This document shows positions 1 through 64,000 of a DNA stretch of 64,000 bases, one piece after another. Origin of the DNA: Zunongwangia pacifica (lineage in GTDB: Bacteria; Bacteroidota; Bacteroidia; Flavobacteriales; Flavobacteriaceae). The stretch covers positions 124,001 through 188,000 of the forward strand of contig NZ_JAKHSK010000005.1 in assembly GCF_023499215.1 (NCBI RefSeq), read 5' to 3'. Position numbers and translations under genes: made by a program. The notes beneath the pieces were generated by a model, which did no database searches, was not told the origin of the DNA, and saw nothing but the letters and a program-made list of their open reading frames with translations. Positions within the stretch are counted from its first letter, which is position 1, and the number at the start of each line of letters is the position of its first letter.

Positions 1-2
1 TA

Positions 3-434
3 CAGCTTTTTAAAATCAGCTTCTTAATTCCGTGTTTTTGTTTTATCTTTTACAGTTGCAATGTAGACGACGTGGTAAGCTTAGAGGAAAGCGCCGAGTA
101 TTCTTTTTATTTTGATCATAATACCAGCGAAAAAGACCTTCAAAACAGGGTTAAAATGTTTAATCATTTTTACGAATCTCAAGTTACTCTACGAATAACC
201 GATACAGATTACCAAAATAATCACTTAAACGGATGTAGAATATCACAAAAATTTAAGGATCAACCTAATTTTGGCAGTGGTTACCAAACTACAGGATTAT
301 ACACTAGTGATATTAGTTTTCTTGTTTCGTACAAAGAAGGCAAGATTATATTAAGTTCTAGCAATAATTACAGAATAGAATTAGACAAAAATTCTAACCA
401 AATTATTATTTCTGGAACAGGAAACAAAGAATAA
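3..434 (+). CDS. Small lipoprotein of unknown function, 5' end outside window
   Basis: The reading frame is open to the left edge. It encodes a hydrophobic stretch ending in a lipobox (FIFYSC at about 42-59), then a mature domain of roughly 125 residues, so the GTG at 72 is not the start and the gene is cut by the window. The mature part is polar and rich in Asn, Ser and Tyr; no family was recognised. It ends 17 bp before the M56 peptidase gene on the same strand, so the two are probably co-transcribed. The lipobox frame is seen directly; cell-envelope location is inferred from it. Confidence 0.65.
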   Translation, partial: QLFKISFLIPCFCFIFYSCNVDDVVSLEESAEYSFYFDHNTSEKDLQNRVKMFNHFYESQVTLRITDTDYQNNHLNGCRISQKFKDQPNFGSGYQTTGLYTSDISFLVSYKEGKIILSSSNNYRIELDKNSNQIIISGTGNKE

Positions 435-451
435 TTTAAAACCAACCCACT

Positions 452-2632
452 ATGCAAGAATTACTGCTCCACCTTTTAAAATCCTCTGCATTAATCGGAA
501 TATTTTATGTTGCTTATCTCATTTTGCTTAAACAAGAAACGAGTTTTACACAAAACCGTAAATTTTTATTGGTTGGCCTGGTAAGCTCGGTTGTTTTACC
601 TTTCATCTATTTAACGCAAAAAGAATACGTAGCCATTGAAAATAATGAGGCTCCTTATTTAGCTTTTACTGAATTTTCTGCTTCGGATACTCTCGTAACT
701 GAAGAACCAACCGACTGGTGGCAGATGGGTTTTTATATGTATGTAGTAGGTTTGGCAGTAATGGCTTTTACGTTTCTATTTAGGTTATACAGTCTTCAAA
801 AGCTTATAAACTCTGGAAAGCAGAAACGCTATAAAACTTTAAAACTGGTGATTACTCCTAAGAATATCAAACCCTTTTCATTTTTTAAATACATTGTTTT
901 TAATCCTGAAAAACACCGCGAAAAAGATCTAAAATTAATCCTGAAGCACGAGCAAATACATGCAAAGCAATGGCACTCACTAGATGTGATTTTCACATCG
1001 GTATTATGTATTATCTTCTGGTTTAATCCTTTTGTATGGCTGTATAAAAAAGTAGTAGTCCAAAATCTGGAATTTCTGGCAGATCAGGACGCTGTGGCTA
1101 ATATTTCGAGTAAACAAGACTATCAAAAAGCTTTAGTAATGGCTACCGTTGGCTTACAACCGGCCATGACCAATCAATTTTATCAATCATTTATTAAAAA
1201 ACGAATCATCATGCTTAACAAATCCAAAAAGAAAAACACCCCATGGAAAACACTTTTAGTTGTTCCTTTTTTATGCGTATTCCTTTACAGTTTTAATTTA
1301 AAGACAGAAAGTATTGTCTTAGACTCTTCTTCTAAAGCAACAACTTCTGCCAAGGAAACCGATACGGTAAAAATTCGTAGCATAACCGGAAAGGTAAGTT
1401 ATGAAGACCCTACCGAAGCTAATAAAAATGATGCTAAAAAATTACCAATTCGGTCTATAGCTTTTGATGTTTTAGGAGAACATCCTCTTTATATTTTAGA
1501 TGATAAAACCTATACAAAAAGTGAGCTGCAAGGAAAAGCAATAATCTTTGAATCTGTGCAGGTTATGAAGCCGGAAACCTCAGAAAAGCATTATGGAGAA
1601 AAGGCAAAAGAAGGCGCTGTATTGTTATCTAAAACCCAATTAATCGAAGATTTCCAGGCTTATTTAAAGGATCTTGATAAAAAAGATAACGCAGTAAAAC
1701 TTCAGTTCTTAATCATTACTACTGCTAAAAAGCCTAAAATTATAACGGTACAAAAAGAAAAAAGTTCAGCGAAAACCGTTCAGACAAAAACAATTTCTTC
1801 AGAAGAAAATCAGGAAGATCATTCCACCACTTCAGAAGAGCATCAAACGCTTGCTGTAATTAATTATGCAAACCCAAAAATTTTAAAGGATACATTATAT
1901 GTGCTTAATGGCGTAATTAGAGCAGATAAATCCTTCCTTCAAAACTTAAAGAAAAAAAACATTAAAAATATCACCTATTTGCCAGGCACTGAGGCTACCG
2001 ATCTTTTTGGAAATAGAGTTTCCAAATATGGCGTAAAACTCTACACCACAAAAGGTAAAGAGTTTAATGAAACAATCCTGAAACACCCGCAATCCTCAGA
2101 TTCGGTTAAGGTGATAAAAATAAAAAGTAGTTCTACTGCCCAAGACGGAAAGCCGCTGTATGTTCTAAATGGGAAAGTGATTGATGCAGAAGAATTTAAG
2201 CAGGTAAAAAATCAAGAGATTAAAGCTTTATATGTTATAAGGAATAAAAGTGCTGCTGCCAAATACAAAGACGAAAATACAGCATATGGTGTCGTAGAAA
2301 TTTACACCAAAGATTTTAAGGGAGATTTACCCGACCAATCTGCTTCTAAAGTTTTTGTTTATACTGTTAATCCTAAAGAAAGCGATGCGGCGATTAAAAA
2401 TATGATTGCTAAGATTAAAAAAGAATATGGTGTTGAAATAGATATTAAAAAACTACACCGAAATAGTGAGGGCATGATCAACAATATTAAGATGAAAGCA
2501 AGACATTCTGGTTCTTCTTCCTGGAATGTTACCTACAGCTCATCAAGTAGCGATCATGTAGAAAAAATTTATATGATTATGGATACTGAAAATGATGATT
2601 TTAAGATCACAAATCAAAAACCAGGAAAGTAA
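452..2632 (+). CDS. M56 family (BlaR1/MecR1-like) membrane metallopeptidase with long periplasmic tail
   Basis: 726-residue integral membrane protein. The N-terminal 280 residues carry several hydrophobic helices and the zinc-protease motif HEQIH (about residues 166-170), followed by a FLADQDAV segment, as in the BlaR1/MecR1 antirepressor peptidases. After a helix near residue 270 comes an unusually long tail. It contains two segments (around residues 480-550 and 560-625) of the form LYVLNG...YGVVEIYT, which resemble the plug-type motif of TonB-dependent receptors. BlaR1 proteins normally cleave a BlaI repressor; no blaI gene is visible here and it may lie upstream of the window. The peptidase call is firm; the inducing signal is unknown. 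Confidence 0.85.
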   Translation: MQELLLHLLKSSALIGIFYVAYLILLKQETSFTQNRKFLLVGLVSSVVLPFIYLTQKEYVAIENNEAPYLAFTEFSASDTLVTEEPTDWWQMGFYMYVVGLAVMAFTFLFRLYSLQKLINSGKQKRYKTLKLVITPKNIKPFSFFKYIVFNPEKHREKDLKLILKHEQIHAKQWHSLDVIFTSVLCIIFWFNPFVWLYKKVVVQNLEFLADQDAVANISSKQDYQKALVMATVGLQPAMTNQFYQSFIKKRIIMLNKSKKKNTPWKTLLVVPFLCVFLYSFNLKTESIVLDSSSKATTSAKETDTVKIRSITGKVSYEDPTEANKNDAKKLPIRSIAFDVLGEHPLYILDDKTYTKSELQGKAIIFESVQVMKPETSEKHYGEKAKEGAVLLSKTQLIEDFQAYLKDLDKKDNAVKLQFLIITTAKKPKIITVQKEKSSAKTVQTKTISSEENQEDHSTTSEEHQTLAVINYANPKILKDTLYVLNGVIRADKSFLQNLKKKNIKNITYLPGTEATDLFGNRVSKYGVKLYTTKGKEFNETILKHPQSSDSVKVIKIKSSSTAQDGKPLYVLNGKVIDAEEFKQVKNQEIKALYVIRNKSAAAKYKDENTAYGVVEIYTKDFKGDLPDQSASKVFVYTVNPKESDAAIKNMIAKIKKEYGVEIDIKKLHRNSEGMINNIKMKARHSGSSSWNVTYSSSSSDHVEKIYMIMDTENDDFKITNQKPGK

Positions 2633-2639
2633 ACAATCT

Positions 2640-2775
2640 TAAGGAAGATCTTCGAAATATTTAATCTCGATTACCCAGGTAAAACACCTTAAGGCAAGCC
2701 TATGGGCATTTGTTAGAGAATACTTTCTATTTCGAGACAAGCCGTGGAATATTTAATCTCGATTATCGAGTGAAA
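2640..2775. repeat. Two copies of an intergenic repeat with core ATTTAATCTCGATTA
   Basis: The 15-bp core occurs at 2659-2673 and 2751-2765 and again at 43816-43830. In the last two copies it is followed by TCGA and preceded by a related TATTTCGAG block. All copies are intergenic. The stretch 2633-2846 holds nothing else recognisable. Confidence 0.5.
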
Positions 2776-2846
2776 CAATAGCTAGGAACAACTTCTTTTT
2801 CATTAAAAGTCAATATTTTAATATATTTGAGAGAAACTGACCAAAG

Positions 2847-3002
2847 ATGAAAAAGAAGTTGTTTAAAACCTTAGCCAGGCTGAACAAAAAAGTTTTGCCC
2901 AGCTATTCTAAAAAGCAATTAGATCTGGCTAAAGCCAGCAAAATGCAAATGGCTATTATTGGTTGGAAAACCTGGGTTACAAAAAACGCTTTAGATGACT
3001 AA
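2847..3002 (+). CDS. Conserved 51-residue basic protein (often labelled 'SsrA-binding protein' in Flavobacteria)
   Basis: ATG at 2847 opens a 51-codon frame ending in TAA at 3000-3002. It starts MKKKLFKTLARLNKKVLP and ends KTWVTKNALDD, with a central KASKMQMAIIGWK segment. From memory this pattern recurs in short flavobacterial proteins that databases often name SsrA-binding protein, although they are far shorter than SmpB and lack its fold. The protein is highly basic with one amphipathic or hydrophobic stretch. Its function is not known. It converges on the response regulator gene, with 8 bp between stop codons. Confidence 0.6.
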   Translation: MKKKLFKTLARLNKKVLPSYSKKQLDLAKASKMQMAIIGWKTWVTKNALDD

Positions 3003-3010
3003 AAACAGGC

Positions 3011-3667
3011 TTACAAAAAACCATATTCTATAGCTTTATCTAAAATTGGCTTATCCCCGGATTCTTCAACCCCAAAGACTTTTCTTATATTTCTTTTTCG
3101 CTTTTCTATTGCCGCCAGAGAAAGCGGAATATAATCTACAAGGTTCTTGGTTTTGGTTCCTTTAGAGAGATAATATAAAATCTTACGATCATTTTCATCT
3201 AAAGTAATATTTTGTGTCATTTGGGTTCTAAACAGTTCTCTTACCGTTTTGCTGTAAAAAGGAATTCCGCTGCTTATCGATGAAATGGCTGAACAAAGCT
3301 CTGTTGATCCCACATCGCTTTTTATCATTAAGGACTCTGGATTTATGCTTCTTAAAATATTCTGTAACCGGTATTTCTCATTAAACATGGTAAGCACGAT
3401 CAGTTTAGATTGCGGTGTTATTTGACGAAACCGAACCCCCAGATCTTCTCCTGAAATTATTTTGCCATCTGTAGAAGCCGGTATTTTTATATCAAGAATG
3501 ATAATATCAAAACTTTTTTCTGCCTGGTTAACCTGTTGTAAAGCGCTATCGACATTATTAGCCGTATGCAACAGCAGGTTAAATTCGCAAGATTGCAATG
3601 TACTTTTATAACCTTCGATGATGATTGGATGATCGTCTACAATTAAAACTTTTAAGCGCTTAGCCAT
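3011..3667 (-). CDS. Response regulator, NarL/LuxR-like
   Basis: 218 residues. The receiver domain occupies residues 5-130, with the acidic pair D11-D12, phospho-acceptor D59 (IIILDIKIP) and a conserved Lys in the MIKSD segment. The C-terminal 60 residues form a helix-turn-helix with weak likeness to the LuxR type (ENDRKILYYLSKG, then AAIEKRKRNIRKVFGV). The start overlaps the end of the upstream kinase gene by 16 bp, so translation is probably coupled and the two form one two-component system. Target genes are unknown; the small lipoprotein and protease upstream on the same strand are candidates only by position. Confidence 0.85.
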   Translation of the reverse strand: MAKRLKVLIVDDHPIIIEGYKSTLQSCEFNLLLHTANNVDSALQQVNQAEKSFDIIILDIKIPASTDGKIISGEDLGVRFRQITPQSKLIVLTMFNEKYRLQNILRSINPESLMIKSDVGSTELCSAISSISSGIPFYSKTVRELFRTQMTQNITLDENDRKILYYLSKGTKTKNLVDYIPLSLAAIEKRKRNIRKVFGVEESGDKPILDKAIEYGFL

Positions 3668-5676
3668 ATTTTCTTGTTTTGGTTTATAGGTATCTCGATT
3701 TTTATAATAGTACCTTCCTGACCACTTTTAAAGTTAATCTTACCGTGAAGGTTTTTCACCCTGGATTTCATGTTTTTTAATCCTATACCTTTAACGTTAG
3801 CCTCTACATCAAAACCCTGCCCATCGTCTTTGATTAGCGCTAAAAGTATATTTTCCTGTTTTCTAAAGATGACTACAACCTGTTGTGCATTGGCATACTT
3901 GGTTATATTATAGGTTGATTCCTGCATGATACGGAATAAGTTAATCTTGATTTTGCTACTTATTTTCTCCCATTCTATACTACTGTCGTTATTTAAAACT
4001 ACTTCGAATTTGCCTAAAATCGATTGTTCATTCAACAGTTCGTTTACCATACTTATAAACCCAGATCTAGAATCAAAAATATTGGCATCAAGATCGTGAG
4101 AAATACTTCGTACTTCTTCCCCAAGCCGCTTTAACTCGTTTATATAATTATCACGTATTTCTATAGATTCCTGATCCTTTTTAGCATTCAAACTACTTAA
4201 AATCAATCTTATACCAAATATCTTTCCAAGGATACCATCGTGTAATTCGGCCGCAATACGTTGTTTCTCCTTTTGGCGACCTTCTTCCAGTTTATTTTGT
4301 TGATCAATAAGTAAATTATAGATCTCTTCGTTCGATTTTTGTTGCTGCTTCTCTAATTTTAGCTGTTTATTTTTTATTTTTTGATGCCGTACTACAAATC
4401 CCAGTATTAATATAATCAATAAAAAAGCAGCACCTAAAATTATCCATTTTCGCTGTGCGCTTAAATATTCATTTTGGGCAATAAACTCATCGGTTTCATA
4501 ACGAATTCTGGCAAATTGATTTCTAGCCGCCCTTTCTTCATTTTGTAAACTATCTTTAAGGATAATATAGCGTTCCAGGTGATCGTAACTTCTACTTTTA
4601 TCTAATCTTGCCTGTAATCGTAAAGATTCTAACAATCCAAGTACATTTCCTTTATGTTCTGCCAAAATCCTTGCTTTTTCGGTATATTTTAGTGCTTTTT
4701 GCTGATCTTTATTTTCATAATATTCAGCTAAATGAATACTTGAAAAAATTAATCCGTTCTCATCTGCAATCGATTCTCTAAGTTGCAAAGCTTTAAAAAA
4801 ATCTTCGGGAAGATTTTCTTCTCTTCCCATTTTAAATTCAGCAAAAGCCTTATTATCAATAATCTTTGCATAAAGTTGTGGCTCTTTTTCATTTAATTCT
4901 GAAAATTTTAAAGCGGCACCATATACTTCTAAAGCATCTTGATAACGCGCCATATTTTCATAAACCACCCCGATATTATTTAAAGTTGAAGCTTTTTGAT
5001 AGGTATTATCGCCTAGTTCCTTCTGAATTTCATAAGCTTTTGTATGATAGATCAGTGAATTCTCATAGTCATTCATCTGGTTGTAAACCACCGCAAGATT
5101 ATTGTAACAACGATAGATATATTTATTGGCATCTAAGGGTTTAAGCACTTTAAGTGCACGAATAGTCGTTACTTCACTACCTACATAATCTTTAACATTG
5201 GTTTGCAGGATAGCCATATTAATCAACAATCTTGCTGCTTTTATGGGCTCTTTTTTAGCGAGATAAAGATCACTTGCTTTTTGATACGCATTATAACTTT
5301 CGCGATAACCGCCAATTTCAGAAAAAAAGAAGCCTCTATCCCAAAATGCGCCTGCAAGTCCTAAACTGTCTTTTAACGCTCTCGCATATTTAATAGCATT
5401 TGCATTGGCCCTTAAGAATAAAGCAGAATCGATAGTAGCGGCATAATACGATGCTTGCAGATAATTTTTCTTTTTAAGCGTATCGTTTTTTAATGCTGAA
5501 GTTTGTTGTAAAAAGCCTGCTAGTTTCTCTTTACGTAATTCGATAGTTAAAGAATCGTTTTTAAAATCGTCCAATAGCTCGGACGGTTTAAATGATAATT
5601 TTTCGTCCTGAGACTGATGTTGGTCACAGGAGGAAATCAATAAAGCGATTGCAATAACTATTAAATTCTTCTTCAA
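3652..5676 (-). CDS. TPR-containing sensor histidine kinase with lipoprotein signal
   Basis: 674 residues. The N-terminus is a lipoprotein signal (LLISSC, Cys about residue 16), followed by a helical region of about 350 residues with tetratricopeptide-like repeats (for example YRCYNNLAVVYNQMNDYENSLIYH, here split: YRCYNNLAVVYNQ / MNDYENSLIYH). One transmembrane helix lies near residues 410-430, then a coiled coil, a HisKA_3 domain with phospho-acceptor His about residue 479 (AAELHDGILG) and a C-terminal HATPase domain (DDGQGFD, GIGLKNMKSR). This is the common Bacteroidota layout with sensory TPRs in the periplasm. It overlaps the response regulator gene by 16 bp. The ligand is unknown; the combination of lipobox and transmembrane helix suggests both ends are membrane-anchored. 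Confidence 0.87.
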   Translation of the reverse strand: MKKNLIVIAIALLISSCDQHQSQDEKLSFKPSELLDDFKNDSLTIELRKEKLAGFLQQTSALKNDTLKKKNYLQASYYAATIDSALFLRANANAIKYARALKDSLGLAGAFWDRGFFFSEIGGYRESYNAYQKASDLYLAKKEPIKAARLLINMAILQTNVKDYVGSEVTTIRALKVLKPLDANKYIYRCYNNLAVVYNQMNDYENSLIYHTKAYEIQKELGDNTYQKASTLNNIGVVYENMARYQDALEVYGAALKFSELNEKEPQLYAKIIDNKAFAEFKMGREENLPEDFFKALQLRESIADENGLIFSSIHLAEYYENKDQQKALKYTEKARILAEHKGNVLGLLESLRLQARLDKSRSYDHLERYIILKDSLQNEERAARNQFARIRYETDEFIAQNEYLSAQRKWIILGAAFLLIILILGFVVRHQKIKNKQLKLEKQQQKSNEEIYNLLIDQQNKLEEGRQKEKQRIAAELHDGILGKIFGIRLILSSLNAKKDQESIEIRDNYINELKRLGEEVRSISHDLDANIFDSRSGFISMVNELLNEQSILGKFEVVLNNDSSIEWEKISSKIKINLFRIMQESTYNITKYANAQQVVVIFRKQENILLALIKDDGQGFDVEANVKGIGLKNMKSRVKNLHGKINFKSGQEGTIIKIEIPINQNKKIWLSA

Positions 5677-5799
5677 AACTTGATGGTTTAGACGCCCAAA
5701 TCCTGAAGCACAATATAATTCCTTATAAAAAAAATATTAAAAATTTGAGCATTGATCAATTTAAGAATTTATTGTCAATTATCAACGCACTAACTTTGG

Positions 5800-6003
5800 C
5801 TATTCTTTCGCATCCTCCTCTGGCGGATCTCTTCTTTCCTGTTCGTTTTCTTCGCGACCGGTATAATCCTCTGAATAAGTGTCTTCTATATCAATAATTT
5901 CAGATTGTTCTACTGCTTCAGGCTGAGGTAAGGATTCTGGCTCACAGGAATAAGTAACTGCCAGTAAACTTCCGAAGATTAAAAGTGTAAATAAGTTTCT
6001 CAT
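5800..6003 (-). CDS. Small acidic lipoprotein
   Basis: 67 residues: MRNLFTLLIFGSLLAVTYSC gives a lipoprotein signal with lipobox TYSC, followed by 47 residues dominated by Glu, Asp and Pro. No domain was recognised. A clean lipobox, an ATG start and a position between two same-strand genes support it as real. It lies 123 bp upstream of the kinase gene and 214 bp downstream of the protease gene, with possible separate promoters. An inhibitor or chaperone role for the neighbouring protease would be speculation. Confidence 0.55.
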   Translation of the reverse strand: MRNLFTLLIFGSLLAVTYSCEPESLPQPEAVEQSEIIDIEDTYSEDYTGREENEQERRDPPEEDAKE

Positions 6004-6217
6004 AATGTGGATTGTTTATGTTTGTTTGGTAGTATTTGCAGGGTATTTTCATTTTAGGCCAGTATGATGTGGAAAGAAAAAAACATATTTAGAAACACCC
6101 GACTTTAGTACTTTGCTTAACATTAAAAGTAGATCTGGGAGATCGAATAGAAAAATTGAGCGCCGGGTGTTCTAGTACTAGCTAAAAATTAACAGTAAAT
6201 TAGGATGTTTAATCTTC

Positions 6218-7069
6218 TTAGTACAGGTAATTCAGTGCAACCGTATCATAGTATCCAAAGTTTCCAGATTCGTTGGCACTAAAGCAAGCAAGCATTACTG
6301 AGTCTGGATCATAACCCGTAGGTGTTCCAGGAATGTGCACTGCACCATCTGGCTCAGCATCCTCTCCGCTTTGTCCACAACTTTCTCTTGAAAACCAGTC
6401 GGTATGACGTAGCCCAAGGGTATGACCAATTTCATGCGTCATTACATGCTCGTTTGTTGCCGTGCTATAATTCTCCATCCCCGAAAAGATCTGAACCCAT
6501 TTATAAGGATTTCCTCCTGAAGGGAATCCGGCAACCCCCCCAGCTTGACCATTCGAATTTTTATACACTACAATATCATAAGCATTGTAATTAGTACCAA
6601 AAGTAAGCGTGAAAGTTAATCCCAGATTCAGGTCATTATAATTCGCTATAGCTCTTTGTAAAGCCTGCTGCATTTTATATGAAAGATTCTGACCGTAACC
6701 TATACCGGTATACCCAATTACATTTATAGTTTTTGGGCTAGCGACCAGGTTATAAGTATGATATTGCTTAGAGGTAATATCATCTGAACTTAGTTTACTT
6801 AACTGATCTTCAGATATTGCAATATCATTCTCTATTAAAAAGGCAGATTCCTTTTCGCCCCCAGGTAAGACAAGCTCAAATGGCTCTATGTAATCTGAGT
6901 TAAGATTCAGGTTTGCAACTTTCTCTACAATCTCTTTAGAAACTTGCTGTGAAGCCGGGGCTTCATTATTTAGCATTTCCTGAGTTTCTGGAGTTGCATC
7001 TTCTTTTTGACAGGAAGCAAAAAATAAGCCTGTTGCCAACAAAACAAGTGGTAGTTTATTTAATTTCAT
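6218..7069 (-). CDS. Secreted zinc metalloprotease, M57 / dual-action HEIGH family lipoprotein
   Basis: 283 residues. It has a lipoprotein signal (LLATGLFFASC, Cys about residue 20), a linker region of about 100 residues, and a catalytic domain with the extended zinc motif HEIGHTLGLRH (zinc ligands about H212, H216 and H222). A later PDSVMLACF segment is at the place of the metzincin-like Met-turn. This matches the Bacteroidota M57 dual-action HEIGH metallopeptidases. A Cys in RESCGQ and one in VMLACF could form a disulphide. It is predicted to be anchored in the outer membrane or exported. A -7-like element lies 24 bp upstream. Confidence 0.85.
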   Translation of the reverse strand: MKLNKLPLVLLATGLFFASCQKEDATPETQEMLNNEAPASQQVSKEIVEKVANLNLNSDYIEPFELVLPGGEKESAFLIENDIAISEDQLSKLSSDDITSKQYHTYNLVASPKTINVIGYTGIGYGQNLSYKMQQALQRAIANYNDLNLGLTFTLTFGTNYNAYDIVVYKNSNGQAGGVAGFPSGGNPYKWVQIFSGMENYSTATNEHVMTHEIGHTLGLRHTDWFSRESCGQSGEDAEPDGAVHIPGTPTGYDPDSVMLACFSANESGNFGYYDTVALNYLY

Positions 7070-7092
7070 AAAGTAAGTTTTTAATTACAACT

Positions 7093-7100
7093 CAAAATTA
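7093..7100 (-). promoter_or_regulatory. Candidate -7 element for the HEIGH protease gene
   Basis: On the minus strand this reads TAATTTTG, a match to the Bacteroidota -7 consensus TAnnTTTG, 24 bp before the ATG at 7069. No convincing -33 TTG is at the usual distance, so support is limited. Confidence 0.3.
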
Positions 7101-7263
7101 ACTCACTATCTTCCAGATATTTGAAATTAAACCGTAGAATAATTACGGGAAAACCGTAAACTAATTTAACTCTTTATTTAGTCTCTTATGAAAGAAGTCC
7201 CCTAATCCTGCGACTCACCTCTCAAAATTAATATTTTATTTGCCGCACTTTTAACCCCAACCA

Positions 7264-8496
7264 ATGCATTTAAGACAAGCCTCTGAAAAACGGAAACAAA
7301 TCGCAACCGTCATCACTTTTTTTACCATCCCCCTTTCAGGATTTATGACCGATATTTATTTGCCCTCTTTTCCTTCGATGGCGCAAAATCTTTCGGTTTC
7401 AGAAAAAAGTATTCAGCTTACATTAACCTGTTTCTTTTTAAGCTACGGTTTTGCTCAATTATTTGTTGGGAGTATTTTAGACAGTCTTGGCCGTTATAAA
7501 CCGATATTATTTTCTTTAATTGCCTTAATCGTTAGTAGTCTTGCCATTACGTGGACAGATCAGGTTTGGTTAATTTGTTTTTGGCGAATTGTACAGGGAT
7601 TGGGAACGTCGTTTATTGTGGTGGCAAAAAGAGCCTATTTTGTAGATCTATATGATGAAGAAAAACGGAAACATTTTTTAAGCTTTTTTACTATCGTTTG
7701 GTCCTGCGGACCTATAATTGCACCTTTTCTTGGTGGTTATTTAGAGAGTTTATTTTCGTGGCAAGCCAACTTTTATTTCCTCGCCATGTACGCGGGAATC
7801 CTATTTTTAGCAGAACTATTTTTAAGCGGTGAAACCATTAGAACTATAAAGAAATTTAATCTGAAGAAAACTTCGATGCTCTATGTGATTATGCTTAAAA
7901 ACAAAGCTTTTGTCTTCGGAATTTTAATTTTGGGACTCTCTTATTCTACCGTAATGGTATTTAATATTGCCGGCCCGTTTGTAGTAGAACACCATTTTGG
8001 TTTTAACGCGGTAACTACCGGTTATTGCACACTTATTCTGGGTATCTCATGGATGATTGGCGGTATTATAAGCAAAACATTTTCGAAACAAAAATTCCCT
8101 AAAAAATTACGAATATCGGCTTTCACTCAAATCGGCTTGCTTGTCTTATTTGTGATTGCTGCCACTAAATTAGATCAATTATATCTTTTGGTTGCTTTCG
8201 CATTTTTAATTCATATCGTATCTGGCTTTATTTTCACCAATTACTTTACTCAAAATATGATTTACTTCCCCAGCAATGCCGGGATAGCCGGAGGATTAAT
8301 TGGCGGCTTGCTTTATATTATTACTTCGGTTGTAAGTTTTGGGATATCAACTTCGGGAGAGATCGCAAACACCTTCGACATGTCTTTACGATATCTAGGT
8401 GTTGGCATACCACTTGCTTTAGTGATTTTTTACGCTACTTATTTGGTACTGAAAAGCAACAGAGGAAAACTGAAATTACAAAAATCGACTGTATAA
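7264..8496 (+). CDS. MFS multidrug exporter, Bcr/CflA family
   Basis: 410 residues, about twelve hydrophobic helices. The N-terminal segment IPLSGFMTDIYLPSFPSM and the following helix (LSYGFAQLFVGSILDSLGRY, containing the loop 2-3 MFS signature DSLGRYKP) are typical of Bcr/CflA proton-driven drug exporters. R at the FWRIVQGLG helix also fits. Length agrees with the family (390-410). The gene stands alone between minus-strand units, with its ATG 194 bp from the divergent protease gene. Substrate cannot be told; bicyclomycin, chloramphenicol or sulphonamide transport is known for relatives only. Confidence 0.87.
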   Translation: MHLRQASEKRKQIATVITFFTIPLSGFMTDIYLPSFPSMAQNLSVSEKSIQLTLTCFFLSYGFAQLFVGSILDSLGRYKPILFSLIALIVSSLAITWTDQVWLICFWRIVQGLGTSFIVVAKRAYFVDLYDEEKRKHFLSFFTIVWSCGPIIAPFLGGYLESLFSWQANFYFLAMYAGILFLAELFLSGETIRTIKKFNLKKTSMLYVIMLKNKAFVFGILILGLSYSTVMVFNIAGPFVVEHHFGFNAVTTGYCTLILGISWMIGGIISKTFSKQKFPKKLRISAFTQIGLLVLFVIAATKLDQLYLLVAFAFLIHIVSGFIFTNYFTQNMIYFPSNAGIAGGLIGGLLYIITSVVSFGISTSGEIANTFDMSLRYLGVGIPLALVIFYATYLVLKSNRGKLKLQKSTV

Positions 8497-8704
8497 TTTT
8501 TAGGTTAAGTTTCGTAAAAACAAGAGGCATATTAAAATTGTATAATTTTAATAACAAAAACCATATATTTCACTGAATAGCATAAAATTAAAGTGAAATG
8601 CACAGTCTATAAGTCTTCTAACCACATCTCTTTTCTTTTTTGAATATTATGATGAATTGAAATTTTGAAATAGGTTAAATACTTTTTCATTTTCATTAAA
8701 TTGG

Positions 8705-8734
8705 AAAAAACCGGAGGAGCTACCTGTCCTCCGG
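8705..8734 (-). terminator. Rho-independent terminator of the first SusC/SusD unit
   Basis: An 8-bp perfect stem, CCGGAGGA (8711-8718) with TCCTCCGG (8727-8734), is followed on the minus strand by six T (A-run 8705-8710). It lies 165 bp past the SusD stop. The rest of the gap 8497-8899 shows no further gene. Confidence 0.8.
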
Positions 8735-8899
8735 TCAACTTCAAAATTCTTCTAATTACTTTATCATGTATAGAAGAAATCAGATCACTAAAAAAGTGCA
8801 AACAAACTAACTAAAATCACTCTTACAATCTTTCCTGTAAAGTAGCCTAAGGTAATTATTAAATAATTTTACTTTTCTCTATGATAGGAAAAGAAAAAA

Positions 8900-10576
8900 T
8901 TAATATCCAGGATTTTGTTCCAAGCTATTTTCAGTATTCAAATCAATTTCAGATTGCGGAATTGGAAATAAATTTTGATGATCTTCTATACCTAAACCAG
9001 GATTTTGAGGATTATCATTATATTTTCGAACACGTTCTACCAGATTTCCTAACCGCATAAGGGTGATCATTCTCCATTCTTCGGTATAAAGTTCTCTGGC
9101 ACGTTCGGCTAGTATATAATCAAGATCAACTTCTGCAGGTTCTACAGGAGTGGCGTTTGACCTTGCTCTTACTGTATTTATATCGTTAGCTGCATTGGTA
9201 TAATCTCCTAAACCTAAATACGCTTCGGCCCGTAGCAAATAGGTTTCGGCTAGTCGAAATGCATATAAATCTTTATGATTATAACCACCGCCACCACGAG
9301 CTAAATCTTTAAAATGTTCATACGGCGCCGCTACTTTCATAAAATAAGGATATATATATTGTGCGGTATCCTTTAAAGGACTGGATCTTTCTTCATATAA
9401 ATCCCAATCGATTTCCATTTCATGAAACGCAGACGCTGGATTATCAAAATAAAAGTGTCTTTTAATATTGGCTTCGGTATTTCTGCCATCATCCCAATCC
9501 TCACGCCATATATGGTACGCCACATAGTTTGTTGGTCTTACCCAGGCAACTGGTCGGCTTAAGGCATTATAATACCCAGAATAACTTCCGTTATATACAT
9601 CTCCTAATAACGCAGGATAACCATCTGGGGTGTTCCCCATTCTGTAATAAGCAGGTCCAAAGGCTCTTTCACCAGAATATTGCCCTCCGCCTACAATATT
9701 CGGATCATTCTGAATAACCCAGATTGCCTCGGTATTTGAATCTAAATTATGATTATTCATAGTAAACAAATCATAGTAAGCATTTTCTCCTCCAAAATAA
9801 TTATTCTGATTTCCAAATCGTTCGGTCATAAGGGCATAACCATAATCCTGGATTACATGACTGGCAGCTTTTACCGCTTCTTCATATTTTTCCTGCCCTA
9901 AAAAGGTTTCACTAAGTAAATGATAAGCTGCGCCCTGGGTTAATCTTCCCGGTTGATCTTCATTTCCTCTGGTAGGTAAGTTTTTTGCTGCAAAATCCAA
10001 ATCCTCTTCCATTAAGGTAAAAATTTCTTCTTTTGGAGTTCGTTCAAAATCAATTTTTGGAGATGTCACCGGTTGGGTTACTAAAGGAACGTCGCCATAC
10101 ATATATACTAAAATTCGATATGCAAATGCGCGAAAAAAGCGAGCTTCACCTATATATTTATTTTGTAAACTCTCATCGCTAAATTCTACCTTCTCAATAC
10201 CTGCTAAAACTGTATTGGCCTGATAAACTAAATCAAAGGCCTGTGTCCAAAAGCGAACAGGCAAATCTGAGGTAGGATTTACATCGGTATCCCAATTACT
10301 CAAGGTTCCTCCCCCCGGATCTTCCCCAAAATACGCTTCATCCGTACCTAAGGCTACATAAGTAAAAGACTGTTTTGAATCATTACTATACCAATCACGA
10401 GATAAACTGTATAAACCTACAATACCGGTTTCAATATCTTCTGGACTCTGAAAAGCATTGGTAGCGGCAATAAAATCTAATGGAACTTCTTCCAGATCTT
10501 CATTACAAGATACCAGGGACAATCCTAAAAGGGATAAAAATCCTAATAGTAACTTATGGTTTAAGTATTTTTTCAT
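8900..10576 (-). CDS. SusD/RagB family nutrient-binding outer membrane lipoprotein
   Basis: 558 residues with lipoprotein signal (LSLVSC, Cys about residue 24). The body has SusD hallmarks: EARFFRAFAYRILVYMYGDVPLV early on, LLRAEAYLGLGDYTNAANDINTVRARS near the end, and a C-terminus with LFPIPQSEIDLN. SusD proteins cap the SusC barrel and bind oligosaccharide or other nutrient ligands at the cell surface. It lies 41 bp downstream of its SusC partner on the same strand, in the sigma/FecR-controlled unit. The ligand cannot be deduced from sequence. Confidence 0.93.
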   Translation of the reverse strand: MKKYLNHKLLLGFLSLLGLSLVSCNEDLEEVPLDFIAATNAFQSPEDIETGIVGLYSLSRDWYSNDSKQSFTYVALGTDEAYFGEDPGGGTLSNWDTDVNPTSDLPVRFWTQAFDLVYQANTVLAGIEKVEFSDESLQNKYIGEARFFRAFAYRILVYMYGDVPLVTQPVTSPKIDFERTPKEEIFTLMEEDLDFAAKNLPTRGNEDQPGRLTQGAAYHLLSETFLGQEKYEEAVKAASHVIQDYGYALMTERFGNQNNYFGGENAYYDLFTMNNHNLDSNTEAIWVIQNDPNIVGGGQYSGERAFGPAYYRMGNTPDGYPALLGDVYNGSYSGYYNALSRPVAWVRPTNYVAYHIWREDWDDGRNTEANIKRHFYFDNPASAFHEMEIDWDLYEERSSPLKDTAQYIYPYFMKVAAPYEHFKDLARGGGGYNHKDLYAFRLAETYLLRAEAYLGLGDYTNAANDINTVRARSNATPVEPAEVDLDYILAERARELYTEEWRMITLMRLGNLVERVRKYNDNPQNPGLGIEDHQNLFPIPQSEIDLNTENSLEQNPGY

Positions 10577-10617
10577 CTTTTTAATTTTTTCATTTTATAA
10601 TTGGATCATTATATATT

Positions 10618-13600
10618 TTAAAAATCAGCGTTTAAACCCAGTACCACACTTCTAAAAACCGTATTATTAACTTCAGGGTCCCAGCCCGACCAATTGGTCC
10701 AGGTATGCAGGTTTTTTCCGCTAACATACAGGCGTGCATTACGTAAACCTAATAGCTCTATAAACTTATCATGCAGCTTATAAGACAGATTAACGTCCTG
10801 AAGGCGAACAAAACTTCGATCTTGATAAATCGATGGCGCTATTGCAGGATTATAATACATACCCGGGGCATTATTTACAGGATGATCTGGTCGCCAATAT
10901 GGCCTAATCGCACTTCTGTTTTGTCGGTAAGCATAATCTGTACCTCCTGCTGTAAGTGCAGAAGTATTGCTTCCTAAATAGTAACCATCTCCTCCCTGAA
11001 TAGCATTTATAAAGAAGGAAAAAGAGAAATTTTTGTAAGAAAAACTATTATTTATACTAAATCTATAATTAGGATCTGTAGTTCCAAAAATAGTACGATC
11101 ATTCTCGGCATCAATTTCACCATCGCCATTTTGATCCACAATATGCCATTGTCCCGGGTAATATCCATCATAGATATTTCCGTTAAAAAGATCTTCTTCC
11201 TGCCATATCCCATTGACTTCGTAATTATAAATGGCATTTATCGGCTCATTAACAAACCAGCCATTTCCAATATCCTGTGTCACTCCCTCATAAAGCTTAG
11301 TAATTTTGTTTCGGTTTAAAGAAAAATTTACTCCAGATCGCCAGGTAAAATCACTATTGCTGATATTTATTGAATTTAAAGCGATTTCAAATCCATGATT
11401 TTTCATGCCTCCAATATTTGTCCACACACTGGAGTTCCCGGAAGCTCTGGGGATATCGCGTTGTACCAGTACATCGGTAGTTTTCGCAACATAGCCATCG
11501 ATACTACCACTTAAACGATTTTTAAAGAATTCGAAATCGACACCTACATTCGTAGAATTTGTTTTTTCCCAGCCAAGTTGTTGGTTGCCTAAAGAATTAG
11601 AATAAATACCTATGGCCGTATGACCGTCAAAAACATACTCTGTAGTTGCCATTGAGGATTGACTTTTATAACGCCCAATTCCCTGATTTCCGTTTATTCC
11701 GTAGGATACGCGCAATTTCAGATAATCTAAACTATTCGCATTTTCTAAAAATGATTCTTCAGAAATAATCCATCCCAGCGATGCTGAAGGAAAATTTCCC
11801 CACTTGTTATCTTTTCCAAAACCAGAGAAACCATCCCTTCTAATGGTTCCGGTTAACAAATACCGATCTTTTAAAGAATAAGAAACCCTTCCCATAAATG
11901 ATCGGGTAAACTCACGATAAGCTGAGGAAGATGCGGTTTGGGTTTCCGCGTTTTCCAGGGCATTAAAGCCCAATTTTTCTGAAGCAAAATTTGTTCCGCT
12001 GGCTGTGGTACCTTCTCCGGTTACTTCCTCTTCACTATGCAAAAGGGTTAGGTTTAGATCGTGTATTCCAAATGTTCTATTATAGGTAAGAATATTATTG
12101 ATTAGCCATTTTTTTTCATTAGAATTGGTTTTATAGCCGTAACCATCGACTTTAGATCCCTCTGCTTCTGAAGTTGGATAATAGCGATAGGTATGCCCGA
12201 AATAATAATTCTTATTATAATTGATCTCATATTTTAAGCCTTTCACAAATGGAATTTTAAACTTTCCTTTAAAATTTAAATTCACAAAATCCCTCTGGTC
12301 GTCATCTGCAATCAATAGATTCCCTAAAGGATTATAGGTAGTAGATTCATTAGCAATGAAAATAGTCAGATCTCCGTTTTCGTCATATTTATTACCTAAA
12401 GGACTTGCTGTTAAGGCCTCACTTAAGTTTGCGGAAATTCCGCTATAATCACGATGGATGTATTGGGGGGCAAACTCAAAATCAAACCAGTCGGTTAATT
12501 CATATTCAAATTTACCATACAAGGTAAACCGCGAAAAATTATCATTTTTTAAAATCCCTTCCTGATCGGTATAAGAACCGGATAAATAATAATTTGTTTT
12601 CTCTGAATTACCAGAAACACTAAGATTATAGGACTGCACCAAACCTGTTTGAAAAACCTCATCCAACCAGTCTATTTCGTTCCTATTAAGATAATTTTGC
12701 TGCTCCTCTTCAGTTCTTAAATAAGTGGATACTAATTCCCTATTGGTAACATCGGGCCGTGCTGGTCTTCCAGAGGGATCTGTAGGATTGCTGTCATACC
12801 AGTCATATAGATCCTGCTGATAGTAATAATCTACCAGTCGAACAGCATATTCTTCCCCATTCATGATTTGGGTACGATCGGTAGGCAAAAGGTCCTGAAC
12901 ACCAACATAGGTATTAAAATTAAACACTGGCTTATCGCTTTTCCCCCTTTTGGTGGTAATAACAATTACACCATTCGCAGATCTGGAACCAAAAACAGCT
13001 GCTGCAGAGGCATCCTTTAAGACATCTATAGCGGCTATATCGTTAACATTTAAATCTGAAATACTACCATTATAGATGATCCCGTCTAAAACAATTAAAG
13101 GGGAGTCACTTGCCGATAATGATGTTTTTCCACGTATGGATAAACTCCCGGATGAACCAGCAGAAGAGCCTCCGGTTGCATTTAATCCCGGAGCAATTCC
13201 CTGTAAGGCAGTAATTAAGTTTGGATTTGGTGCATTCTCTTTGCCATCTAGTGTTAAATGTGCTATGGCCCCGGTGAGATCTTTTTTCTTTTGAGTACCA
13301 TAGCCAACAACAACCACTTCTTGAAGTTGATCTATATTTTCTGTAAGAACAACATCCATAGGCTCGTTTAAATTAGCCTGCATTTCGAGATTTAAAAAGC
13401 CAATAGAGGAGAATACAATGAGTGATTGAGGATTATTTAGTTTTAAATCAAATTTTCCGTCAAAATCGGTTACGGTTCCATTATTGGTATTTTTTTCTTG
13501 GACCGTCACACCTGCTAGTGGTAAGCCCTCTTTGTCTTTTACGGTTCCCCTAATTATCGATTTTTGCCCTAACGGCTTCGTTTTGTTCTCTTTGTATAAA

Positions 13601-13923
13601 ACAATAGTCTCGTTATGATATTTAAAAGCCAAGCTGGTCTCTTTTAAAATAGTTTTTAGAATAGTTGAGACACTTTGTTTCTTTGCATTATAGGTAACTG
13701 GCGGCTGTTGTATAATATCTTCCTCGTTAAAGGTTAATCCTAAATTACTTTTAATGGCAATGTCCTCTAAAACCTCTGCCAATGCCTGTGAACGGTATGT
13801 TACAGATATTTTAATATTGTCTAGTTCTGAGGAATTTTCAGCCTGAACTTCAAGTATAACGCTTAAGAGTAAAATTGATAAAAAAAGAACCTTATTGCTA
13901 AGCCACTTTGTATTTTTTTTCAT
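10618..13923 (-). CDS. SusC/RagA TonB-dependent outer membrane receptor with STN domain
   Basis: 1101 residues: signal peptide, a secretin/TonB short N-terminal (STN) domain at about 30-110, a carboxypeptidase-like beta-sandwich (GTVKDKEGLPLAGVTVQEKNT start) at 120-205, a TonB box region (VVVGYGTQKKKDLTGA), a plug with VLKDASAAAVFGSRSANG, and a 22-strand barrel to the C-terminal Phe. An STN domain marks receptors that signal through a FecR anti-sigma factor, and fecR plus an ECF sigma gene sit directly upstream. It imports an unknown nutrient together with the SusD partner. Confidence 0.93.
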   Translation of the reverse strand: MKKNTKWLSNKVLFLSILLLSVILEVQAENSSELDNIKISVTYRSQALAEVLEDIAIKSNLGLTFNEEDIIQQPPVTYNAKKQSVSTILKTILKETSLAFKYHNETIVLYKENKTKPLGQKSIIRGTVKDKEGLPLAGVTVQEKNTNNGTVTDFDGKFDLKLNNPQSLIVFSSIGFLNLEMQANLNEPMDVVLTENIDQLQEVVVVGYGTQKKKDLTGAIAHLTLDGKENAPNPNLITALQGIAPGLNATGGSSAGSSGSLSIRGKTSLSASDSPLIVLDGIIYNGSISDLNVNDIAAIDVLKDASAAAVFGSRSANGVIVITTKRGKSDKPVFNFNTYVGVQDLLPTDRTQIMNGEEYAVRLVDYYYQQDLYDWYDSNPTDPSGRPARPDVTNRELVSTYLRTEEEQQNYLNRNEIDWLDEVFQTGLVQSYNLSVSGNSEKTNYYLSGSYTDQEGILKNDNFSRFTLYGKFEYELTDWFDFEFAPQYIHRDYSGISANLSEALTASPLGNKYDENGDLTIFIANESTTYNPLGNLLIADDDQRDFVNLNFKGKFKIPFVKGLKYEINYNKNYYFGHTYRYYPTSEAEGSKVDGYGYKTNSNEKKWLINNILTYNRTFGIHDLNLTLLHSEEEVTGEGTTASGTNFASEKLGFNALENAETQTASSSAYREFTRSFMGRVSYSLKDRYLLTGTIRRDGFSGFGKDNKWGNFPSASLGWIISEESFLENANSLDYLKLRVSYGINGNQGIGRYKSQSSMATTEYVFDGHTAIGIYSNSLGNQQLGWEKTNSTNVGVDFEFFKNRLSGSIDGYVAKTTDVLVQRDIPRASGNSSVWTNIGGMKNHGFEIALNSINISNSDFTWRSGVNFSLNRNKITKLYEGVTQDIGNGWFVNEPINAIYNYEVNGIWQEEDLFNGNIYDGYYPGQWHIVDQNGDGEIDAENDRTIFGTTDPNYRFSINNSFSYKNFSFSFFINAIQGGDGYYLGSNTSALTAGGTDYAYRQNRSAIRPYWRPDHPVNNAPGMYYNPAIAPSIYQDRSFVRLQDVNLSYKLHDKFIELLGLRNARLYVSGKNLHTWTNWSGWDPEVNNTVFRSVVLGLNADF

Positions 13924-13991
13924 AATTTCGATAAAATTTTTTGATTGTTTTTTTCACTTCGTGGAAATAATAATTGCATTATTTGTTATTA

Positions 13992-14020
13992 AAACGGAAG
14001 TGCCGACATCACTTCCGTTT
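13992..14020 (-). terminator. Hairpin between fecR and susC
   Basis: A perfect 10-bp stem, AAACGGAAGT (13992-14001) with ACTTCCGTTT (14011-14020) and a 9-nt loop. On the minus strand it is followed only by TTAATAA, so it is a weak terminator or an RNA-processing or attenuation hairpin separating the regulatory genes from the transporter genes. Confidence 0.5.
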
Positions 14021-14050
14021 AATTTTTGGTTAAGTAGCGTTTTACATATA

Positions 14051-15034
14051 CTATTCTTTTGGAGTTACTATTATAATTTTGCCTTGGCGCTTATAGGTAA
14101 TTTTCTTGGTTAAACTCAAGGTTTCTAAAATCTGCTCTAACGAATAACCTGATTTAATATTTATCGTAAATTTTGGTAACGGATCACCATTAGGCTTCAA
14201 CACAATGGAATCCCGATATTTTCTACTCAAAGAGGTGAGCACTTCTGATAAACCTGTATTTTTAAAATATATGTTACCTTCCTTCCAGGCTAAAACCGCT
14301 CTGGAATCCATACGTTCTTTTTTAAACGTCGCATCTTTAGAAATATGCAGACTCTCATTAGCCTGCAATGGATACAAAATATCTTTACTCCCTATGCCAC
14401 CAACATTTAATGTTCCAGCGGTAAGACTTACCGTACTTTCGCTATCATTAGCATAAGCCTGAATATTAAAATGAGTATTGTCTCCCTTTACATAATGATC
14501 AGCAAAGTCTACTTTAAAATTCCCTTCACTATCAGACACTTCAAAAAATCCCTCGCCAACCAATTGTACACGCCTATTCTCTTCATCAAAATTTTCGGGG
14601 TAAGTGAGCGTCGATTCGTAATTAAGCTTCACGATAGTACCATCGGGAAGCTTAATATTTTTTTGTTCCCCTTTTTCTGTGGATACAGTAATATAGGTTA
14701 AAGCAGGCGAAACACCCGGGCCATCACTATTAAGATAGAAGGTGTAAGCCAGCGAAGCGATTATGACCACTAAAGATGCTGCTATAGCATACCATTTTCT
14801 TATGTCGCGTTTAGGCTTTACCTTTATTTTGGCTAATACACTCCTGTATGCGGAATCGTCAAAATCTCTGGTTTTAACTTCACCCCTGGTTTTTTCCCAG
14901 ATTTCTTTCAAAAAATGTTTAAGCTTTGGGTTGTTTTTTTCTGAAAGAAAGAGCCTTTCTATAATTTCCTTTTCCTCTTCGGAACAGTTTCCTGAAAAAT
15001 AGCGCTCTAATAATTTTTTTTGATCTTCTGGCAC
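14051..15034 (-). CDS. FecR-type anti-sigma factor
   Basis: 327 residues. The N-terminal cytoplasmic part (about 80 residues, acidic and helical, with FSGNCSEEEKEIIERLFLS) would hold the sigma factor. A single transmembrane helix lies around residues 83-102, followed by the periplasmic FecR domain (ISVSTEKGEQKNIKLPDGT-like segment, VKLNYESTLTYPENF, VQLVGEGFFEV). The C-terminal domain (YRDSIVLKPNGDPLPKFTINIKS) fits the DUF4974 module that contacts the receptor STN domain. It lies between the sigma gene and susC, which makes a complete surface-signalling cascade. Confidence 0.92.
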   Translation of the reverse strand: MPEDQKKLLERYFSGNCSEEEKEIIERLFLSEKNNPKLKHFLKEIWEKTRGEVKTRDFDDSAYRSVLAKIKVKPKRDIRKWYAIAASLVVIIASLAYTFYLNSDGPGVSPALTYITVSTEKGEQKNIKLPDGTIVKLNYESTLTYPENFDEENRRVQLVGEGFFEVSDSEGNFKVDFADHYVKGDNTHFNIQAYANDSESTVSLTAGTLNVGGIGSKDILYPLQANESLHISKDATFKKERMDSRAVLAWKEGNIYFKNTGLSEVLTSLSRKYRDSIVLKPNGDPLPKFTINIKSGYSLEQILETLSLTKKITYKRQGKIIIVTPKE

Positions 15035-15116
15035 CTCTTTATTTTTTTAGTGGTATCTATTAGTAATACAACTAAAATCAAAAAAAGGTCTATTCTAGGA
15101 ACAAAAAAATATAAAA

Positions 15117-15740
15117 TTAACAGTAATGTAGTATAAGAAGAATTTTGATAATCTCCATTTCTGGATGCTGTCTGAAAAAATCTCGCATGATCTTTAGTGA
15201 CTTAATAATCTGTAAACGTACCGTATTTTTTGAAATTCCCAGATCTGCAGCAATCTCCTCGTAACTCTTCCCTTCGAATCGGCTCTTTTCAAAAATAACA
15301 CGGCACTTTTCGGGTAAATTCATCAAACCCTGCTCTAAAATTTCACAGTACTGCTTCCATAAATAGTCATCTTCTGGGGAAATACCGCTTACTAGATTGA
15401 TCACATCATCTTCTAAAAGTCTATTATGAACGGCTTCCTTTTTCAAAGCGTTTAGCATCGCATTTTTCGCAACTTTAAAAATGAAAAATGAAAACTGCCT
15501 ATTTTCATCGATATTTGCCCTGTAATCCCAGATTTTCACGAAAACATCTTGTGCAATTTCCTCTGATAAATTTGAATTTCCTGAAATTTTTAAGACATAA
15601 CGATATACCCGATGATGATAACGACTGAAAATTTCCCGGAAGGCCTTTTCTTTTCCTAATTTCAGATCTCTAAGTAAGGAGACTTCTGATGTGTATACCT
15701 TATTGCAGTCCATATATTTATATTCATAACAAGAATACAT
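15117..15740 (-). CDS. ECF-type RNA polymerase sigma factor
   Basis: 207 residues from the farthest ATG; the Met at residue 10 (position 15713) is an equally good start because family members usually begin shortly before region 2. Region 2 (AFREIFSRYHHRVYRYVLKISG, split as AFREIFSRYHHRVYRY / VLKISG) and DVFVKIWDYR are clear. Region 4 (FEKSRFEGKSYEEIAADLG and ISKNTVRLQIIKSLK) supplies the -35-binding helix-turn-helix. It is 82 bp upstream of fecR and probably drives the SusC/SusD genes downstream when the receptor is occupied. Confidence 0.92.
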   Translation of the reverse strand: MYSCYEYKYMDCNKVYTSEVSLLRDLKLGKEKAFREIFSRYHHRVYRYVLKISGNSNLSEEIAQDVFVKIWDYRANIDENRQFSFFIFKVAKNAMLNALKKEAVHNRLLEDDVINLVSGISPEDDYLWKQYCEILEQGLMNLPEKCRVIFEKSRFEGKSYEEIAADLGISKNTVRLQIIKSLKIMRDFFRQHPEMEIIKILLILHYC

Positions 15741-15867
15741 ACTTCACAACAGCAATAAATCACTAAAAGGTTAAGAAACTTTTAATAATTAAAACGATTT
15801 TGCAATTATATATTCCTAATATTCTAATATAAGAAATATTTTTTAACAAAATCTTTAACATTTATAT

Positions 15868-17058
15868 TTAAATGAATTCATCAAATTTTTGATCTCCTGA
15901 AATAATACGTTGATTATACATTGCATCCAGCCCCATTTGCACTGCTATTGCTGTTTTTGCACCCGTTTTAAAATTAGATTTGGGTGCTGTATGATCGACT
16001 ATACAATCAGCAAAGTCCATAAGTGCCTGTTTTGAGGAATGGGTATGGTTTACTTCAATTGGAATACCCTTGCCTTTTTCCCATTGCATGGTAGCTCCTG
16101 AGACCCCATCTACATCTCCTTTTAATTTATCTTCCTGATAGCCTTCGGGATAAAACCATGCTTTTTCGTAATCTAATATAATTGTGCCCTTATCTCCCAT
16201 CACTTTAATTTGATAATCATTTAGGGCATTAGAGGTGAGACAGGTAAACTTTGCTCTTACACCATCGGGATAATCATAAATTAGATGAATATTATCAAAA
16301 GTTTCCCGTCCATCTTTCCAATAATTTATCCCTCCGGTACCCATAACGCGCTTAGGAACGGCATCTAAGACCCAATTTGTAAAATCGATTTGATGAGAGC
16401 ACAATTCTGCAACCAAACCTCCTGAATATTCCCTGTACATACGCCAATTAATCAAGCGTTCCAGCTCCGGTTTTGGTACAGGTCGACGCCAGTTCCCGTG
16501 GCGGTTCCATTGACAATCTATGGCTGTAATCTTACCTACTTTACCTTTTTTAATCAAATCTACCACATGTGTATATAATCTGGAACTATGATACTGGTGT
16601 CCTGTTTGAAAAACTTTTGGGCTTTGCTTTCGAGCTTCATAAAGCTTCTTTATACCCTTGTAACCTTTCGCCGTAGTTTTCTCTCCGTACACATGCTTTC
16701 CTGCATCTAGTGCACTAATGCCAATTTGTGAATGGGTGCTAAATGGAGTCGCTATTAACACCGCATCGATATCTTTATTATCCAGTAATTTACGATAATC
16801 CGAATAGCCTTTTACTTTTCCCGAAGCGCGGGATATCCCATGCTCAAGCCGAAAAGGTAACACATCACAACAGGCTATGAGATTTAAATTTGGAATACTG
16901 TCGATTACCGGAATAAGGCCACCTCCCCGATCTCCGGTTCCAATAACCCCTATATTTACCTTTTCATTATTACCAGAGAGATAAGTTAACGGAGAGAATC
17001 CTGCCATAAAACCAAAAGCCCCCATCCCTGTACTCTTTAAAAAACTTCTTCTTTTCAT
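15868..17058 (-). CDS. Gfo/Idh/MocA family oxidoreductase, Tat-exported
   Basis: 396 residues. A twin-arginine signal (MKRRSFLKSTGMGAFGF) precedes a Rossmann domain with GVIGTGDRGGG and the family Lys in VYGEKTTA. A C-terminal alpha/beta domain carries the substrate site (ELCSHQIDFTNWVLDAVP). Tat export implies folding with bound NAD(P) in the cytoplasm, as for other exported relatives such as GH109 proteins. It is 6 bp from the next Gfo/Idh/MocA gene and in line with a DUF1080 protein, the gene set reported for 3-keto-glycoside formation and cleavage. The exact substrate is not visible. Confidence 0.88.
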   Translation of the reverse strand: MKRRSFLKSTGMGAFGFMAGFSPLTYLSGNNEKVNIGVIGTGDRGGGLIPVIDSIPNLNLIACCDVLPFRLEHGISRASGKVKGYSDYRKLLDNKDIDAVLIATPFSTHSQIGISALDAGKHVYGEKTTAKGYKGIKKLYEARKQSPKVFQTGHQYHSSRLYTHVVDLIKKGKVGKITAIDCQWNRHGNWRRPVPKPELERLINWRMYREYSGGLVAELCSHQIDFTNWVLDAVPKRVMGTGGINYWKDGRETFDNIHLIYDYPDGVRAKFTCLTSNALNDYQIKVMGDKGTIILDYEKAWFYPEGYQEDKLKGDVDGVSGATMQWEKGKGIPIEVNHTHSSKQALMDFADCIVDHTAPKSNFKTGAKTAIAVQMGLDAMYNQRIISGDQKFDEFI

Positions 17059-17064
17059 TACTGA

Positions 17065-18408
17065 TTATATTTTAATTTCCCAACCTGGCTCATACGTCCT
17101 GCTCCATAACTTCATGGCCTCACGATCATATATACGTCCGGTATTTTCATCGATATCAAAGCCTTTCCCTATACGATAAGCCATATTAGCATAGTGAACC
17201 ATTGCCATACTTATATTGGCATCTTCAATAGGTGCGGTTAATTTTTCTTTTCCTCGTATACTATTAAAGAAATTAAGGACATGGGCAGTGGTTACATTCC
17301 CCCCGCCACCCAGGGCTGTACCAGATTCAAAAGAATCGGATGTTCTGGATTTTACGAGTTTACCCAATCGGTCATACAATCTATACGTATTTCGGTCTAC
17401 AAATACAGCTCCTTCAGTACCATAAATAATTGTCCCACGGTCCCCTCCATATTTATCATAACCGTTTCGACTTCTGCAATCCCACTCAATAATACGATCA
17501 TTCTGGAATTTAAACTTCGCATTAATCGTATCATACATTTCCCAACCGTCATTTTTAAAATGTCTTTTATGGGCTTCGACCTCAGCGTAACCGGGATAAT
17601 TTACCCCTAATGCCCAACGTGCAATATCTATTTCATGCGTTCCGTTGTTACCAGCTTCAGCTGTTCCATAATCCCAACCATACCAATGCCAATTATAATC
17701 CCAGGTATTATCTGTGTATTCCCGTCGCGGTGACGGTCCCTGCCATAAATCCCAATCTAATCCATTAGGAACGGGAGCTTTTTTCTGGATAGGTACTTCT
17801 CCTCTTGTATTAGTGTAAAAAGCAATAGCTTTAAAAACTTCTCCTATAACGCCATTGTGTATTTCTGTAATGATTTCCCGGGTATGTAACGAAGAACGTT
17901 GCTGATTCCCCATCTGTACCACTTTATCGTAAGCTTTAGCGGCCTCTACCAGTTTCTCATTTTCATCCATATTATGACTGGACGGTTTTTCTACATATAC
18001 ATGTTTACCAGATTTCATCGCCATGATTGATCCGGGCGTATGCCAGTGATCTGGTGTGGCATTAATTAAAACGTCAACACTATCATCGGCCAAAACTTTT
18101 CGAATATCCTTTTCTGCCTTAGGCTCATAATCAAGTTTTCCGGAAAAGCGTTTTAAAGCTCCTATTCGCTGGTGTTCCATAACATCACATAAATAGACCA
18201 GCTCTACGTTTGAATTTTTTCTGGAAATTGGGTCGACAAAAGCACCATATCTTCTTCCTAAACCAGCTATACTAAGCCTTAAACGATCATTAGCTCCAAT
18301 AATCTTCCTATAACTTTTGGCGGTCATCGCTGTCGCAGAAGCTCCAGAAACAGTTAATGCAGCGGTTCCTAAAATTGATTTTGAAAGGAAATCTCTTCTT
18401 GATGTCAT
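17065..18408 (-). CDS. Gfo/Idh/MocA family oxidoreductase, Tat-exported (second copy)
   Basis: 447 residues. Tat signal MTSRRDFLSKSILGTAALTVSG, Rossmann motif SIAGLGRRYGAF, the EKP signature (VYVEKPSSHN) and a longer C-terminal substrate domain with NNGTHEIDIARWALGVNYPG. It differs clearly from the neighbouring copy in length and sequence, so the two are unlikely to be a recent duplication and may act on successive or distinct substrates. The stop of the upstream DUF1080 gene is 1 bp from its start, which is strong evidence for one operon. A redox role on sugars is known for the family; periplasmic location is inferred from the signal. Confidence 0.88.
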   Translation of the reverse strand: MTSRRDFLSKSILGTAALTVSGASATAMTAKSYRKIIGANDRLRLSIAGLGRRYGAFVDPISRKNSNVELVYLCDVMEHQRIGALKRFSGKLDYEPKAEKDIRKVLADDSVDVLINATPDHWHTPGSIMAMKSGKHVYVEKPSSHNMDENEKLVEAAKAYDKVVQMGNQQRSSLHTREIITEIHNGVIGEVFKAIAFYTNTRGEVPIQKKAPVPNGLDWDLWQGPSPRREYTDNTWDYNWHWYGWDYGTAEAGNNGTHEIDIARWALGVNYPGYAEVEAHKRHFKNDGWEMYDTINAKFKFQNDRIIEWDCRSRNGYDKYGGDRGTIIYGTEGAVFVDRNTYRLYDRLGKLVKSRTSDSFESGTALGGGGNVTTAHVLNFFNSIRGKEKLTAPIEDANISMAMVHYANMAYRIGKGFDIDENTGRIYDREAMKLWSRTYEPGWEIKI

Positions 18409-18409
18409 A

Positions 18410-19774
18410 TTAAAGGGATTTTATTTTTATATTTTTAAAACTTACTTCATTACCATGATCCTGTAACAAAATTTCTCCTTTTGTTATCGTGCCGAATCCT
18501 GGCCATTTTGCATATTTACTCTCCTCAACTAATTTTCGAAATTCATCACTGTTCTTATAATATTCCAAAACTTTCTGATCATTTAACCAATGTTCTATAT
18601 GTCCATCTTTAGCTCGTATTCGTGCGGTATTCCACTCTCCTATTGGTTTCTTTGCATTTTCTGTATCTGCTTTTATTAAATCATATAAAGAGGCAAGAGT
18701 GCGACTTCCTTCGTGATTTCCTAATTTAGCATCAGGGTGATTGTCATCGTCTAATAATTGATATTCCAATCCTATTGAAGAGCCTTCTCCTTTATTCATA
18801 TCGGTATCAACATAATATTTAATTCCGCTATTGGCCCCGGTTGAAATTTTAAAGTCAACTCTTAGATCAAAATTGTCAAATTTCATATCGGTAACTATAT
18901 CTCCACCCGCAGAAGATTCTTCTCCACCGCTCTCTAAAACTTTTAATATGCCGTTTTCGATTTTCCAGCCTTCTTCTGGAAATTCCAATAGTTTTGCGCC
19001 ATGCCAGCCATTTGTGGTTTTACCGTCCCAAAGAAGCATCCAGCCTTCTTTCTTTTCAGATGAAGTCAATGTATTTTTAGTGGTGACAGGGACAATATTC
19101 ATTGGTTTAGCATACTTTTCTAAACTATCGGTTTGAATACGAATATTCTTCCACATAATTTTTTTACCAGCTGTCTCATCTTTACCAATGCTGTGTACCT
19201 GTAGTGCAATAAATCCTTCAGCTGTTTTATCATCGATTAAAAAAGCCGCAGGCACTCCGTTGATCCATGTCTTAATACTGTCTCCTATGGCTTCAATTCG
19301 GTAATGATTCCATTCATTTTGCTTAAAGGCCTGCTGAGCTTCAGGATTATTATCAAGATCTACCAACCATCCCCTTCTGCCTTCATCATAAATTCCGCCA
19401 CTCCACGCTCTTTTGGATGGGTCGATCTCTATTTGATATCCATGTACCCTTCCATTCTGATAAGCAGGAATACTGTTACTACGAATCTGAATTCCGGAAT
19501 TCATAGTAGAATCTACCTTATAGTCCAATTCTAAAATAAAATCACCGTAAAGTTTATCTGTGGTTAAAAAAGAATTAGGGGTATTTTTTACCGTAGAGCC
19601 AATAATTACACTATCATTTATACTGTAATCTGCATTTCCGCCTTTTTGCGTCCAGCCTTCAAGATTTTCACCATTAAATAATGGCCTACCAAATGTTTTT
19701 TTAGCTTCTTCCTGTTTACAGGACATTATTAGTGCTAATAATAAAACTCCTACTACTTTAATTTTTTTTTGCAT
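18410..19774 (-). CDS. Double DUF1080 lipoprotein (3-keto-disaccharide hydrolase family)
   Basis: Start chosen at 19774 ([19 protein letters not shown]), which leaves a standard lipoprotein signal; an upstream ATG at 19795 would add seven residues. Two concanavalin-like DUF1080 domains follow: residues about 25-215 ([25 protein letters not shown]) and 240-450 ([31 protein letters not shown]). DUF1080 proteins are now named 3-keto-disaccharide hydrolases: they cleave glycosides already oxidised at C3. Together with the two Tat-exported oxidoreductases just downstream this makes a plausible envelope pathway, oxidise then cleave. Most family members have one or two such domains. Confidence 0.88.
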
Positions 19775-19928
19775 GATATATTCATTTGTTTTCATTCTAT
19801 GACCAAAAATTTAAGGCCAAAAGAATATGATATTTTAAAACTGTTTACTTTTTATACTTAACAACAGGAAGTTAGACTAGCTTTAAAGACTGATTTCCCA
19901 AAATTGCCCGGTGAGGTAGAGGTCGATA

Positions 19929-21860
19929 TCATTGGTAATGAAAAAGCATGTTATTAGTGATATCGATAAAATTTTCAGCTTGCTGTAATTTCAACGAACA
20001 CTCTAAAAACTGTTCTCCTCCTCTTTCACAGAATAATACTTTTATAGGATGTAAGCCTTTCTTCAAAGGGATATAACCTATTGCAGTTCGATTGGGAGTA
20101 GATCGATCATTATCTACCACCAGTTTATCGTTTATATATATTTTCGATCCATCATCTGAAACTGACTTGAAAATATATAATCCATCCTCGGGAATATCTA
20201 CTAATCCGTTATATTCCAGACCAAAATTATCGGCTTCTGCTGGCATAATTTTATTCACATCAAAATCGAATACACTCCCCTCCTTCGCCGGCGTCATGTT
20301 TTTAAACTCATCAACGCTTCCAAAACGACCATTAAATTGCTTATAGGTTAATCCAGTGCTCAATTTCGTTCTAGGTACAGTTGTAGCCGGAATAAACTTT
20401 ACTTTATTATAGTCTGTACTTTCAATTTTCGATGAAAATCCTGTTTGTGCATCGATAATGCGAGCTTTTATTTTTGTACTTTTCTTTATTGTAAATGGGG
20501 AAGTATAGATTTCAGATTCTTTCGTTGGATCTTCATTTCCCGTTGTATAATATAGATCGAATTGATCAAATTCTGAAGTTATTTTAACCGTTTGATCTTC
20601 AATAAATATTCTTGGAGCATTAAATGATAATATGGAGCTTGTGTTTTTTAATTTTATATGTCGATCACTCCTAATTTCAAATTTAGGTTCATTGATTTCA
20701 GTTTTATAAGATACCACGTAATTTAATATGATATCTTGTAATTCCATAAAATCAACACTTTCCAACAAATGCCAGGAGATAAAAATATCTTTCTTACTGT
20801 TAGGATTTATTTTGGCGTCAATTTTTGAAGTATTGAAATTTAACTGCTGGTGATGTTGTAGGCTCCCATTAAAATAGATGGTATCATTACCATTATTCTT
20901 AATATTTAATGCAATCTTTCCATTTAAATTATTTTCATCAAAAAGAAATAGTTCCTTAAAATCTGTAGCTTCCGACAGCGCTAAAATTTTATCATCATCT
21001 TTACGCTGTGCAATATCCATTGGTAAAACACCATCTAATTTTAAATTGGTAATCACTGGACCATCAGGCCTAACGCTTACGCTTGTAACATGATCAAACT
21101 CTCCTAATTTTTCCCCTCTTAATCGACTTCCACCGCCAGTTGTTCCCAGGGCAATGTAAATTCTACCGTTTCTTATTTCCTGTCTATACCTATGACGGTG
21201 TCCTGCAAAAACTGTGTACGGTCGATCGGCAAGAGCTTCTTCAAGTTCGCTAAATCTGTTATTACCGCTATACCATAAGGGCTGATGCATAAATACAAAA
21301 GTCCATTTTACGTCTTTATGAGTTTCCAGTCCTTTCTTAAAATATGCTATTTGCTTCTTACTTAAAGCAATGTCATCGGGTTCTGCATTGGCATTTAAAA
21401 CCAAGAATAGGCTGTTCTTATATTTGAAATAATAATAGCTTTGACCTAGCTTCTTTTCCCACTCCTTCGCCATAATCTGATTAGTGTAATCATGGTTTCC
21501 CGGTAAATAGAAATATTTCATTTGAAGATGATCCAGTATACTATCAAATTCATTCCATTGCTGATGAATCTCATCTAGATCGTGGGTTTCTCCTTCAATC
21601 ATATCCCCTATACTTATTACAAATTCTGGCTGAATGAGGTTTAAGGCATTAATGCCTTTTCCGAAAACTCCGGGACGATGACCAAAGGTACGATCAGAAA
21701 TAATAGCAAATTTAAAATTACTGGTGTCGTTATTAAAAGCTTTGCTGCTCCATGGTACTTTACCATCGATATTATCAATTCCAGCTTCAAAATTTGCTTC
21801 CTGAGCATTTAAAAAATAACTTATAAAAAGAAAAATAACAAAAACTCTGTATGCATTCAT
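19929..21860 (-). CDS. Exported metallophosphoesterase with chitobiase-type and PA14 domains
   Basis: 643 residues with a cleavable signal peptide (to about residue 20). A calcineurin-like phosphoesterase domain spans about 45-280: FVISIGDMIEGE, YLPGNHDYTN, FVFMHQPLWY and VFAGHRHRYRQ supply most metal ligands. The first motif reads SDRTFGH where classical members have D-x-H, a variant I recall from a Bacteroidota/Planctomycetes subgroup. A chitobiase/beta-hexosaminidase C-terminal-type module (LYYTTGNEDPT, about 430-480) and a PA14-like carbohydrate-binding domain (about 500-620) follow. It would act outside the inner membrane on phosphate mono- or diesters, possibly glycan-linked. It is 154 bp upstream of the DUF1080 gene. 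Confidence 0.82.
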   Translation of the reverse strand: MNAYRVFVIFLFISYFLNAQEANFEAGIDNIDGKVPWSSKAFNNDTSNFKFAIISDRTFGHRPGVFGKGINALNLIQPEFVISIGDMIEGETHDLDEIHQQWNEFDSILDHLQMKYFYLPGNHDYTNQIMAKEWEKKLGQSYYYFKYKNSLFLVLNANAEPDDIALSKKQIAYFKKGLETHKDVKWTFVFMHQPLWYSGNNRFSELEEALADRPYTVFAGHRHRYRQEIRNGRIYIALGTTGGGSRLRGEKLGEFDHVTSVSVRPDGPVITNLKLDGVLPMDIAQRKDDDKILALSEATDFKELFLFDENNLNGKIALNIKNNGNDTIYFNGSLQHHQQLNFNTSKIDAKINPNSKKDIFISWHLLESVDFMELQDIILNYVVSYKTEINEPKFEIRSDRHIKLKNTSSILSFNAPRIFIEDQTVKITSEFDQFDLYYTTGNEDPTKESEIYTSPFTIKKSTKIKARIIDAQTGFSSKIESTDYNKVKFIPATTVPRTKLSTGLTYKQFNGRFGSVDEFKNMTPAKEGSVFDFDVNKIMPAEADNFGLEYNGLVDIPEDGLYIFKSVSDDGSKIYINDKLVVDNDRSTPNRTAIGYIPLKKGLHPIKVLFCERGGEQFLECSLKLQQAENFIDITNNMLFHYQ

Positions 21861-21975
21861 GGTTATGGGGTTAGACCAAATCGCAGCTTCATCAGCACTT
21901 CAATCATGGCTATGACGATAGTAACCGAATCACTCTGATCGATTTTGAAAATTTTTGAATAATGTTCATCAACAA

Positions 21976-22032
21976 GAAAAAGTGTATAATCTTAAGGATG
22001 ATGTCTACGAGAACTTAATTATACACTTTTTC
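21976..22032. repeat. Perfect 15-bp inverted repeat with 27-bp loop
   Basis: GAAAAAGTGTATAAT (21976-21990) is mirrored by ATTATACACTTTTTC (22018-22032). It lies upstream of the metallophosphoesterase gene and 375 bp past the SusD stop. It is either an operator pair or a folded RNA end; neither side has a clean T-run. The remaining gap (22033-22354) shows nothing. Confidence 0.45.
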
Positions 22033-22354
22033 CTTTTCTCTACTAGCAATACAACTATAATATAACTAAGGTCTATTCTATTTTGTTAAAATTTTAATTT
22101 GCGTTCGGAAGGCTTTAAAAATGAATTGGAACTTTTTAATATACCAGAGGAGTATGATGGGTTAAAAAATCGGAGATTACCAAGCCCTCCTACTTAAATT
22201 CACCCCATAAACATTAAAATTGACAAGATGTTACAAACAGCTTTAACTTTCAATAAATTAATGGTTTATAATTTTACAAAATCCCATAAATTGTAGAATA
22301 TAATAGAAAATGATCTGCTAATTTTAAAGGAGAATTCGAATAAAATTTCCAGAT

Positions 22355-22388
22355 AAAAAAAACAGGGAGCTTAGGCCCCCTTTTTTTT
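22355..22388 (-). terminator. Rho-independent terminator of the second SusC/SusD operon
   Basis: On the minus strand: A8, a six-pair stem GGGGGC / GCTCCC (one G-U pair, 22365-22380) with a CTAA loop, then TG and eight T. It begins 18 bp after the SusD stop. Confidence 0.8.
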
Positions 22389-22406
22389 GTTAATTGATTA
22401 TGAATT

Positions 22407-23858
22407 TTAATTAAGCAACCACATTTGGGCATTGATATCATCCCCTTCAGAAAACTGTCTGTTAATGGCTTCCTCCAGATTCTTGCCATTATTTGTTGCT
22501 TCGTCCATTGGGTACATCCAGCGTTTCGGGATTCGTCCGTTATTTAATATAACTGCCCCATCAGTATTGAATTCTGGAAATCCTGTGCGACGTTGTTCAA
22601 AGAAAATTTGCCAACCGGTATTCATAAACATCGAGATATATTTTTGCTCCAAAATCTTTTGAATTTCATTACCCGTATTTAAATCAATAAGATTATTGTC
22701 AAAATAGTCATCGGGGATTTTTGTATTAAAGAAATCAAAAGAAGCAACTACACCATTTCTGTAATGTGTTTCAGCATCTACAGAAATCCAGGAACGTACG
22801 GCCGCTTCGGCAATGATAAATTCCTGCTCCCAATAACTCATCAAAATACTAGGTTCGTTAACAGGATCGAAGAAGTATCGCTCTGCAATCCTACTTGCTT
22901 CTCCCGCAACAGCTTTTGAGGTATTTATATTTAGATCTTCACTACCCTTTAATCCGCCATAGGACTCAAAATCATTTGCATCGGCATTCGCCGCCTTTGG
23001 CTTAGGCTCTGCAAAACTAAATAGTCGCGGATCTTCAAAATCCTTCAATTTATCTACAAAATTTTGCTCCATATAATAAGCGGTTTGTAAATCATTATCA
23101 TTAAAATATGGATAACGGTTATCCTGTATATTGAAATAATTTAAAGCTCCATTATCAGAATTTGAGGTCATTAAAGGATATTGGGACGGATTATTAATAA
23201 TTTCCTGAAATCTCGATTTAATATTTAAATCGCTATCTCCTGTCTTGTTCGATAAACTCATTAGTACTCTTAAATAATAAGCGTTAATAAGTTTGCGCCA
23301 TTGCAATTTATTTCCCTTAAAAACAACATCTCCCACAATGGGTTCGTCATTTTCGGCTAAATCATCAGAAGCCGATTTTAGATCATCTAGTACTCTTAAA
23401 TAAATACTCTTTTGAGAATCATATACCGGTTGATAAATAGCTTCTGTAGCTAAAACCGCTTCTGTATAAGGTACATCGCCAAAAGTACGGGTAAGATCAA
23501 CGATAAAATAGGAATTGAAAAAACGCCCAAGAATTTGATAAACCTCTATCCCGGCATTTTCAGATTCTTCCATCATTTTTTTTACTTGTTTTAAATCGTC
23601 ATACTTTCCAAAACCCGAACGCTGCCAGTTATAATATTGATTGGAATTAACACCATTGGTATACGATAAATATCTGCTAGCAAGTGCGCTGGAGAGGCTT
23701 ACATTATTAAATGCCTTAGTTTCTATATTGGTTAATAATAACTCGGGACTTACCGAGGTAGCCCGGTTAGGGTCTTCCTGCAAATCCTCAATTTTGCTAC
23801 AAGCATTAAAGTAAAAGGAAAGTATAAATAATGCTATTATAGAAATTATACGTTTCAT
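22407..23858 (-). CDS. SusD-like (SusD-like_2 family) nutrient-binding lipoprotein
   Basis: 483 residues with lipoprotein signal (FYFNACSKIEDLQEDPNRAT). The pattern LQEDPNRATSVSPELLLTNI, and later YYNWQRSGFGKYDDLKQVKK and IAERYFFDPVNEP, fits the SusD-like_2 subfamily rather than classical SusD. These partner SusC-type receptors whose ligands are often not polysaccharides. The gene is 3 bp downstream of its SusC, in an operon headed by a secreted phosphodiesterase. Surface ligand binding is inferred from family; the ligand is unknown, and a phosphorylated compound is suggested only by context. Confidence 0.9.
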   Translation of the reverse strand: MKRIISIIALFILSFYFNACSKIEDLQEDPNRATSVSPELLLTNIETKAFNNVSLSSALASRYLSYTNGVNSNQYYNWQRSGFGKYDDLKQVKKMMEESENAGIEVYQILGRFFNSYFIVDLTRTFGDVPYTEAVLATEAIYQPVYDSQKSIYLRVLDDLKSASDDLAENDEPIVGDVVFKGNKLQWRKLINAYYLRVLMSLSNKTGDSDLNIKSRFQEIINNPSQYPLMTSNSDNGALNYFNIQDNRYPYFNDNDLQTAYYMEQNFVDKLKDFEDPRLFSFAEPKPKAANADANDFESYGGLKGSEDLNINTSKAVAGEASRIAERYFFDPVNEPSILMSYWEQEFIIAEAAVRSWISVDAETHYRNGVVASFDFFNTKIPDDYFDNNLIDLNTGNEIQKILEQKYISMFMNTGWQIFFEQRRTGFPEFNTDGAVILNNGRIPKRWMYPMDEATNNGKNLEEAINRQFSEGDDINAQMWLLN

Positions 23859-23861
23859 GAT

Positions 23862-26800
23862 TTAAAATTTTGCGTTTAGGTTAATACCAATGCTTCGGGT
23901 GGCCGGTGCCTGTAAATTATCCCTACCGGGATCTGGGTCTACGTTGGGTATTTTAGAAGAAAGCCATAAATTTCTTCCTATAAAAGATAAGCTTAGATTA
24001 TCGAAAGGCAATTTAGACAATAGTTTCTCTGTAAAATTGTAACTTAAAGTCAACTCTCTTAGCTTAATAAAATCCTCTTTGTAATAGTGATAGTTTTTAT
24101 TATAACCATTACTGGTAGTTTGCATAAAATTGATATAGTTTACCGGAACATCATTAGGAGCATAGGTTCTGGTATCATTCAAAATATTACCACTAACATC
24201 GTATGTTACACTTCCCCCTACTACTTTAACTCCATTTCCTACAAATGTACTTTCCCCTTTATTGGCATCGTCACGATATTGGTTCACCGTACCGGGCGAA
24301 GTGCCTCCCCACCACATTTTTTGGTTGGTAGTTGAATACATTAAACCGCCTAAACGGCCATCAAAAAGAAAAGATAATGAGACGTTTTTATATGATAATG
24401 TATTAGAAATCCCATAGGTAAGATCTGGCTCATCATACCCAATAAATCTGGAATAAGGATCAGATACCGGATAACCGTTTTCAAAAATCACCTGCCCATC
24501 TTCATTGGTTTGATATACGCCGGCATAAATTTTATCTGTACGATCTCCCACACGAATAAAGCCATCGGTTTGTTCTCGATCACCATAAATTTCTTCCTGA
24601 TATTTGCGATACTGACTTAAATTAATTTGGGTATCCCATCTAAAATCTTTGGTTCTTATGGGGTTAGCATCCAAAACAACTTCAATTCCTTTGCGCTTAT
24701 ATTCGTCTCCGTTTAATAAAATACTATTATATCCGCTACTCTGGGAAATTGAACTATAAATTAAATTGTTGTAATCTTTAGTTTGGTAATAAGCAACATC
24801 GATTCCCAAACGGCTATTCAAAAATCTGGCATTCAATCCTACTTCCCAGGTATCAGAGGTTTCCGGTTTTAAGTCAGAAGATAACAACTCATTGCCAAAA
24901 TATGTGGAAGGAGTGCCATTCCAACTGGTTCCTTTTTCGTATGCCTGAATATGATTATAGGGATTATTACCTATTTTACCTTCAGAAACCTGAGACCAGG
25001 ATCCTCTTATTTTTCCGAATGTTAACCAATCTGGTGTATTGAGTAACTCGGTAAACACCAATGAACCTGATATAGATGGATAAAAGAATGAATTATTAGC
25101 TTCAGGCAAGGTAGACACTTTATCATTTCTTCCAGAAAGGGATAAATAAAATGTATCGTAGAAATCGAAATCTACAAATCCATAAAAACTGTGAATGGTC
25201 TCCTTTTCTTCCCTGTTAATGGCAATAAAAGTAACCCCAGCATTATTATCCAGATTGTAAAATCCGGGAATATTCAAACCATCTGTAGCCGTAGAGTGAC
25301 TGGTAGACTTCCGGTAATAATTCACGTAAGCCAATTCTCCAGAAACGCCAATTTTATCTGCAATTTGATTTTCATACTTCAAACCAAAATCGGTAGTAAT
25401 ATCAAAATAGGTGGCATCAACAACCGTAAAATCACCTCGGGAACGGTCGCCGTACCCAATATAACTCTTAGGTTCTTTATAGGTCCTATTTAAGCTATAT
25501 ACATTGGTTCCCGCGCGACCTTTTAGGCTTAAATGAGGAGTAAGTTTATACTCTAGATTTAAATTTCCGAAAACATTGTCTTTATTATATCCCCGCTGAT
25601 ATTCGTAAGCCTGAAAATAGGGATTGTTATAATAAGAAATATTGAAATGGCGCTGTTGATAGCCCACTTCTCCTTCTCGCCAGTAATTTCTTAAATCACG
25701 AATATCCACATCTACTCCCGTCCATAAAACAAGATTGTATAGATAATTGGTTGGGCCGTATCCCACCTCTGGAAAATTATCGGTATACTGTTTATTGTAA
25801 GTCAGTGACGAATTGATGAAGAGATTTTCTGAAGGGTTTAAGCTTCCTCCAAGACTAAAAGACGTGTTATTTAAATCGGTATTAGGAACAATACCTTTTT
25901 GATAAACATTAGAAATGGATGTTCTAAAACTTGCTTTTTCACTTCCCCAGTCTACACTAACGTTATTGGTCTGAATGATCCCCGTTCTGAAGAAATTTTC
26001 AATATTATTGGCCCCTCTGGAAATATAAGGTAACGGAATAAGTTTTCCGGTATCTGGATCAACTTCACTATTATATTGTGGGGTTTCAAAATATCCGCTG
26101 GGTGTGCTGGGATCTAACTGATCTAAACGTGGTCCCCATATCCATCCTCCACCTTCGGTTCCAGAACCACTTCCGTTTACATAGGCATAAACGCCCTGAT
26201 TTCCATTCCCATAAGTAGTCTGCACATCAGGAACTTTAATAAAAGAAGGTTGGAACATGGTTGAGTTATTTACAGTAACCGTAAACTTTCCTTTTTTCCC
26301 TTTTTTTGTGGTGATCATAATCGCTCCGTTACGCCCAACTGATCCATATAAAGCTGATGCTGTAGCTCCTTTTAAAACGCTGATACTCTCGATATCATCA
26401 GAATTTACTTTCCATAAATCGGTGGTACGATCTGGAATACCATCGATCACTAATAACGGACTTGAACCTCGCAGGCTAATTTGCGGATCCTGAAATAAAT
26501 CTGTAGAGTTTTTGATATTAAGTCCCGCAACCCGACCGGTAAGGGAATTTACAAAATTAGGTTCTTTTGCCTTTTCCAATTTCTGCCCACCTACTTCCTG
26601 AACCGCATAACCTAAAGCCTTTTTCTCTTTCTTAATTCCTAAAGCGGTAACCACAACTTCATTCAACTGGGAAGCATCTTCTGCTAAAACAACATCAATA
26701 ATTGTTTGATCTTTTACCGCTATTCTTTGGGTACGAAAGCCCATAAAAGAAAACTCCAGAGTATCGCGACTTGTAGCTTCTATACTGTACTTTCCATCAA

Positions 26801-26957
26801 AATCAGAAATGATCCCCTCTGATGAATGGAGTAATAGTACGTTAACTCCTCCTAAGGGAATTCCATCATTATCAGTAATTTCCCCGGTAATTTGGTTCTG
26901 GGAAAAACCAATAGTCGTTGCTAATAAAAACAACAATAACGTAATCTTTTTAGTCAT
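23862..26957 (-). CDS. SusC/RagA TonB-dependent outer membrane receptor
   Basis: Start placed at the ATG at 26957 (MTKKITLLLFLLATTIGFSQ): this gives a normal signal peptide and leaves 5 bp after the upstream phosphodiesterase stop. The farther ATG at 26990 would add an unlikely polar extension and overlap that gene. The protein (1031 residues) has a carboxypeptidase-like domain (ITGEITDNDGIPLGGVNVLL), a TonB-box-like VVTALGIKKEKKALGYAV, a plug (SVLKGATASALYGSVG) and a barrel. There is no STN domain, so control is not by FecR; the divergent TetR gene is the likely regulator. Confidence 0.92.
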   Translation of the reverse strand: MTKKITLLLFLLATTIGFSQNQITGEITDNDGIPLGGVNVLLLHSSEGIISDFDGKYSIEATSRDTLEFSFMGFRTQRIAVKDQTIIDVVLAEDASQLNEVVVTALGIKKEKKALGYAVQEVGGQKLEKAKEPNFVNSLTGRVAGLNIKNSTDLFQDPQISLRGSSPLLVIDGIPDRTTDLWKVNSDDIESISVLKGATASALYGSVGRNGAIMITTKKGKKGKFTVTVNNSTMFQPSFIKVPDVQTTYGNGNQGVYAYVNGSGSGTEGGGWIWGPRLDQLDPSTPSGYFETPQYNSEVDPDTGKLIPLPYISRGANNIENFFRTGIIQTNNVSVDWGSEKASFRTSISNVYQKGIVPNTDLNNTSFSLGGSLNPSENLFINSSLTYNKQYTDNFPEVGYGPTNYLYNLVLWTGVDVDIRDLRNYWREGEVGYQQRHFNISYYNNPYFQAYEYQRGYNKDNVFGNLNLEYKLTPHLSLKGRAGTNVYSLNRTYKEPKSYIGYGDRSRGDFTVVDATYFDITTDFGLKYENQIADKIGVSGELAYVNYYRKSTSHSTATDGLNIPGFYNLDNNAGVTFIAINREEKETIHSFYGFVDFDFYDTFYLSLSGRNDKVSTLPEANNSFFYPSISGSLVFTELLNTPDWLTFGKIRGSWSQVSEGKIGNNPYNHIQAYEKGTSWNGTPSTYFGNELLSSDLKPETSDTWEVGLNARFLNSRLGIDVAYYQTKDYNNLIYSSISQSSGYNSILLNGDEYKRKGIEVVLDANPIRTKDFRWDTQINLSQYRKYQEEIYGDREQTDGFIRVGDRTDKIYAGVYQTNEDGQVIFENGYPVSDPYSRFIGYDEPDLTYGISNTLSYKNVSLSFLFDGRLGGLMYSTTNQKMWWGGTSPGTVNQYRDDANKGESTFVGNGVKVVGGSVTYDVSGNILNDTRTYAPNDVPVNYINFMQTTSNGYNKNYHYYKEDFIKLRELTLSYNFTEKLLSKLPFDNLSLSFIGRNLWLSSKIPNVDPDPGRDNLQAPATRSIGINLNAKF

Positions 26958-26962
26958 AATGC

Positions 26963-28216
26963 TTAATTTGTTTGGGTTGTTACGATCCAAGTATTTAATC
27001 GATGATTGGGAGTTTCCATAAGTATTTTATAGCTATCGGCTTTCTTGGCAATAGGAAATTCAGCGGTACCATCTTTTATCGTTGCACTTCCTAAAAATTC
27101 ATATTCGTCCTTAGCGCCATATTTAACCTTATTGGTTCTGGCGACATAAAATTTTGCCTTATCATTAGTTTCTGTAAGTGCTTTCCAGTTTAACTTTAAA
27201 GTATCTCCGTGAAGATTTGCTGAGAGTTCCATAGCATCTACTGCTCCTAAAAGAGGAATACCGTCCCATTCTTCTTTAACTGAATTTTCTGGATGAAGAT
27301 CCAAAAAAGAAACCATTGTAGGCAGTATATCAACAATACCCGGGATTTGCTCCTTAAAATAGCTATTCCCCTTTTTATTCATCGCAATCCAGGTGCTGCG
27401 TTCACGATCAGATTGTCCCCCATGATGCTTCCCATCTTTAGCAGTGCGCCCATGGTCTGTGGTTACGATAAAAAGCCAGTCTTCATTAAAATTAGCTTCC
27501 CTGTAATTTATAGACTCATATATTTTTCCAATAAGTTGATCCTCAAATTCAATCGCATTATACAATTGGGGACTATCTCCATAGCCATGTCCCATATCAT
27601 CTGAAAACTCCAGATAAACCCAACTTAAATCGGGTCCTTCTTTTTTAATATAATCTGCGGCGTGATTCGCTACTTTGTGATCTATATTTTTAATGTATTC
27701 CCGATATGGATCATGGGGAAAGTTTATGGTGTCTTTCTCAAAACCATCAAAAGCATAATCTACGTCTAGAAAGTTTGTCCCTACTAACTTCTCTCCTACC
27801 AGTTTGGTACGGTTATCTTGCCAGGTAGAGAAAATAGCCGTTTGTTTCTCTGGAAAATCATTAGTAAAAAGCCTAAAAATAGTAGGATAATTATAATTAG
27901 GCTGCTTAATTTCATTGCCATACACATTATGTTTATTAACCCAAACTCCGGTTAATAAACTATTGTATCCCACCGCAGATATGGTAGGGGTCTCTGAATA
28001 AGTTCCTTTCCCTCCGCCCACATAAGCTTCAGAAAAATCACCATTTTGTGAAATTAAATCCAGATTGGGCGTGGTTGCTTTTGGAATCATATCGGCTGCA
28101 ATACCATCTACAATGATAAATACGAGCTTTTTCTCCTTTTGGCGATCTCCCTGTGCAATCATCTGAAGGCTGCAAACAAGAAGCACTATAAACATGAAAG
28201 TGTTTTTGAGTTTCAT
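26963..28216 (-). CDS. Secreted type I phosphodiesterase / nucleotide pyrophosphatase family protein
   Basis: 417 residues with a cleavable signal peptide (to about residue 22). An alkaline-phosphatase-superfamily core follows: LVFIIVDGIAADMIP holds the first metal Asp, TPTISAVGYNSLLTG supplies the Thr nucleophile region, and SDDMGHGYG and TTDHGRTAKDGKHHG carry the remaining Asp and His ligands. The C-terminal 80 residues resemble a small fibronectin-like module. The fold acts on phosphodiesters such as nucleotides, glycerophosphodiesters or phosphonates. As first gene of the operon with susC and susD-like genes it probably processes the imported compound in the periplasm. Exact specificity is unresolved. 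Confidence 0.85.
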   Translation of the reverse strand: MKLKNTFMFIVLLVCSLQMIAQGDRQKEKKLVFIIVDGIAADMIPKATTPNLDLISQNGDFSEAYVGGGKGTYSETPTISAVGYNSLLTGVWVNKHNVYGNEIKQPNYNYPTIFRLFTNDFPEKQTAIFSTWQDNRTKLVGEKLVGTNFLDVDYAFDGFEKDTINFPHDPYREYIKNIDHKVANHAADYIKKEGPDLSWVYLEFSDDMGHGYGDSPQLYNAIEFEDQLIGKIYESINYREANFNEDWLFIVTTDHGRTAKDGKHHGGQSDRERSTWIAMNKKGNSYFKEQIPGIVDILPTMVSFLDLHPENSVKEEWDGIPLLGAVDAMELSANLHGDTLKLNWKALTETNDKAKFYVARTNKVKYGAKDEYEFLGSATIKDGTAEFPIAKKADSYKILMETPNHRLNTWIVTTQTN

Positions 28217-28246
28217 TACAGTTATTTTAAGTTAGATTCTGAAATT

Positions 28247-28254
28247 CAAAAGTA
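28247..28254 (-). promoter_or_regulatory. Candidate -7 element of the phosphodiesterase-SusCD operon
   Basis: Reads TACTTTTG on the minus strand (consensus TAnnTTTG), 30 bp before the ATG at 28216. The palindrome at 28272-28289 falls where the -33 element should be. Confidence 0.5.
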
Positions 28255-28271
28255 TAGTGTAGATTGAATAA

Positions 28272-28289
28272 ATTGAATGAACGTTCAAT
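28272..28289. promoter_or_regulatory. Palindromic operator, probable TetR binding site
   Basis: ATTGAA-TGAACG-TTCAAT: an inverted repeat of 6-bp arms around a perfect inner palindrome TGAACGTTCA (28278-28287). It lies in the divergent intergenic region beside a TetR gene and over the -33 region of the opposite promoter. Site identity is inferred from position and symmetry. Confidence 0.55.
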
Positions 28290-28361
28290 TAATAAAAGTT
28301 TACATTAATGTTGCTTTTATGTTACTACTAGTCACGTATTAGCTTTTGTTAATCAAATTGG

Positions 28362-28369
28362 TATATTTG
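28362..28369 (+). promoter_or_regulatory. Candidate -7 element of the TetR gene
   Basis: TATATTTG matches TAnnTTTG and ends 13 bp before the GTG start, which would give a very short leader. Confidence 0.4.
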
Positions 28370-28382
28370 CTTAAAAAGTCTA

Positions 28383-28994
28383 GTGGGGCGTAAAAGTTTA
28401 AGTGTTAAAAGGCGTAAGGAGATTATTCGATCTTTTTATAGAATTGCTAAAAAAATTGGTTTAGAAAATACCTCAATTGCCAAAGTTGCAGAAGATATGC
28501 AGATTAGTAATGGCCTGGTGATGCACTACTTTAAAACACGCGATGAGCTTTTAATTGGCCTTAATGAATATATTCTGGAACAACACCTTAATATGGTAAA
28601 TTCTATAGAGTATGGGGATATGGATAATAGAAAAAGTTTGGAAAATTTTATCACCGATCTATTCTCCAGAAAATGGAATAAATATTTTGATGATGGTGTT
28701 TTTTATAGTTGTTACGCCTTAATTTATCGCAAAGAAGATTTCAATACCAGTTTTAGAAAATATCTGGAAAAACTTCATCAGGTATTACAAACAAAATTAC
28801 TGGAAGCTAAAAGCCATGGAGTGATATCCAACGATAATGTCCCAGAAATTACAGAAGTTATTTTCGCCCTTATCGATGGGTCTTACTATTATCTTGGAAT
28901 GTTTGATCAAAAAGATAAAACTTACGAGCAACAGGAAAAGCTTTATATTAAATATGCCATTAAGCTTCTGGATTTTTCCTGCGATCCTTCGTAA
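28383..28994 (+). CDS. TetR/AcrR family transcriptional regulator
   Basis: 203 residues from a GTG start; no upstream in-frame alternative fits and the helix-turn-helix begins soon after. Residues 10-60 form the TetR DNA-binding domain (GLENTSIAKVAEDMQISNG and LVMHYFKTRDELL). The C-terminal helical domain binds an unknown effector. It is divergent from the phosphodiesterase/SusCD operon, with a palindrome between them, so it most likely represses that operon until a breakdown product is present. It overlaps the 3' end of the convergent membrane-protein gene by 35 bp. Confidence 0.87.
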   Translation: MGRKSLSVKRRKEIIRSFYRIAKKIGLENTSIAKVAEDMQISNGLVMHYFKTRDELLIGLNEYILEQHLNMVNSIEYGDMDNRKSLENFITDLFSRKWNKYFDDGVFYSCYALIYRKEDFNTSFRKYLEKLHQVLQTKLLEAKSHGVISNDNVPEITEVIFALIDGSYYYLGMFDQKDKTYEQQEKLYIKYAIKLLDFSCDPS

Positions 28995-29217
28995 TTCTAT
29001 AGATAGCAAAAAGAGCGATCAACGCCCATACAATATTTACCAGAATATTGGGAAAATCGTTTAAGGTGACCGCGTTAATTACCAAACACAAGCCTCCTAT
29101 AACATTTAGTACATGATATGTTGGTTTTTGGGCCGATAAGTACCCTGCACTAAGAAGGAAATAAGCAATGATAAAAATTATCGCCCCGAACCAACCTATA
29201 AAACTTATAAATGTCAT
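28960..29217 (-). CDS. Small membrane protein, CBU_0592-like
   Basis: 85 residues with three predicted transmembrane helices: residues 4-24 (WFGAIIFIIAYFLLSAG), 36-50 (VLNVIGGLCLVINAV) and 58-74 (NILVNIVWALIALFAIY). The pattern GWxGAxxxxxAYFLLS...LNxxGxxxLxINA is what I recall for CBU_0592-family proteins, which have no known function. The stop lies inside the 3' end of the convergent TetR gene. Confidence 0.7.
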   Translation of the reverse strand: MTFISFIGWFGAIIFIIAYFLLSAGYLSAQKPTYHVLNVIGGLCLVINAVTLNDFPNILVNIVWALIALFAIYRITKDRRKNPEA

Positions 29218-29324
29218 TGTAAAAATTTGGGCATAAAATTAAAGTTTACTTTCCATATAGGTCAACACATTCCTTCCCAAATTCTAAAGTATCATATCAA
29301 ATATAAATTTGGTAATTATAAGGC

Positions 29325-29930
29325 TTAGAAAAAGAAAATCCCTCCAAACTGAAAATTGGATAGCCCGAAATCTAGTCCAAACCTGCTAAATTCTGTGCGA
29401 CTTTCTCCCTCTTCTTTAATTTTAGCATAACTCAAAATGCCTGTATTAACTTCAAAAGCAAATCTTTTATGAATCAGATACGAAAATCCTGGTCGTATAT
29501 TTGCACTATAGCGCTTGTAAATATTGTCTTTACCACCAGAAGAAGGAATCCTTTTACGAAAATATTCAACGGAACCTTCGAGACTAAAGGCAAATTTATC
29601 CAAAATCGGAAAATATCGTTGAATATTTGGAGCAATACCTATACCGTGAACTGCACCATCTTCACCATCCAAATCGGTGTAGGTATATCTTAAACCAATA
29701 CCTACCAACCAATTATCTGCAAAAGTATAAGTAAGATTTGGGGAAACTTCCAGATTTATCGTATTAGAATCTGTATTAAATTCATAATAGGAAGTTTCAG
29801 ATTTTAAACTGGAAAATGAGAAATGTCCGCCCAATCCCCAACGCCCTTTTTCAATAAAAATCTCACTTTTTTCCTGAGAATAGTTTAACTGAGATAATAG
29901 CATAACTGCTAAAAATAATATTTTTTTCAT
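29325..29930 (-). CDS. Outer membrane beta-barrel protein
   Basis: 201 residues: signal peptide (MKKILFLAVMLLSQLNYSQ), then alternating polar and aromatic strands typical of a small barrel (WGLGGHFSFSSLKSE, YTFADNWLVGIGLRYTYTD) and a C-terminus FQFGGIFFF ending in Phe. The layout agrees with OmpW/OmpX-like porin-type families (outer membrane beta-barrel domain). It stands alone. No substrate or partner is indicated by the neighbours. Confidence 0.75.
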   Translation of the reverse strand: MKKILFLAVMLLSQLNYSQEKSEIFIEKGRWGLGGHFSFSSLKSETSYYEFNTDSNTINLEVSPNLTYTFADNWLVGIGLRYTYTDLDGEDGAVHGIGIAPNIQRYFPILDKFAFSLEGSVEYFRKRIPSSGGKDNIYKRYSANIRPGFSYLIHKRFAFEVNTGILSYAKIKEEGESRTEFSRFGLDFGLSNFQFGGIFFF

Positions 29931-30134
29931 GATACTTTTTTTGAAAGATCAATGATAGTTGATATGCGTAGATAATGATTATTCATCGAGATTAAGTTTA
30001 AGTTAAATAAAACTGTTAAGTATAAAAATTAAAAATTATGCCCTCTTTCAATTTCATAAAAAACTCCATTCCCTTTTTAGAAACAACTTAACCTTCTAAG
30101 AATTCTGTGTATAAAAATCATTAATTTAATTAAA

Positions 30135-30174
30135 GCAACAAAGTTGCATTTAAATAAATTAATGATTAATGTTG
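30135..30174 (+). promoter_or_regulatory. Promoter overlapped by GCAAC-N3-GTTGC box (lipoprotein gene)
   Basis: The box GCAACAAAGTTGC spans 30135-30147. Its TTG (30144-30146) is followed after 20 bp by TAATGTTG (30167-30174), one mismatch from TAnnTTTG. The same box and spacing occur at 32273-32312. The predicted transcription start falls near 30181. Confidence 0.55.
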
Positions 30175-30185
30175 CAAAAAAAACA

Positions 30186-31352
30186 ATGACCAGATTTTAT
30201 GCTAAGCGTATGGCGTATTTTGCCGTACTGCTATTTTTATTGACCGCTTGTGATAGCGATGATGACTTTATGATTGATACTGATGCGGAAAAAGTACCAG
30301 AGCCACCCGAAGAAATTGAACCTGTAGGGTATCTTGCTCCTCTTCAATTGCCAGACACCATTAAACTCACTTATGGTGAGGATTTTCGTGGCGAATTGCC
30401 AAACGAATATCAAAGCATGAATGTAAGTTTTGAACTGCAATTTCATAATGAAAATATCGAAATCACCAGTGAGAAAAACCTGCAAAAAGTATTAGGAATG
30501 GGAATTTATATAGATGCGGCAACAAATCAATTGATGGTAGATAGCCAAGAACTTTATCCCAATAATTTTAGTTCATCCATTACTGGAAAAAGGTTACCCG
30601 ATGCTTACAAAGTGACATTAACCGCAAGCTCCTCCCCTATGTATTTGCCGGTTAGCAAAACTTTTTTCATTAAAATTGCTCCGGCCCGTATTCAAATTGA
30701 AGAAATGGACAATAGCATGGTTATTCCATTTGCCTATCAAATGTATAAAGATAGTGAAGCCATAGCCTATCACCTCTCGGCTCCTGCTTTAAATCTTGAA
30801 AATACGCAATGGCAATTACATCAAAACGGACGACCAGATGAGAAAGTGATATTACAGGAAAATGCGGTATCATTTGCTGAAAATCCTGGTGACCCCGCAC
30901 AGGAAGCCGAGTGGACTTACGACCTTATCGCCTCTTTAGAACGCGACGGATATGCGCTGGCAACAAGACAGTTCCGCGTACGCTTTATTCCTGAAATCAA
31001 ATTCCTTTACGGTATGTATTACGCAGATCTGGATCTTACCATACTTACCAATCGATTACAAATCGCACTACATCAGGATTACCAATCCCCGGCACCTCAA
31101 ATATATCCGGAAAAATATAAAAAGTCTTTTTCGATCCTAAGTATTGAAAAGGATGGAACGGCATTTAACAATGAGGAAAATATCATCACCATAGATCCGG
31201 AAACCGGAAGGATTAAGGTGGCTCATAATCACAGTTTAACACAGGGTGAATATCTTATAAAAGTGGAAGCGCAAACTACTACAGGATTAAGTTTTGAAAC
31301 CAATCTTACCCTGGTGATGTCTCAGCCTTCAGAAGATGATCACGAACATTAA
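30186..31352 (+). CDS. Surface lipoprotein of unknown function, putative zinc-regulated
   Basis: Start set at the ATG at 30186 because the promoter elements at 30144-30174 rule out the TTG at 30144 and the ATG at 30162; an ATG at 30210 is also possible. A lipoprotein signal (AVLLFLLTACDSDDD) precedes about 360 residues of apparently beta-rich sequence with cadherin- or Ig-like segments (TLTASSSPMYLPVSKTFFIK, IDPETGRIKVAHNHSLTQG). The protein ends in EDDHEH, a possible metal-binding tail. No family was recognised with confidence. The box in its promoter is shared with the COG0523 GTPase gene, which points to zinc starvation control. Confidence 0.7.
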   Translation: MTRFYAKRMAYFAVLLFLLTACDSDDDFMIDTDAEKVPEPPEEIEPVGYLAPLQLPDTIKLTYGEDFRGELPNEYQSMNVSFELQFHNENIEITSEKNLQKVLGMGIYIDAATNQLMVDSQELYPNNFSSSITGKRLPDAYKVTLTASSSPMYLPVSKTFFIKIAPARIQIEEMDNSMVIPFAYQMYKDSEAIAYHLSAPALNLENTQWQLHQNGRPDEKVILQENAVSFAENPGDPAQEAEWTYDLIASLERDGYALATRQFRVRFIPEIKFLYGMYYADLDLTILTNRLQIALHQDYQSPAPQIYPEKYKKSFSILSIEKDGTAFNNEENIITIDPETGRIKVAHNHSLTQGEYLIKVEAQTTTGLSFETNLTLVMSQPSEDDHEH

Positions 31353-31384
31353 GCATTTTTGCACTTTTATTTATTCGATACTAG

Positions 31385-31416
31385 AGCAGGCTCTTACAGC
31401 CTGCTTTTAGTTTTTT
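31385..31416 (+). terminator. Rho-independent terminator after the lipoprotein gene
   Basis: AGCAGGCT (31385-31392) pairs with AGCCTGCT (31398-31405) over a 5-nt loop, followed by TTTAG and six T. It starts 33 bp after the stop at 31352. Confidence 0.8.
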
Positions 31417-31621
31417 AAACAGTAATGCCAAATCTGCAATCTATATCCCTGAAAGTATTTTGAGAATTTTGAGACCTCCATATGACAGAAAAACGCCATA
31501 TTTATCAATATTTTACCGGAAATTACCAGAAATAGATCAGTATCAACAGCCCTTATTAAGAGATTAAAAATTTTCTATTGTATGGATAAAGCTTAAATTT
31601 ACCCTATCAAAAAGGACGATA

Positions 31622-32032
31622 ATGAAAACTGCTGAAGGGAAAAAAACCAGAAATACAAAACATCAAAAAGCTGTCTTAGATCTTTTGAAAAACGCAACAA
31701 AAGCATTAACAGCAGATGAAATTAGGGAAAAGTTAGCAGATAATATCAACAAAACTACGGTTTATAGAATGCTAGATCGTTTTGTGGAAGCTGGAAAAAT
31801 TCATTTTGTCACCGGCCAAAACGGAAAATCTTTTTACGCGCTCTGTAAAAGCTGCAAAGAAGAACCCCCTAAACATATTCATAATCATCTTCATTTTCAA
31901 TGTGAAATTTGTGGAAAAGTAGAATGTCTTCCTGAAACTGTAAAAGTCCCGCAACTTGACAATTACAAAATCAGGGAAACACAGTTATTACTTATTGGTA
32001 CCTGCAAACGCTGCATTAATACGACCAATTAA
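31622..32032 (+). CDS. zur: Fur family metal-responsive repressor, probably Zur
   Basis: 136 residues. A winged helix lies in residues 10-70 (ALTADEIREKLADNINKTTVYRMLDRFVEAGKI). The dimerisation domain has the histidine-rich HIHNHLHFQCEICGKVECL segment and two CxxC pairs (CEIC and the late CKRC) that form the structural zinc site of Fur-family proteins. Neighbours are a COG0523 GTPase, a zinc-dependent phosphatase and lipoproteins whose promoters share the GCAAC-N3-GTTGC box; this makes Zur likelier than Fur or PerR. No box was seen at its own promoter. A TAAATTTA element (one mismatch to TAnnTTTG) lies upstream. Confidence 0.8.
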   Translation: MKTAEGKKTRNTKHQKAVLDLLKNATKALTADEIREKLADNINKTTVYRMLDRFVEAGKIHFVTGQNGKSFYALCKSCKEEPPKHIHNHLHFQCEICGKVECLPETVKVPQLDNYKIRETQLLLIGTCKRCINTTN

Positions 32033-32272
32033 ACCATTTTGCCCTATACCCGTAAAGCTTTATTCAACTAAAACTCCTTTGGTTTTCAAACTTTCTATAT
32101 AAAATATTTTAAGCTATTTCTGCCTATTTTTCACATGACCAAAGTGAGGCTGAGGGGCTGAAATTGCAACATTTAATCCTATTTCTAAGACTAATTGATC
32201 GCTAAAACGATTAAGATATGGCTATTTACTAATTACAAATAGTCAGATTTAAACTTCCCTATAAATATAAAC

Positions 32273-32312
32273 GCAACATAGTTGCTTTAATTGATTTTCT
32301 TTTATACTTTTG
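32273..32312 (+). promoter_or_regulatory. Promoter overlapped by Zur-like box (COG0523 GTPase gene)
   Basis: GCAACATAGTTGC (32273-32285) contains the -33 TTG (32282-32284). After a 20-bp spacer comes TACTTTTG (32305-32312), a full match to TAnnTTTG. A repressor bound here would block the -33 contact. Transcription should start near 32319, about 100 bp before the ATG at 32418. Confidence 0.65.
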
Positions 32313-32417
32313 AAGCATATTAAAGTAAAAAACTATTTTTTATTTCGAAGCATTCCGATCCCGATAGCTATCGAAATAGGAACTGAAGATATAATCTTAA
32401 TCATACCTAAAAGCGAT

Positions 32418-33611
32418 ATGCAAAAACTTCCGGTTACCGTACTTAGTGGCTTTTTAGGAGCAGGAAAAACAACGCTGCTAAATCATTTACTTCATAATCG
32501 TGAAGGAATGAAACTGGCAGTGATCGTTAACGACATGAGCGAGATAAATATTGATGCGCAATTGGTCGAAAATCAGCATACACTTTCTAAAACCGAAGAA
32601 AAACTGGTTGAAATGAGCAATGGTTGTATCTGTTGCACGCTTAGGGAAGACCTAATGATCGAAGTTGCACGACTGGCAGAAGAAAACAGGTTTGATTATT
32701 TAATTATTGAAAGTACCGGTATTTCTGAGCCATTACCTGTAGCACAAACCTTTAGTTTTGAAGATGATTTGGGCCAGTACAGCTTAAAAGATATTAGCTA
32801 TATAGATTGTATGCTTACGGTTGTTGATGCCTTTAACTTTCTAAATGACTTCTCAAGCGCAGAAATACTTCAGGATCGGCAAATGGCCAGTGATAAGGAA
32901 GACCATCGTAGCATAGTAAATTTACTTACCGATCAGATTGAATTTGCCAACGTGATTCTGTTAAACAAAATCGACCTGGTCTCTTCAGAAGAACTACAAC
33001 GTGTTTATAGTATCATAAAAGGCCTAAATCCAGAGGCAAAAATTATAGAAACGCAGCATGCCCGGGTTGATTATAAAGAAGTGATTAATACCGGTTATTT
33101 TGACTTTGATAAAGCAGAAACTTCTGCCGGCTGGATCAAAGAACTGGAAAATGAACATACCCCAGAAACCGAAGAATACGGCATCACTTCGCTTACCTTT
33201 AAACATAAAACGCCGTTTCATCCAGAACGTTTATTTGAATTTTTAATGGAAAACTTTCCGCAGGGAATCATTAGGAGCAAAGGACTATTCTGGCTGGCTT
33301 CCCGTCCCGATCAGGCGCTTATTTGGAGTAGCGCCGGCGGTTCCTTTAAAACAGATCCTGCCGGGGTATGGTGGGCATCCATGCCGTTTAATCAGCGTAT
33401 CGATCATCCTGTATTTCTGGAAAATCAGGACACCATAGAGCAAAACTGGGACCCACAACTGGGAGATCGCAAAAATGAACTGGTCTTTATTGGGATAAAT
33501 TACGATAAACAAAAGCTCGAAGAGAATTTAAACACCTGTCTTTTAAATGAATTTGAAATGAATACATGGCAATCAGGAAACCTACAATTCCACGATTCCT
33601 GGCCTGTTTAA
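32418..33611 (+). CDS. COG0523 (CobW/ZigA-like) zinc metallochaperone GTPase
   Basis: Start chosen at the ATG at 32418 ([20 protein letters not shown]): a longer frame from the TTG at 32310 would begin inside the promoter and crosses a copy of a genomic palindrome. The 397-residue protein has Walker A GAGKTT, the metal-binding CxCC motif at about C70, C72 and C73 ([11 protein letters not shown]), and the GTPase NKxD motif NKID. The C-terminal CobW_C domain follows. COG0523 GTPases under Zur control deliver zinc to client enzymes during starvation (ZigA, YciC, ZNG1 relatives). It is followed after 40 bp by another lipoprotein gene. Confidence 0.9.
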
Positions 33612-33651
33612 AATAATTGAAACTGAAAAATAGCACTAAAAATTAACAAAA

Positions 33652-34461
33652 ATGAACTACAAAACCTTACCAATTTATGCAGCTGTGGCACTTTTGAGCT
33701 TTTCTGCATGTAAAAATGAAGAGAAAAAAACAACTAATAATCCCCCTACTGAAGAAACAGCTCAGGAAGATAGTCTTTCGCAAATTACAATTGAACCTTT
33801 AATTGATTCTCCTGCTTATAGTGATGCTAAGCTTTCTTTAGCTGCTCCAACAGACAATGTATTTCCTAACAACACAATTGATTTTAAATTTGAAGTAGAA
33901 AACTACGAATTAGGAGCACAAACAGCTAAAAACGAAATTACCAGGACGTTAGCCAATTCAGAAAAAGGTCAGCATATTCATTTTATTGTGGATAACAATC
34001 CTTATTCGGCACACTACGAACCTGAATTTTCTAAAGATTTTACAGAAGGCACCCACCATATTGTTGCTTTTTTAAGCAGATCCTATCATGAATCGGTTAA
34101 AAACGAAAACTCATTTGTCGCAAAAACCATTAAAGTAGGAAATTCATCTTCACAGCCGTCTGATGTAGATTTTAATAAACCTACTTTAATTTATAGCCGA
34201 CCAAAAGGAGAGTATTCTGGCAAAGACACCGAAAACCTGATGCTGGATTTCTTCTTATTAAATACCGACCTTTCAGAAAATGGTAACTATGTAAAAGCGA
34301 CTATTAACGGTAAAAGTTTTGAGATTACAAAATGGCAACCATACATTATTAAAGGCTTACCTAAAGGGGAGGTACAAATCAGGTTGCAACTTTTAGATGC
34401 AGGTGGCAACCCAATCAAAGGTGCTTATAATGATGTAACCCGTAGCGTTACCCTCAAATAA
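33652..34461 (+). CDS. Conserved envelope lipoprotein, putative metal-island component
   Basis: 269 residues. Lipoprotein signal (VALLSFSACKNEEKK), a low-complexity Thr/Glu linker to about residue 50, and two beta-sandwich-like halves: one with GQHIHFIVDNNPYSAHYE and GTHHIVAFLSRSYHES (residues about 105-150), the other after residue 180. The clustered His residues (HIH, HY, HH, HE) resemble a metal site. I recall similar flavobacterial proteins labelled phosphopeptide-binding, without experimental support known to me. It lies 40 bp after the COG0523 gene, probably in the same transcript, ended by a hairpin at 34486-34556. Confidence 0.72.
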   Translation: MNYKTLPIYAAVALLSFSACKNEEKKTTNNPPTEETAQEDSLSQITIEPLIDSPAYSDAKLSLAAPTDNVFPNNTIDFKFEVENYELGAQTAKNEITRTLANSEKGQHIHFIVDNNPYSAHYEPEFSKDFTEGTHHIVAFLSRSYHESVKNENSFVAKTIKVGNSSSQPSDVDFNKPTLIYSRPKGEYSGKDTENLMLDFFLLNTDLSENGNYVKATINGKSFEITKWQPYIIKGLPKGEVQIRLQLLDAGGNPIKGAYNDVTRSVTLK

Positions 34462-34485
34462 AGAAATACCTTAAATTGAAAAAAG

Positions 34486-34556
34486 CCGGTAAAGTTTCAT
34501 AATGGTTGGTTTTACAATTAATCACTTTTTACAACCATCTTTACCGGTTATTTTTT
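34486..34556 (+). terminator. Long-stem terminator of the COG0523 operon
   Basis: CCGGTAAAG (34486-34494) pairs with CTTTACCGG (34539-34547), and ATGGTTG (34502-34508) with CAACCAT (34532-34538), separated by a 7-nt bulge. TTA and six T follow. Confidence 0.75.
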
Positions 34557-34580
34557 GAAACTACAGAAACTAAAAAGAGA

Positions 34581-34735
34581 CTGTCTAAAAACCTAATTTT
34601 CGTCAACCTCTCCGATAGCTATCGGAATTGTTTCAGGTTCTCATAATGATTTATAAATCAATCAGATGAGATTCTGAAATAAACCTGTCTGCCGACAGGC
34701 AGGTTCAGAATGACGTTCTTGGATATTTTAGACAG
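34581..34735. repeat. MITE-like dispersed repeat, copy 1
   Basis: Bounded by inverted ends CTGTCTAAAA (34581-34590) and TTTTAGACAG (34726-34735). Inside are the palindrome CCGATAGCTATCGG (34612-34625), an imperfect inverted pair GTTTCAGGTTCTC / GAGATTCTGAAA, and a 20-bp palindromic insert CCTGTCTGCCGACAGGCAGG absent from copy 2 at 60239-60371. The rest of the gap to 34960 shows only an operator-like site at 34844-34860. Confidence 0.7.
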
Positions 34736-34960
34736 CCTTTTTTATATACAACCGGAATTATATTTATTAAACTCCCTGGGTTATTAAACCCTTTGGCAGC
34801 ACCAATAAAAGTACGGTTATTGATTACAGCTATATTTTAGGACATTGAATGAACTTTCAAGGAAATTTGTATCGAAATATTACCAAAATAAAAGTTTCAA
34901 TAACATCTTTTATAAAGATCTCACTCAGCCTCCGGTAATTGTAACTATTTTTTGATTCCT

Positions 34961-36373
34961 CTAAAACTTATCCTCTACTTCGGTGACTTCTAACATAAAA
35001 TGATGAAGTTCATAGTTTTTCACAAAAGGTTTTAACTGATCGCTGCCCGGGCCATATGCCGCCAGTTCTACATAATCCCCGGAATGATCCATACTTATCC
35101 ATCCGATAGAGGTATATTTCTTTTGCATTTCAGAAAGAGGGCCGTAAGGTAAATTACCCGTATTATATAAACCTCCATTATTCTTTTGGTAATAATTGAG
35201 CAAAACTTTTGCTTCTTCTTCGGTTATGGTTTGATCTCCATTAACACTTGCTATCATTTCCCTTATCGAAGAAAATGAATTTGCCTTCTTTTTAATTTCC
35301 TGAAGCAACCAGTTATTGGTATGGGTAAAATCCTGTAAATGACTAAAATTTTGGTCTACATCCCGACCTTTAATTAGTCCCGGATTGGCGTTCCCATGAT
35401 CTGTAGTAATAATAACCAGGGTTTCCCTGTCTTTTTCTGCAAAGTCCATCACCTCTTTTATCGCTTCATCAAAAGCGATCTGATCGTATAATAATGCCGC
35501 TGCATCATTGGCATGTGCTGCCCAATCTACCTTTCCCCCTTCTATTTGCAATACAAATCCTTCATCATTATTCTTTGATAAATGCTGTACTGCATGTTTA
35601 GCCATTTCAGCCAAAGACGGTGTATTCTGCTCTAAGTAAAGATCATGAGCACGATCTATGGCATAAGGCAAAGCTTCATCTGCAAATACGCCCAAGATCC
35701 GTTTTGAACCTTCATAATCTATAAGTTCTTCTCGTTTTCTAAAAACCTGATAATTTTTGGCTTCAAATTCACTATAAAGATCACGACCATCTTCCCGTTT
35801 ACCAGCATCAAAATTTTCGTTTCCACCGCCCATCATGACATCAAATTCGATGTCCAGATAATCTTCAGCGATTTTATCCTGGTCTCCACGATTCTTTTGC
35901 ATCACACAAAAACCGGCCGGAGTAGCATGAGTAATGGGAACGCTGGTAACACAACCTACTTTTTTACCCGATTTTTTAAATTTCTGTAGAATAGGAAGAT
36001 GCTTCTCCCCATTTGCGGAAACATTTAAAGAACCATTCGGAACTCGCTTTCCCCCACCCCAGGAAGAGCTGGCGGCAGCCGAATCTGTCACCAGAGAATC
36101 GGCAGAAGCGGTATCCATAAGGGCACGGCTAATTTTTCCTTCCCGGTATAAATCCAACCAATGACTTCCCGTACCATTTTTTACCTGTAAAAGTCTATCG
36201 GCCATATTTAAAGTGCCGCTGCTCATCCCATCGCTCACCATAAATATGATGTTCTTTGCCTTTTTGGATTTAAAGTTACCTTTGTTATTCACCCAAATAT
36301 TTGGATGAAAATTACTTACCAAACCTCCAAAAGCAAAAAGACTACTATTTTTAAAAAAATCTCTTCTTTTCAT
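34961..36373 (-). CDS. Alkaline phosphatase, PhoA family, Tat-exported
   Basis: 470 residues. Tat signal MKRRDFFKNSSLFAFGGL, metal Asp in NIIFMVSDGMSSG, the nucleophile Ser in VTDSAAASSSWGGG (about residue 97), the arginine-containing segment after it, and TTDHGNANPG with metal ligands near the end. PhoA enzymes use two zinc ions and one magnesium ion to hydrolyse phosphomonoesters in the periplasm. It lies in the zinc island and a partial GTTGC half-site sits at 36379-36391 just upstream. No -7 consensus was found. It could respond to phosphate, zinc, or both. Confidence 0.9.
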   Translation of the reverse strand: MKRRDFFKNSSLFAFGGLVSNFHPNIWVNNKGNFKSKKAKNIIFMVSDGMSSGTLNMADRLLQVKNGTGSHWLDLYREGKISRALMDTASADSLVTDSAAASSSWGGGKRVPNGSLNVSANGEKHLPILQKFKKSGKKVGCVTSVPITHATPAGFCVMQKNRGDQDKIAEDYLDIEFDVMMGGGNENFDAGKREDGRDLYSEFEAKNYQVFRKREELIDYEGSKRILGVFADEALPYAIDRAHDLYLEQNTPSLAEMAKHAVQHLSKNNDEGFVLQIEGGKVDWAAHANDAAALLYDQIAFDEAIKEVMDFAEKDRETLVIITTDHGNANPGLIKGRDVDQNFSHLQDFTHTNNWLLQEIKKKANSFSSIREMIASVNGDQTITEEEAKVLLNYYQKNNGGLYNTGNLPYGPLSEMQKKYTSIGWISMDHSGDYVELAAYGPGSDQLKPFVKNYELHHFMLEVTEVEDKF

Positions 36374-36603
36374 TTAATGCATATTAGTTGCATTAAAAAT
36401 AAGATGTTTTTCGGAGTTTCACATTATATTGATGTTAACTTTTCTTTTCTATTTTGTGACTATCAAAACGAATTTGCACCTATAGTAACCAGCAGCACTT
36501 CATTATTGAAACCACACTAAAAAGGACAAATTTGATATGCTAATTATAGCATCTATTTTTTTATGGTACAAAAGAAAATAAGTTGCAAAAAATTCACGTT
36601 ATT

Positions 36604-36616
36604 GCAACAAAGTTTC
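36604..36616 (+). promoter_or_regulatory. Degenerate Zur-like box
   Basis: GCAACAAAGTTTC differs by one base from the box at 30135-30147. It lies 14 bp upstream of the ATG at 36631, with a half-site GTTGC at 36582-36586. The divergent phosphatase gene starts 231 bp away. Confidence 0.4.
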
Positions 36617-36630
36617 GTTATAATTTTACC

Positions 36631-36819
36631 ATGATTACGAAAATTTTTAATCTTGAGCTTATTGCTCCTATCGATTTTAAAAATCCTTTTGTTATAGAGA
36701 ATACTCTGAAAGAGAAAATGCTAAATCACCTTGAAAAATACACGATAAAGGCAATTAATTTATCCTTAAATAGACGTGATAATTATGTGCTTATTGCCAT
36801 CGTAGAAATGTATCCTTAA
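36631..36819 (+). CDS. Short hypothetical protein behind a Zur-like box
   Basis: 62 residues from the ATG at 36631 (MITKIFNLELIAPIDFKNPF); a longer frame from a TTG at 36583 would run through the box and is rejected. No domain was recognised: there are no Cys, no signal peptide and a mixed basic/hydrophobic make-up with predicted helix and strand (TIKAINLSLNRRDNYVLIAI). It may be a small zinc-starvation protein, or a chance frame. It precedes the DUF1624 gene by 94 bp on the same strand. Confidence 0.4.
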   Translation: MITKIFNLELIAPIDFKNPFVIENTLKEKMLNHLEKYTIKAINLSLNRRDNYVLIAIVEMYP

Positions 36820-36913
36820 TAGGTTCTAATCCCTATAATTTTTAATTGATGAGTAACGAAAATGCTTGTTGCTCAAATTCCCCAAAATTAATCTAATATT
36901 TTACCCAATCTAA

Positions 36914-38065
36914 ATGTCCCAAACAAAAACCAAAACTACCAAGCGTATTCATGCTATAGATGTTCTTCGCGGACTCGTAATTTTACTCATGCTTGTAGAT
37001 CATGTAAGAGAACGTTTTTTCTATCACCACCAGGTTACAGATCCCATGGATATTGATCATACCGATCCCACTCTTTTCTTTACCCGATTAAGTGCCCATT
37101 TTTGTGCGCCCGTGTTCGTGTTTTTAACCGGATTATCTGCATGGTTATATCAAAATCCCAATGGTAAACCTAAGCGCAATGTTAGCGAATATCTACTAAA
37201 AAGAGGTTTGTTTTTGATCCTTCTGGAAATAAGTCTTATTAATTTTTCCTGGTTTGGGAATTATCAAAATCTTTATTTACAAGTAATTTGGGCTATTGGA
37301 TTAAGCATGATTGCTTTGGCCCTCGCCGTAAAATTACCCCGAAAACTTATAGGCATACTGGGTATTCTTATCGTTTTTGGTCATAACCTTTTAACACCCC
37401 TGCAATTTTCGCCGGGCGAAACAGCTTATCCATTTTGGATAATTTTGCACGATCGGGGCTACCTTCTTCAGTCAGAAATTCTTAACATTAAAATATCTTA
37501 TCCGGTATTGCCATGGATAGGAGTGATCTTTCTGGGCTATTGCGCAGGCGTTCTCTATACCAGCGCCAGCCTTATAAAAATTCGCTATAAATGCCTGCTG
37601 ACTATAGGTTTTGGGGCGTTTACATTATTAGCTATTTTAAGAGGATTTAATATCTACGGAGAAACCATACCATGGGAAGGCTATAGCCCGAAAATCCAAA
37701 GCCTTATGTCTTTCCTTAACTTTACCAAATATCCACCTTCGCTAGATTTTCTGCTGTTAACGCTTGGCATGGGAGCTCTTTTTCTTTATTTATTTGAACG
37801 CTTTGAAAGTCCATGGATGAATTTTCTAAAAATCTTTGGTAGCGTTCCTATGTTTGTATATGTACTGCACCTGTATATTCTTCTTATCGCTTATCAACTT
37901 TTAAATATCATGTATGGATCAAATAAAGGCGATTACTTTGGTGTCGATCATATTGCTTATGTATGGGGAATTGCCATTTTTCTGGCACTTCTTCTATATT
38001 GGCCGGCTAAAAAGTTTGGTGCTTACAAGAAAAAATCGGGGCATGCTTTATTAAAATATTTCTAA
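36914..38065 (+). CDS. DUF1624 / heparan-alpha-glucosaminide N-acetyltransferase-like membrane protein
   Basis: 383 residues with about ten transmembrane helices. The N-terminus RIHAIDVLRGLVILLMLVDH carries the conserved Asp-Arg and the His that in HGSNAT-type enzymes takes part in acetyl transfer. FTRLSAHFCAPVFVFLTGLS and the final VYVLHLYILL helix also fit the family. Bacterial members may acylate envelope sugars from cytoplasmic acyl donors; the substrate is not known. Its 3' end meets the B12-controlled gene at a bidirectional hairpin. Confidence 0.85.
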   Translation: MSQTKTKTTKRIHAIDVLRGLVILLMLVDHVRERFFYHHQVTDPMDIDHTDPTLFFTRLSAHFCAPVFVFLTGLSAWLYQNPNGKPKRNVSEYLLKRGLFLILLEISLINFSWFGNYQNLYLQVIWAIGLSMIALALAVKLPRKLIGILGILIVFGHNLLTPLQFSPGETAYPFWIILHDRGYLLQSEILNIKISYPVLPWIGVIFLGYCAGVLYTSASLIKIRYKCLLTIGFGAFTLLAILRGFNIYGETIPWEGYSPKIQSLMSFLNFTKYPPSLDFLLLTLGMGALFLYLFERFESPWMNFLKIFGSVPMFVYVLHLYILLIAYQLLNIMYGSNKGDYFGVDHIAYVWGIAIFLALLLYWPAKKFGAYKKKSGHALLKYF

Positions 38066-38144
38066 TCTGAATTCATTCAGCCTCTGGAATTTGCTTCAAT
38101 CAAACTAGGCTTAGCCTGCAAAGGCCCTTTTCTTGATCTAAAAA

Positions 38145-38178
38145 AAACCAGATTAGGCAATTTTCCCTAATCTGGTTT
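38145..38178. terminator. Bidirectional terminator between convergent genes
   Basis: A perfect 13-bp stem, AAACCAGATTAGG (38145-38157) with CCTAATCTGGTTT (38166-38178), with A-rich sequence before and T-rich sequence after. It serves the DUF1624 gene (+) and the surface lipoprotein gene (-). Confidence 0.85.
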
Positions 38179-38208
38179 GTTTATTTCTAAAGCAGTAGCG
38201 TTTAAAAG

Positions 38209-39356
38209 CTATTCTACCATCGATAAATCTGCTGCCCCTTTTATTTCAGTCGAAATTTCTCCAAGGGAGCCGGCCTTTCCCTGAGCTCCGGTATAGACCT
38301 TAACAAAGTCTATTCCTGGTAAGGCTATCAGATTCATTTGCTCATCTACCGCCCAATCAATATCCATGGTATTACCACCATACGTGGCATAATCTGCATC
38401 ATAGTTATCTGCATACCCCCATTCTAAAGCATCAATAGTAGCCCATCCGTCTAAATTCACCTTAGGAAATACTCTGGTGCCCTGAAAGCTTAATTCATTG
38501 CGCTCTTCGATAAATAATGGATAGTAATTTTGTGTGTGGTAGGTATTAATCATTATGCTGTCCTGCACACCTTCAGTATCTATCCAGGGCACGTTGGCAT
38601 ATTCTCCTGGGTTCGAGTAAGTGACTTCATAATCTAATAGCGACTCTTCTTTATAATGAGCACTTCCGGCTAGTTCATACCATTTATCATCTGGCAACCC
38701 ATTCCCATTGGCGTCGAAAGATACCTGTACGATACCAGGCTCAGATAAGCCGTTCATTGCATTTCCATAGATCACAAAATCCTTCTCATTTTCACGATTT
38801 TTGATGGTGTGGTCAAAACTAAAAATAACATAACCACCCCAGCCACCTAAAGAAAGTGTAGCTGTTTTCCCTCCAATCAAATCGATCGCATATTCCATAG
38901 ATCCGTAAGTGGAGTTTATATATTGTCCCGGTGCGGGTTTATATTCCCAAATTTTTGAAATAAATTCACTACTATTCTCCTGTACCGGGCGATAATAAAG
39001 ATCATAAGGATTATTTATGTTCAGCTTGTACGTTCTGTAAATAGAATCTGTATTGGTCGTTACCATTAAATCAAGATTAAAACTACCTGCTTGCTTCGGA
39101 ACAAAACGAAGATGGGAAGACTCAGAAATCTGTTGTTTCTCCAAACTCCATTTAAACCGGGCTTCTTCCGGGAGATTGAGGATCTGGGGCTGGATGATTA
39201 AAGTATCCCTGCCAAGGATTAATTGGTACTCTTTCTGATAAGATGAATCAGTAAATTCCATGGGAATGCTTATTTCATCATCATCCTTACTACAGGAGGT
39301 AAATAAAAAAATCCACCAATAATGGCTAAAATCGAAAATGATAATTTTTGTTGCAT
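38209..39356 (-). CDS. Cobalamin-riboswitch-controlled surface lipoprotein, frameshifted in the signal peptide
   Basis: The intact frame from the ATG at 39261 gives 350 residues that lack any export signal. Upstream, the ATG at 39356 starts a signal peptide MQQKLSFSILAIIGG, and a lipobox FTSCSKDDDE lies in the frame of the body; the two are out of register across a run of seven T on the coding strand (39305-39311). One added T would give MQQKLSFSILAIIGGFFLFT plus SC and the body. The body has an N-terminal PKD/Ig-like part and a domain (GGWGGYVIFSFDHT, NGNGLPDDKWYELAGSAHY) I recall from Bacteroidota cell surface proteins in B12 uptake loci. It could be a sequencing error, a pseudogene or a phase switch. 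Confidence 0.72.
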
Positions 39357-39454
39357 TTGTTTGTATTAAGGTTAATAATTAGGTATCAACTTATTTACAA
39401 AACAAAACACAGGGGTCTAAGGTTAGAATAGAAATCTACCCAAAGCAATAACTC

Positions 39455-39483
39455 CCGAAAGCTTTGTTTTTAAAAACTTTCGG
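39455..39483 (-). promoter_or_regulatory. Riboswitch expression-platform hairpin
   Basis: On the minus strand CCGAAAG (39483-39477), which forms the 3' side of riboswitch helix P1, can pair instead with CTTTCGG (39461-39455). The two pairings exclude each other. No T-run follows, so control is probably on translation or RNA stability. Confidence 0.5.
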
Positions 39484-39664
39484 CAGGTCTTCTGACTCAT
39501 TCCTCTTTCTAATCCTTCCCATCATTAATGACAGTGGAATAAATTTTTTAGAAAGATTTTTTCCGGAAACTTATCCAGAAAGAATTTACAGCAGCGGGAA
39601 CTGTTCAGGGTTTACACCTGATTCCCTTTTAATACCATTCATTATAGAACAGTAACCGAAAATC
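39476..39664 (-). promoter_or_regulatory. Cobalamin (vitamin B12) riboswitch
   Basis: Read on the minus strand, the region has the conserved elements in order: AAAAGGGAATCAGGTG, CCCGCTGCTGTAA, CCACTGTC, GATGGGAAGG and the B12 box GAGTCAGAAGACCTGCC, closed by a P1 helix (TTTCGGT with GCCGAAAG). Cobalamin riboswitches turn genes off when adenosyl- or aqua-cobalamin is present. The aptamer lies about 120 bp upstream of the ATG at 39356. No btuB-type receptor gene is next to it. Confidence 0.93.
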
Positions 39665-40258
39665 ACGGCAATGTTAGTCTAAATATTAGAATAAAAGGCT
39701 ATAATGCCCCAAAAATTGAGCTTTTTAAAGTATTATTTTTATAGGATAGGGTTATTAAACCAACATAGAAAAACACTTTTACCACTTAGACGTATCCTGA
39801 AATGCAGGATCAAGTAATTTACTATTTAATGAAGAGCGATGTTAAAATATTCTATTTTTCAACCTAGAATGTAAGCATATCCTTAAACTTTATAAATTTT
39901 CACTACTATTTATAAAATTAAAAACTTTTATTACATTTATAGAAACTAAAAACTATAACGTTTTAGTTCGTATTGTCCGTCGATATTAATTTTTAATATT
40001 TTTAATTCAATCAGGTCATAAAATAGTCTTACAGATACTTCTTATGAGTCCGATTGAAGAAATAAATAATAATTAAGCATGCTAAGAATAAGCCAGATAC
40101 TACATGCAAAAACAAGGAATTTGAAAGATCTTAAAGATCATTATTTTTCTTTCAGCGCTACCCTACTCCGTAAGTATTTAGTGTCAACAAGACTTCAACT
40201 TAAGATAAATAACCACCGTAAATGCGGAGTATATCCCGATTGGTAAAACTTTATATCT
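39665..40258. other. Intergenic region between B12 riboswitch and GMC gene
   Basis: 594 bp of AT-rich sequence that should hold both divergent promoters. No TAnnTTTG element stood out. A 55-codon frame at 40079-40246 (starts MLRISQILHAKTRN, ends GVYPDW) precedes the GMC start by 12 bp; it has no recognisable domain and may be chance. Confidence 0.4.
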
Positions 40259-41983
40259 ATGTCATTTCAAATTAAAAAATCTGCCAAAACCTACGATGTA
40301 TGCATTGTTGGCTCTGGTGCTGGTGGAGGTATGGCCGCCAAAGTACTGGCCGATGCCGGTTTTAAAATTGCCATGCTCGAAGCCGGACCCGATTTTGATC
40401 CTAAAAATCCAGACCAGCGAACCCAGTTACGATGGCCCTGGGAATCGCCAAGAAGAGGCGCCTCGACCACCCGACCTTTTGGAGATTTCGATATGGCTTA
40501 TGGAGGTTGGGAACTTGATGGCGAACCCTACACCAAAGCGACTAATACCGAATTCGATTGGTTTCGTTCCCGAATGGTAGGTGGCAGGACCAATCACTGG
40601 GGAAGAATATCCCTGCGTTTTGGCCCTTTAGATTTTAAAAGAAAAGATTATGATGGTAAAGGTGATAACTGGCCGATTGGTTATCAGGATGTACAACCGT
40701 ATTATGATAAAGTAGATAAACTAATAGGTGTTTTTGGAACCAGGGAAAATATTCCTAATGAACCAGATGGCTATTTTCTTCCACCTCCAAAACCCCGATT
40801 GCACGAGCTTTATATTCAAAAAGGAGCGGCTAAAAGTGGTATCCCGATGATCCCTTCCCGACTTTCTATTCTTACACGAACGGTGAATAAGCAACGGGGA
40901 GCCTGCTTTTATTGCAGCCAATGTTCCAGATCCTGTACCGTTTACGGAGATTTTTCTTCCTCATCGGTACTCGTAAAACCCGCTTTAGAAACAGGAAACG
41001 TAGATCTGTATGTAAACGCGATGGTGAGAGAAGTAATTACCAATGGTGAAGGTGAAGTTCAGGGAGTATCGTATATAGACAAAGAAGACCTTAAAGACTA
41101 TACCATTAAAGCCCGGGTAGTGATCCTGGCCGCCAGTGCCTGTAGCTCGGCCAGAATTCTTTTAAATTCTAAGTCGGCCAATCATCCCGACGGACTTGCC
41201 AATTCCAGCGGCGTGGTGGGACACTATCTTCATGATTCTACGGGTTCTTCCAGAATGGGATTTTTGCCAGATTTGATGGATCGTAAACGGTACAACGAAG
41301 ATGGTGTTGGCGGAATGCACCTTTATACGCCCTGGTGGTTAAACGGGCAGATGAATTTAGGATTTACCCGTGGTTACCATATTGAATACTGGGGTGGTAT
41401 GGGAATGCCTTCTTATGGTTTTGGTTTTAATACAACAACACTACAAAACATCACCGGATCAACTAAAAATGCCTATGGCGTAGGATTAAAGAATGATGTA
41501 AAACGTTTTTACGGCGCTACATTTGGAATGGCTGGTCGTGGAGAAAGTATTCCGAGGAAAGAAAATTATTGTGAAATTGATCATCAGGTGGTTGATAAAT
41601 ATGGTATTCCTGTTTTAAAATTCAATTACTCATGGAGCGAAGAAGAGGTAAAACAGGCGGCTCACATGCAGGATACTTTTGAGGAGATCATTCATCAGAT
41701 GGGCGGTGTGCCACTAGGTAAAAAAGCTGGAAAGGATACCAGTTACGGACTTGAAAATCCGGGTCGTATTATCCATGAGGTGGGAACAACCCGAATGGGG
41801 AACGATCCAAAAACCTCGGTGGTTAATTCCTTTAATCAGGCGCATGATGCTCCCAATCTTTTTATTATGGATGGCGGCCCTTTTGTTTCTCAGGCAGATA
41901 AAAACCCTACCTGGACGATCCTTGCCCTGGCATGGCGCGCATCAGACTATTTAACTCAGGAATTAAAAAAAGGTAATATCTAA
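40259..41983 (+). CDS. GMC family FAD-dependent oxidoreductase (sugar dehydrogenase type)
   Basis: 574 residues. The FAD-binding Rossmann motif CIVGSGAGGGMAAKVL opens the protein, with a GGRTNHWGR segment near residue 110. The C-terminal GMC substrate half has the catalytic-region His in HEVGTTRMG and a final PTWTILALAWRASDYL. A cysteine cluster C216-x2-C219-x2-C222-x3-C226 (GACFYCSQCSRSC) suggests an iron-sulphur cluster for electron transfer. The next gene, 3 bp on, encodes the gluconate-2-dehydrogenase-subunit-3-like partner; such pairs oxidise sugars, including C3 of glucosides (LacA/LacC type), and pass electrons to a cytochrome. No cytochrome gene is adjacent. Confidence 0.87.
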   Translation: MSFQIKKSAKTYDVCIVGSGAGGGMAAKVLADAGFKIAMLEAGPDFDPKNPDQRTQLRWPWESPRRGASTTRPFGDFDMAYGGWELDGEPYTKATNTEFDWFRSRMVGGRTNHWGRISLRFGPLDFKRKDYDGKGDNWPIGYQDVQPYYDKVDKLIGVFGTRENIPNEPDGYFLPPPKPRLHELYIQKGAAKSGIPMIPSRLSILTRTVNKQRGACFYCSQCSRSCTVYGDFSSSSVLVKPALETGNVDLYVNAMVREVITNGEGEVQGVSYIDKEDLKDYTIKARVVILAASACSSARILLNSKSANHPDGLANSSGVVGHYLHDSTGSSRMGFLPDLMDRKRYNEDGVGGMHLYTPWWLNGQMNLGFTRGYHIEYWGGMGMPSYGFGFNTTTLQNITGSTKNAYGVGLKNDVKRFYGATFGMAGRGESIPRKENYCEIDHQVVDKYGIPVLKFNYSWSEEEVKQAAHMQDTFEEIIHQMGGVPLGKKAGKDTSYGLENPGRIIHEVGTTRMGNDPKTSVVNSFNQAHDAPNLFIMDGGPFVSQADKNPTWTILALAWRASDYLTQELKKGNI

Positions 41984-41986
41984 ATT

Positions 41987-42685
41987 ATGGATAGAAGAGA
42001 ATCGCTTAAAAAAATGTTTGTTGGCGGAGTGGCTTCCAGTGTGATGCTGAGTAGCTGTATCCAGGAAAAAGAAAGACCAATCGAAAAAGGAGATATCATC
42101 GAAGAAGCTCCGGGCTATGGCCGTACGCCAGATGAAGCTTCCAGAGATGAAGCATTAAGAAGTGAACAGTTTTTTACTGAAGAAGAACTAGCAATGATAA
42201 CAGTGCTTTCTGATATTATTATTCCTGAAGATGAAGATTCGGTAAGTGCATCGGCAACCGGTGTACCTGCATTTATTGAATTTATGGTTAAAGACATTCC
42301 TACATTACAACTGCCATTACGAGGTGGTTTAATGTGGCTGAACCGGGAAAGTCATAAAAGATTTGATAAAGGGTTTACCGCCATTTCCGAAGCGCAGCAA
42401 TTACAAATTATAGATACTATTGCTTATCCTGAAGAACACCTTAAAAATTCTCCCGGCCCCGTGTTTTTTGAAGCCATTAAAAAGTTGGTGATTACAGGAT
42501 TCTTTACCAGTAAAGAAGGGATCGCTTATCTGGACTACCAGGGAAACCGGCCAAATGTATGGGACGGTATCCCCGAAGAAGTGCTACAAAAACATGGAAT
42601 GCAATACGATGAAAAAATACTAAAAGTGGCTATGAATCCCGAAACCCGCCATGAGGTGATGAACTGGGATGACTATTCGCTATAA
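41987..42685 (+). CDS. Gluconate 2-dehydrogenase subunit 3-like protein
   Basis: 232 residues with MDRRESLKKMFVGGVASSVM, a mixture of twin-arginine-like start and lipobox (LSSC at about residue 24), so it is exported and possibly lipid-anchored. The body has LSDIIIPEDEDSVSASATGV and FIEFMVKD, typical of the subunit 3 family (LacC-like). This small subunit is thought to export and stabilise the GMC catalytic partner, which itself lacks a signal peptide; the pair could cross the membrane together by the Tat route. The gene lies 3 bp after the GMC gene and ends at a hairpin. Confidence 0.87.
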   Translation: MDRRESLKKMFVGGVASSVMLSSCIQEKERPIEKGDIIEEAPGYGRTPDEASRDEALRSEQFFTEEELAMITVLSDIIIPEDEDSVSASATGVPAFIEFMVKDIPTLQLPLRGGLMWLNRESHKRFDKGFTAISEAQQLQIIDTIAYPEEHLKNSPGPVFFEAIKKLVITGFFTSKEGIAYLDYQGNRPNVWDGIPEEVLQKHGMQYDEKILKVAMNPETRHEVMNWDDYSL

Positions 42686-42755
42686 GTTGTAGATACCAGG
42701 TTTTTAATGTAAGAAGACCAAAGAAAACTTATTATTTTCAATAGTCCTAAAAGAA

Positions 42756-42790
42756 AAGCCCCGTTATCATGACGATACGGGGCTTTTTAG
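42756..42790. terminator. Terminator, near-identical to the one beside tRNA-Ser
   Basis: AAAGCCCCGT (42756-42765) pairs with ACGGGCTTT (one C bulged), then TTTTTAG; A-rich on the other side, so it works both ways between convergent genes. The 35 bp match 54882-54917 except for one substitution and one missing G. Confidence 0.8.
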
Positions 42791-42815
42791 CTGAAAAGAA
42801 AGATTTCAGAATAGA

Positions 42816-43709
42816 TTAAGGATTAATAAATGATTGAAGCATTTCTCCTGTAATAACTGGATTAGCACCCTCTTGCCCGGCTACCAGCGCGCCCATTGCA
42901 CAAGCCTGATCAAGTGACTGTTGCGGCTCTTCTCCCTGCAACAGCTTAGCAATCAATGTGGCAAGAAATGAATCTCCTGCCCCAACGGTATCTTTTACCT
43001 TTATCTGGTAACCAGAATTATAATAGAGTTTTTTATCGTGTAGAAACACGGCTCCGTGTCTACCTTTAGTCACGCATATTGATGTTGCATTAGATTTTTC
43101 TGCTATAAAATGAAGATTTTGTTCCAGGGAATTATACTTAGAGCCTAGCAAAGCTGCAATTTCAAAAAGCTCATCATCATTGAACTTTATAAACTCTGCA
43201 TACCTTATCAATGACATCAATAATTCCTTTGAATAATGTGGAGGTCTCAGGTTAAAATCCAGCACACGAAAATGAGCTTTCTCTATAAGCTCGAACAAAG
43301 TATTTCTACTTATCTCATCCCGGCAAACTAAACTTCCAAATATAAAAACATCTGCATTTAAAACAGATTCCGACATGCCATCTTTAAGCTCGATCTTATC
43401 CCAAGCTGAAGGATATTCAATTTTATAAGTAGCAGATCCATTGGCAGAAAGGCTAACATTTACAATCCCGGTACTATGTTTCTCGTCTTTTAAAATATTC
43501 CCGGTTTCTATATATCTTGAGTTAAGATAACTGAGTAATTCATCTCCTTTTTCATCCACACCAACCTTACTAATCATCTCTGTCTCTATCCCCATACTGC
43601 TTAGTCTGCTTGCTACATTTAATGGTGCGCCACCTATTCTTTCTTTATTAGGAAAAACATCATAAAGGATTTCTCCAAAACACACTGCTTTTATTTTTTT
43701 TGTTATCAT
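42816..43709 (-). CDS. PfkB family sugar kinase, probable fructokinase
   Basis: 297 residues. ICFGEILYDVFPNKERIGGAP-like start (FGEILYDVFP, RIGGAPLNVASRL), a central substrate lid, and the ATP/catalytic signature VGAGDSFLATLI with the base Asp near residue 246. This is the ribokinase/fructokinase fold. In the fructan locus it would phosphorylate the fructose released by GH32 and imported by the MFS permease. It lies 184 bp after the SusD stop and behind a terminator, so it is either expressed by read-through or from its own promoter. The ATG at 43709 follows a hairpin-rich gap. Confidence 0.85.
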   Translation of the reverse strand: MITKKIKAVCFGEILYDVFPNKERIGGAPLNVASRLSSMGIETEMISKVGVDEKGDELLSYLNSRYIETGNILKDEKHSTGIVNVSLSANGSATYKIEYPSAWDKIELKDGMSESVLNADVFIFGSLVCRDEISRNTLFELIEKAHFRVLDFNLRPPHYSKELLMSLIRYAEFIKFNDDELFEIAALLGSKYNSLEQNLHFIAEKSNATSICVTKGRHGAVFLHDKKLYYNSGYQIKVKDTVGAGDSFLATLIAKLLQGEEPQQSLDQACAMGALVAGQEGANPVITGEMLQSFINP

Positions 43710-43756
43710 TTCTTAATTAAGAATTTAAAAAGGGAATACTATTTTCACGTAAATAC

Positions 43757-43777
43757 CTTCGGGGCAAGCCCCCGAAG
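43757..43777. repeat. Short GC hairpin upstream of the kinase gene
   Basis: CTTCGGGG (43757-43764) pairs with CCCCGAAG (43770-43777) around a 5-nt loop, in AT-rich surroundings. It has no T-run and precedes the kinase ATG by about 50 bp; a processing or regulatory hairpin is possible. Confidence 0.4.
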
Positions 43778-43815
43778 CATTTAATTTGAACATGATTTTT
43801 TTATTTCGAGGGAGC

Positions 43816-43830
43816 ATTTAATCTCGATTA
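43816..43830. repeat. Third copy of the ATTTAATCTCGATTA repeat
   Basis: Identical core to 2659-2673 and 2751-2765, again preceded by TATTTCGAG and followed by TCGA, between SusD and the kinase. Confidence 0.5.
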
Positions 43831-43833
43831 TCG

Positions 43834-43866
43834 AAAAAAAACACGAGGACAAACCCCGTGTTTTTT
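43834..43866 (-). terminator. Terminator of the fructan SusC/SusD operon
   Basis: Stem ACACGAGG (43841-43848) with CCCCGTGT (43854-43861), one mismatch, flanked by eight A and six T, so a strong T-run follows on the minus strand. It begins 28 bp after the SusD stop. Confidence 0.75.
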
Positions 43867-43893
43867 CGAGCAATACAAAACAATCATCAACAA

Positions 43894-45636
43894 TTAATAT
43901 CCAGCGTTCTGAACGTAAAGTCCGCCTGTAAAATCAATTTCCCGTTGCGGGATTGGATAATATTCATCTCTCCCTGCTGTAAATACTGCATTGGCTAAAA
44001 AGTCTCTTTTAGTCTTTTCTTCATCCAGGTAAGCATTCAGCGTTTCTTCAGCTTCGCCCCATCTAACCAGATCAAAAAATCGTGGCCCTTCCATTCCAAA
44101 TTCAAGTCTTCTCTCAAATTTTAATGCTTTCCAGGCAAATTCTTTATTCGGGAAAGAGGTATATAATCCTACGTTGTAGATATCTGAAGCTCCGGCAGCA
44201 ATCGGTTTTTGTGTACTCGCAGCAGCTCGTTCTCTAACTTCATTTATCAAAGGTAATGCTTCTGTATATCGATCTAACTGAATAAGGGCTTCCGCTTTAA
44301 ATAAAAGTACATCTGCATATCTAATAAATATTACATTTCTTGAAGTTCCAACAAAAGGCCCCTCTTTTATATAGCAAGAACAGTCTGGAGCCTGCTGTTC
44401 CTTCATATTTCCAAAGAAACCATACACTCCCGGATCTCTGGCCCAGCTGAATTTATAAATCATATCGCCCTGTTCATTTACCGTATTTCGGTATTTAAAA
44501 GGCCGTCCTGGTATTCCTACCGTATGATCTAACCTAGGATCTACGGTTAAGCCTGAAGATACGGCTACAGTCCCGTCTGCCTGCACATTGTTTAGTATAT
44601 CTGATTGATTGAATGAATCTAATAAAGGCAGACCATTTGCATCTGTTCTAAATGAATTTACCATATTCTGACTGGCTAGATGGAAGCCGCAACATCCGTA
44701 AAGTCCGGTACCATGAGGAGAATTTAAACCTGTAACGAAGCTTACCCTTCCAACTCTGGTACCATCATTAATAGAGAATTGTGCTGCCCATATAGATTCT
44801 GGGCCATTTTCATAATCCATAAGAAAATTATTCGCGTAATCGGGCTCAAGACTACCAATAACCTCATCTGTATAGCTTATAACTTCCTGAAGCAAAGAAC
44901 TATTTATGCTAACTACCTGATTGTTTTCGTCTTGCTCATAGGCCTGGTATAACTTAGTTTTAGCCAGATAGGCAGCAGCGGCACTCCTGTCTGCGCGCCC
45001 AACTTCATCCTGTTCCTCAGGCAAATTATTATAGGCAAAAAGAAAATCGTCAGCGATCATATTCCATAATTCCTGATTTGGTAGATCATTTCCGGTATCG
45101 GCGATTTCCTCCTTGGTAAGATCTTCAGTGATATAAGGAATCTTTTTGAATATTCTTTTCAGCATAAAATGGCAATGAGCACGCAAAAACCTCAACTCTC
45201 CCTGCCGGGTCGTTTTTACATCATACCCGGCTTCAGGAATATCATTTATTACGCTTAACGCAAAATTTATTCTGGAGATCGCTTTATAATAATTGGTCCA
45301 TGTTCTTGGTGCCATTAATTCTCCCTGATCTGGAACTGTTAGATAATATTGTTCATATCTATCAACCTCGGCAACATCACTTCGGCCACCTCCACCTTTA
45401 TAGGAATCATCAGAGCGAACGCTCCCGTACACCCACATGTGGGTTAAAGGACCTATCATATCATCATTGGCAATTCCTGCGTAAGCAGCAATCACAAGAG
45501 ATTCGGCATTTTCGGCTGTTGCTACATTTTCGTTGGAAAGCACTCCTTCTGGTTCATATTCTAAAAAATCTTCTGAGCAGGATATTAAAAAACTGGAAAG
45601 CAACAATCCTGTTATGATATATTTTATATTTTTCAT
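43894..45636 (-). CDS. SusD/RagB family lipoprotein of the fructan locus
   Basis: Start set at 45636 (MKNIKYIITGLLLSSFLISC), three codons inside the longest frame, for a standard lipoprotein signal. The 580-residue body has LRFLRAHCHFMLKRIFKKIP, FIRYADVLLFKAEALIQLDR and the C-terminal YYPIPQREIDFTGG, all SusD hallmarks. It would bind fructan chains at the cell surface and close the lid on the SusC partner 12 bp upstream (counting to the SusC stop). The substrate is inferred from the adjacent GH32 enzyme. Confidence 0.92.
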   Translation of the reverse strand: MKNIKYIITGLLLSSFLISCSEDFLEYEPEGVLSNENVATAENAESLVIAAYAGIANDDMIGPLTHMWVYGSVRSDDSYKGGGGRSDVAEVDRYEQYYLTVPDQGELMAPRTWTNYYKAISRINFALSVINDIPEAGYDVKTTRQGELRFLRAHCHFMLKRIFKKIPYITEDLTKEEIADTGNDLPNQELWNMIADDFLFAYNNLPEEQDEVGRADRSAAAAYLAKTKLYQAYEQDENNQVVSINSSLLQEVISYTDEVIGSLEPDYANNFLMDYENGPESIWAAQFSINDGTRVGRVSFVTGLNSPHGTGLYGCCGFHLASQNMVNSFRTDANGLPLLDSFNQSDILNNVQADGTVAVSSGLTVDPRLDHTVGIPGRPFKYRNTVNEQGDMIYKFSWARDPGVYGFFGNMKEQQAPDCSCYIKEGPFVGTSRNVIFIRYADVLLFKAEALIQLDRYTEALPLINEVRERAAASTQKPIAAGASDIYNVGLYTSFPNKEFAWKALKFERRLEFGMEGPRFFDLVRWGEAEETLNAYLDEEKTKRDFLANAVFTAGRDEYYPIPQREIDFTGGLYVQNAGY

Positions 45637-45648
45637 GATTATCATTTT

Positions 45649-48600
45649 TTAAAAATTCATGTTTAGACCAACAGAAAATACCGTTGGTACTGGGATTCTA
45701 TTCACATCAGTTCTTTCAGGATCGGAACCTATATAACCATTTGGTGTAAACCATAACAAGTTCTCTCCCTGAAGATAGATCCTAAAGCTCTCTAAAACAC
45801 CAATTTTTTCAATTAGAGTGTCAGAAAGGGAATATCCCAGCTGCGCATTTCTAATCTTGAAATATGAATTGTTACGGAACAAATAATCTGAAGTTCTTAA
45901 ATCATTAAAGGCAAGCGATAAAGATGGAATATCGGTATTGGTATTATTTGGCGTCCATGCGTTAAGTACACCCATTCCGGCATTTTCCCTACCCTGAACA
46001 AAATTGTTCCAGGATATGTAAGGGTCTTGACCAATTCTTCCGGTCACTCCAGATCCAAATACCGAGAAATCCCAGTTCTTATAACCAAGATTTATTCTTA
46101 TACCATATTCCAAATCTGGTAAGGTTGTTCCTATAAAATCACGGTCATCTGTATCTATAACATTATCTCCATTAAGGTCTTTAAATTTGATACCTCCCGG
46201 GCGAGCCCCCACTTGTTCTGGCGAGCTATCTATATCTTCCTGACTTTGGAAGAGACCATCAGATTTATAGCCAAATATCGAAAATTGAGAATGTCCCAAT
46301 ATTGAATTTTGTGCCGTTCCCGGGAATCCTGCCCGTACTTCTTCTGGCAGAAAAGTGATCTCGTCCCTAAAAGAAGAGAAATTAGTTGAAACTGAAAAAG
46401 TAAGTTCATTTTCGAAGGTAGTACTATACGCAAGGGCAAACTCCCATCCCCTGGTTTTGGTTGTTGCACCGTTTAAAACCCGTTGCTGACCTTCCCCAAG
46501 TACTGAGGGAATCGGTGGCGTGGTTAAAATATCTACCGTTTCCCTGGTAAAATAGTCAAAAGAACCACTTAATTTATTATCAAAAAGTCCAAAGTCTACC
46601 CCAAAGTTCCACTCTTTGGTCGTTTCCCATTTAAGATTTGGATTCTCTGCCTGAACAGAAACAAAACCAGAGGGTAAATTTCCTGTATTATTACCATTAA
46701 TATCATAAGCAGTACCTATATTATAGTATTGTTCGAAGAAACCACTGGCATATTGCGAAAGTGTTGAGCCATATCTTGCTTCGTATAGTCCGAATCTGGC
46801 AAGATCGCCAATAGACTGATTCCCCACTTCTCCATAACCTGCTCTTAATTTTAGATTGGTAAGCGTCTCTATTTCATTCAAAAAATCTTCATTACTTATC
46901 CTCCAACCTGCTGTTACGGCAGGAAATACTCCATATCGATTATTCTTTCCGAACCTGGAAGAACCATCTCTACGTACCGTGACAGAAGCCAAATATTTAT
47001 TACTAAAAGAATAATTTATTTTACCGAACTGAGAAAATAATCGGTTACCAGAAGAGTTTCCGTTAGCAGTTCTTGCGCCTGTCCCGGCATCCAATACAAA
47101 ATAAGATTCTTCTTCTACCGCAAAACCTTCAGATCTTGCAAGAACACGGTCAAAATCATTTTTAACGGACTCTACTCCCAGAAGTACCCCAAAGTTATGA
47201 TCTCCTAGTTCCAGTTTATAGTTTAGTGTATTTGTAAAAACAACACTGGTGTATTTATTAGTATCAAAAGTTAGGCTGTTATTAGTTCTGGTAATAAAGC
47301 CGTTATTTACTCGTGGCTCTATATCTTTTCTTTTAAAATCATTAAAGTCTACACCCAAACTAGATCTAAAACTTAGATTTTCTAAAAGATCAGCTTCTAC
47401 ATAAATGTTTCCAAAGAAATTATTTTTCTCCGTATTATCCCACCTGTTCAAATATTGTATTAATACGGGGTTGTTTCTATCTGAATATCCTGCTCCAATA
47501 GGCCCTGCAAAATCACCATTAATATCATATACGGGTATTGTTGGAGCAAGAGATACCGCTAACCCGGGAGTAGGCGCACTTCCCACATCTGGAGATGCCA
47601 GTGTTTCATCTGAAGTTGAGAATTGTGTATTTACTCCAAAACGTACCTTATCATCAAAAAGATTTGCACTTGCATTGATCCTGGCCGTTAAACGGTCGTA
47701 ATTAGTATATTTAAGAATCCCAGTATTTTTAAGGTGCCCAAGATTTACCAGAAATGACGATTTTTCGGAGCTAGCAGAAACAGTTAGCTCATTATTATAA
47801 ACATATCCTGTTTCGTACGTTGCTTCCTGCCAGTCTGTATCTCCTGCCGGAACTGTTTCATCTCCACCAACAAAAGGTCTTACGGTAACACTATTTAGTA
47901 CAGGATTTTGGAAATCATTATTCCAGTCGAAATTATAGATCTCACCATAGCCTGATGCAGGATCGGCGCCATCATTTACAGAAGCCCTCCATAGAACTTC
48001 CCCTCGTTGAACTGAGTTAAGCATATCGTAACGCTGTTGTTTTTCAGATTGTACAGAAAAATTTGAATTGAAGCTTACACTTACTCTTTCTGCGCGCCCG
48101 GCACTATTCTTGGTGGTCACCACAATTACACCATTCCCGGCCCTTGCTCCGTAAAGGGAAGAGGCAGAAGCATCCTTAAGTACCTGGATAGATTCTATAG
48201 CATCTGGATTTATGGAAGAAAAAATTTCCTGCCGCTGTGTAGGGACTCCATCTATTACATAAAGCGGATCATTGTTCCCTAAAGTGGTTATACCTCTAAT
48301 AAGCACCCTGCTACTTGCTCCCGTAGGATCTCCAGATTTTTCCACAAAAAGGCCAGGAACCCTTCCCTGCAGCGCCTGCATAGTATTTCCTGAACTTCTA
48401 CTTTGTCCTTCTATAGGACCTGTTTGAACAACCGTTATAGCACCGGTTACATCTACCTTTCTTTCCCTGGAGTATCCTGTTAATACAACTTCATCCAGTA
48501 AGGCAGAATCTGCCTTTAAGGCTACATCTATTTTTGTATTACCATTTACGGGTATTTCAGTTTCTCTGTATCCAACAAATGTGAAGACCAAAATACCGTC

Positions 48601-48801
48601 TTTAGGAACATTTTTTAAAATGTAATTCCCATCAAAATCGGTAGATGTTCCATTACTTGTTCCTTTTACAAATACTGATGCTCCGGGAAGAAGCATTCCT
48701 TCCTCTGCCGTGGTTACCGTTCCTGATACTTCGATCTCCTGTGCCGAAAGAAAATTCAGCGAGAGCAGGAACATAAAAAATAAAATCGAATTTAATTTCA
48801 T
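45649..48801 (-). CDS. SusC/RagA TonB-dependent receptor of the fructan locus
   Basis: Start taken at 48801 (MKLNSILFFMFLLSLNFLSA), three codons inside the longest frame starting at 48810. A carboxypeptidase-like domain (VSGTVTTAEEGMLLPGASVF), a TonB-box-like region (LDEVVLTGYSRERKVDVTGA), a plug (QVLKDASASSLYGARAGNG) and a beta-barrel follow; there is no STN domain. It should import fructo-oligosaccharides into the periplasm. The start lies 10 bp after the GH32 stop, so GH32, SusC and SusD form one transcript. Confidence 0.93.
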   Translation of the reverse strand: MKLNSILFFMFLLSLNFLSAQEIEVSGTVTTAEEGMLLPGASVFVKGTSNGTSTDFDGNYILKNVPKDGILVFTFVGYRETEIPVNGNTKIDVALKADSALLDEVVLTGYSRERKVDVTGAITVVQTGPIEGQSRSSGNTMQALQGRVPGLFVEKSGDPTGASSRVLIRGITTLGNNDPLYVIDGVPTQRQEIFSSINPDAIESIQVLKDASASSLYGARAGNGVIVVTTKNSAGRAERVSVSFNSNFSVQSEKQQRYDMLNSVQRGEVLWRASVNDGADPASGYGEIYNFDWNNDFQNPVLNSVTVRPFVGGDETVPAGDTDWQEATYETGYVYNNELTVSASSEKSSFLVNLGHLKNTGILKYTNYDRLTARINASANLFDDKVRFGVNTQFSTSDETLASPDVGSAPTPGLAVSLAPTIPVYDINGDFAGPIGAGYSDRNNPVLIQYLNRWDNTEKNNFFGNIYVEADLLENLSFRSSLGVDFNDFKRKDIEPRVNNGFITRTNNSLTFDTNKYTSVVFTNTLNYKLELGDHNFGVLLGVESVKNDFDRVLARSEGFAVEEESYFVLDAGTGARTANGNSSGNRLFSQFGKINYSFSNKYLASVTVRRDGSSRFGKNNRYGVFPAVTAGWRISNEDFLNEIETLTNLKLRAGYGEVGNQSIGDLARFGLYEARYGSTLSQYASGFFEQYYNIGTAYDINGNNTGNLPSGFVSVQAENPNLKWETTKEWNFGVDFGLFDNKLSGSFDYFTRETVDILTTPPIPSVLGEGQQRVLNGATTKTRGWEFALAYSTTFENELTFSVSTNFSSFRDEITFLPEEVRAGFPGTAQNSILGHSQFSIFGYKSDGLFQSQEDIDSSPEQVGARPGGIKFKDLNGDNVIDTDDRDFIGTTLPDLEYGIRINLGYKNWDFSVFGSGVTGRIGQDPYISWNNFVQGRENAGMGVLNAWTPNNTNTDIPSLSLAFNDLRTSDYLFRNNSYFKIRNAQLGYSLSDTLIEKIGVLESFRIYLQGENLLWFTPNGYIGSDPERTDVNRIPVPTVFSVGLNMNF

Positions 48802-48811
48802 AATGTTCATT

Positions 48812-50425
48812 TTAGTTAAATGTTAGTTGGTAGGCTTCTATTTCATTTAGGGTAAACGGGACATCCATTGATTGTACTGAAAGCGTTTCCCAGGGACGAT
48901 TTGGGAAGAAAATTTCTGTCATCACTGTTTTTCCTTCATCAAAGAATAATTCAATAGAAGTTCTATCAATTATGATCGTTCCATCAAGGTTATTAGCCGT
49001 TGAAATTCGTGGTGCTGTTGATATTTCTGAAGCGAATTCTTTAGAGAAATCTGTCTGACCTACTTTAGATCTATTGATAAAAAACTCGTTGTTGGAGTGA
49101 TCATATCCAAAAAGAAGCTCATCTCCTACTAAATTTGAAAGTTTGAATTGGTATGTCGTTTTCTGTAAATCAGAAATTTCAAATCTTATTTCTGCACTGC
49201 TAAGCGCAATTTTTTCAGCATCAATGATCTTGGTTAATCCATCGATCTGAACATTTTGATCTTTATATTTTTTACTACGATAGCTTTGCAACTCTTTTAC
49301 CGGCACTGAGCTAATAAGGTATTTACCATCCATTTTTTCAAGTTTTAGCTCTCTAGCAACAGTCATGGCACTACGCCAGGTTTCTGTAGGTACTTTTTGC
49401 GCATATTCCCAGTTGGACATCCATCCCAAAAACAACGTCCTTCCGTTTTCCTCAGGAATATTAGCCCAGGTGACACCCGCATAATTATCTTTTCCGAAAT
49501 CTATCCAGTACGGGTGATTCGAGTCCAGATTACTCATTTGTTCGACCGGAGTAAATTTTTTCCCGTCAAAATCACCAATAAAATATTGCGTTCCAGATCC
49601 TCCATTATATCCGCCGGGATTAAGACTTTGAATTAGTACCCACTTTACCTCATCGGTACCTTCTACATACATTGGGAAGAAATCTGGGCATTCCCAAACT
49701 CCGCCATGTGCCCCAATACCTTCTCCAAATTCAGATTGACGAGTCCAGTTTTTAAGGTCTTTAGAAGTATAGAATAGTGTTTTGTCTTGCGCAGCCAAAA
49801 CCATAATCCACTGTTGGTGAATGCCATCCCAGGTCACTTTTGGATCCCTAAAATCTTTGATCCCAGGATTTTCAATTACCGGATTCGCCTCATATTTAGT
49901 CCAGGTTTGACCTTCATCCAGACTGTATGCAATGGCCTGGGACTGGTAATCTATAGCTCCTTTTTCTTCTCCTTTTGGATCATGGTAAGTAAACATGGCC
50001 ACAATTGGGGTTTTACCATCTTTACCAAAACCCGACGTATTGTTTTTATCTACTACGGCACTACCAGAGAAAATATATCCTTTCTCATCTGGGTAGATCG
50101 CGATAGGCTGTTCTTTCCAAGAAATCATATCGCTGCTAATGGCATGGCCCCAATGCATAGGTCCCCAAACATTATCATCTGGATAATATTGAAAAAACAA
50201 GTGAAAATACCCGTTAAAGTAAAACATACCGTTAGGGTCGTTCATCCAGTTATTTTTGGGGGTAAAGTGAAAATTAGGCCTGAAATCCTCATCTTTCTGA
50301 ATCTCGACAGTAGTTATTTTTGTTTGATCTTTTATAGGTGCTGCATGCTCTTTGGTTTCTTTACATGACGTAAAAAAACTAACAGGAATGACCATATAGA
50401 CTAGTAAGTAGACTATTTTTTTCAT
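48812..50425 (-). CDS. GH32 fructan hydrolase (levanase/inulinase/fructosidase type) lipoprotein
   Basis: 537 residues. Lipoprotein signal (VSFFTSC, Cys about residue 21). The five-bladed propeller carries the GH32 triad: nucleophile D63 in WMNDPNG, transition-state D194 in DFRDPK and acid/base E245 in WECPDF. A C-terminal beta-sandwich ends with IELFFDEGKTVMTEIFFPNR. GH32 enzymes remove fructose from levan, inulin or sucrose. The lipid anchor suggests it faces the periplasm or cell surface. Sequence alone does not separate endo from exo action or beta-2,6 from beta-2,1 preference. Confidence 0.93.
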   Translation of the reverse strand: MKKIVYLLVYMVIPVSFFTSCKETKEHAAPIKDQTKITTVEIQKDEDFRPNFHFTPKNNWMNDPNGMFYFNGYFHLFFQYYPDDNVWGPMHWGHAISSDMISWKEQPIAIYPDEKGYIFSGSAVVDKNNTSGFGKDGKTPIVAMFTYHDPKGEEKGAIDYQSQAIAYSLDEGQTWTKYEANPVIENPGIKDFRDPKVTWDGIHQQWIMVLAAQDKTLFYTSKDLKNWTRQSEFGEGIGAHGGVWECPDFFPMYVEGTDEVKWVLIQSLNPGGYNGGSGTQYFIGDFDGKKFTPVEQMSNLDSNHPYWIDFGKDNYAGVTWANIPEENGRTLFLGWMSNWEYAQKVPTETWRSAMTVARELKLEKMDGKYLISSVPVKELQSYRSKKYKDQNVQIDGLTKIIDAEKIALSSAEIRFEISDLQKTTYQFKLSNLVGDELLFGYDHSNNEFFINRSKVGQTDFSKEFASEISTAPRISTANNLDGTIIIDRTSIELFFDEGKTVMTEIFFPNRPWETLSVQSMDVPFTLNEIEAYQLTFN

Positions 50426-50451
50426 ATTTGATTCGTTGTTAATTGGTTTAT

Positions 50452-51771
50452 TTATTTGTTTATAGAAAGTTGTTCACTTAGCTCTTCCAGAGATTTCCCT
50501 TTGGTTTCTGGCATCATAAAAATCACAAAGACCAATTGCAGTACCATCATAAAAGCGAAGAAGGCAAATACATATCCAGCACCTATAGTGCTGAAAAGAA
50601 ATGGAATACTTGATGGAATAATTGCTGCGAGTACCCAATGCGTTGAAGAACCAAATGCCTGGCCTGATGCGCGTAAACGGTTTGGAAATATTTCAGAAAT
50701 AAACACCCATATTACCGCTCCCTGACCTATGGCGTGGGATGCTATAAAAAGGAATAGGAAAACCGGAACCCACATTCCTCCCCAATTCAGGAAAAAAGCG
50801 GCAGCTACAAGAGAAAGTGAGATTATATAACCAATAGAGCCATACAGTAAAAGTTGTTTTCTGCCAAGTCGATCTATTAAAAAAACTCCCAGAAGCGTAA
50901 ACAGCAGATTCACCACTCCAATTCCTATACTACTTAATAGTGCCGTGCTTTCCCCTAAACCGGCAGATTCAAATATTCTTGGAGCATAATATAAAAAGGC
51001 ATTTATCCCCGACAGCTGATTAAAAAAAGCGATCAAAAATGCAAGAATCAAAGGAAAACGATACTTTTTCAGAAAGATATTTTCTCCCGTTTTTTCTTTG
51101 GCATCTAACTCCTGTATCTCACGCAACTCCTTTCGAGAATCAAGATGCGGGTTGATCGTTGATAGCACTTTTTCTGCTTCCTCAATTCTTCCTTTGGAAA
51201 TTAGCCACCTTGGGCTTCTAGGAATAAATAGGACAAATAGAATATATAAGAGTGCGGGCAATGCTTCTATACCTATCATCCACCGCCAGGGTTGTGCTCC
51301 GGTATTGCGTAATAAATAGTTGGATAAGAATGCTATCAAAATCCCCAAAACAATATTGAACTGATAAAGAGACACCAGCTTTCCCCTTTTATGGGCTGGT
51401 GAAATCTCAGATACATAAGCAGGCGCAGCAATGGTTGAAGCTCCTACGCCAAGGCCTCCCAGAAAACGAAAAACTGCAAAAGAAATAGGATCATTAACAA
51501 GGCCTGATCCCAAAGCAGATACAAAATATAGTATTCCTATTATGAAAAGAGTATTCTTTCTTCCCCATTTATTGGTAGGAATACCACCAAAGATAGCACC
51601 TACTACAGTCCCCCATAAGGCCATTGCCATCACCACCGATCCATGAAAAGCATCTGAAGTATTCCATAATGCCTGAAGCTGCTTATCGGCTCCTGAAATG
51701 ACTACCGTATCAAAACCAAATAAAAAACCAGCAAGTGCAGCACTTATTGACCAGGTTAGAATTTTATTCAT
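50452..51771 (-). CDS. Sugar:proton symporter, MFS SP family
   Basis: 439 residues, twelve hydrophobic helices. Family signatures are clear: FLFGFDTVVISGAD, RFLGGLGVGASTIAAPAYVSEISPA (here split at GGLGVGAS), PRSPRWLISKGR in the central loop, DRLGRK and the end PETKGKSLEEL. The length and QLSGINAFLYYAPR segment match hexose symporters. As first gene of the minus-strand run MFS-GH32-SusC-SusD it should bring fructose into the cytoplasm for the PfkB kinase. GH32 starts 26 bp later. An inverted repeat at 51940-51980 lies upstream. Confidence 0.92.
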   Translation of the reverse strand: MNKILTWSISAALAGFLFGFDTVVISGADKQLQALWNTSDAFHGSVVMAMALWGTVVGAIFGGIPTNKWGRKNTLFIIGILYFVSALGSGLVNDPISFAVFRFLGGLGVGASTIAAPAYVSEISPAHKRGKLVSLYQFNIVLGILIAFLSNYLLRNTGAQPWRWMIGIEALPALLYILFVLFIPRSPRWLISKGRIEEAEKVLSTINPHLDSRKELREIQELDAKEKTGENIFLKKYRFPLILAFLIAFFNQLSGINAFLYYAPRIFESAGLGESTALLSSIGIGVVNLLFTLLGVFLIDRLGRKQLLLYGSIGYIISLSLVAAAFFLNWGGMWVPVFLFLFIASHAIGQGAVIWVFISEIFPNRLRASGQAFGSSTHWVLAAIIPSSIPFLFSTIGAGYVFAFFAFMMVLQLVFVIFMMPETKGKSLEELSEQLSINK

Positions 51772-51939
51772 AACTTAATTTTTATGTCTAAAAACTAAAG
51801 TATGCTTAAAACCCACCCTTATATTTTAATAATTTCGCAAATGATTTTAATAATGTTAAGGATAAGTAAAATTTAATATAAAAAACTAACAATCAGATAT
51901 TTAAACTGCTTTTAAAAATAAACCGAAAACGATATAGTT

Positions 51940-51980
51940 TTAATTATGATACATAAATTCCAATAATGTATCATAATTAA
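51940..51980. promoter_or_regulatory. Perfect 15-bp inverted repeat upstream of the fructan operon
   Basis: TTAATTATGATACAT (51940-51954) is mirrored by ATGTATCATAATTAA (51966-51980) with an 11-bp spacer. There is no T-run in either direction. It lies 31 bp past the hybrid sensor stop and about 170 bp before the MFS start: a candidate operator for that sensor's AraC domain, or an mRNA 3' hairpin. Confidence 0.5.
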
Positions 51981-52011
51981 AAAACCAACTACAAGGTTTG
52001 AGATTTCATGA

Positions 52012-54738
52012 TTAAGAGGTTTTTAACTCTTTAGGAGAAATACCATATTCCTTCTTAAAAGATGTTGAAAAATATCCCGGGGAGGAATAGCCAACTTCAT
52101 AAGCAATCTCAGAAATATTTAGTTTTGAATTCTGGAGTAAATTTTTTGCTTTTTTAAGGCGTAGCGAATTAATGTACTCATTAACACTCACACCTAACAG
52201 GGCTTTTACTTTTCTATACAATTGCACTCGGGAGATCTCTAAACTACATGCAAGATCTTCTACAGTAAAGCCTGAATTCTTAAGGTTAGCATCAATGAGG
52301 GCATTAAGCTCTTTAAGAAAAAATTGCTCGGCACCGGCAAAGTTCTCGCCATTCACTTTATCTATACGGTTGGTATAATAATATCGCAGTTTTTCCCGAT
52401 TAAATAATGCCGATTTAATGGACTCCATTAAGATCTGATTATTGAAAGGCTTAGTAATATAAGTATCTGCCCCTGCTTTTAAGGCTTTAAGCCTCGATTC
52501 CTTATCACTTAAAGCAGTTAAAATTATAGTAGGAATATGGGAAGTTCGCAGATCGTTCTTTAACTCCCGGCATATCTGAAATCCATCTTTATCTGGCAGG
52601 TTAATATCACATATCATCACATCTGGAATAACTTCAAGGGCTTTTTCAACACCATCCACGCCGTCAGAAACATAAACCTTATATTCTGAGCTTAATTTTT
52701 TCTGAAGCAAAAAGGAGAGTTCAAGATTGTCTTCAATGATCAATACCGATTCCGCATTTTCCCTTAAGTTTTTATTACCATCTATCTCTTCAGGAACTAG
52801 ATTCTCCACCCGGTTCCTCTCATAAGAGGTATCCATTCCCTTTTGAACTTCAGAAATAACATACTCTTTTAAATGAACATTACCTTTTAATAGCGAAATT
52901 TTAAATTCGGCTCCCTGGTTGGAAGAAACACTAATATTCCCTTTATGCAATTCCACAAACTGGCGTGTAATATAAAGCCCAATACCAGAACTGGGCCTGG
53001 TATTGTTACTAGCCTGCATGTACGGATCGAAAATACTTTGAAATTCTTCTTTCGGAATCCCTATACCGGAGTCTTTAAACAAAATTTCAATTTTTTCTTC
53101 TTTCTCTTCTATTGTAATATGAACTTTTCCATTTTTAGGAGTAAACTTAAAGGCATTAGAAAGGATATTAAAAAAGACTTTATCCATCATTTCCCTATCT
53201 AGATAAAGCTCAAGATTTTCGCTTTTATAGGAAAATTTAAGCTCAATAGATTTTTTAAGCGCTTCACTTTTGAAATTATCAACTATATTTTTAAGAAAAG
53301 GAACAATTTTGGTTTTTGTAACCCTTAAATCGAAACTGCCATTTTCGATTTTCCTGAAATCCAACAGCTCGTTAATAAGACGTAGCAATCTTTTGGAATT
53401 ATTTATGATAAGATTGGTCTCATAAGAGATTTCCTGAGATTCTTTTGAAGGACGTTCGGCTATTGAATCAATTGAACTGGTAATAAGCGTTAATGGTGTT
53501 TTGAATTCATGCGACAAGGCTGTGAAAAAATTGATCTTACTTTCATTAGAAAGCTTCAATTTTTCTGCGAACTCCTCAATTTTATTTCGCTGCGCTCGTA
53601 TCTCTGTATTACTCGATTCCAGATTTCTTTTATGCTTCCTAAGCTTAACAACCAGATAAATACTCCATACACTTAGTATTAAAAGCAGGACTAATAAAAA
53701 TATCATTAACTGGATAAGCTTTGATTGCGAATTGTAGGTATTAATTTGTTTATCGATTACTTCCTGTTGGTGCTCAATATCATTCTGCTGTTGGTTCATT
53801 TTATCGAACTGGTTCTTCATGATCCCAACATTTACAGAATCTATAATAACCGTCTTCAGTATATTATTCTTTTCAATACTTTCATGGCTCATCAACTCTT
53901 CAGCTAATTTTATAGCTTCCATACCGCCGGTAGGATAAAGGACTGTGGCCGATAGAATACGATCTTTCACTAACTGAATTCCTCCATTAGGGCCAAAAAG
54001 TCCGTCTACTCCAATAATATGGATATCATCTTCCAGAGATTTCTCTTTTACCACCTCCCAGGCTCCCAGGGCCATTCGGTCATTATGTGCAAAAATGTAC
54101 TTTGGGATTTCGGTGGAATCTAAAAGCTTTGATAATTCCTCTTTTATGGAAGCTTTTTCCCAATCGCCTTTAATGATATGAGATATGGTTAAATTAGGAA
54201 TCTGATTTATCGCCTTTCTAAAGCCTTCACTTCTTTCATGGGCAGGCGAAGATCCTTCCTGACCGGTAATTTCTATGATTTCAGCGGGTTCACCTGAATG
54301 GGAAATGATATATTTTGCGGCATTGCGTCCCACTTCTACATTATTTGCACCAATATAAGCTGTAAAATTGCTCCCATCTATTTTTCTATCGATAACAATA
54401 GTTGGGATGCCTGCATCCATCGCCTTTTCTATAACAGTAGTAATGGGATTAGACTGGATAGGAGACACAATAAGCACATCTACATCGTCTTTAATAAATC
54501 CTTCTATCTGCTTAACCTGTTGGGCAACACTGTTTTCAGCATCCTTAATTTCAAGAACAATTTCTGGGTGAAGCGAAGCTTCCAGTTGCATGGATTTATT
54601 CATCTCACGGCGCCAATTGTCTGTTGTCATCGCTTGCGAAAAACCAATTCTATAGTTCTCCTCACTATGTTGTTGATTGCACGAAAGGAATAAGAGGAAA
54701 AAAATGGTAAGAAAAAAAAACTTAATTAAAGGCTTCAT
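52012..54738 (-). CDS. Hybrid two-component system with LacI-type periplasmic sugar-binding sensor
   Basis: 908 residues, all parts in one chain: lipobox-like signal (FLLFLSCNQQ), periplasmic-binding domain of the ribose/LacI type (about 30-315; IGFSQAMTTDNWRREM, VIDRKIDGSNFTAYIGANN), a transmembrane helix near 345, HisKA with His about residue 410 (FFTALSHEFKTPLTLI), HATPase, receiver with D about 711 (MICDINLPDKDG), and an AraC helix-turn-helix (LNISEIAYEVGYSSPGYFS). This matches the fructose-sensing regulator BT1754 of the Bacteroides levan locus in architecture. It probably activates the fructan operon on binding fructose. Confidence 0.92.
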   Translation of the reverse strand: MKPLIKFFFLTIFFLLFLSCNQQHSEENYRIGFSQAMTTDNWRREMNKSMQLEASLHPEIVLEIKDAENSVAQQVKQIEGFIKDDVDVLIVSPIQSNPITTVIEKAMDAGIPTIVIDRKIDGSNFTAYIGANNVEVGRNAAKYIISHSGEPAEIIEITGQEGSSPAHERSEGFRKAINQIPNLTISHIIKGDWEKASIKEELSKLLDSTEIPKYIFAHNDRMALGAWEVVKEKSLEDDIHIIGVDGLFGPNGGIQLVKDRILSATVLYPTGGMEAIKLAEELMSHESIEKNNILKTVIIDSVNVGIMKNQFDKMNQQQNDIEHQQEVIDKQINTYNSQSKLIQLMIFLLVLLLILSVWSIYLVVKLRKHKRNLESSNTEIRAQRNKIEEFAEKLKLSNESKINFFTALSHEFKTPLTLITSSIDSIAERPSKESQEISYETNLIINNSKRLLRLINELLDFRKIENGSFDLRVTKTKIVPFLKNIVDNFKSEALKKSIELKFSYKSENLELYLDREMMDKVFFNILSNAFKFTPKNGKVHITIEEKEEKIEILFKDSGIGIPKEEFQSIFDPYMQASNNTRPSSGIGLYITRQFVELHKGNISVSSNQGAEFKISLLKGNVHLKEYVISEVQKGMDTSYERNRVENLVPEEIDGNKNLRENAESVLIIEDNLELSFLLQKKLSSEYKVYVSDGVDGVEKALEVIPDVMICDINLPDKDGFQICRELKNDLRTSHIPTIILTALSDKESRLKALKAGADTYITKPFNNQILMESIKSALFNREKLRYYYTNRIDKVNGENFAGAEQFFLKELNALIDANLKNSGFTVEDLACSLEISRVQLYRKVKALLGVSVNEYINSLRLKKAKNLLQNSKLNISEIAYEVGYSSPGYFSTSFKKEYGISPKELKTS

Positions 54739-54881
54739 TGATTAGTAGTTAACAAGCTTCTAAAATAAAATTTAAAAATTGTTTAACAACAAAAAGCACT
54801 GTCTAATTGATTTCTCTATAAATTAATCACAATTTTTGCTTAAACACAACTTGTAGGATTGATCATTGTTAACAAAAAAAC

Positions 54882-54917
54882 AAAGCCCCGTTATCATTAC
54901 GATACGGGGCTTTTTAG
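54882..54917. terminator. Terminator of tRNA-Ser, near-identical to 42756-42790
   Basis: AAAGCCCCGT pairs with ACGGGGCTTT, with T-runs on both sides (minus strand GTTTTTTTG). It directly follows the tRNA 3' end on the minus strand. It matches the hairpin at 42756-42790 except for one substitution and one extra G. Confidence 0.85.
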
Positions 54918-55002
54918 CGGAGAAAGAGGGATTCGAACCCCCGGAGGTGTGACCCTCAACGGTTTTCAAGACCGCCGCATTCGACCACTCTGCCATTTCT
55001 CC
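54918..55002 (-). tRNA. tRNA-Ser (anticodon TGA)
   Basis: On the minus strand: acceptor GGAGAAA with TTTCTCC and discriminator G, D-arm GGCAGAGTGGTCGAATGCGG (20 nt), anticodon stem-loop CGGTCTTGAAAACCG with TGA at 34-36, a class II variable arm (TTGAGGGTCACACCTCC) and T-arm GGGGGTTCGAATCCCTC. 85 nt; CCA is not encoded. Confidence 0.95.
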
Positions 55003-55174
55003 TTAGCGGATGCAAATATAGAAAGCTTTTTCATTTCTACACAATAAAAATTCAATAATTTTTTATCGATTTTTTAGGACACTGATATTCAATAAAAAAC
55101 AATGCTGTTTTTGTAGAATATTCATATACCTTTCGCCTTTTCGTTACATTTACAATTCAAAAATTAACAAGATC

Positions 55175-55882
55175 ATGAAATTAAAGCATTTATTGCATCT
55201 AGGATTGCTTTGCTTAAGCACCGGAGTCTTTTCACAAAACGAACAATACAAAGAACTTATGAGTCAGGATTGGCCAAATCTAAAGCGATATCGGGAAGCT
55301 AACGAGCAGGTAAAACAAGAAAATAAAGCGGTTACTGCCGTTTTTATGGGAAATTCGATTACCCAGGGCTGGTACGATCAGCATCCCGATTTCTTTAAAG
55401 AAAACAATTATATAGGTCGTGGCATTGGCGGCCAAACCACTCCGCAAATGCTTATCAGGTTCACACCAGATGTGATCGACCTACAACCAAAAGTAGTGGT
55501 GATCCTTGCCGGCACCAACGACATTGCGGGAAATACCGGATTTTCTTCTGTAAAAATGATTACCGATAATATTAAAGCCATGGCACAACTGGCAACAGCT
55601 AATAATATTAAGGTGGTACTGAGTTCTATACTGCCGGTTTACGATTATCCATGGCGCCCGGGATTAGAACCGATAGCTAAAATTACTGAAGTAAATAACT
55701 GGTTAAAATCTTATGCCGAAGAAAATAATCATGTGTATCTGGATTATTTTCCTGCAATGGCCAACGAGCAACAGGGCATGAAAAAAGAATATGCTTCAGA
55801 TGGTGTGCATCCTACTTCAGCAGGTTATGATGTTATGGAACCCCTGGTTAAAGAAGCCATTGAAAAAGCATTGAAACAATAA
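55175..55882 (+). CDS. SGNH/GDSL family secreted esterase
   Basis: 235 residues with signal peptide (LLHLGLLCLSTGVFSQ). The blocks are clear: block I VFMGNSITQGW with the nucleophile Ser, block II GRGIGGQTT, block III ILAGTNDIAG, and block V DGVHPTSAGY with catalytic Asp and His. Such enzymes act as carbohydrate acetylesterases or lipases in the periplasm; relatives with GNSIT are often found in polysaccharide loci. A TTACATTTA element (one mismatch to the -7 consensus) lies at 55144-55152. The gene stands 98 bp before the M28 peptidase gene on the same strand. Confidence 0.87.
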   Translation: MKLKHLLHLGLLCLSTGVFSQNEQYKELMSQDWPNLKRYREANEQVKQENKAVTAVFMGNSITQGWYDQHPDFFKENNYIGRGIGGQTTPQMLIRFTPDVIDLQPKVVVILAGTNDIAGNTGFSSVKMITDNIKAMAQLATANNIKVVLSSILPVYDYPWRPGLEPIAKITEVNNWLKSYAEENNHVYLDYFPAMANEQQGMKKEYASDGVHPTSAGYDVMEPLVKEAIEKALKQ

Positions 55883-55980
55883 CTTCAGAACCGATTCCGA
55901 AGAAAAAAACATGCTGAAGTACTTAATTTGAGATAAACTACTATATTGTGCAACCGTATATTTAAATTCGATAAATTCAC

Positions 55981-56985
55981 ATGAAAAAATTATTAGTATT
56001 TGCCCTAACTGCCAGTTTAGTTGCCTGCGGCGCTCATCAAAAAGATGTAGATAATGCCGATCCAATGAAATATGCTGAAACCATTACCCCTTCAGATCTT
56101 AAAGAACGCGTTTATATTTTTGCCAGTGATGAGTTTGAAGGTCGTGAAACGGGAGAACCGGGACAGAAAAAAGCTGCAGAATATTTAAAAGAACAATATA
56201 AAAAGTTTGATATTCCATCGGCTTTAGGTGGCGACGATTACTTTCAGGAAGTCCCAAAAAGTTACTTTAGGGGAGACACTAAAGCTTCAGAAAATGTAGT
56301 GGCTTTTATTAAAGGAAGCGAAAAACCAGAAGAAATATTGGTCATTTCTTCACACTATGATCACGTAGGGATGGATAAAGATGGTAACGTATTTAACGGT
56401 GCCGATGATGATGCTTCAGGGACAATGGGCGTGGTAGAAATCGCTCAGGCATTTTCTAAAGCCGTAAAAGATGGTTACACTCCTAAACGGTCTATTCTTT
56501 TTCTTAACAACACTGGAGAAGAAAAAGGCCTTGTAGGATCTAAATTTTATACCGATAATCCTATTTTCCCTTTAGAAGAAACCGTAGCAAACCTTAATAT
56601 CGATATGATTGGTCGTATTGATCCTGATCATGAAGGTAACGACAACTATATTTATCTTATAGGAAGTGATAAACTAAGTACAGAACTACACGAACTTAGT
56701 GAAGAAGTAAATTCTAAATACATGAATTTAGATTTAGATTATACCTATAACGATGAAAACGACCCAAACCGTTTTTATTACCGAAGTGACCATTACAACT
56801 TTGCCAAAAACAATGTTCCGGTAATCTTCTATTTTAACGGAGTTCATGCCGATTATCACAAAATCACCGATACACCAGATAAAATCAATTACGAAGCATT
56901 ATCAAAAAGAGCCCAATTAGTTTTCTTAACTGCCTGGGAAATTGCTAACCGTGATGAGCGTTTAGTAGTAGATAAAGCCGAATAA
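55981..56985 (+). CDS. M28 family zinc aminopeptidase lipoprotein
   Basis: 334 residues. Lipoprotein signal (LTASLVACGAHQK), an N-terminal helical part and the M28 peptidase domain: metal ligands in SSHYDHVG and NGADDDASGT, the acid Glu in NNTGEEKGLVGS, a further Asp in NLDIDMIGR-like NLNIDMIGRID and the last His in DYHKITDTPD. These aminopeptidases need two zinc ions and degrade peptides in the periplasm or at the surface. A T-rich hairpin at 57006-57037 ends the transcript. Confidence 0.9.
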   Translation: MKKLLVFALTASLVACGAHQKDVDNADPMKYAETITPSDLKERVYIFASDEFEGRETGEPGQKKAAEYLKEQYKKFDIPSALGGDDYFQEVPKSYFRGDTKASENVVAFIKGSEKPEEILVISSHYDHVGMDKDGNVFNGADDDASGTMGVVEIAQAFSKAVKDGYTPKRSILFLNNTGEEKGLVGSKFYTDNPIFPLEETVANLNIDMIGRIDPDHEGNDNYIYLIGSDKLSTELHELSEEVNSKYMNLDLDYTYNDENDPNRFYYRSDHYNFAKNNVPVIFYFNGVHADYHKITDTPDKINYEALSKRAQLVFLTAWEIANRDERLVVDKAE

Positions 56986-57005
56986 TTTTTTCTTCGGAAA
57001 ACACC

Positions 57006-57037
57006 AAAAATCCTCGTGAACTTCATGAGGATTTTTT
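57006..57037 (+). terminator. Terminator after the M28 peptidase gene
   Basis: AAAAATCCTC (57006-57015) pairs with GAGGATTTTT (57027-57036), extended by TGAA/TTCA, followed by T. It starts 21 bp after the stop. Confidence 0.85.
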
Positions 57038-57300
57038 GGTTTTAGGTGTTTGGTCATTTGGAATTTTTGAGGTGCAGAAAGATAAGATCAGTGGTAATTG
57101 ATAACTGAGTTAAAGCATAGAAAATAGAAGAGAGGCAAGAGTCGGGAAGCAGGACTATTAATTTTGAATGATGAATTTTGAATTTTGAATGACTTTATAC
57201 TTTATACCCTAAAATGTATAATGTATATTGAAAACAGACTTCTTGATACAACATCTTTTTGAACCTTGAACTTTTAAACTTTGAGCGATATTGGTTGATT

Positions 57301-57332
57301 GAGATTTCTCGATGCGTCACTCGCGAAATGAC
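57301..57332. repeat. Short GAGATTTCTC...GAAATGACA repeat
   Basis: Starts GAGATTTCTCGATG and ends GCGAAATGACA; a related copy is at 60561-60602. Part of a repeat-dense gap (57038-57488) without genes. Confidence 0.5.
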
Positions 57333-57353
57333 AGTATCCTGAGAACTGATTAC

Positions 57354-57374
57354 TGTTTATTGTTTATTGTTTAT
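57354..57374. repeat. Tandem repeat, three copies of TGTTTAT
   Basis: Exact 7-bp unit at 57354-57360, 57361-57367 and 57368-57374. Nearby are degenerate TTTTGAAT and TTGATAAT runs (57155-57195 and 57452-57480). Confidence 0.8.
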
Positions 57375-57390
57375 TGAAAACTGCGATATA

Positions 57391-57448
57391 GAGATTTCTC
57401 CATTACGCTACGCTTCACCTGCCTGCCGGCTGGCAGGGTCGAAATGAC
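57391..57448 (-). repeat. Dispersed intergenic repeat, inverted partner of 60490-60548
   Basis: Its reverse complement starts GTCATTTCGACCCTGCC and ends AATGGAGAAATCTC. It matches 60490-60548 at roughly nine in ten positions, in opposite orientation. It contains a CCTGCCTGCCGGCTGGCAGG palindrome. Confidence 0.8.
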
Positions 57449-57488
57449 AAAAATTGATAATTGATAATTGTTAATTGCTAACTGAAAA

Positions 57489-58133
57489 CTAATTCTTATC
57501 CTCTAAAAGTGGAACAAAACGAAATTCCCCAAACTCGGTTTTATCGAATTCGGTGGGAGATTTTCGTACAAAAAGGGTCATAATCTGTACCTCTTCTCCA
57601 ACAGGGATCACCAACCTGCCCCCTACTTTTAATTGTCCCAGCAAGTCTTTTGGGACAAAAGGTGCACCGGCAGTAACAATAATCTTATCAAAAGGCGCAT
57701 ACGCGGGCAAACCTTTATAGCCATCACCAAAACTAAGGTGTTTAGGACGATAGCCGATTTTGCTTAAAAACACCTTGGTTTTTTTATATAATTCCCTTTG
57801 GCGTTCAATACTGTAAACTCGGGCACCAAGCTCACACAAAACGGCAGTTTGGTAGCCACTACCCGTCCCGATTTCAAGCACGTTTTCTCCCTCTTTAATT
57901 TCTAAAAGTTCACTCTGAAAAGCTACGGTATAAGGTTGCGAAATAGTTTGATCGGCCGCAATGGGAAAGGCTTTATCCTGGTAAGCATGATCCTCAAAAC
58001 TACTATCCATAAAAAGGTGACGTGGAATTTTACCAATCGCCTGTAAAACCCTGCGATCCTGTATTCCTTTTTTGGTGATAACTTCAACCAGTTGTTGTCT
58101 TTTTCCTTTATGTCTAAAAGTATCTTTGTACAA
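57489..58133 (-). CDS. pcm: Protein-L-isoaspartate O-methyltransferase
   Basis: 214 residues. The start is a TTG (58133): no ATG exists between the upstream stop and the conserved N-terminus (YKDTFRHKGKRQQLVE), and family members begin here. The SAM-binding motif is VLEIGTGSGYQTAVL; the substrate region ADQTISQPYTVAFQSELL and post-motif DGYKGLPAYAPFDKIIVTA are typical. Pcm transfers methyl groups to isoaspartyl residues and so repairs aged proteins in the cytoplasm. It is a single gene, divergent from the Gfo/Idh gene. Length matches the family. Confidence 0.92.
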   Translation of the reverse strand: MYKDTFRHKGKRQQLVEVITKKGIQDRRVLQAIGKIPRHLFMDSSFEDHAYQDKAFPIAADQTISQPYTVAFQSELLEIKEGENVLEIGTGSGYQTAVLCELGARVYSIERQRELYKKTKVFLSKIGYRPKHLSFGDGYKGLPAYAPFDKIIVTAGAPFVPKDLLGQLKVGGRLVIPVGEEVQIMTLFVRKSPTEFDKTEFGEFRFVPLLEDKN

Positions 58134-58264
58134 TTTCCAGTAGTTTTTTATTGATTATTTTACCTAAAATCGGGTTTAAAAGCTAAGAATTTATTTCTGA
58201 AATTTCCTTTTCAATTAGCTGAAATCCGACTTAAAAAAGCATGTTTTAAATAGTAATGAGCACA

Positions 58265-58272
58265 CAAAAATA
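58265..58272 (-). promoter_or_regulatory. Candidate -7 element for pcm
   Basis: TATTTTTG on the minus strand matches TAnnTTTG; a second match (TAGGTTTG) is at 58280-58287. Either implies a leader of more than 120 nt. Confidence 0.3.
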
Positions 58273-58351
58273 GGGAAAGCAAACCTATTGCTCCAAGCAA
58301 AACCGGGGATGATATTAAGATAAAAATATAATCTGTTTACAATCAAAATAG

Positions 58352-58359
58352 TATTTTTG
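58352..58359 (+). promoter_or_regulatory. Candidate -7 element of the Gfo/Idh gene
   Basis: TATTTTTG matches TAnnTTTG and ends 16 bp before the ATG at 58376, giving a leader of about 10 nt. Confidence 0.5.
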
Positions 58360-58375
58360 TGAAAAATCGAAGCTT

Positions 58376-59335
58376 ATGCTTAAAGTTGGGGTACTGGGTG
58401 CCGGCCACCTGGGTAAAATCCATTTAAAATTACTCAATCAATCTTCAAAATATAACCTTGTGGGCTTTTACGATGCCGATAAGGAAAATTCAGAAAAAGT
58501 TGCTGCCGAATTTGGTTACACCGCTTACCACGATCTGGATCAGCTTATTGCCGATGTAGATGTGGTAGATGTAGTGACACCTACGCTTGCTCATTTTGAT
58601 GTCGCAAAAAAGGTGATTTCAGCAAAAAAACATCTGTTTATAGAAAAACCAATCACCAACACTTTCGAGGAAGCCCAAGAACTTATAAAAATGGCTTCAG
58701 AAAATGGCGTAAAAGGACAGGTTGGGCATGTAGAGCGCTTTAACCCTGCTTTTAGATCTGTGGTAGATCGTATCGAAAACCCGATGTTTATCGAAGCGCA
58801 TCGTTTGGCAGAATTTAATCCGCGCGGTACCGATGTTCCCGTGGTATTAGATTTAATGATCCACGATATCGATGCGATTTTAAGCGTGGTAAAATCTGAA
58901 GTAAAAAGCATTAATGCCAGCGGTGTTTCTGTTATTAGCGATACGCCAGATATTGCCAATGCACGCATCGAATTTGAAAACGGATGCGTTGCCAACCTAA
59001 CCGCAAGCCGAATTTCGATGAAAAACATGCGTAAATCCAGGTTTTTTCAGAGAGATGCTTATATCTCGGTCGATTTTTTAGAGAAAAAATGCGAGGTTGT
59101 AAAAATGAAAGATGCCCCGGCAGAACCCGATGAATTTGCCATGATCTTACAAAATGCCGAAGGTGTTAAAAAACAAATTTATTACGATAATCCATCGGTT
59201 TCCCCAAATAATGCCATCCTGGATGAGCTGGAAACTTTTGCCGATGCGATTACTAACAATACTACCCCGATCGTGACTTTAGAACAGGGCGCAAAAGCGC
59301 TTAAGATCGCCAAAGCGGTGATCGCTAATTTTTAA
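58376..59335 (+). CDS. Gfo/Idh/MocA family oxidoreductase, cytoplasmic
   Basis: 319 residues with no signal peptide. Rossmann motif VGVLGAGHLGKIHL, the EKP signature (LFIEKPITNTFEEA), and a C-terminal domain with VLDLMIHDIDAILSVV. It is unlike the two exported copies at 15.9-18.4 kb in size and N-terminus. In flavobacteria this gene is commonly next to the 3-hydroxyacyl-CoA dehydrogenase gene (here 22 bp downstream), but the substrate is not known. The two form a short operon. Confidence 0.88.
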   Translation: MLKVGVLGAGHLGKIHLKLLNQSSKYNLVGFYDADKENSEKVAAEFGYTAYHDLDQLIADVDVVDVVTPTLAHFDVAKKVISAKKHLFIEKPITNTFEEAQELIKMASENGVKGQVGHVERFNPAFRSVVDRIENPMFIEAHRLAEFNPRGTDVPVVLDLMIHDIDAILSVVKSEVKSINASGVSVISDTPDIANARIEFENGCVANLTASRISMKNMRKSRFFQRDAYISVDFLEKKCEVVKMKDAPAEPDEFAMILQNAEGVKKQIYYDNPSVSPNNAILDELETFADAITNNTTPIVTLEQGAKALKIAKAVIANF

Positions 59336-59357
59336 ACCACACAAAACGGAATATAGT

Positions 59358-60242
59358 ATGAAAACAATTGCTGTTATTGGGGCAGGAACAATGGGAAACG
59401 GAATCGCCCATACTTTTGCCCAATTTGGATTTAAGGTTAACCTAATTGATATTTCTAAAGAAAACCTTCAAAAAGGAATCGATACGATCACCAAGAATTT
59501 AGATCGTATGCTGGCCAAAGAGAAGATTTCTGAAAAAGATAAACAACAAACTTTAGATAACATTTCAAGTTTTATCGATATTCCTTCAGGAGTTAAAGGA
59601 GTTGATCTTGTTATTGAAGCCGCTACCGAAAATGAAGACTTAAAGCTAAAGATCTTTAGTCAGTTAAACGATATTTGCGGCGAGAAAGTGATTTTAGCTT
59701 CTAATACCTCTTCTATCTCGATTACCAGGATTGCTTCCGTAGTAAAAAATCAGGAGCGCGTTATTGGGATGCATTTTATGAATCCGGTGCCGATTATGAA
59801 ATTGGTTGAAATTATTAGAGGATATAATACTTCTGATAAGGTGACCGAAACCATTATGAAACTCTCAGAAAAACTGAATAAAGTTCCGGTTGAAGTCAAC
59901 GATTACCCTGGTTTTGTAGCCAATCGAATCCTAATGCCAATGATAAACGAAGCCATAGAAACGCTTTACAATGGTGTTGCAGGTGTTTACGAGATCGATA
60001 CGGTGATGAAACTGGGAATGGCGCATCCTATGGGTCCTTTACAATTAGCCGATTTTATTGGATTAGATGTATGCCTTTCTATTTTAGAGGTGATGTATAA
60101 CGGATTCAAAAACCCGAAATACGCTCCGTGCCCGTTACTGGTTAATATGGTGCAGGCCGGAAAGATCGGTGTAAAATCCGGGGAAGGATTTTATGACTAT
60201 TCTGAAAATAAAAAAGCCGAAAAAGTATCTGAGGCCTTCTAA
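59358..60242 (+). CDS. 3-hydroxybutyryl-CoA dehydrogenase
   Basis: 294 residues, the usual length. NAD-binding IAVIGAGTMGNGIAHTFAQF, the ASNTSSISIT strand, active-site His in VIGMHFMNPVP, the PGFVANRILMPMINEA hinge and the C-terminal helical domain (LADFIGLDVCLSILEVM) are all present. It oxidises (S)-3-hydroxybutyryl-CoA or longer hydroxyacyl-CoA with NAD in beta-oxidation or butyrate/PHB-type metabolism. The stop codon TAA at 60240-60242 lies within the left end of dispersed repeat copy 2. Confidence 0.92.
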   Translation: MKTIAVIGAGTMGNGIAHTFAQFGFKVNLIDISKENLQKGIDTITKNLDRMLAKEKISEKDKQQTLDNISSFIDIPSGVKGVDLVIEAATENEDLKLKIFSQLNDICGEKVILASNTSSISITRIASVVKNQERVIGMHFMNPVPIMKLVEIIRGYNTSDKVTETIMKLSEKLNKVPVEVNDYPGFVANRILMPMINEAIETLYNGVAGVYEIDTVMKLGMAHPMGPLQLADFIGLDVCLSILEVMYNGFKNPKYAPCPLLVNMVQAGKIGVKSGEGFYDYSENKKAEKVSEAF

Positions 60243-60371
60243 AAACTCAATTTTAGTCAACCTGTTCCGATAGCTATCGGAATTGTTTCAGGTTCTCCTA
60301 ACGATTTTTAAATCAATAAGATGAGATTCTGAAACAAGTTCAGAATGACGTTTTGGGATATTTTTAGACAG
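60239..60371. repeat. MITE-like dispersed repeat, copy 2
   Basis: Matches 34581-34735 along most of its length, including CCGATAGCTATCGG (60267-60280) and the end TTTTAGACAG (60362-60371). It lacks the 20-bp palindromic insert, and its left end has kept only CTAAAA, which overlaps the upstream stop codon. Confidence 0.7.
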
Positions 60372-60441
60372 CCTCCCTATTTTTTTTAAACTCTATTAAA
60401 TTTAAAAATCAGAATATTCCTGCATAAGTTGTGGATGAGAT

Positions 60442-60458
60442 CCCGGATCAAGTCCGGG
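60442..60458. repeat. CCCGGA/TCCGGG hairpin repeat
   Basis: Small palindromic hairpin in GATCCCGGATCAAGTCCGGG-type sequence, of the kind dispersed in many genomes. It belongs to the repeat cluster 60243-60633, which holds no gene. Confidence 0.5.
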
Positions 60459-60489
60459 ATGACGAGCAGATCAAGATTTAAAATAAAAT

Positions 60490-60548
60490 GTCATTTCGAC
60501 CCTGCCTCGCCGGCAGGCAGATGGAGCGTAGCGGAATGGAGAAATCTC
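60490..60548 (+). repeat. Dispersed intergenic repeat, inverted partner of 57391-57448
   Basis: Starts GTCATTTCGACCCTGCCTCG and ends GAGAAATCTC; opposite orientation to 57391-57448. A 75-codon frame running through it (60429-60656) is repeat-derived, not a gene. Confidence 0.8.
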
Positions 60549-60560
60549 AGCTATGAAAAA

Positions 60561-60602
60561 TTTGAGATTTCTCGACTTCATTACATTTCGATTGAAATGA
60601 CG
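60561..60602. repeat. GAGATTTCTC...GAAATGACG repeat, related to 57301-57332
   Basis: Shares both ends with the copy at 57301-57332 but with a longer, different centre (CATTACATTTCGATT). Confidence 0.45.
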
Positions 60603-60633
60603 CGAAAAAACACTTATAAAAACACCAAAAGAA

Positions 60634-61869
60634 TTGGTAAAAATAACTCCATTTAAAGCGGTACGACCACAGCGGGCACGAGCAGGACTCGTAGCTTCCC
60701 GCCCCTATGGCGAATATAATGAGGCTGAAATGCGTGCGCGCCTGGATTATAATCCCTACTCATTTCTTCATATTCTTAATCCTGCGTATAAATTTCAGCA
60801 TACGATAAGCGGTACCCAAAAATTTCAGTTGATAAAAAACAGATATTTGGAATTTAAAGAAGAAGATACCTTTATTCAGGATGAAAATCCGTGTTTTTAC
60901 GTGTATAAAATGGAAACTCGCGATTTATACTGCTGCGGAATAATTGCGGCTGCCAGTGCTGAAGATTATAAAAACGGAATTATTCGCAAGCACGAAGAAA
61001 CCATCGCCAGCCGCGAAGAGCTATTTAAAGAATATGTAAAAACCGTTGGTTTTAATACTGAACCAGTATTACTCACCTATGAAAATCGACCTGAAATTCA
61101 GCAAATATTAGAAAAAATAATGCTCCAAAATCCCGAATATGAGTTTGCAACAAGACAACGGGAAACGCATTATTTATGGAAAGTAGAAAACGAAGCTGAC
61201 ATTGTACAAATTCAGCAGTTCTTCGGAAATCTGGATAGCATTTACATTGCCGATGGGCATCATCGCTGTGCTTCGTCTTTATTATTGTCTAAAGAATCGG
61301 CCGAAAATAACGAAAATCACACCGGAAAAGAATCGTATAACCATTTTCTAAGCTATTTTATCCCAGAGGAGCACTTAAAAATCTATCAATTTCGTCGTTT
61401 AGTTACTGATCTTAACGGATTGTCCAAACAAGATTTTTTGATAAAGCTGGATGAACATTTTAGGATTGAAAATAGAATGCTAGATGCTCACACCCCAGAG
61501 CAAAAACACCAGTTTAAAATGTATTTAGATGGCGAATTTTATTCGTTGTATTTACGTAAAACCAGCATGAATTTTACTGATACGCTTAGCCAGTTGGACA
61601 GTCAGATCTTATATGAACGTATTTTAGCACCCATTTTGGGTATTAAAGATTTACGAAAAGACAAACGCATTGGTTACATTCCGGGTAAAAAAGATATTCT
61701 GGAAATGAAGAAGATGGTAGATAGCGGCGAATTTGCCGTAGGATTTGGAATGATGCCGGTAAACATTTCAGAAATAAAACAAATTGCAGACGAAGGGCTA
61801 ACTATGCCCCCAAAAAGTACGTATATTGAACCAAAATTAAGAAGCGGACTTACCATTTACGAGTTTTAA
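60634..61869 (+). CDS. DUF1015 family protein (SerK-like kinase fold)
   Basis: 411 residues from a TTG start, the only start that gives the family N-terminus (VKITPFKAVRPQRARAGLVA). The family motif ADGHHRCASS (near residue 208) and RLDYNPYSFLHILNP are present. DUF1015 members include the ADP-dependent serine kinase SerK and SbnI; in Bacteroidota the gene is usual near serine biosynthesis genes, which are not seen here. A repeat cluster ends just upstream of the start. Cytoplasmic. Confidence 0.87.
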   Translation: MVKITPFKAVRPQRARAGLVASRPYGEYNEAEMRARLDYNPYSFLHILNPAYKFQHTISGTQKFQLIKNRYLEFKEEDTFIQDENPCFYVYKMETRDLYCCGIIAAASAEDYKNGIIRKHEETIASREELFKEYVKTVGFNTEPVLLTYENRPEIQQILEKIMLQNPEYEFATRQRETHYLWKVENEADIVQIQQFFGNLDSIYIADGHHRCASSLLLSKESAENNENHTGKESYNHFLSYFIPEEHLKIYQFRRLVTDLNGLSKQDFLIKLDEHFRIENRMLDAHTPEQKHQFKMYLDGEFYSLYLRKTSMNFTDTLSQLDSQILYERILAPILGIKDLRKDKRIGYIPGKKDILEMKKMVDSGEFAVGFGMMPVNISEIKQIADEGLTMPPKSTYIEPKLRSGLTIYEF

Positions 61870-61950
61870 GCAGTAAAACTTTATTTAATTCTATTAATTA
61901 TTATCTTGCAGTGGTTGAAGAAGACGCTACTTAAACAGAAATAACGCAGA

Positions 61951-62610
61951 ATGAATATTGCTGAAAATATCAAAAAATACAGGAACGAACTTCCTGATAC
62001 CGTAGATCTTGTGGCGATAAGCAAAACCAAGCCAAACGAGGATCTCCTGGAAGCTTATGAAGTAGGACAGCGCATTTTCGGGGAAAATAAGATCCAGGAA
62101 ATGACCGATAAATGGGAAGCTTTACCCAAGGATATCGAATGGCATATGGTTGGACATGTTCAGCGAAATAAGGTAAAATATATGGCACCTTATGTTGGCC
62201 TGATCCATGCCGTAGATAGCCTGAAACTTTTAAAAGAAATTAATAAACAGGCTAAAAAGCACGACCGGGTAATTAGATGTCTGCTTCAAATTAAAATAGC
62301 TGAAGAAGATTCTAAATTTGGGATTTCTGCCGGCGAAGCCGAAGAAATTTTACAATCGGCCGCATATAAAGCTTTTGAAAATGTAGCGGTTGTTGGATTG
62401 ATGGGAATGGCAACAAATACCGATAATGATGAAAAAGTTGCCGAAGAATTTGATTATCTGCATTCGGTTTTTAAAGATTTCAGAGTAAAATATCCAGCAA
62501 TTAAAGAGCTTTCCATGGGAATGAGTGGTGATTATAAAATTGCCGTAAAGCATGGAAGCACCATGGTAAGAATTGGAAGCTCGATTTTTGGAGCTCGTAA
62601 TTACAATTAA
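61951..62610 (+). CDS. YggS family pyridoxal-phosphate homeostasis protein
   Basis: 219 residues. PLP-binding Lys in VAISKTKPNEDLLEAYEVG, then FGENKIQEM, WHMVGHVQRNKV, LLQIKIAEEDSKFG and the closing GSTMVRIGSSIFG that grips the phosphate. YggS/PLPBP proteins bind PLP without known catalysis and keep B6 and amino-acid levels balanced in the cytoplasm. It lies 82 bp after the DUF1015 gene and 14 bp before the nuclease gene. Confidence 0.93.
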   Translation: MNIAENIKKYRNELPDTVDLVAISKTKPNEDLLEAYEVGQRIFGENKIQEMTDKWEALPKDIEWHMVGHVQRNKVKYMAPYVGLIHAVDSLKLLKEINKQAKKHDRVIRCLLQIKIAEEDSKFGISAGEAEEILQSAAYKAFENVAVVGLMGMATNTDNDEKVAEEFDYLHSVFKDFRVKYPAIKELSMGMSGDYKIAVKHGSTMVRIGSSIFGARNYN

Positions 62611-62624
62611 ACAGAGGACAATTT

Positions 62625-63998
62625 TTGTACGCAATTTTAGACATAGAAACTACTGGCGGAAAGTATAATGAGGAAGGAATAACCGAAATTGCTATTTACA
62701 AATTCGACGGTGAAAAAGTGGTAGATCAGTTTATAAGCCTTATTAATCCAGAACGCCCCATACAGCCATTTGTGGTTGGCCTTACCGGGATTAACAATGA
62801 AATGCTGCGTAATGCTCCTAAGTTTTATGAGGTTGCCAAAAGAATTGTAGAGATCACTACAAATTGTATTATCGTGGCCCATAATGCCAAATTTGATTAC
62901 CGCATTTTAAGAACCGAATTTAAGCGTCTTGGTTTCGATTTTCAGCGAAAATCATTGTGTACGGTAGAACTTTCTAAAAAATTAATCCCAGATATGCCTT
63001 CTTACAGTTTAGGAAAACTGGTAAGAGCTTTGGGAATACCGCTTAGTGATCGTCATCGGGCGAATGGCGATGCGCAAGCCACGGTAAAACTTTTTAAAAT
63101 GCTGTTGGCTAAAGACACCAAAAAAGACATTTTAAAGGACAACGTTAGGCTGGAGCCTAAACGACAATTAGACAGTAAATTAGTTTATATTTTAGACGAT
63201 TTACCCGCAACTACCGGTATTTACTATTTGCATGATGATGATGGTGAGATCATTTATATTGGTAAGAGTAAAAATATAAAAAAGCGTATCAATCAGCATT
63301 TTACCAACGATCACGCAAAGGCGCGGGAGATGCAAAAAGAAGTTGCTTCGGTTTCTTACGAATCTACCGGAAATGAACTTATTGCCCTGCTTCGGGAAAA
63401 TCAGGAAATAAAAAGTAATAAGCCCAAATATAACAGGGCGCTCAAAAGACATATTTTCACCCACGGTCTTTATCATTATACCGATAAAGATGGTTATATC
63501 AATTTTAAAATCAGCAAAGCGCGATCGGCAAAAAACTGCATCACCACCTTTAGCAGTTTACGTTCAGCAAAAAATACGCTTGCCCGATGGATCGAAGAAT
63601 ATGAGCTTTGTGCAAGGATTTCCGGAGAGCAGCCAGGCAATGGTAGTTGTTTTTATTATACGATAAAAAGCTGTCACGGCGCATGTATAGGCCAGGAAAG
63701 TCCCCAAAGTTATAATGCCAGGGTAATGCAACTTATAGAAAAATATTCGTACACGAACCAAAATATGCTGGTTATAGATCGTGGTCGCGATGTAGACGAA
63801 AAAAGTGCATTACTCATTGAAGAAGGAAAATTTAAAGGAGTAGGTTATTATAATCTAAATCATCAAGTCAACAAATTAGATATTATAAAATCTATCATCA
63901 CCCCTATGACGAATGATAGAGACGCCCAACATATCATCCAAAGCTACTTAAGAAAGAATAAGAGGCTTAAAATCATTCAATTTTCTGAAAATGAATAA
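62625..63998 (+). CDS. DnaQ-like 3'-5' exonuclease fused to GIY-YIG (UvrC/Cho-like) nuclease
   Basis: 457 residues from a TTG start (YAILDIETTGGKYNEEG follows directly; no ATG fits). The exonuclease domain covers about 1-165 with ExoI DIETTG, ExoII HNAKFDYRIL and ExoIII HRANGDAQAT (DEDDh type). A GIY-YIG domain follows at about 195-280: TGIYYLHDDDGE, IIYIGKSKNIKKRINQHF and the Glu in NELIALLRENQEI. The remaining 170 residues have the UvrC-like Cys-rich HGACIGQ segment. The fusion is known in several bacterial groups and probably works in DNA repair. The stop is 3 bp from the window edge. Confidence 0.9.
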   Translation: MYAILDIETTGGKYNEEGITEIAIYKFDGEKVVDQFISLINPERPIQPFVVGLTGINNEMLRNAPKFYEVAKRIVEITTNCIIVAHNAKFDYRILRTEFKRLGFDFQRKSLCTVELSKKLIPDMPSYSLGKLVRALGIPLSDRHRANGDAQATVKLFKMLLAKDTKKDILKDNVRLEPKRQLDSKLVYILDDLPATTGIYYLHDDDGEIIYIGKSKNIKKRINQHFTNDHAKAREMQKEVASVSYESTGNELIALLRENQEIKSNKPKYNRALKRHIFTHGLYHYTDKDGYINFKISKARSAKNCITTFSSLRSAKNTLARWIEEYELCARISGEQPGNGSCFYYTIKSCHGACIGQESPQSYNARVMQLIEKYSYTNQNMLVIDRGRDVDEKSALLIEEGKFKGVGYYNLNHQVNKLDIIKSIITPMTNDRDAQHIIQSYLRKNKRLKIIQFSENE

Positions 63999-64000
63999 AT

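Follow-up and report, generated by a model that had tools for sequence, protein, structure and literature searches.

A fructan utilization locus beside tRNA-Ser(UGA) in Zunongwangia pacifica, probably the cargo of a relic genomic island that has lost its integrase

The window, a 64,000-nucleotide stretch of the Zunongwangia pacifica genome, carries six genes, all on the minus strand (42816-54738), between two copies of a hairpin-forming repeat. On their Pfam domains the susC/susD pair, the GH32 hydrolase and the regulator make up a predicted fructan polysaccharide utilization locus. The locus has an ordinary GC content and codon use, and a foreign composition was ruled out. The features are given below, with dS against G004, the only congener among six genomes of the genus to share the locus.

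40259-42685, plus strand: GMC oxidoreductase and gluconate 2-dehydrogenase subunit 3, left flank (Pfam)
42755-42789, no strand assigned: left hairpin, between convergent genes (repeat, shuffles, folding)
42790-42806, minus strand: stretch resembling the 3' end of tRNA-Ser and adjoining the left hairpin, proposed to be a displaced, decayed fragment
42816-43709, minus strand: fructokinase, PfkB family (PF00294; dS 0.18)
43894-45645, minus strand: SusD-like protein (PF07980, PF14322; dS 0.19)
45649-48810, minus strand: SusC-like TonB-dependent transporter (PF07715, PF00593, PF13715; dS 0.18)
48812-50425, minus strand: GH32 hydrolase of fructanase/levanase type (PF00251, PF08244; dS 0.13)
50452-51771, minus strand: sugar porter, MFS (PF00083; dS 0.25)
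52012-54738, minus strand: hybrid two-component regulator with periplasmic sugar-binding domain (PF13407, HisKA, HATPase_c, Response_reg, HTH_18; dS 0.16)
54867-54873, minus strand: GTTAACA, at 43 nt from the 3' end of the tRNA and proposed to be what is left of a first integrase arm site (GTTGACA)
54882-54916, no strand assigned: right hairpin, adjoining the tRNA-Ser 3' end (repeat, shuffles, folding)
54917-55002, minus strand: tRNA-Ser, anticodon TGA, integration hotspot

The repeat is 35 nt long, AAAGCCCCGTTATCAT[G/T]ACGATACGGGGCTTTTTA, and its copies at 42755-42789 and 54882-54916 lie in the same orientation, differ by one substitution and are spaced 12127 start to start; a longer alignment matches at 44 of 49 nt. 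The initial annotation had described near-identical direct repeats that enclose the fructan genes and touch the 3' end of tRNA-Ser on the right. This proved accurate apart from coordinates that were off by about one base, with the six-gene locus between the copies and the right copy, up to 54916, touching the 3' end of the minus-strand tRNA at 54917. Both copies fold with a one-nucleotide bulge at -18.7 to -21.3 kcal/mol on either strand (z -4.7 to -6.8). A simple terminator scan returned 12 sites against 14.7 expected and listed neither hairpin, for which the bulge is perhaps the reason. The left hairpin is a probable bidirectional terminator between convergent genes and the right a probable terminator of tRNA-Ser, and both probably serve now as ordinary terminators.

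Shuffling the window 100 times gave no match to the repeat at up to 3 mismatches. At the same threshold, an ungapped search, which misses any copy that has gained a base, as the comparable hairpin of genome G044 has, gave two copies in the 5.1 Mb of the window's own genome, one elsewhere in the genus (six genomes), in G004 alone, and none in 298 further genomes sampled from the family. The G004 copy is identical to the left hairpin at 48 of 49 nt. A looser pattern, AAGCCCCG...CGGGGCTT, picks out one more site in the genome, where the loop is not the same. Exact stems with a free loop were absent from viral contigs and were found twice, in a Saprospiraceae MAG and in Hahella, in a named genome collection from which the own and near genomes were possibly excluded. 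It had been suggested that the hairpins are alike simply as reuse of a favoured terminator, common in the genome. Good folding on either strand and location at places where terminators are expected agree with this, but with such genome and family counts, and a single looser match, the suggestion is hardly credible.

Divergence from G004 was measured on 101 reciprocal orthologue pairs, eight of which lie in the window at 40000-54900, and 79 of the 93 others were kept as background (at least 150 aa and more than 60% identity). The six fructan genes have dS of 0.13-0.25, against a background median of 0.77 and minimum of 0.27; even without the filter the lowest of the 93 values outside the block, 0.269, exceeds those of the fructan genes. 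In the left flank, the GMC oxidoreductase (dS 0.79) and gluconate 2-dehydrogenase subunit 3 (dS 0.52; found in two of the six genomes of the genus) fall within the background range. The change-point in divergence lies at 42720 (2-unit support 42699-42753), a little to the left of the left hairpin; the left edge of the block thus coincides with that hairpin to within tens of bases. Low dS combined with the break at 42720 shows that the fructan block followed a lateral path separate from the history of the neighbouring GMC genes. Joint movement of the GMC genes, left hairpin and fructan genes as one metabolic cassette is very unlikely, for although they are colinear in both genomes that possess the two sets, the GMC values are those of the background and the change-point divides them from the fructan genes. 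A donor search of 199 family genomes gave a best-scoring DNA match outside the genus of 70% over ~2.5 kb, with shorter pieces at 74%, and since no near match was found beyond the genus no donor of the fructan genes is named.

At the right end identity falls at 54654, inside the regulator gene rather than at the right hairpin, an observation that counts against an island. Some 150 bp beyond are still homologous to G004 yet 24% different, and the homology as a whole forms one colinear block, 40061-54808, which includes the GMC genes. The sharp break followed by diverged homology, the colinearity through the GMC genes and the absence of an integrase all suit a serious rival to the island reading, namely that homologous recombination between species recently overwrote a locus already present in both lineages, the second hairpin being older or independent and no integrase being involved. 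This is nonetheless rather unlikely. Two near-identical, rare hairpins at the edges and a GTTAACA near the expected distance would be left unexplained, and the locus, judged by its transporter, occurs in two of the six genomes of the genus, and in the remaining four only homologues of 69-70% identity are found, at other places.

The right flank of tRNA-Ser is kept in all six genomes of the genus and the left side is variable. In four of the six the DNA to the left is unrelated and a different terminator abuts the tRNA; the single left-flank gene examined is located elsewhere in all four, which are those without the block at tRNA-Ser. No empty site was found among the six genomes, the four without the locus beside tRNA-Ser having a rearranged left side. 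The proposal in the initial annotation that the locus may have been acquired as a cassette held up for the most part. The lateral history and the left edge at the hairpin stood; composition was ordinary and the search for empty-site genomes brought none. In one set of comparisons G004 was aligned through matches of 400 nt or more. It has the left hairpin but not the right one, and ~24 kb of other genes separate the locus from the tRNA; the hairpin pair is therefore not needed to define the block. The position of the G004 locus away from the tRNA and its missing right hairpin speak against an island. The G004 tRNA-Ser is flanked by Gabija gajA and a partial gajB, with a transposase-like gene beside them that we take to be IS110-like.

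The same tRNA was surveyed across the family at 111 places in 104 of 120 genomes, of which 90 were read (30 automatic loci and 60 fetched); 89 flanks were used for hairpin comparison and 88, of at least 150 nt, for counting GTTGACA. A similar hairpin abuts the tRNA in G044, G095 and G078, which stand for three other genera, with local scores of 22, 20 and 16 against a best of 12 among 1900 shuffled flanks. GTTGACA lies exactly 44 nt from the tRNA 3' end in 8 of the 88 flanks and a second copy lies at +56 in six of those eight, the pair always 12 nt apart; two or more copies occurred in 1 of 1440 background windows. Complete islands were found at tRNA-Ser in G103, G074 and G108, which represent three other genera of Flavobacteriaceae, and are arranged in the order hairpin, GTTGACA pair, cargo, tyrosine integrase, displaced tRNA fragment and second hairpin, the last confirmed by folding in all three. 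Since integrase-bearing islands occupy it in three other genera, tRNA-Ser(UGA) is a genuine integration point in the family, as had been supposed at the outset. Integrases were held by three of the eight hotspot loci, a biased rate as the loci were picked for a hairpin or GTTGACA. The loci whose hairpins most resemble that of the window, G044, G095 and G078, had no integrase in the 36-60 kb read, which also weighs against an island here.

Possible traces of such an element lie at both ends of the fructan locus. On the right, GTTAACA at +43 is a type of match with a rate of 0.00066 per position; a one-mismatch match to the arm site over the 26 positions scanned has a chance of ~0.02, and only its location makes GTTAACA rarer. 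In another flank, L209, the two sites read GTTAACA (+44) and GTTGACT (+56). GTTGACA is itself a putative arm site. In the window the second site at +56 and the far-end GTTGACA repeats are absent; the lack of integrase, second arm site and distal arm pair counts against an island.

On the left, the tRNA-like stretch comprises 17 nt with one gap and has shuffle fractions of 0.0035 and 0.0062 in the window and of 0.0021 and 0.0042 in G004. The stretch and its G004 copy have the top non-tRNA scores among 4262 sites after TTTTTA (946 kb scanned), which is consistent with a tRNA fragment. The proposed fragment is degenerate and of no great length, and in G004 its letters make up an inverted repeat, GCTGAAA...TTTCAGC, so that it may be a small inverted repeat instead. 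The end of the fructokinase gene is ~10 nt from the proposed fragment, and the integrase and distal arm pair are missing there. Far-side sequences of the two hairpins match each other no better than random window segments do (fractions 0.21 and 0.20), an unlikeness that also tells against an island; the right one compared with the G044 flank gave a fraction of 0.024.

The initial annotation saw no integrase, and none was found by Pfam in the six-gene block. With three element integrases as queries, a single relative was detected in 208 kb of the contig, ~161 kb distant. No close copy of an element integrase was found in the genus; all six genomes have distant tyrosine-recombinase matches, the best-scoring 28% identical, and 13 of these are in the window's own genome.

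The fructan genes probably came in together, as one block next to a tRNA gene, and we consider it likely that a genomic island entering at the 3' end of tRNA-Ser(UGA) brought them as its cargo and has since lost its integrase. The hairpin pair look like worn end-marks, copies of the tRNA terminator left by a mobile element. Such elements arrive with a tRNA 3' end, a terminator hairpin and arm sites on one side, and on insertion they displace the 3' fragment and the terminator of the host tRNA to the other. The right hairpin is accordingly proposed as the proximal attachment end, having kept one putative arm-site remnant, GTTAACA. The left hairpin is read as the displaced tRNA-Ser terminator and, with the adjoining tRNA-like stretch, would be the displaced end. 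Site-specific integration would then have placed the block, and the integrase module would have been lost from it later. The hairpins of one intact element can differ, those following the G108 fragment and the first G074 fragment being unlike the proximal hairpin, and the near-identity seen here therefore requires either that the donor had the same terminator or that gene conversion followed.

Fructan loci of Bacteroidota combine a SusC/SusD pair, GH32, fructokinase, a sugar porter and a hybrid two-component regulator with a periplasmic sugar-binding domain. Gene content here is the same and nothing about it is unusual; the interest lies in its place and edges. The block is a definite example of an entire locus for sugar utilization passing between species within a marine genus, and one of its edges is known to within a few tens of bases. 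Defence islands also occur at tRNA genes, and the G004 tRNA-Ser has Gabija genes and a transposase-like gene next to it, whereas the window has none of these between tRNA-Ser and the fructan locus. With the islands of G103, G074 and G108 the block shares the tRNA and the side used, a hairpin abutting the tRNA, a putative GTTGACA-type site near a fixed distance, and at the far end a hairpin with a proposed tRNA fragment. Those islands differ in having a tyrosine recombinase and far-end GTTGACA repeats, the integrase end of the fructan block being missing, and their cargo includes type I restriction-like genes, as read from the sequence, where here it is a fructan locus.

It is a doubtful further step to regard all of these as one tRNA-Ser(UGA) element family of Flavobacteriaceae, with the terminator hairpin, adjoining the crossover, as part of the attachment end, arm sites at a fixed 44 and 56 nt and the fructan block as cargo, and such a family is not claimed as undescribed. 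If it were real, each insertion would re-equip tRNA-Ser with a terminator, the fructan block would perhaps still be movable in trans by such an integrase, and defence and sugar-utilization genes would have one delivery route in common.

As in the tRNA-gene islands defined in Islander (PMC4383910), the block has a tRNA gene at one end and, 12 kb away at the other, a putative displaced 3' fragment that points the same way. Some displaced fragments in that account are shortened by a small deletion located 3 bp upstream of the discriminator base, and in our alignment the proposed fragment has a one-base gap near the same place. The fructan block differs from the islands so described in having no integrase, a weak fragment and a terminator hairpin that is duplicated too; without an integrase gene it would fail the filter given there. 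A layout shared by several genera at tRNA-Ser(UGA), with a terminator hairpin and GTTGACA sites at fixed spacing, could reveal integrase-less relic islands that are discarded by finders requiring an integrase.

The fructan block, six minus-strand genes at 42816-54738, has a lateral history. Background synonymous divergence (dS) between the window's genome and G004, the only other genome of the genus sharing the fructan locus, had a median of 0.77 (5-95% range 0.49-1.30, lowest 0.27; 79 orthologues) and an unfiltered minimum of 0.269 among 93 pairs outside the block; the fructan genes gave, in map order, 0.18, 0.19, 0.18, 0.13, 0.25 and 0.16. Values for the left flank were 0.79 (GMC oxidoreductase) and 0.52 (its partner gene). 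The edges of the block were located by a likelihood change-point on mismatches with G004. Low divergence begins at 42720, with 2-unit support of 42699-42753 on a longer stretch and 42687-42766 on a shorter one, and forcing the break to the hairpin start at 42755 costs 2.2 or 1.4 likelihood units. The right change-point falls at 54654 (54645-54662), a sharp break in the signal-peptide region of the regulator gene; compared with G004, the signal-peptide end of that gene (54655-54738) is much more diverged than its remainder. Beyond the break, ~150 bp remain homologous to G004 but differ at 24% of positions, and no homology extends past 54808. A serious rival to arrival by integration is homologous replacement of an older resident fructan locus. 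Neither codon use, a check proposed in the initial annotation, nor GC content of the locus was unusual, as is expected for transfer between close relatives.

The near-identical hairpins said to bracket the locus are real: 35 nt with one substitution, in the same orientation, their starts 12127 bases apart, with an extended repeat identity of 44/49. Both are predicted to fold stably on either strand, and neither was reported by a simple terminator scan. The right copy (54882-54916) adjoins a tRNA gene:

54917-55002, minus strand, tRNA-Ser(tga)

and is therefore probably its terminator. The left copy (42755-42789) is flanked by genes that converge on it, the GMC pair on one side and fructokinase on the other. 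Between the hairpins are fructokinase, SusD, SusC, GH32, a sugar porter and a hybrid two-component regulator, all on the minus strand. Reuse of a favoured terminator after many operons, the other reading offered by the initial annotation, is not what the counts show; at up to 3 mismatches, ungapped, there were two copies in the window's own genome, one in G004 and none in 298 other genomes of the family sample.

Genes to the right of tRNA-Ser are conserved in 6/6 genomes of the genus. To its left, four genomes (G001, G002, G003 and G005) carry DNA unrelated to the window, with a different hairpin, read by eye, after the tRNA, and in each of them the single left-flank gene tested was either far off or on a different contig. 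Synteny with the window stops near 36.4 kb in G005 and near 38.0 kb in G001 (36441-38037); these ends and the distant left-flank gene together indicate that tRNA-Ser was joined to different chromosome parts in the two lineages. The GMC genes, left hairpin and fructan locus were found among relatives in G004 alone, colinear with 40061-54808. The right hairpin was not found in G004, where ~24 kb of other genes separate the fructan locus from tRNA-Ser, including a Gabija-type gajA adjoining the tRNA, then a partial gajB and a transposase-like gene (15091-19484 of the stretch read, L024).

Elsewhere in the window, 8481-22396 (~14 kb) has no match of at least 400 nt in G004, which is otherwise colinear over that stretch but holds ~3.3 kb instead; just before it, at 7160-7211, G004 carries ~9.5 kb extra. 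A 72-nt repeat, 93% identical, lies at 34611-34682 and 60266-60337, and the two copies also share a CAGGTTCAGAATGACGTT-like stretch after them. Over 208 kb of this genome the repeat occurs four times, always on the same strand; the stretches covered in the genus's five other genomes contain no copy. A 40-nt inverted repeat (57391-57430 and 60509-60548, ~3 kb apart) is 93% complementary.

Across the family, a hairpin much like the window's adjoins tRNA-Ser in three other genera (G044, G095 and G078). GTTGACA starts exactly 44 nt past the tRNA end in 8 of 88 flanks of at least 150 nt, irrespective of hairpin sequence, with a second copy at 56 in six of the eight; two or more copies occurred in 1/1440 background windows. 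From their place and spacing these repeats may be integrase arm sites. Full elements in G103, G074 and G108 run in the order tRNA, hairpin, GTTGACA pair, cargo, tyrosine recombinase, GTTGACA pair or triple, displaced tRNA 3' fragment, with ~20.5, 23.8 and 14 kb respectively from tRNA to fragment. Their recombinases (415, 419 or 424 aa) are 40-63% identical to one another; that of G108 matches Phage_integrase and a SAM-like domain, and an arm-binding domain scores slightly under the cut-off. In all three, the sequence after the displaced fragment is predicted to fold stably into a hairpin (folding energies -15.6, -19 and -22 kcal/mol; z-scores -5.4, -5.6 and -3.7). Its sequence resembles that of the proximal hairpin in G103 but not in G108 or G074. 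G074 carries a second fragment, with an 82% match over 74 nt to the stretch from the tRNA end through the hairpin into the first part of the GTTGACA region.

The right end of the fructan block has the order tRNA, hairpin, GTTAACA at +43, its hairpin lacking one base that is present in the G044 counterpart; GTTAACA stands at +44 in a flank from another genus (L209). At a background rate of 0.00066 per position, the chance of such a match is ~0.002 within one base of +44 and ~0.02 anywhere in the 26 positions scanned. A second GTTGACA-type site is missing from this end. Directly after the left hairpin, and ~10 nt from the fructokinase end, stands GCTGAAAAGAAAGATT; if one gap is allowed, it can be aligned with GCGGAGAAAGAGGGATT, the 3' end of the tRNA. 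The G004 counterpart matches slightly better, and its letters also make a small inverted repeat. Of the 4262 sites that follow TTTTTA on either strand of 946 kb, only tRNA-Ser itself scored higher than these two stretches (9 and 8; next 7); shuffles that preserved composition and the initial one or two bases gave fractions of 0.0021 to 0.0062. The stretch is suggestive, rather than proof, of a displaced tRNA 3' fragment. Neither an arm pair nor an integrase was found at the left end.

We infer a site-specific route of the block into tRNA-Ser. In the most likely history, a tRNA-Ser(UGA) element with the fructan genes as cargo would have integrated, been exchanged between the species after their split, and lost its integrase end; G004 would either have gained further genes between the tRNA and the block or have lost the right end. 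Because it has no integrase gene, the block is classed as like a tRNA island rather than as a full member.
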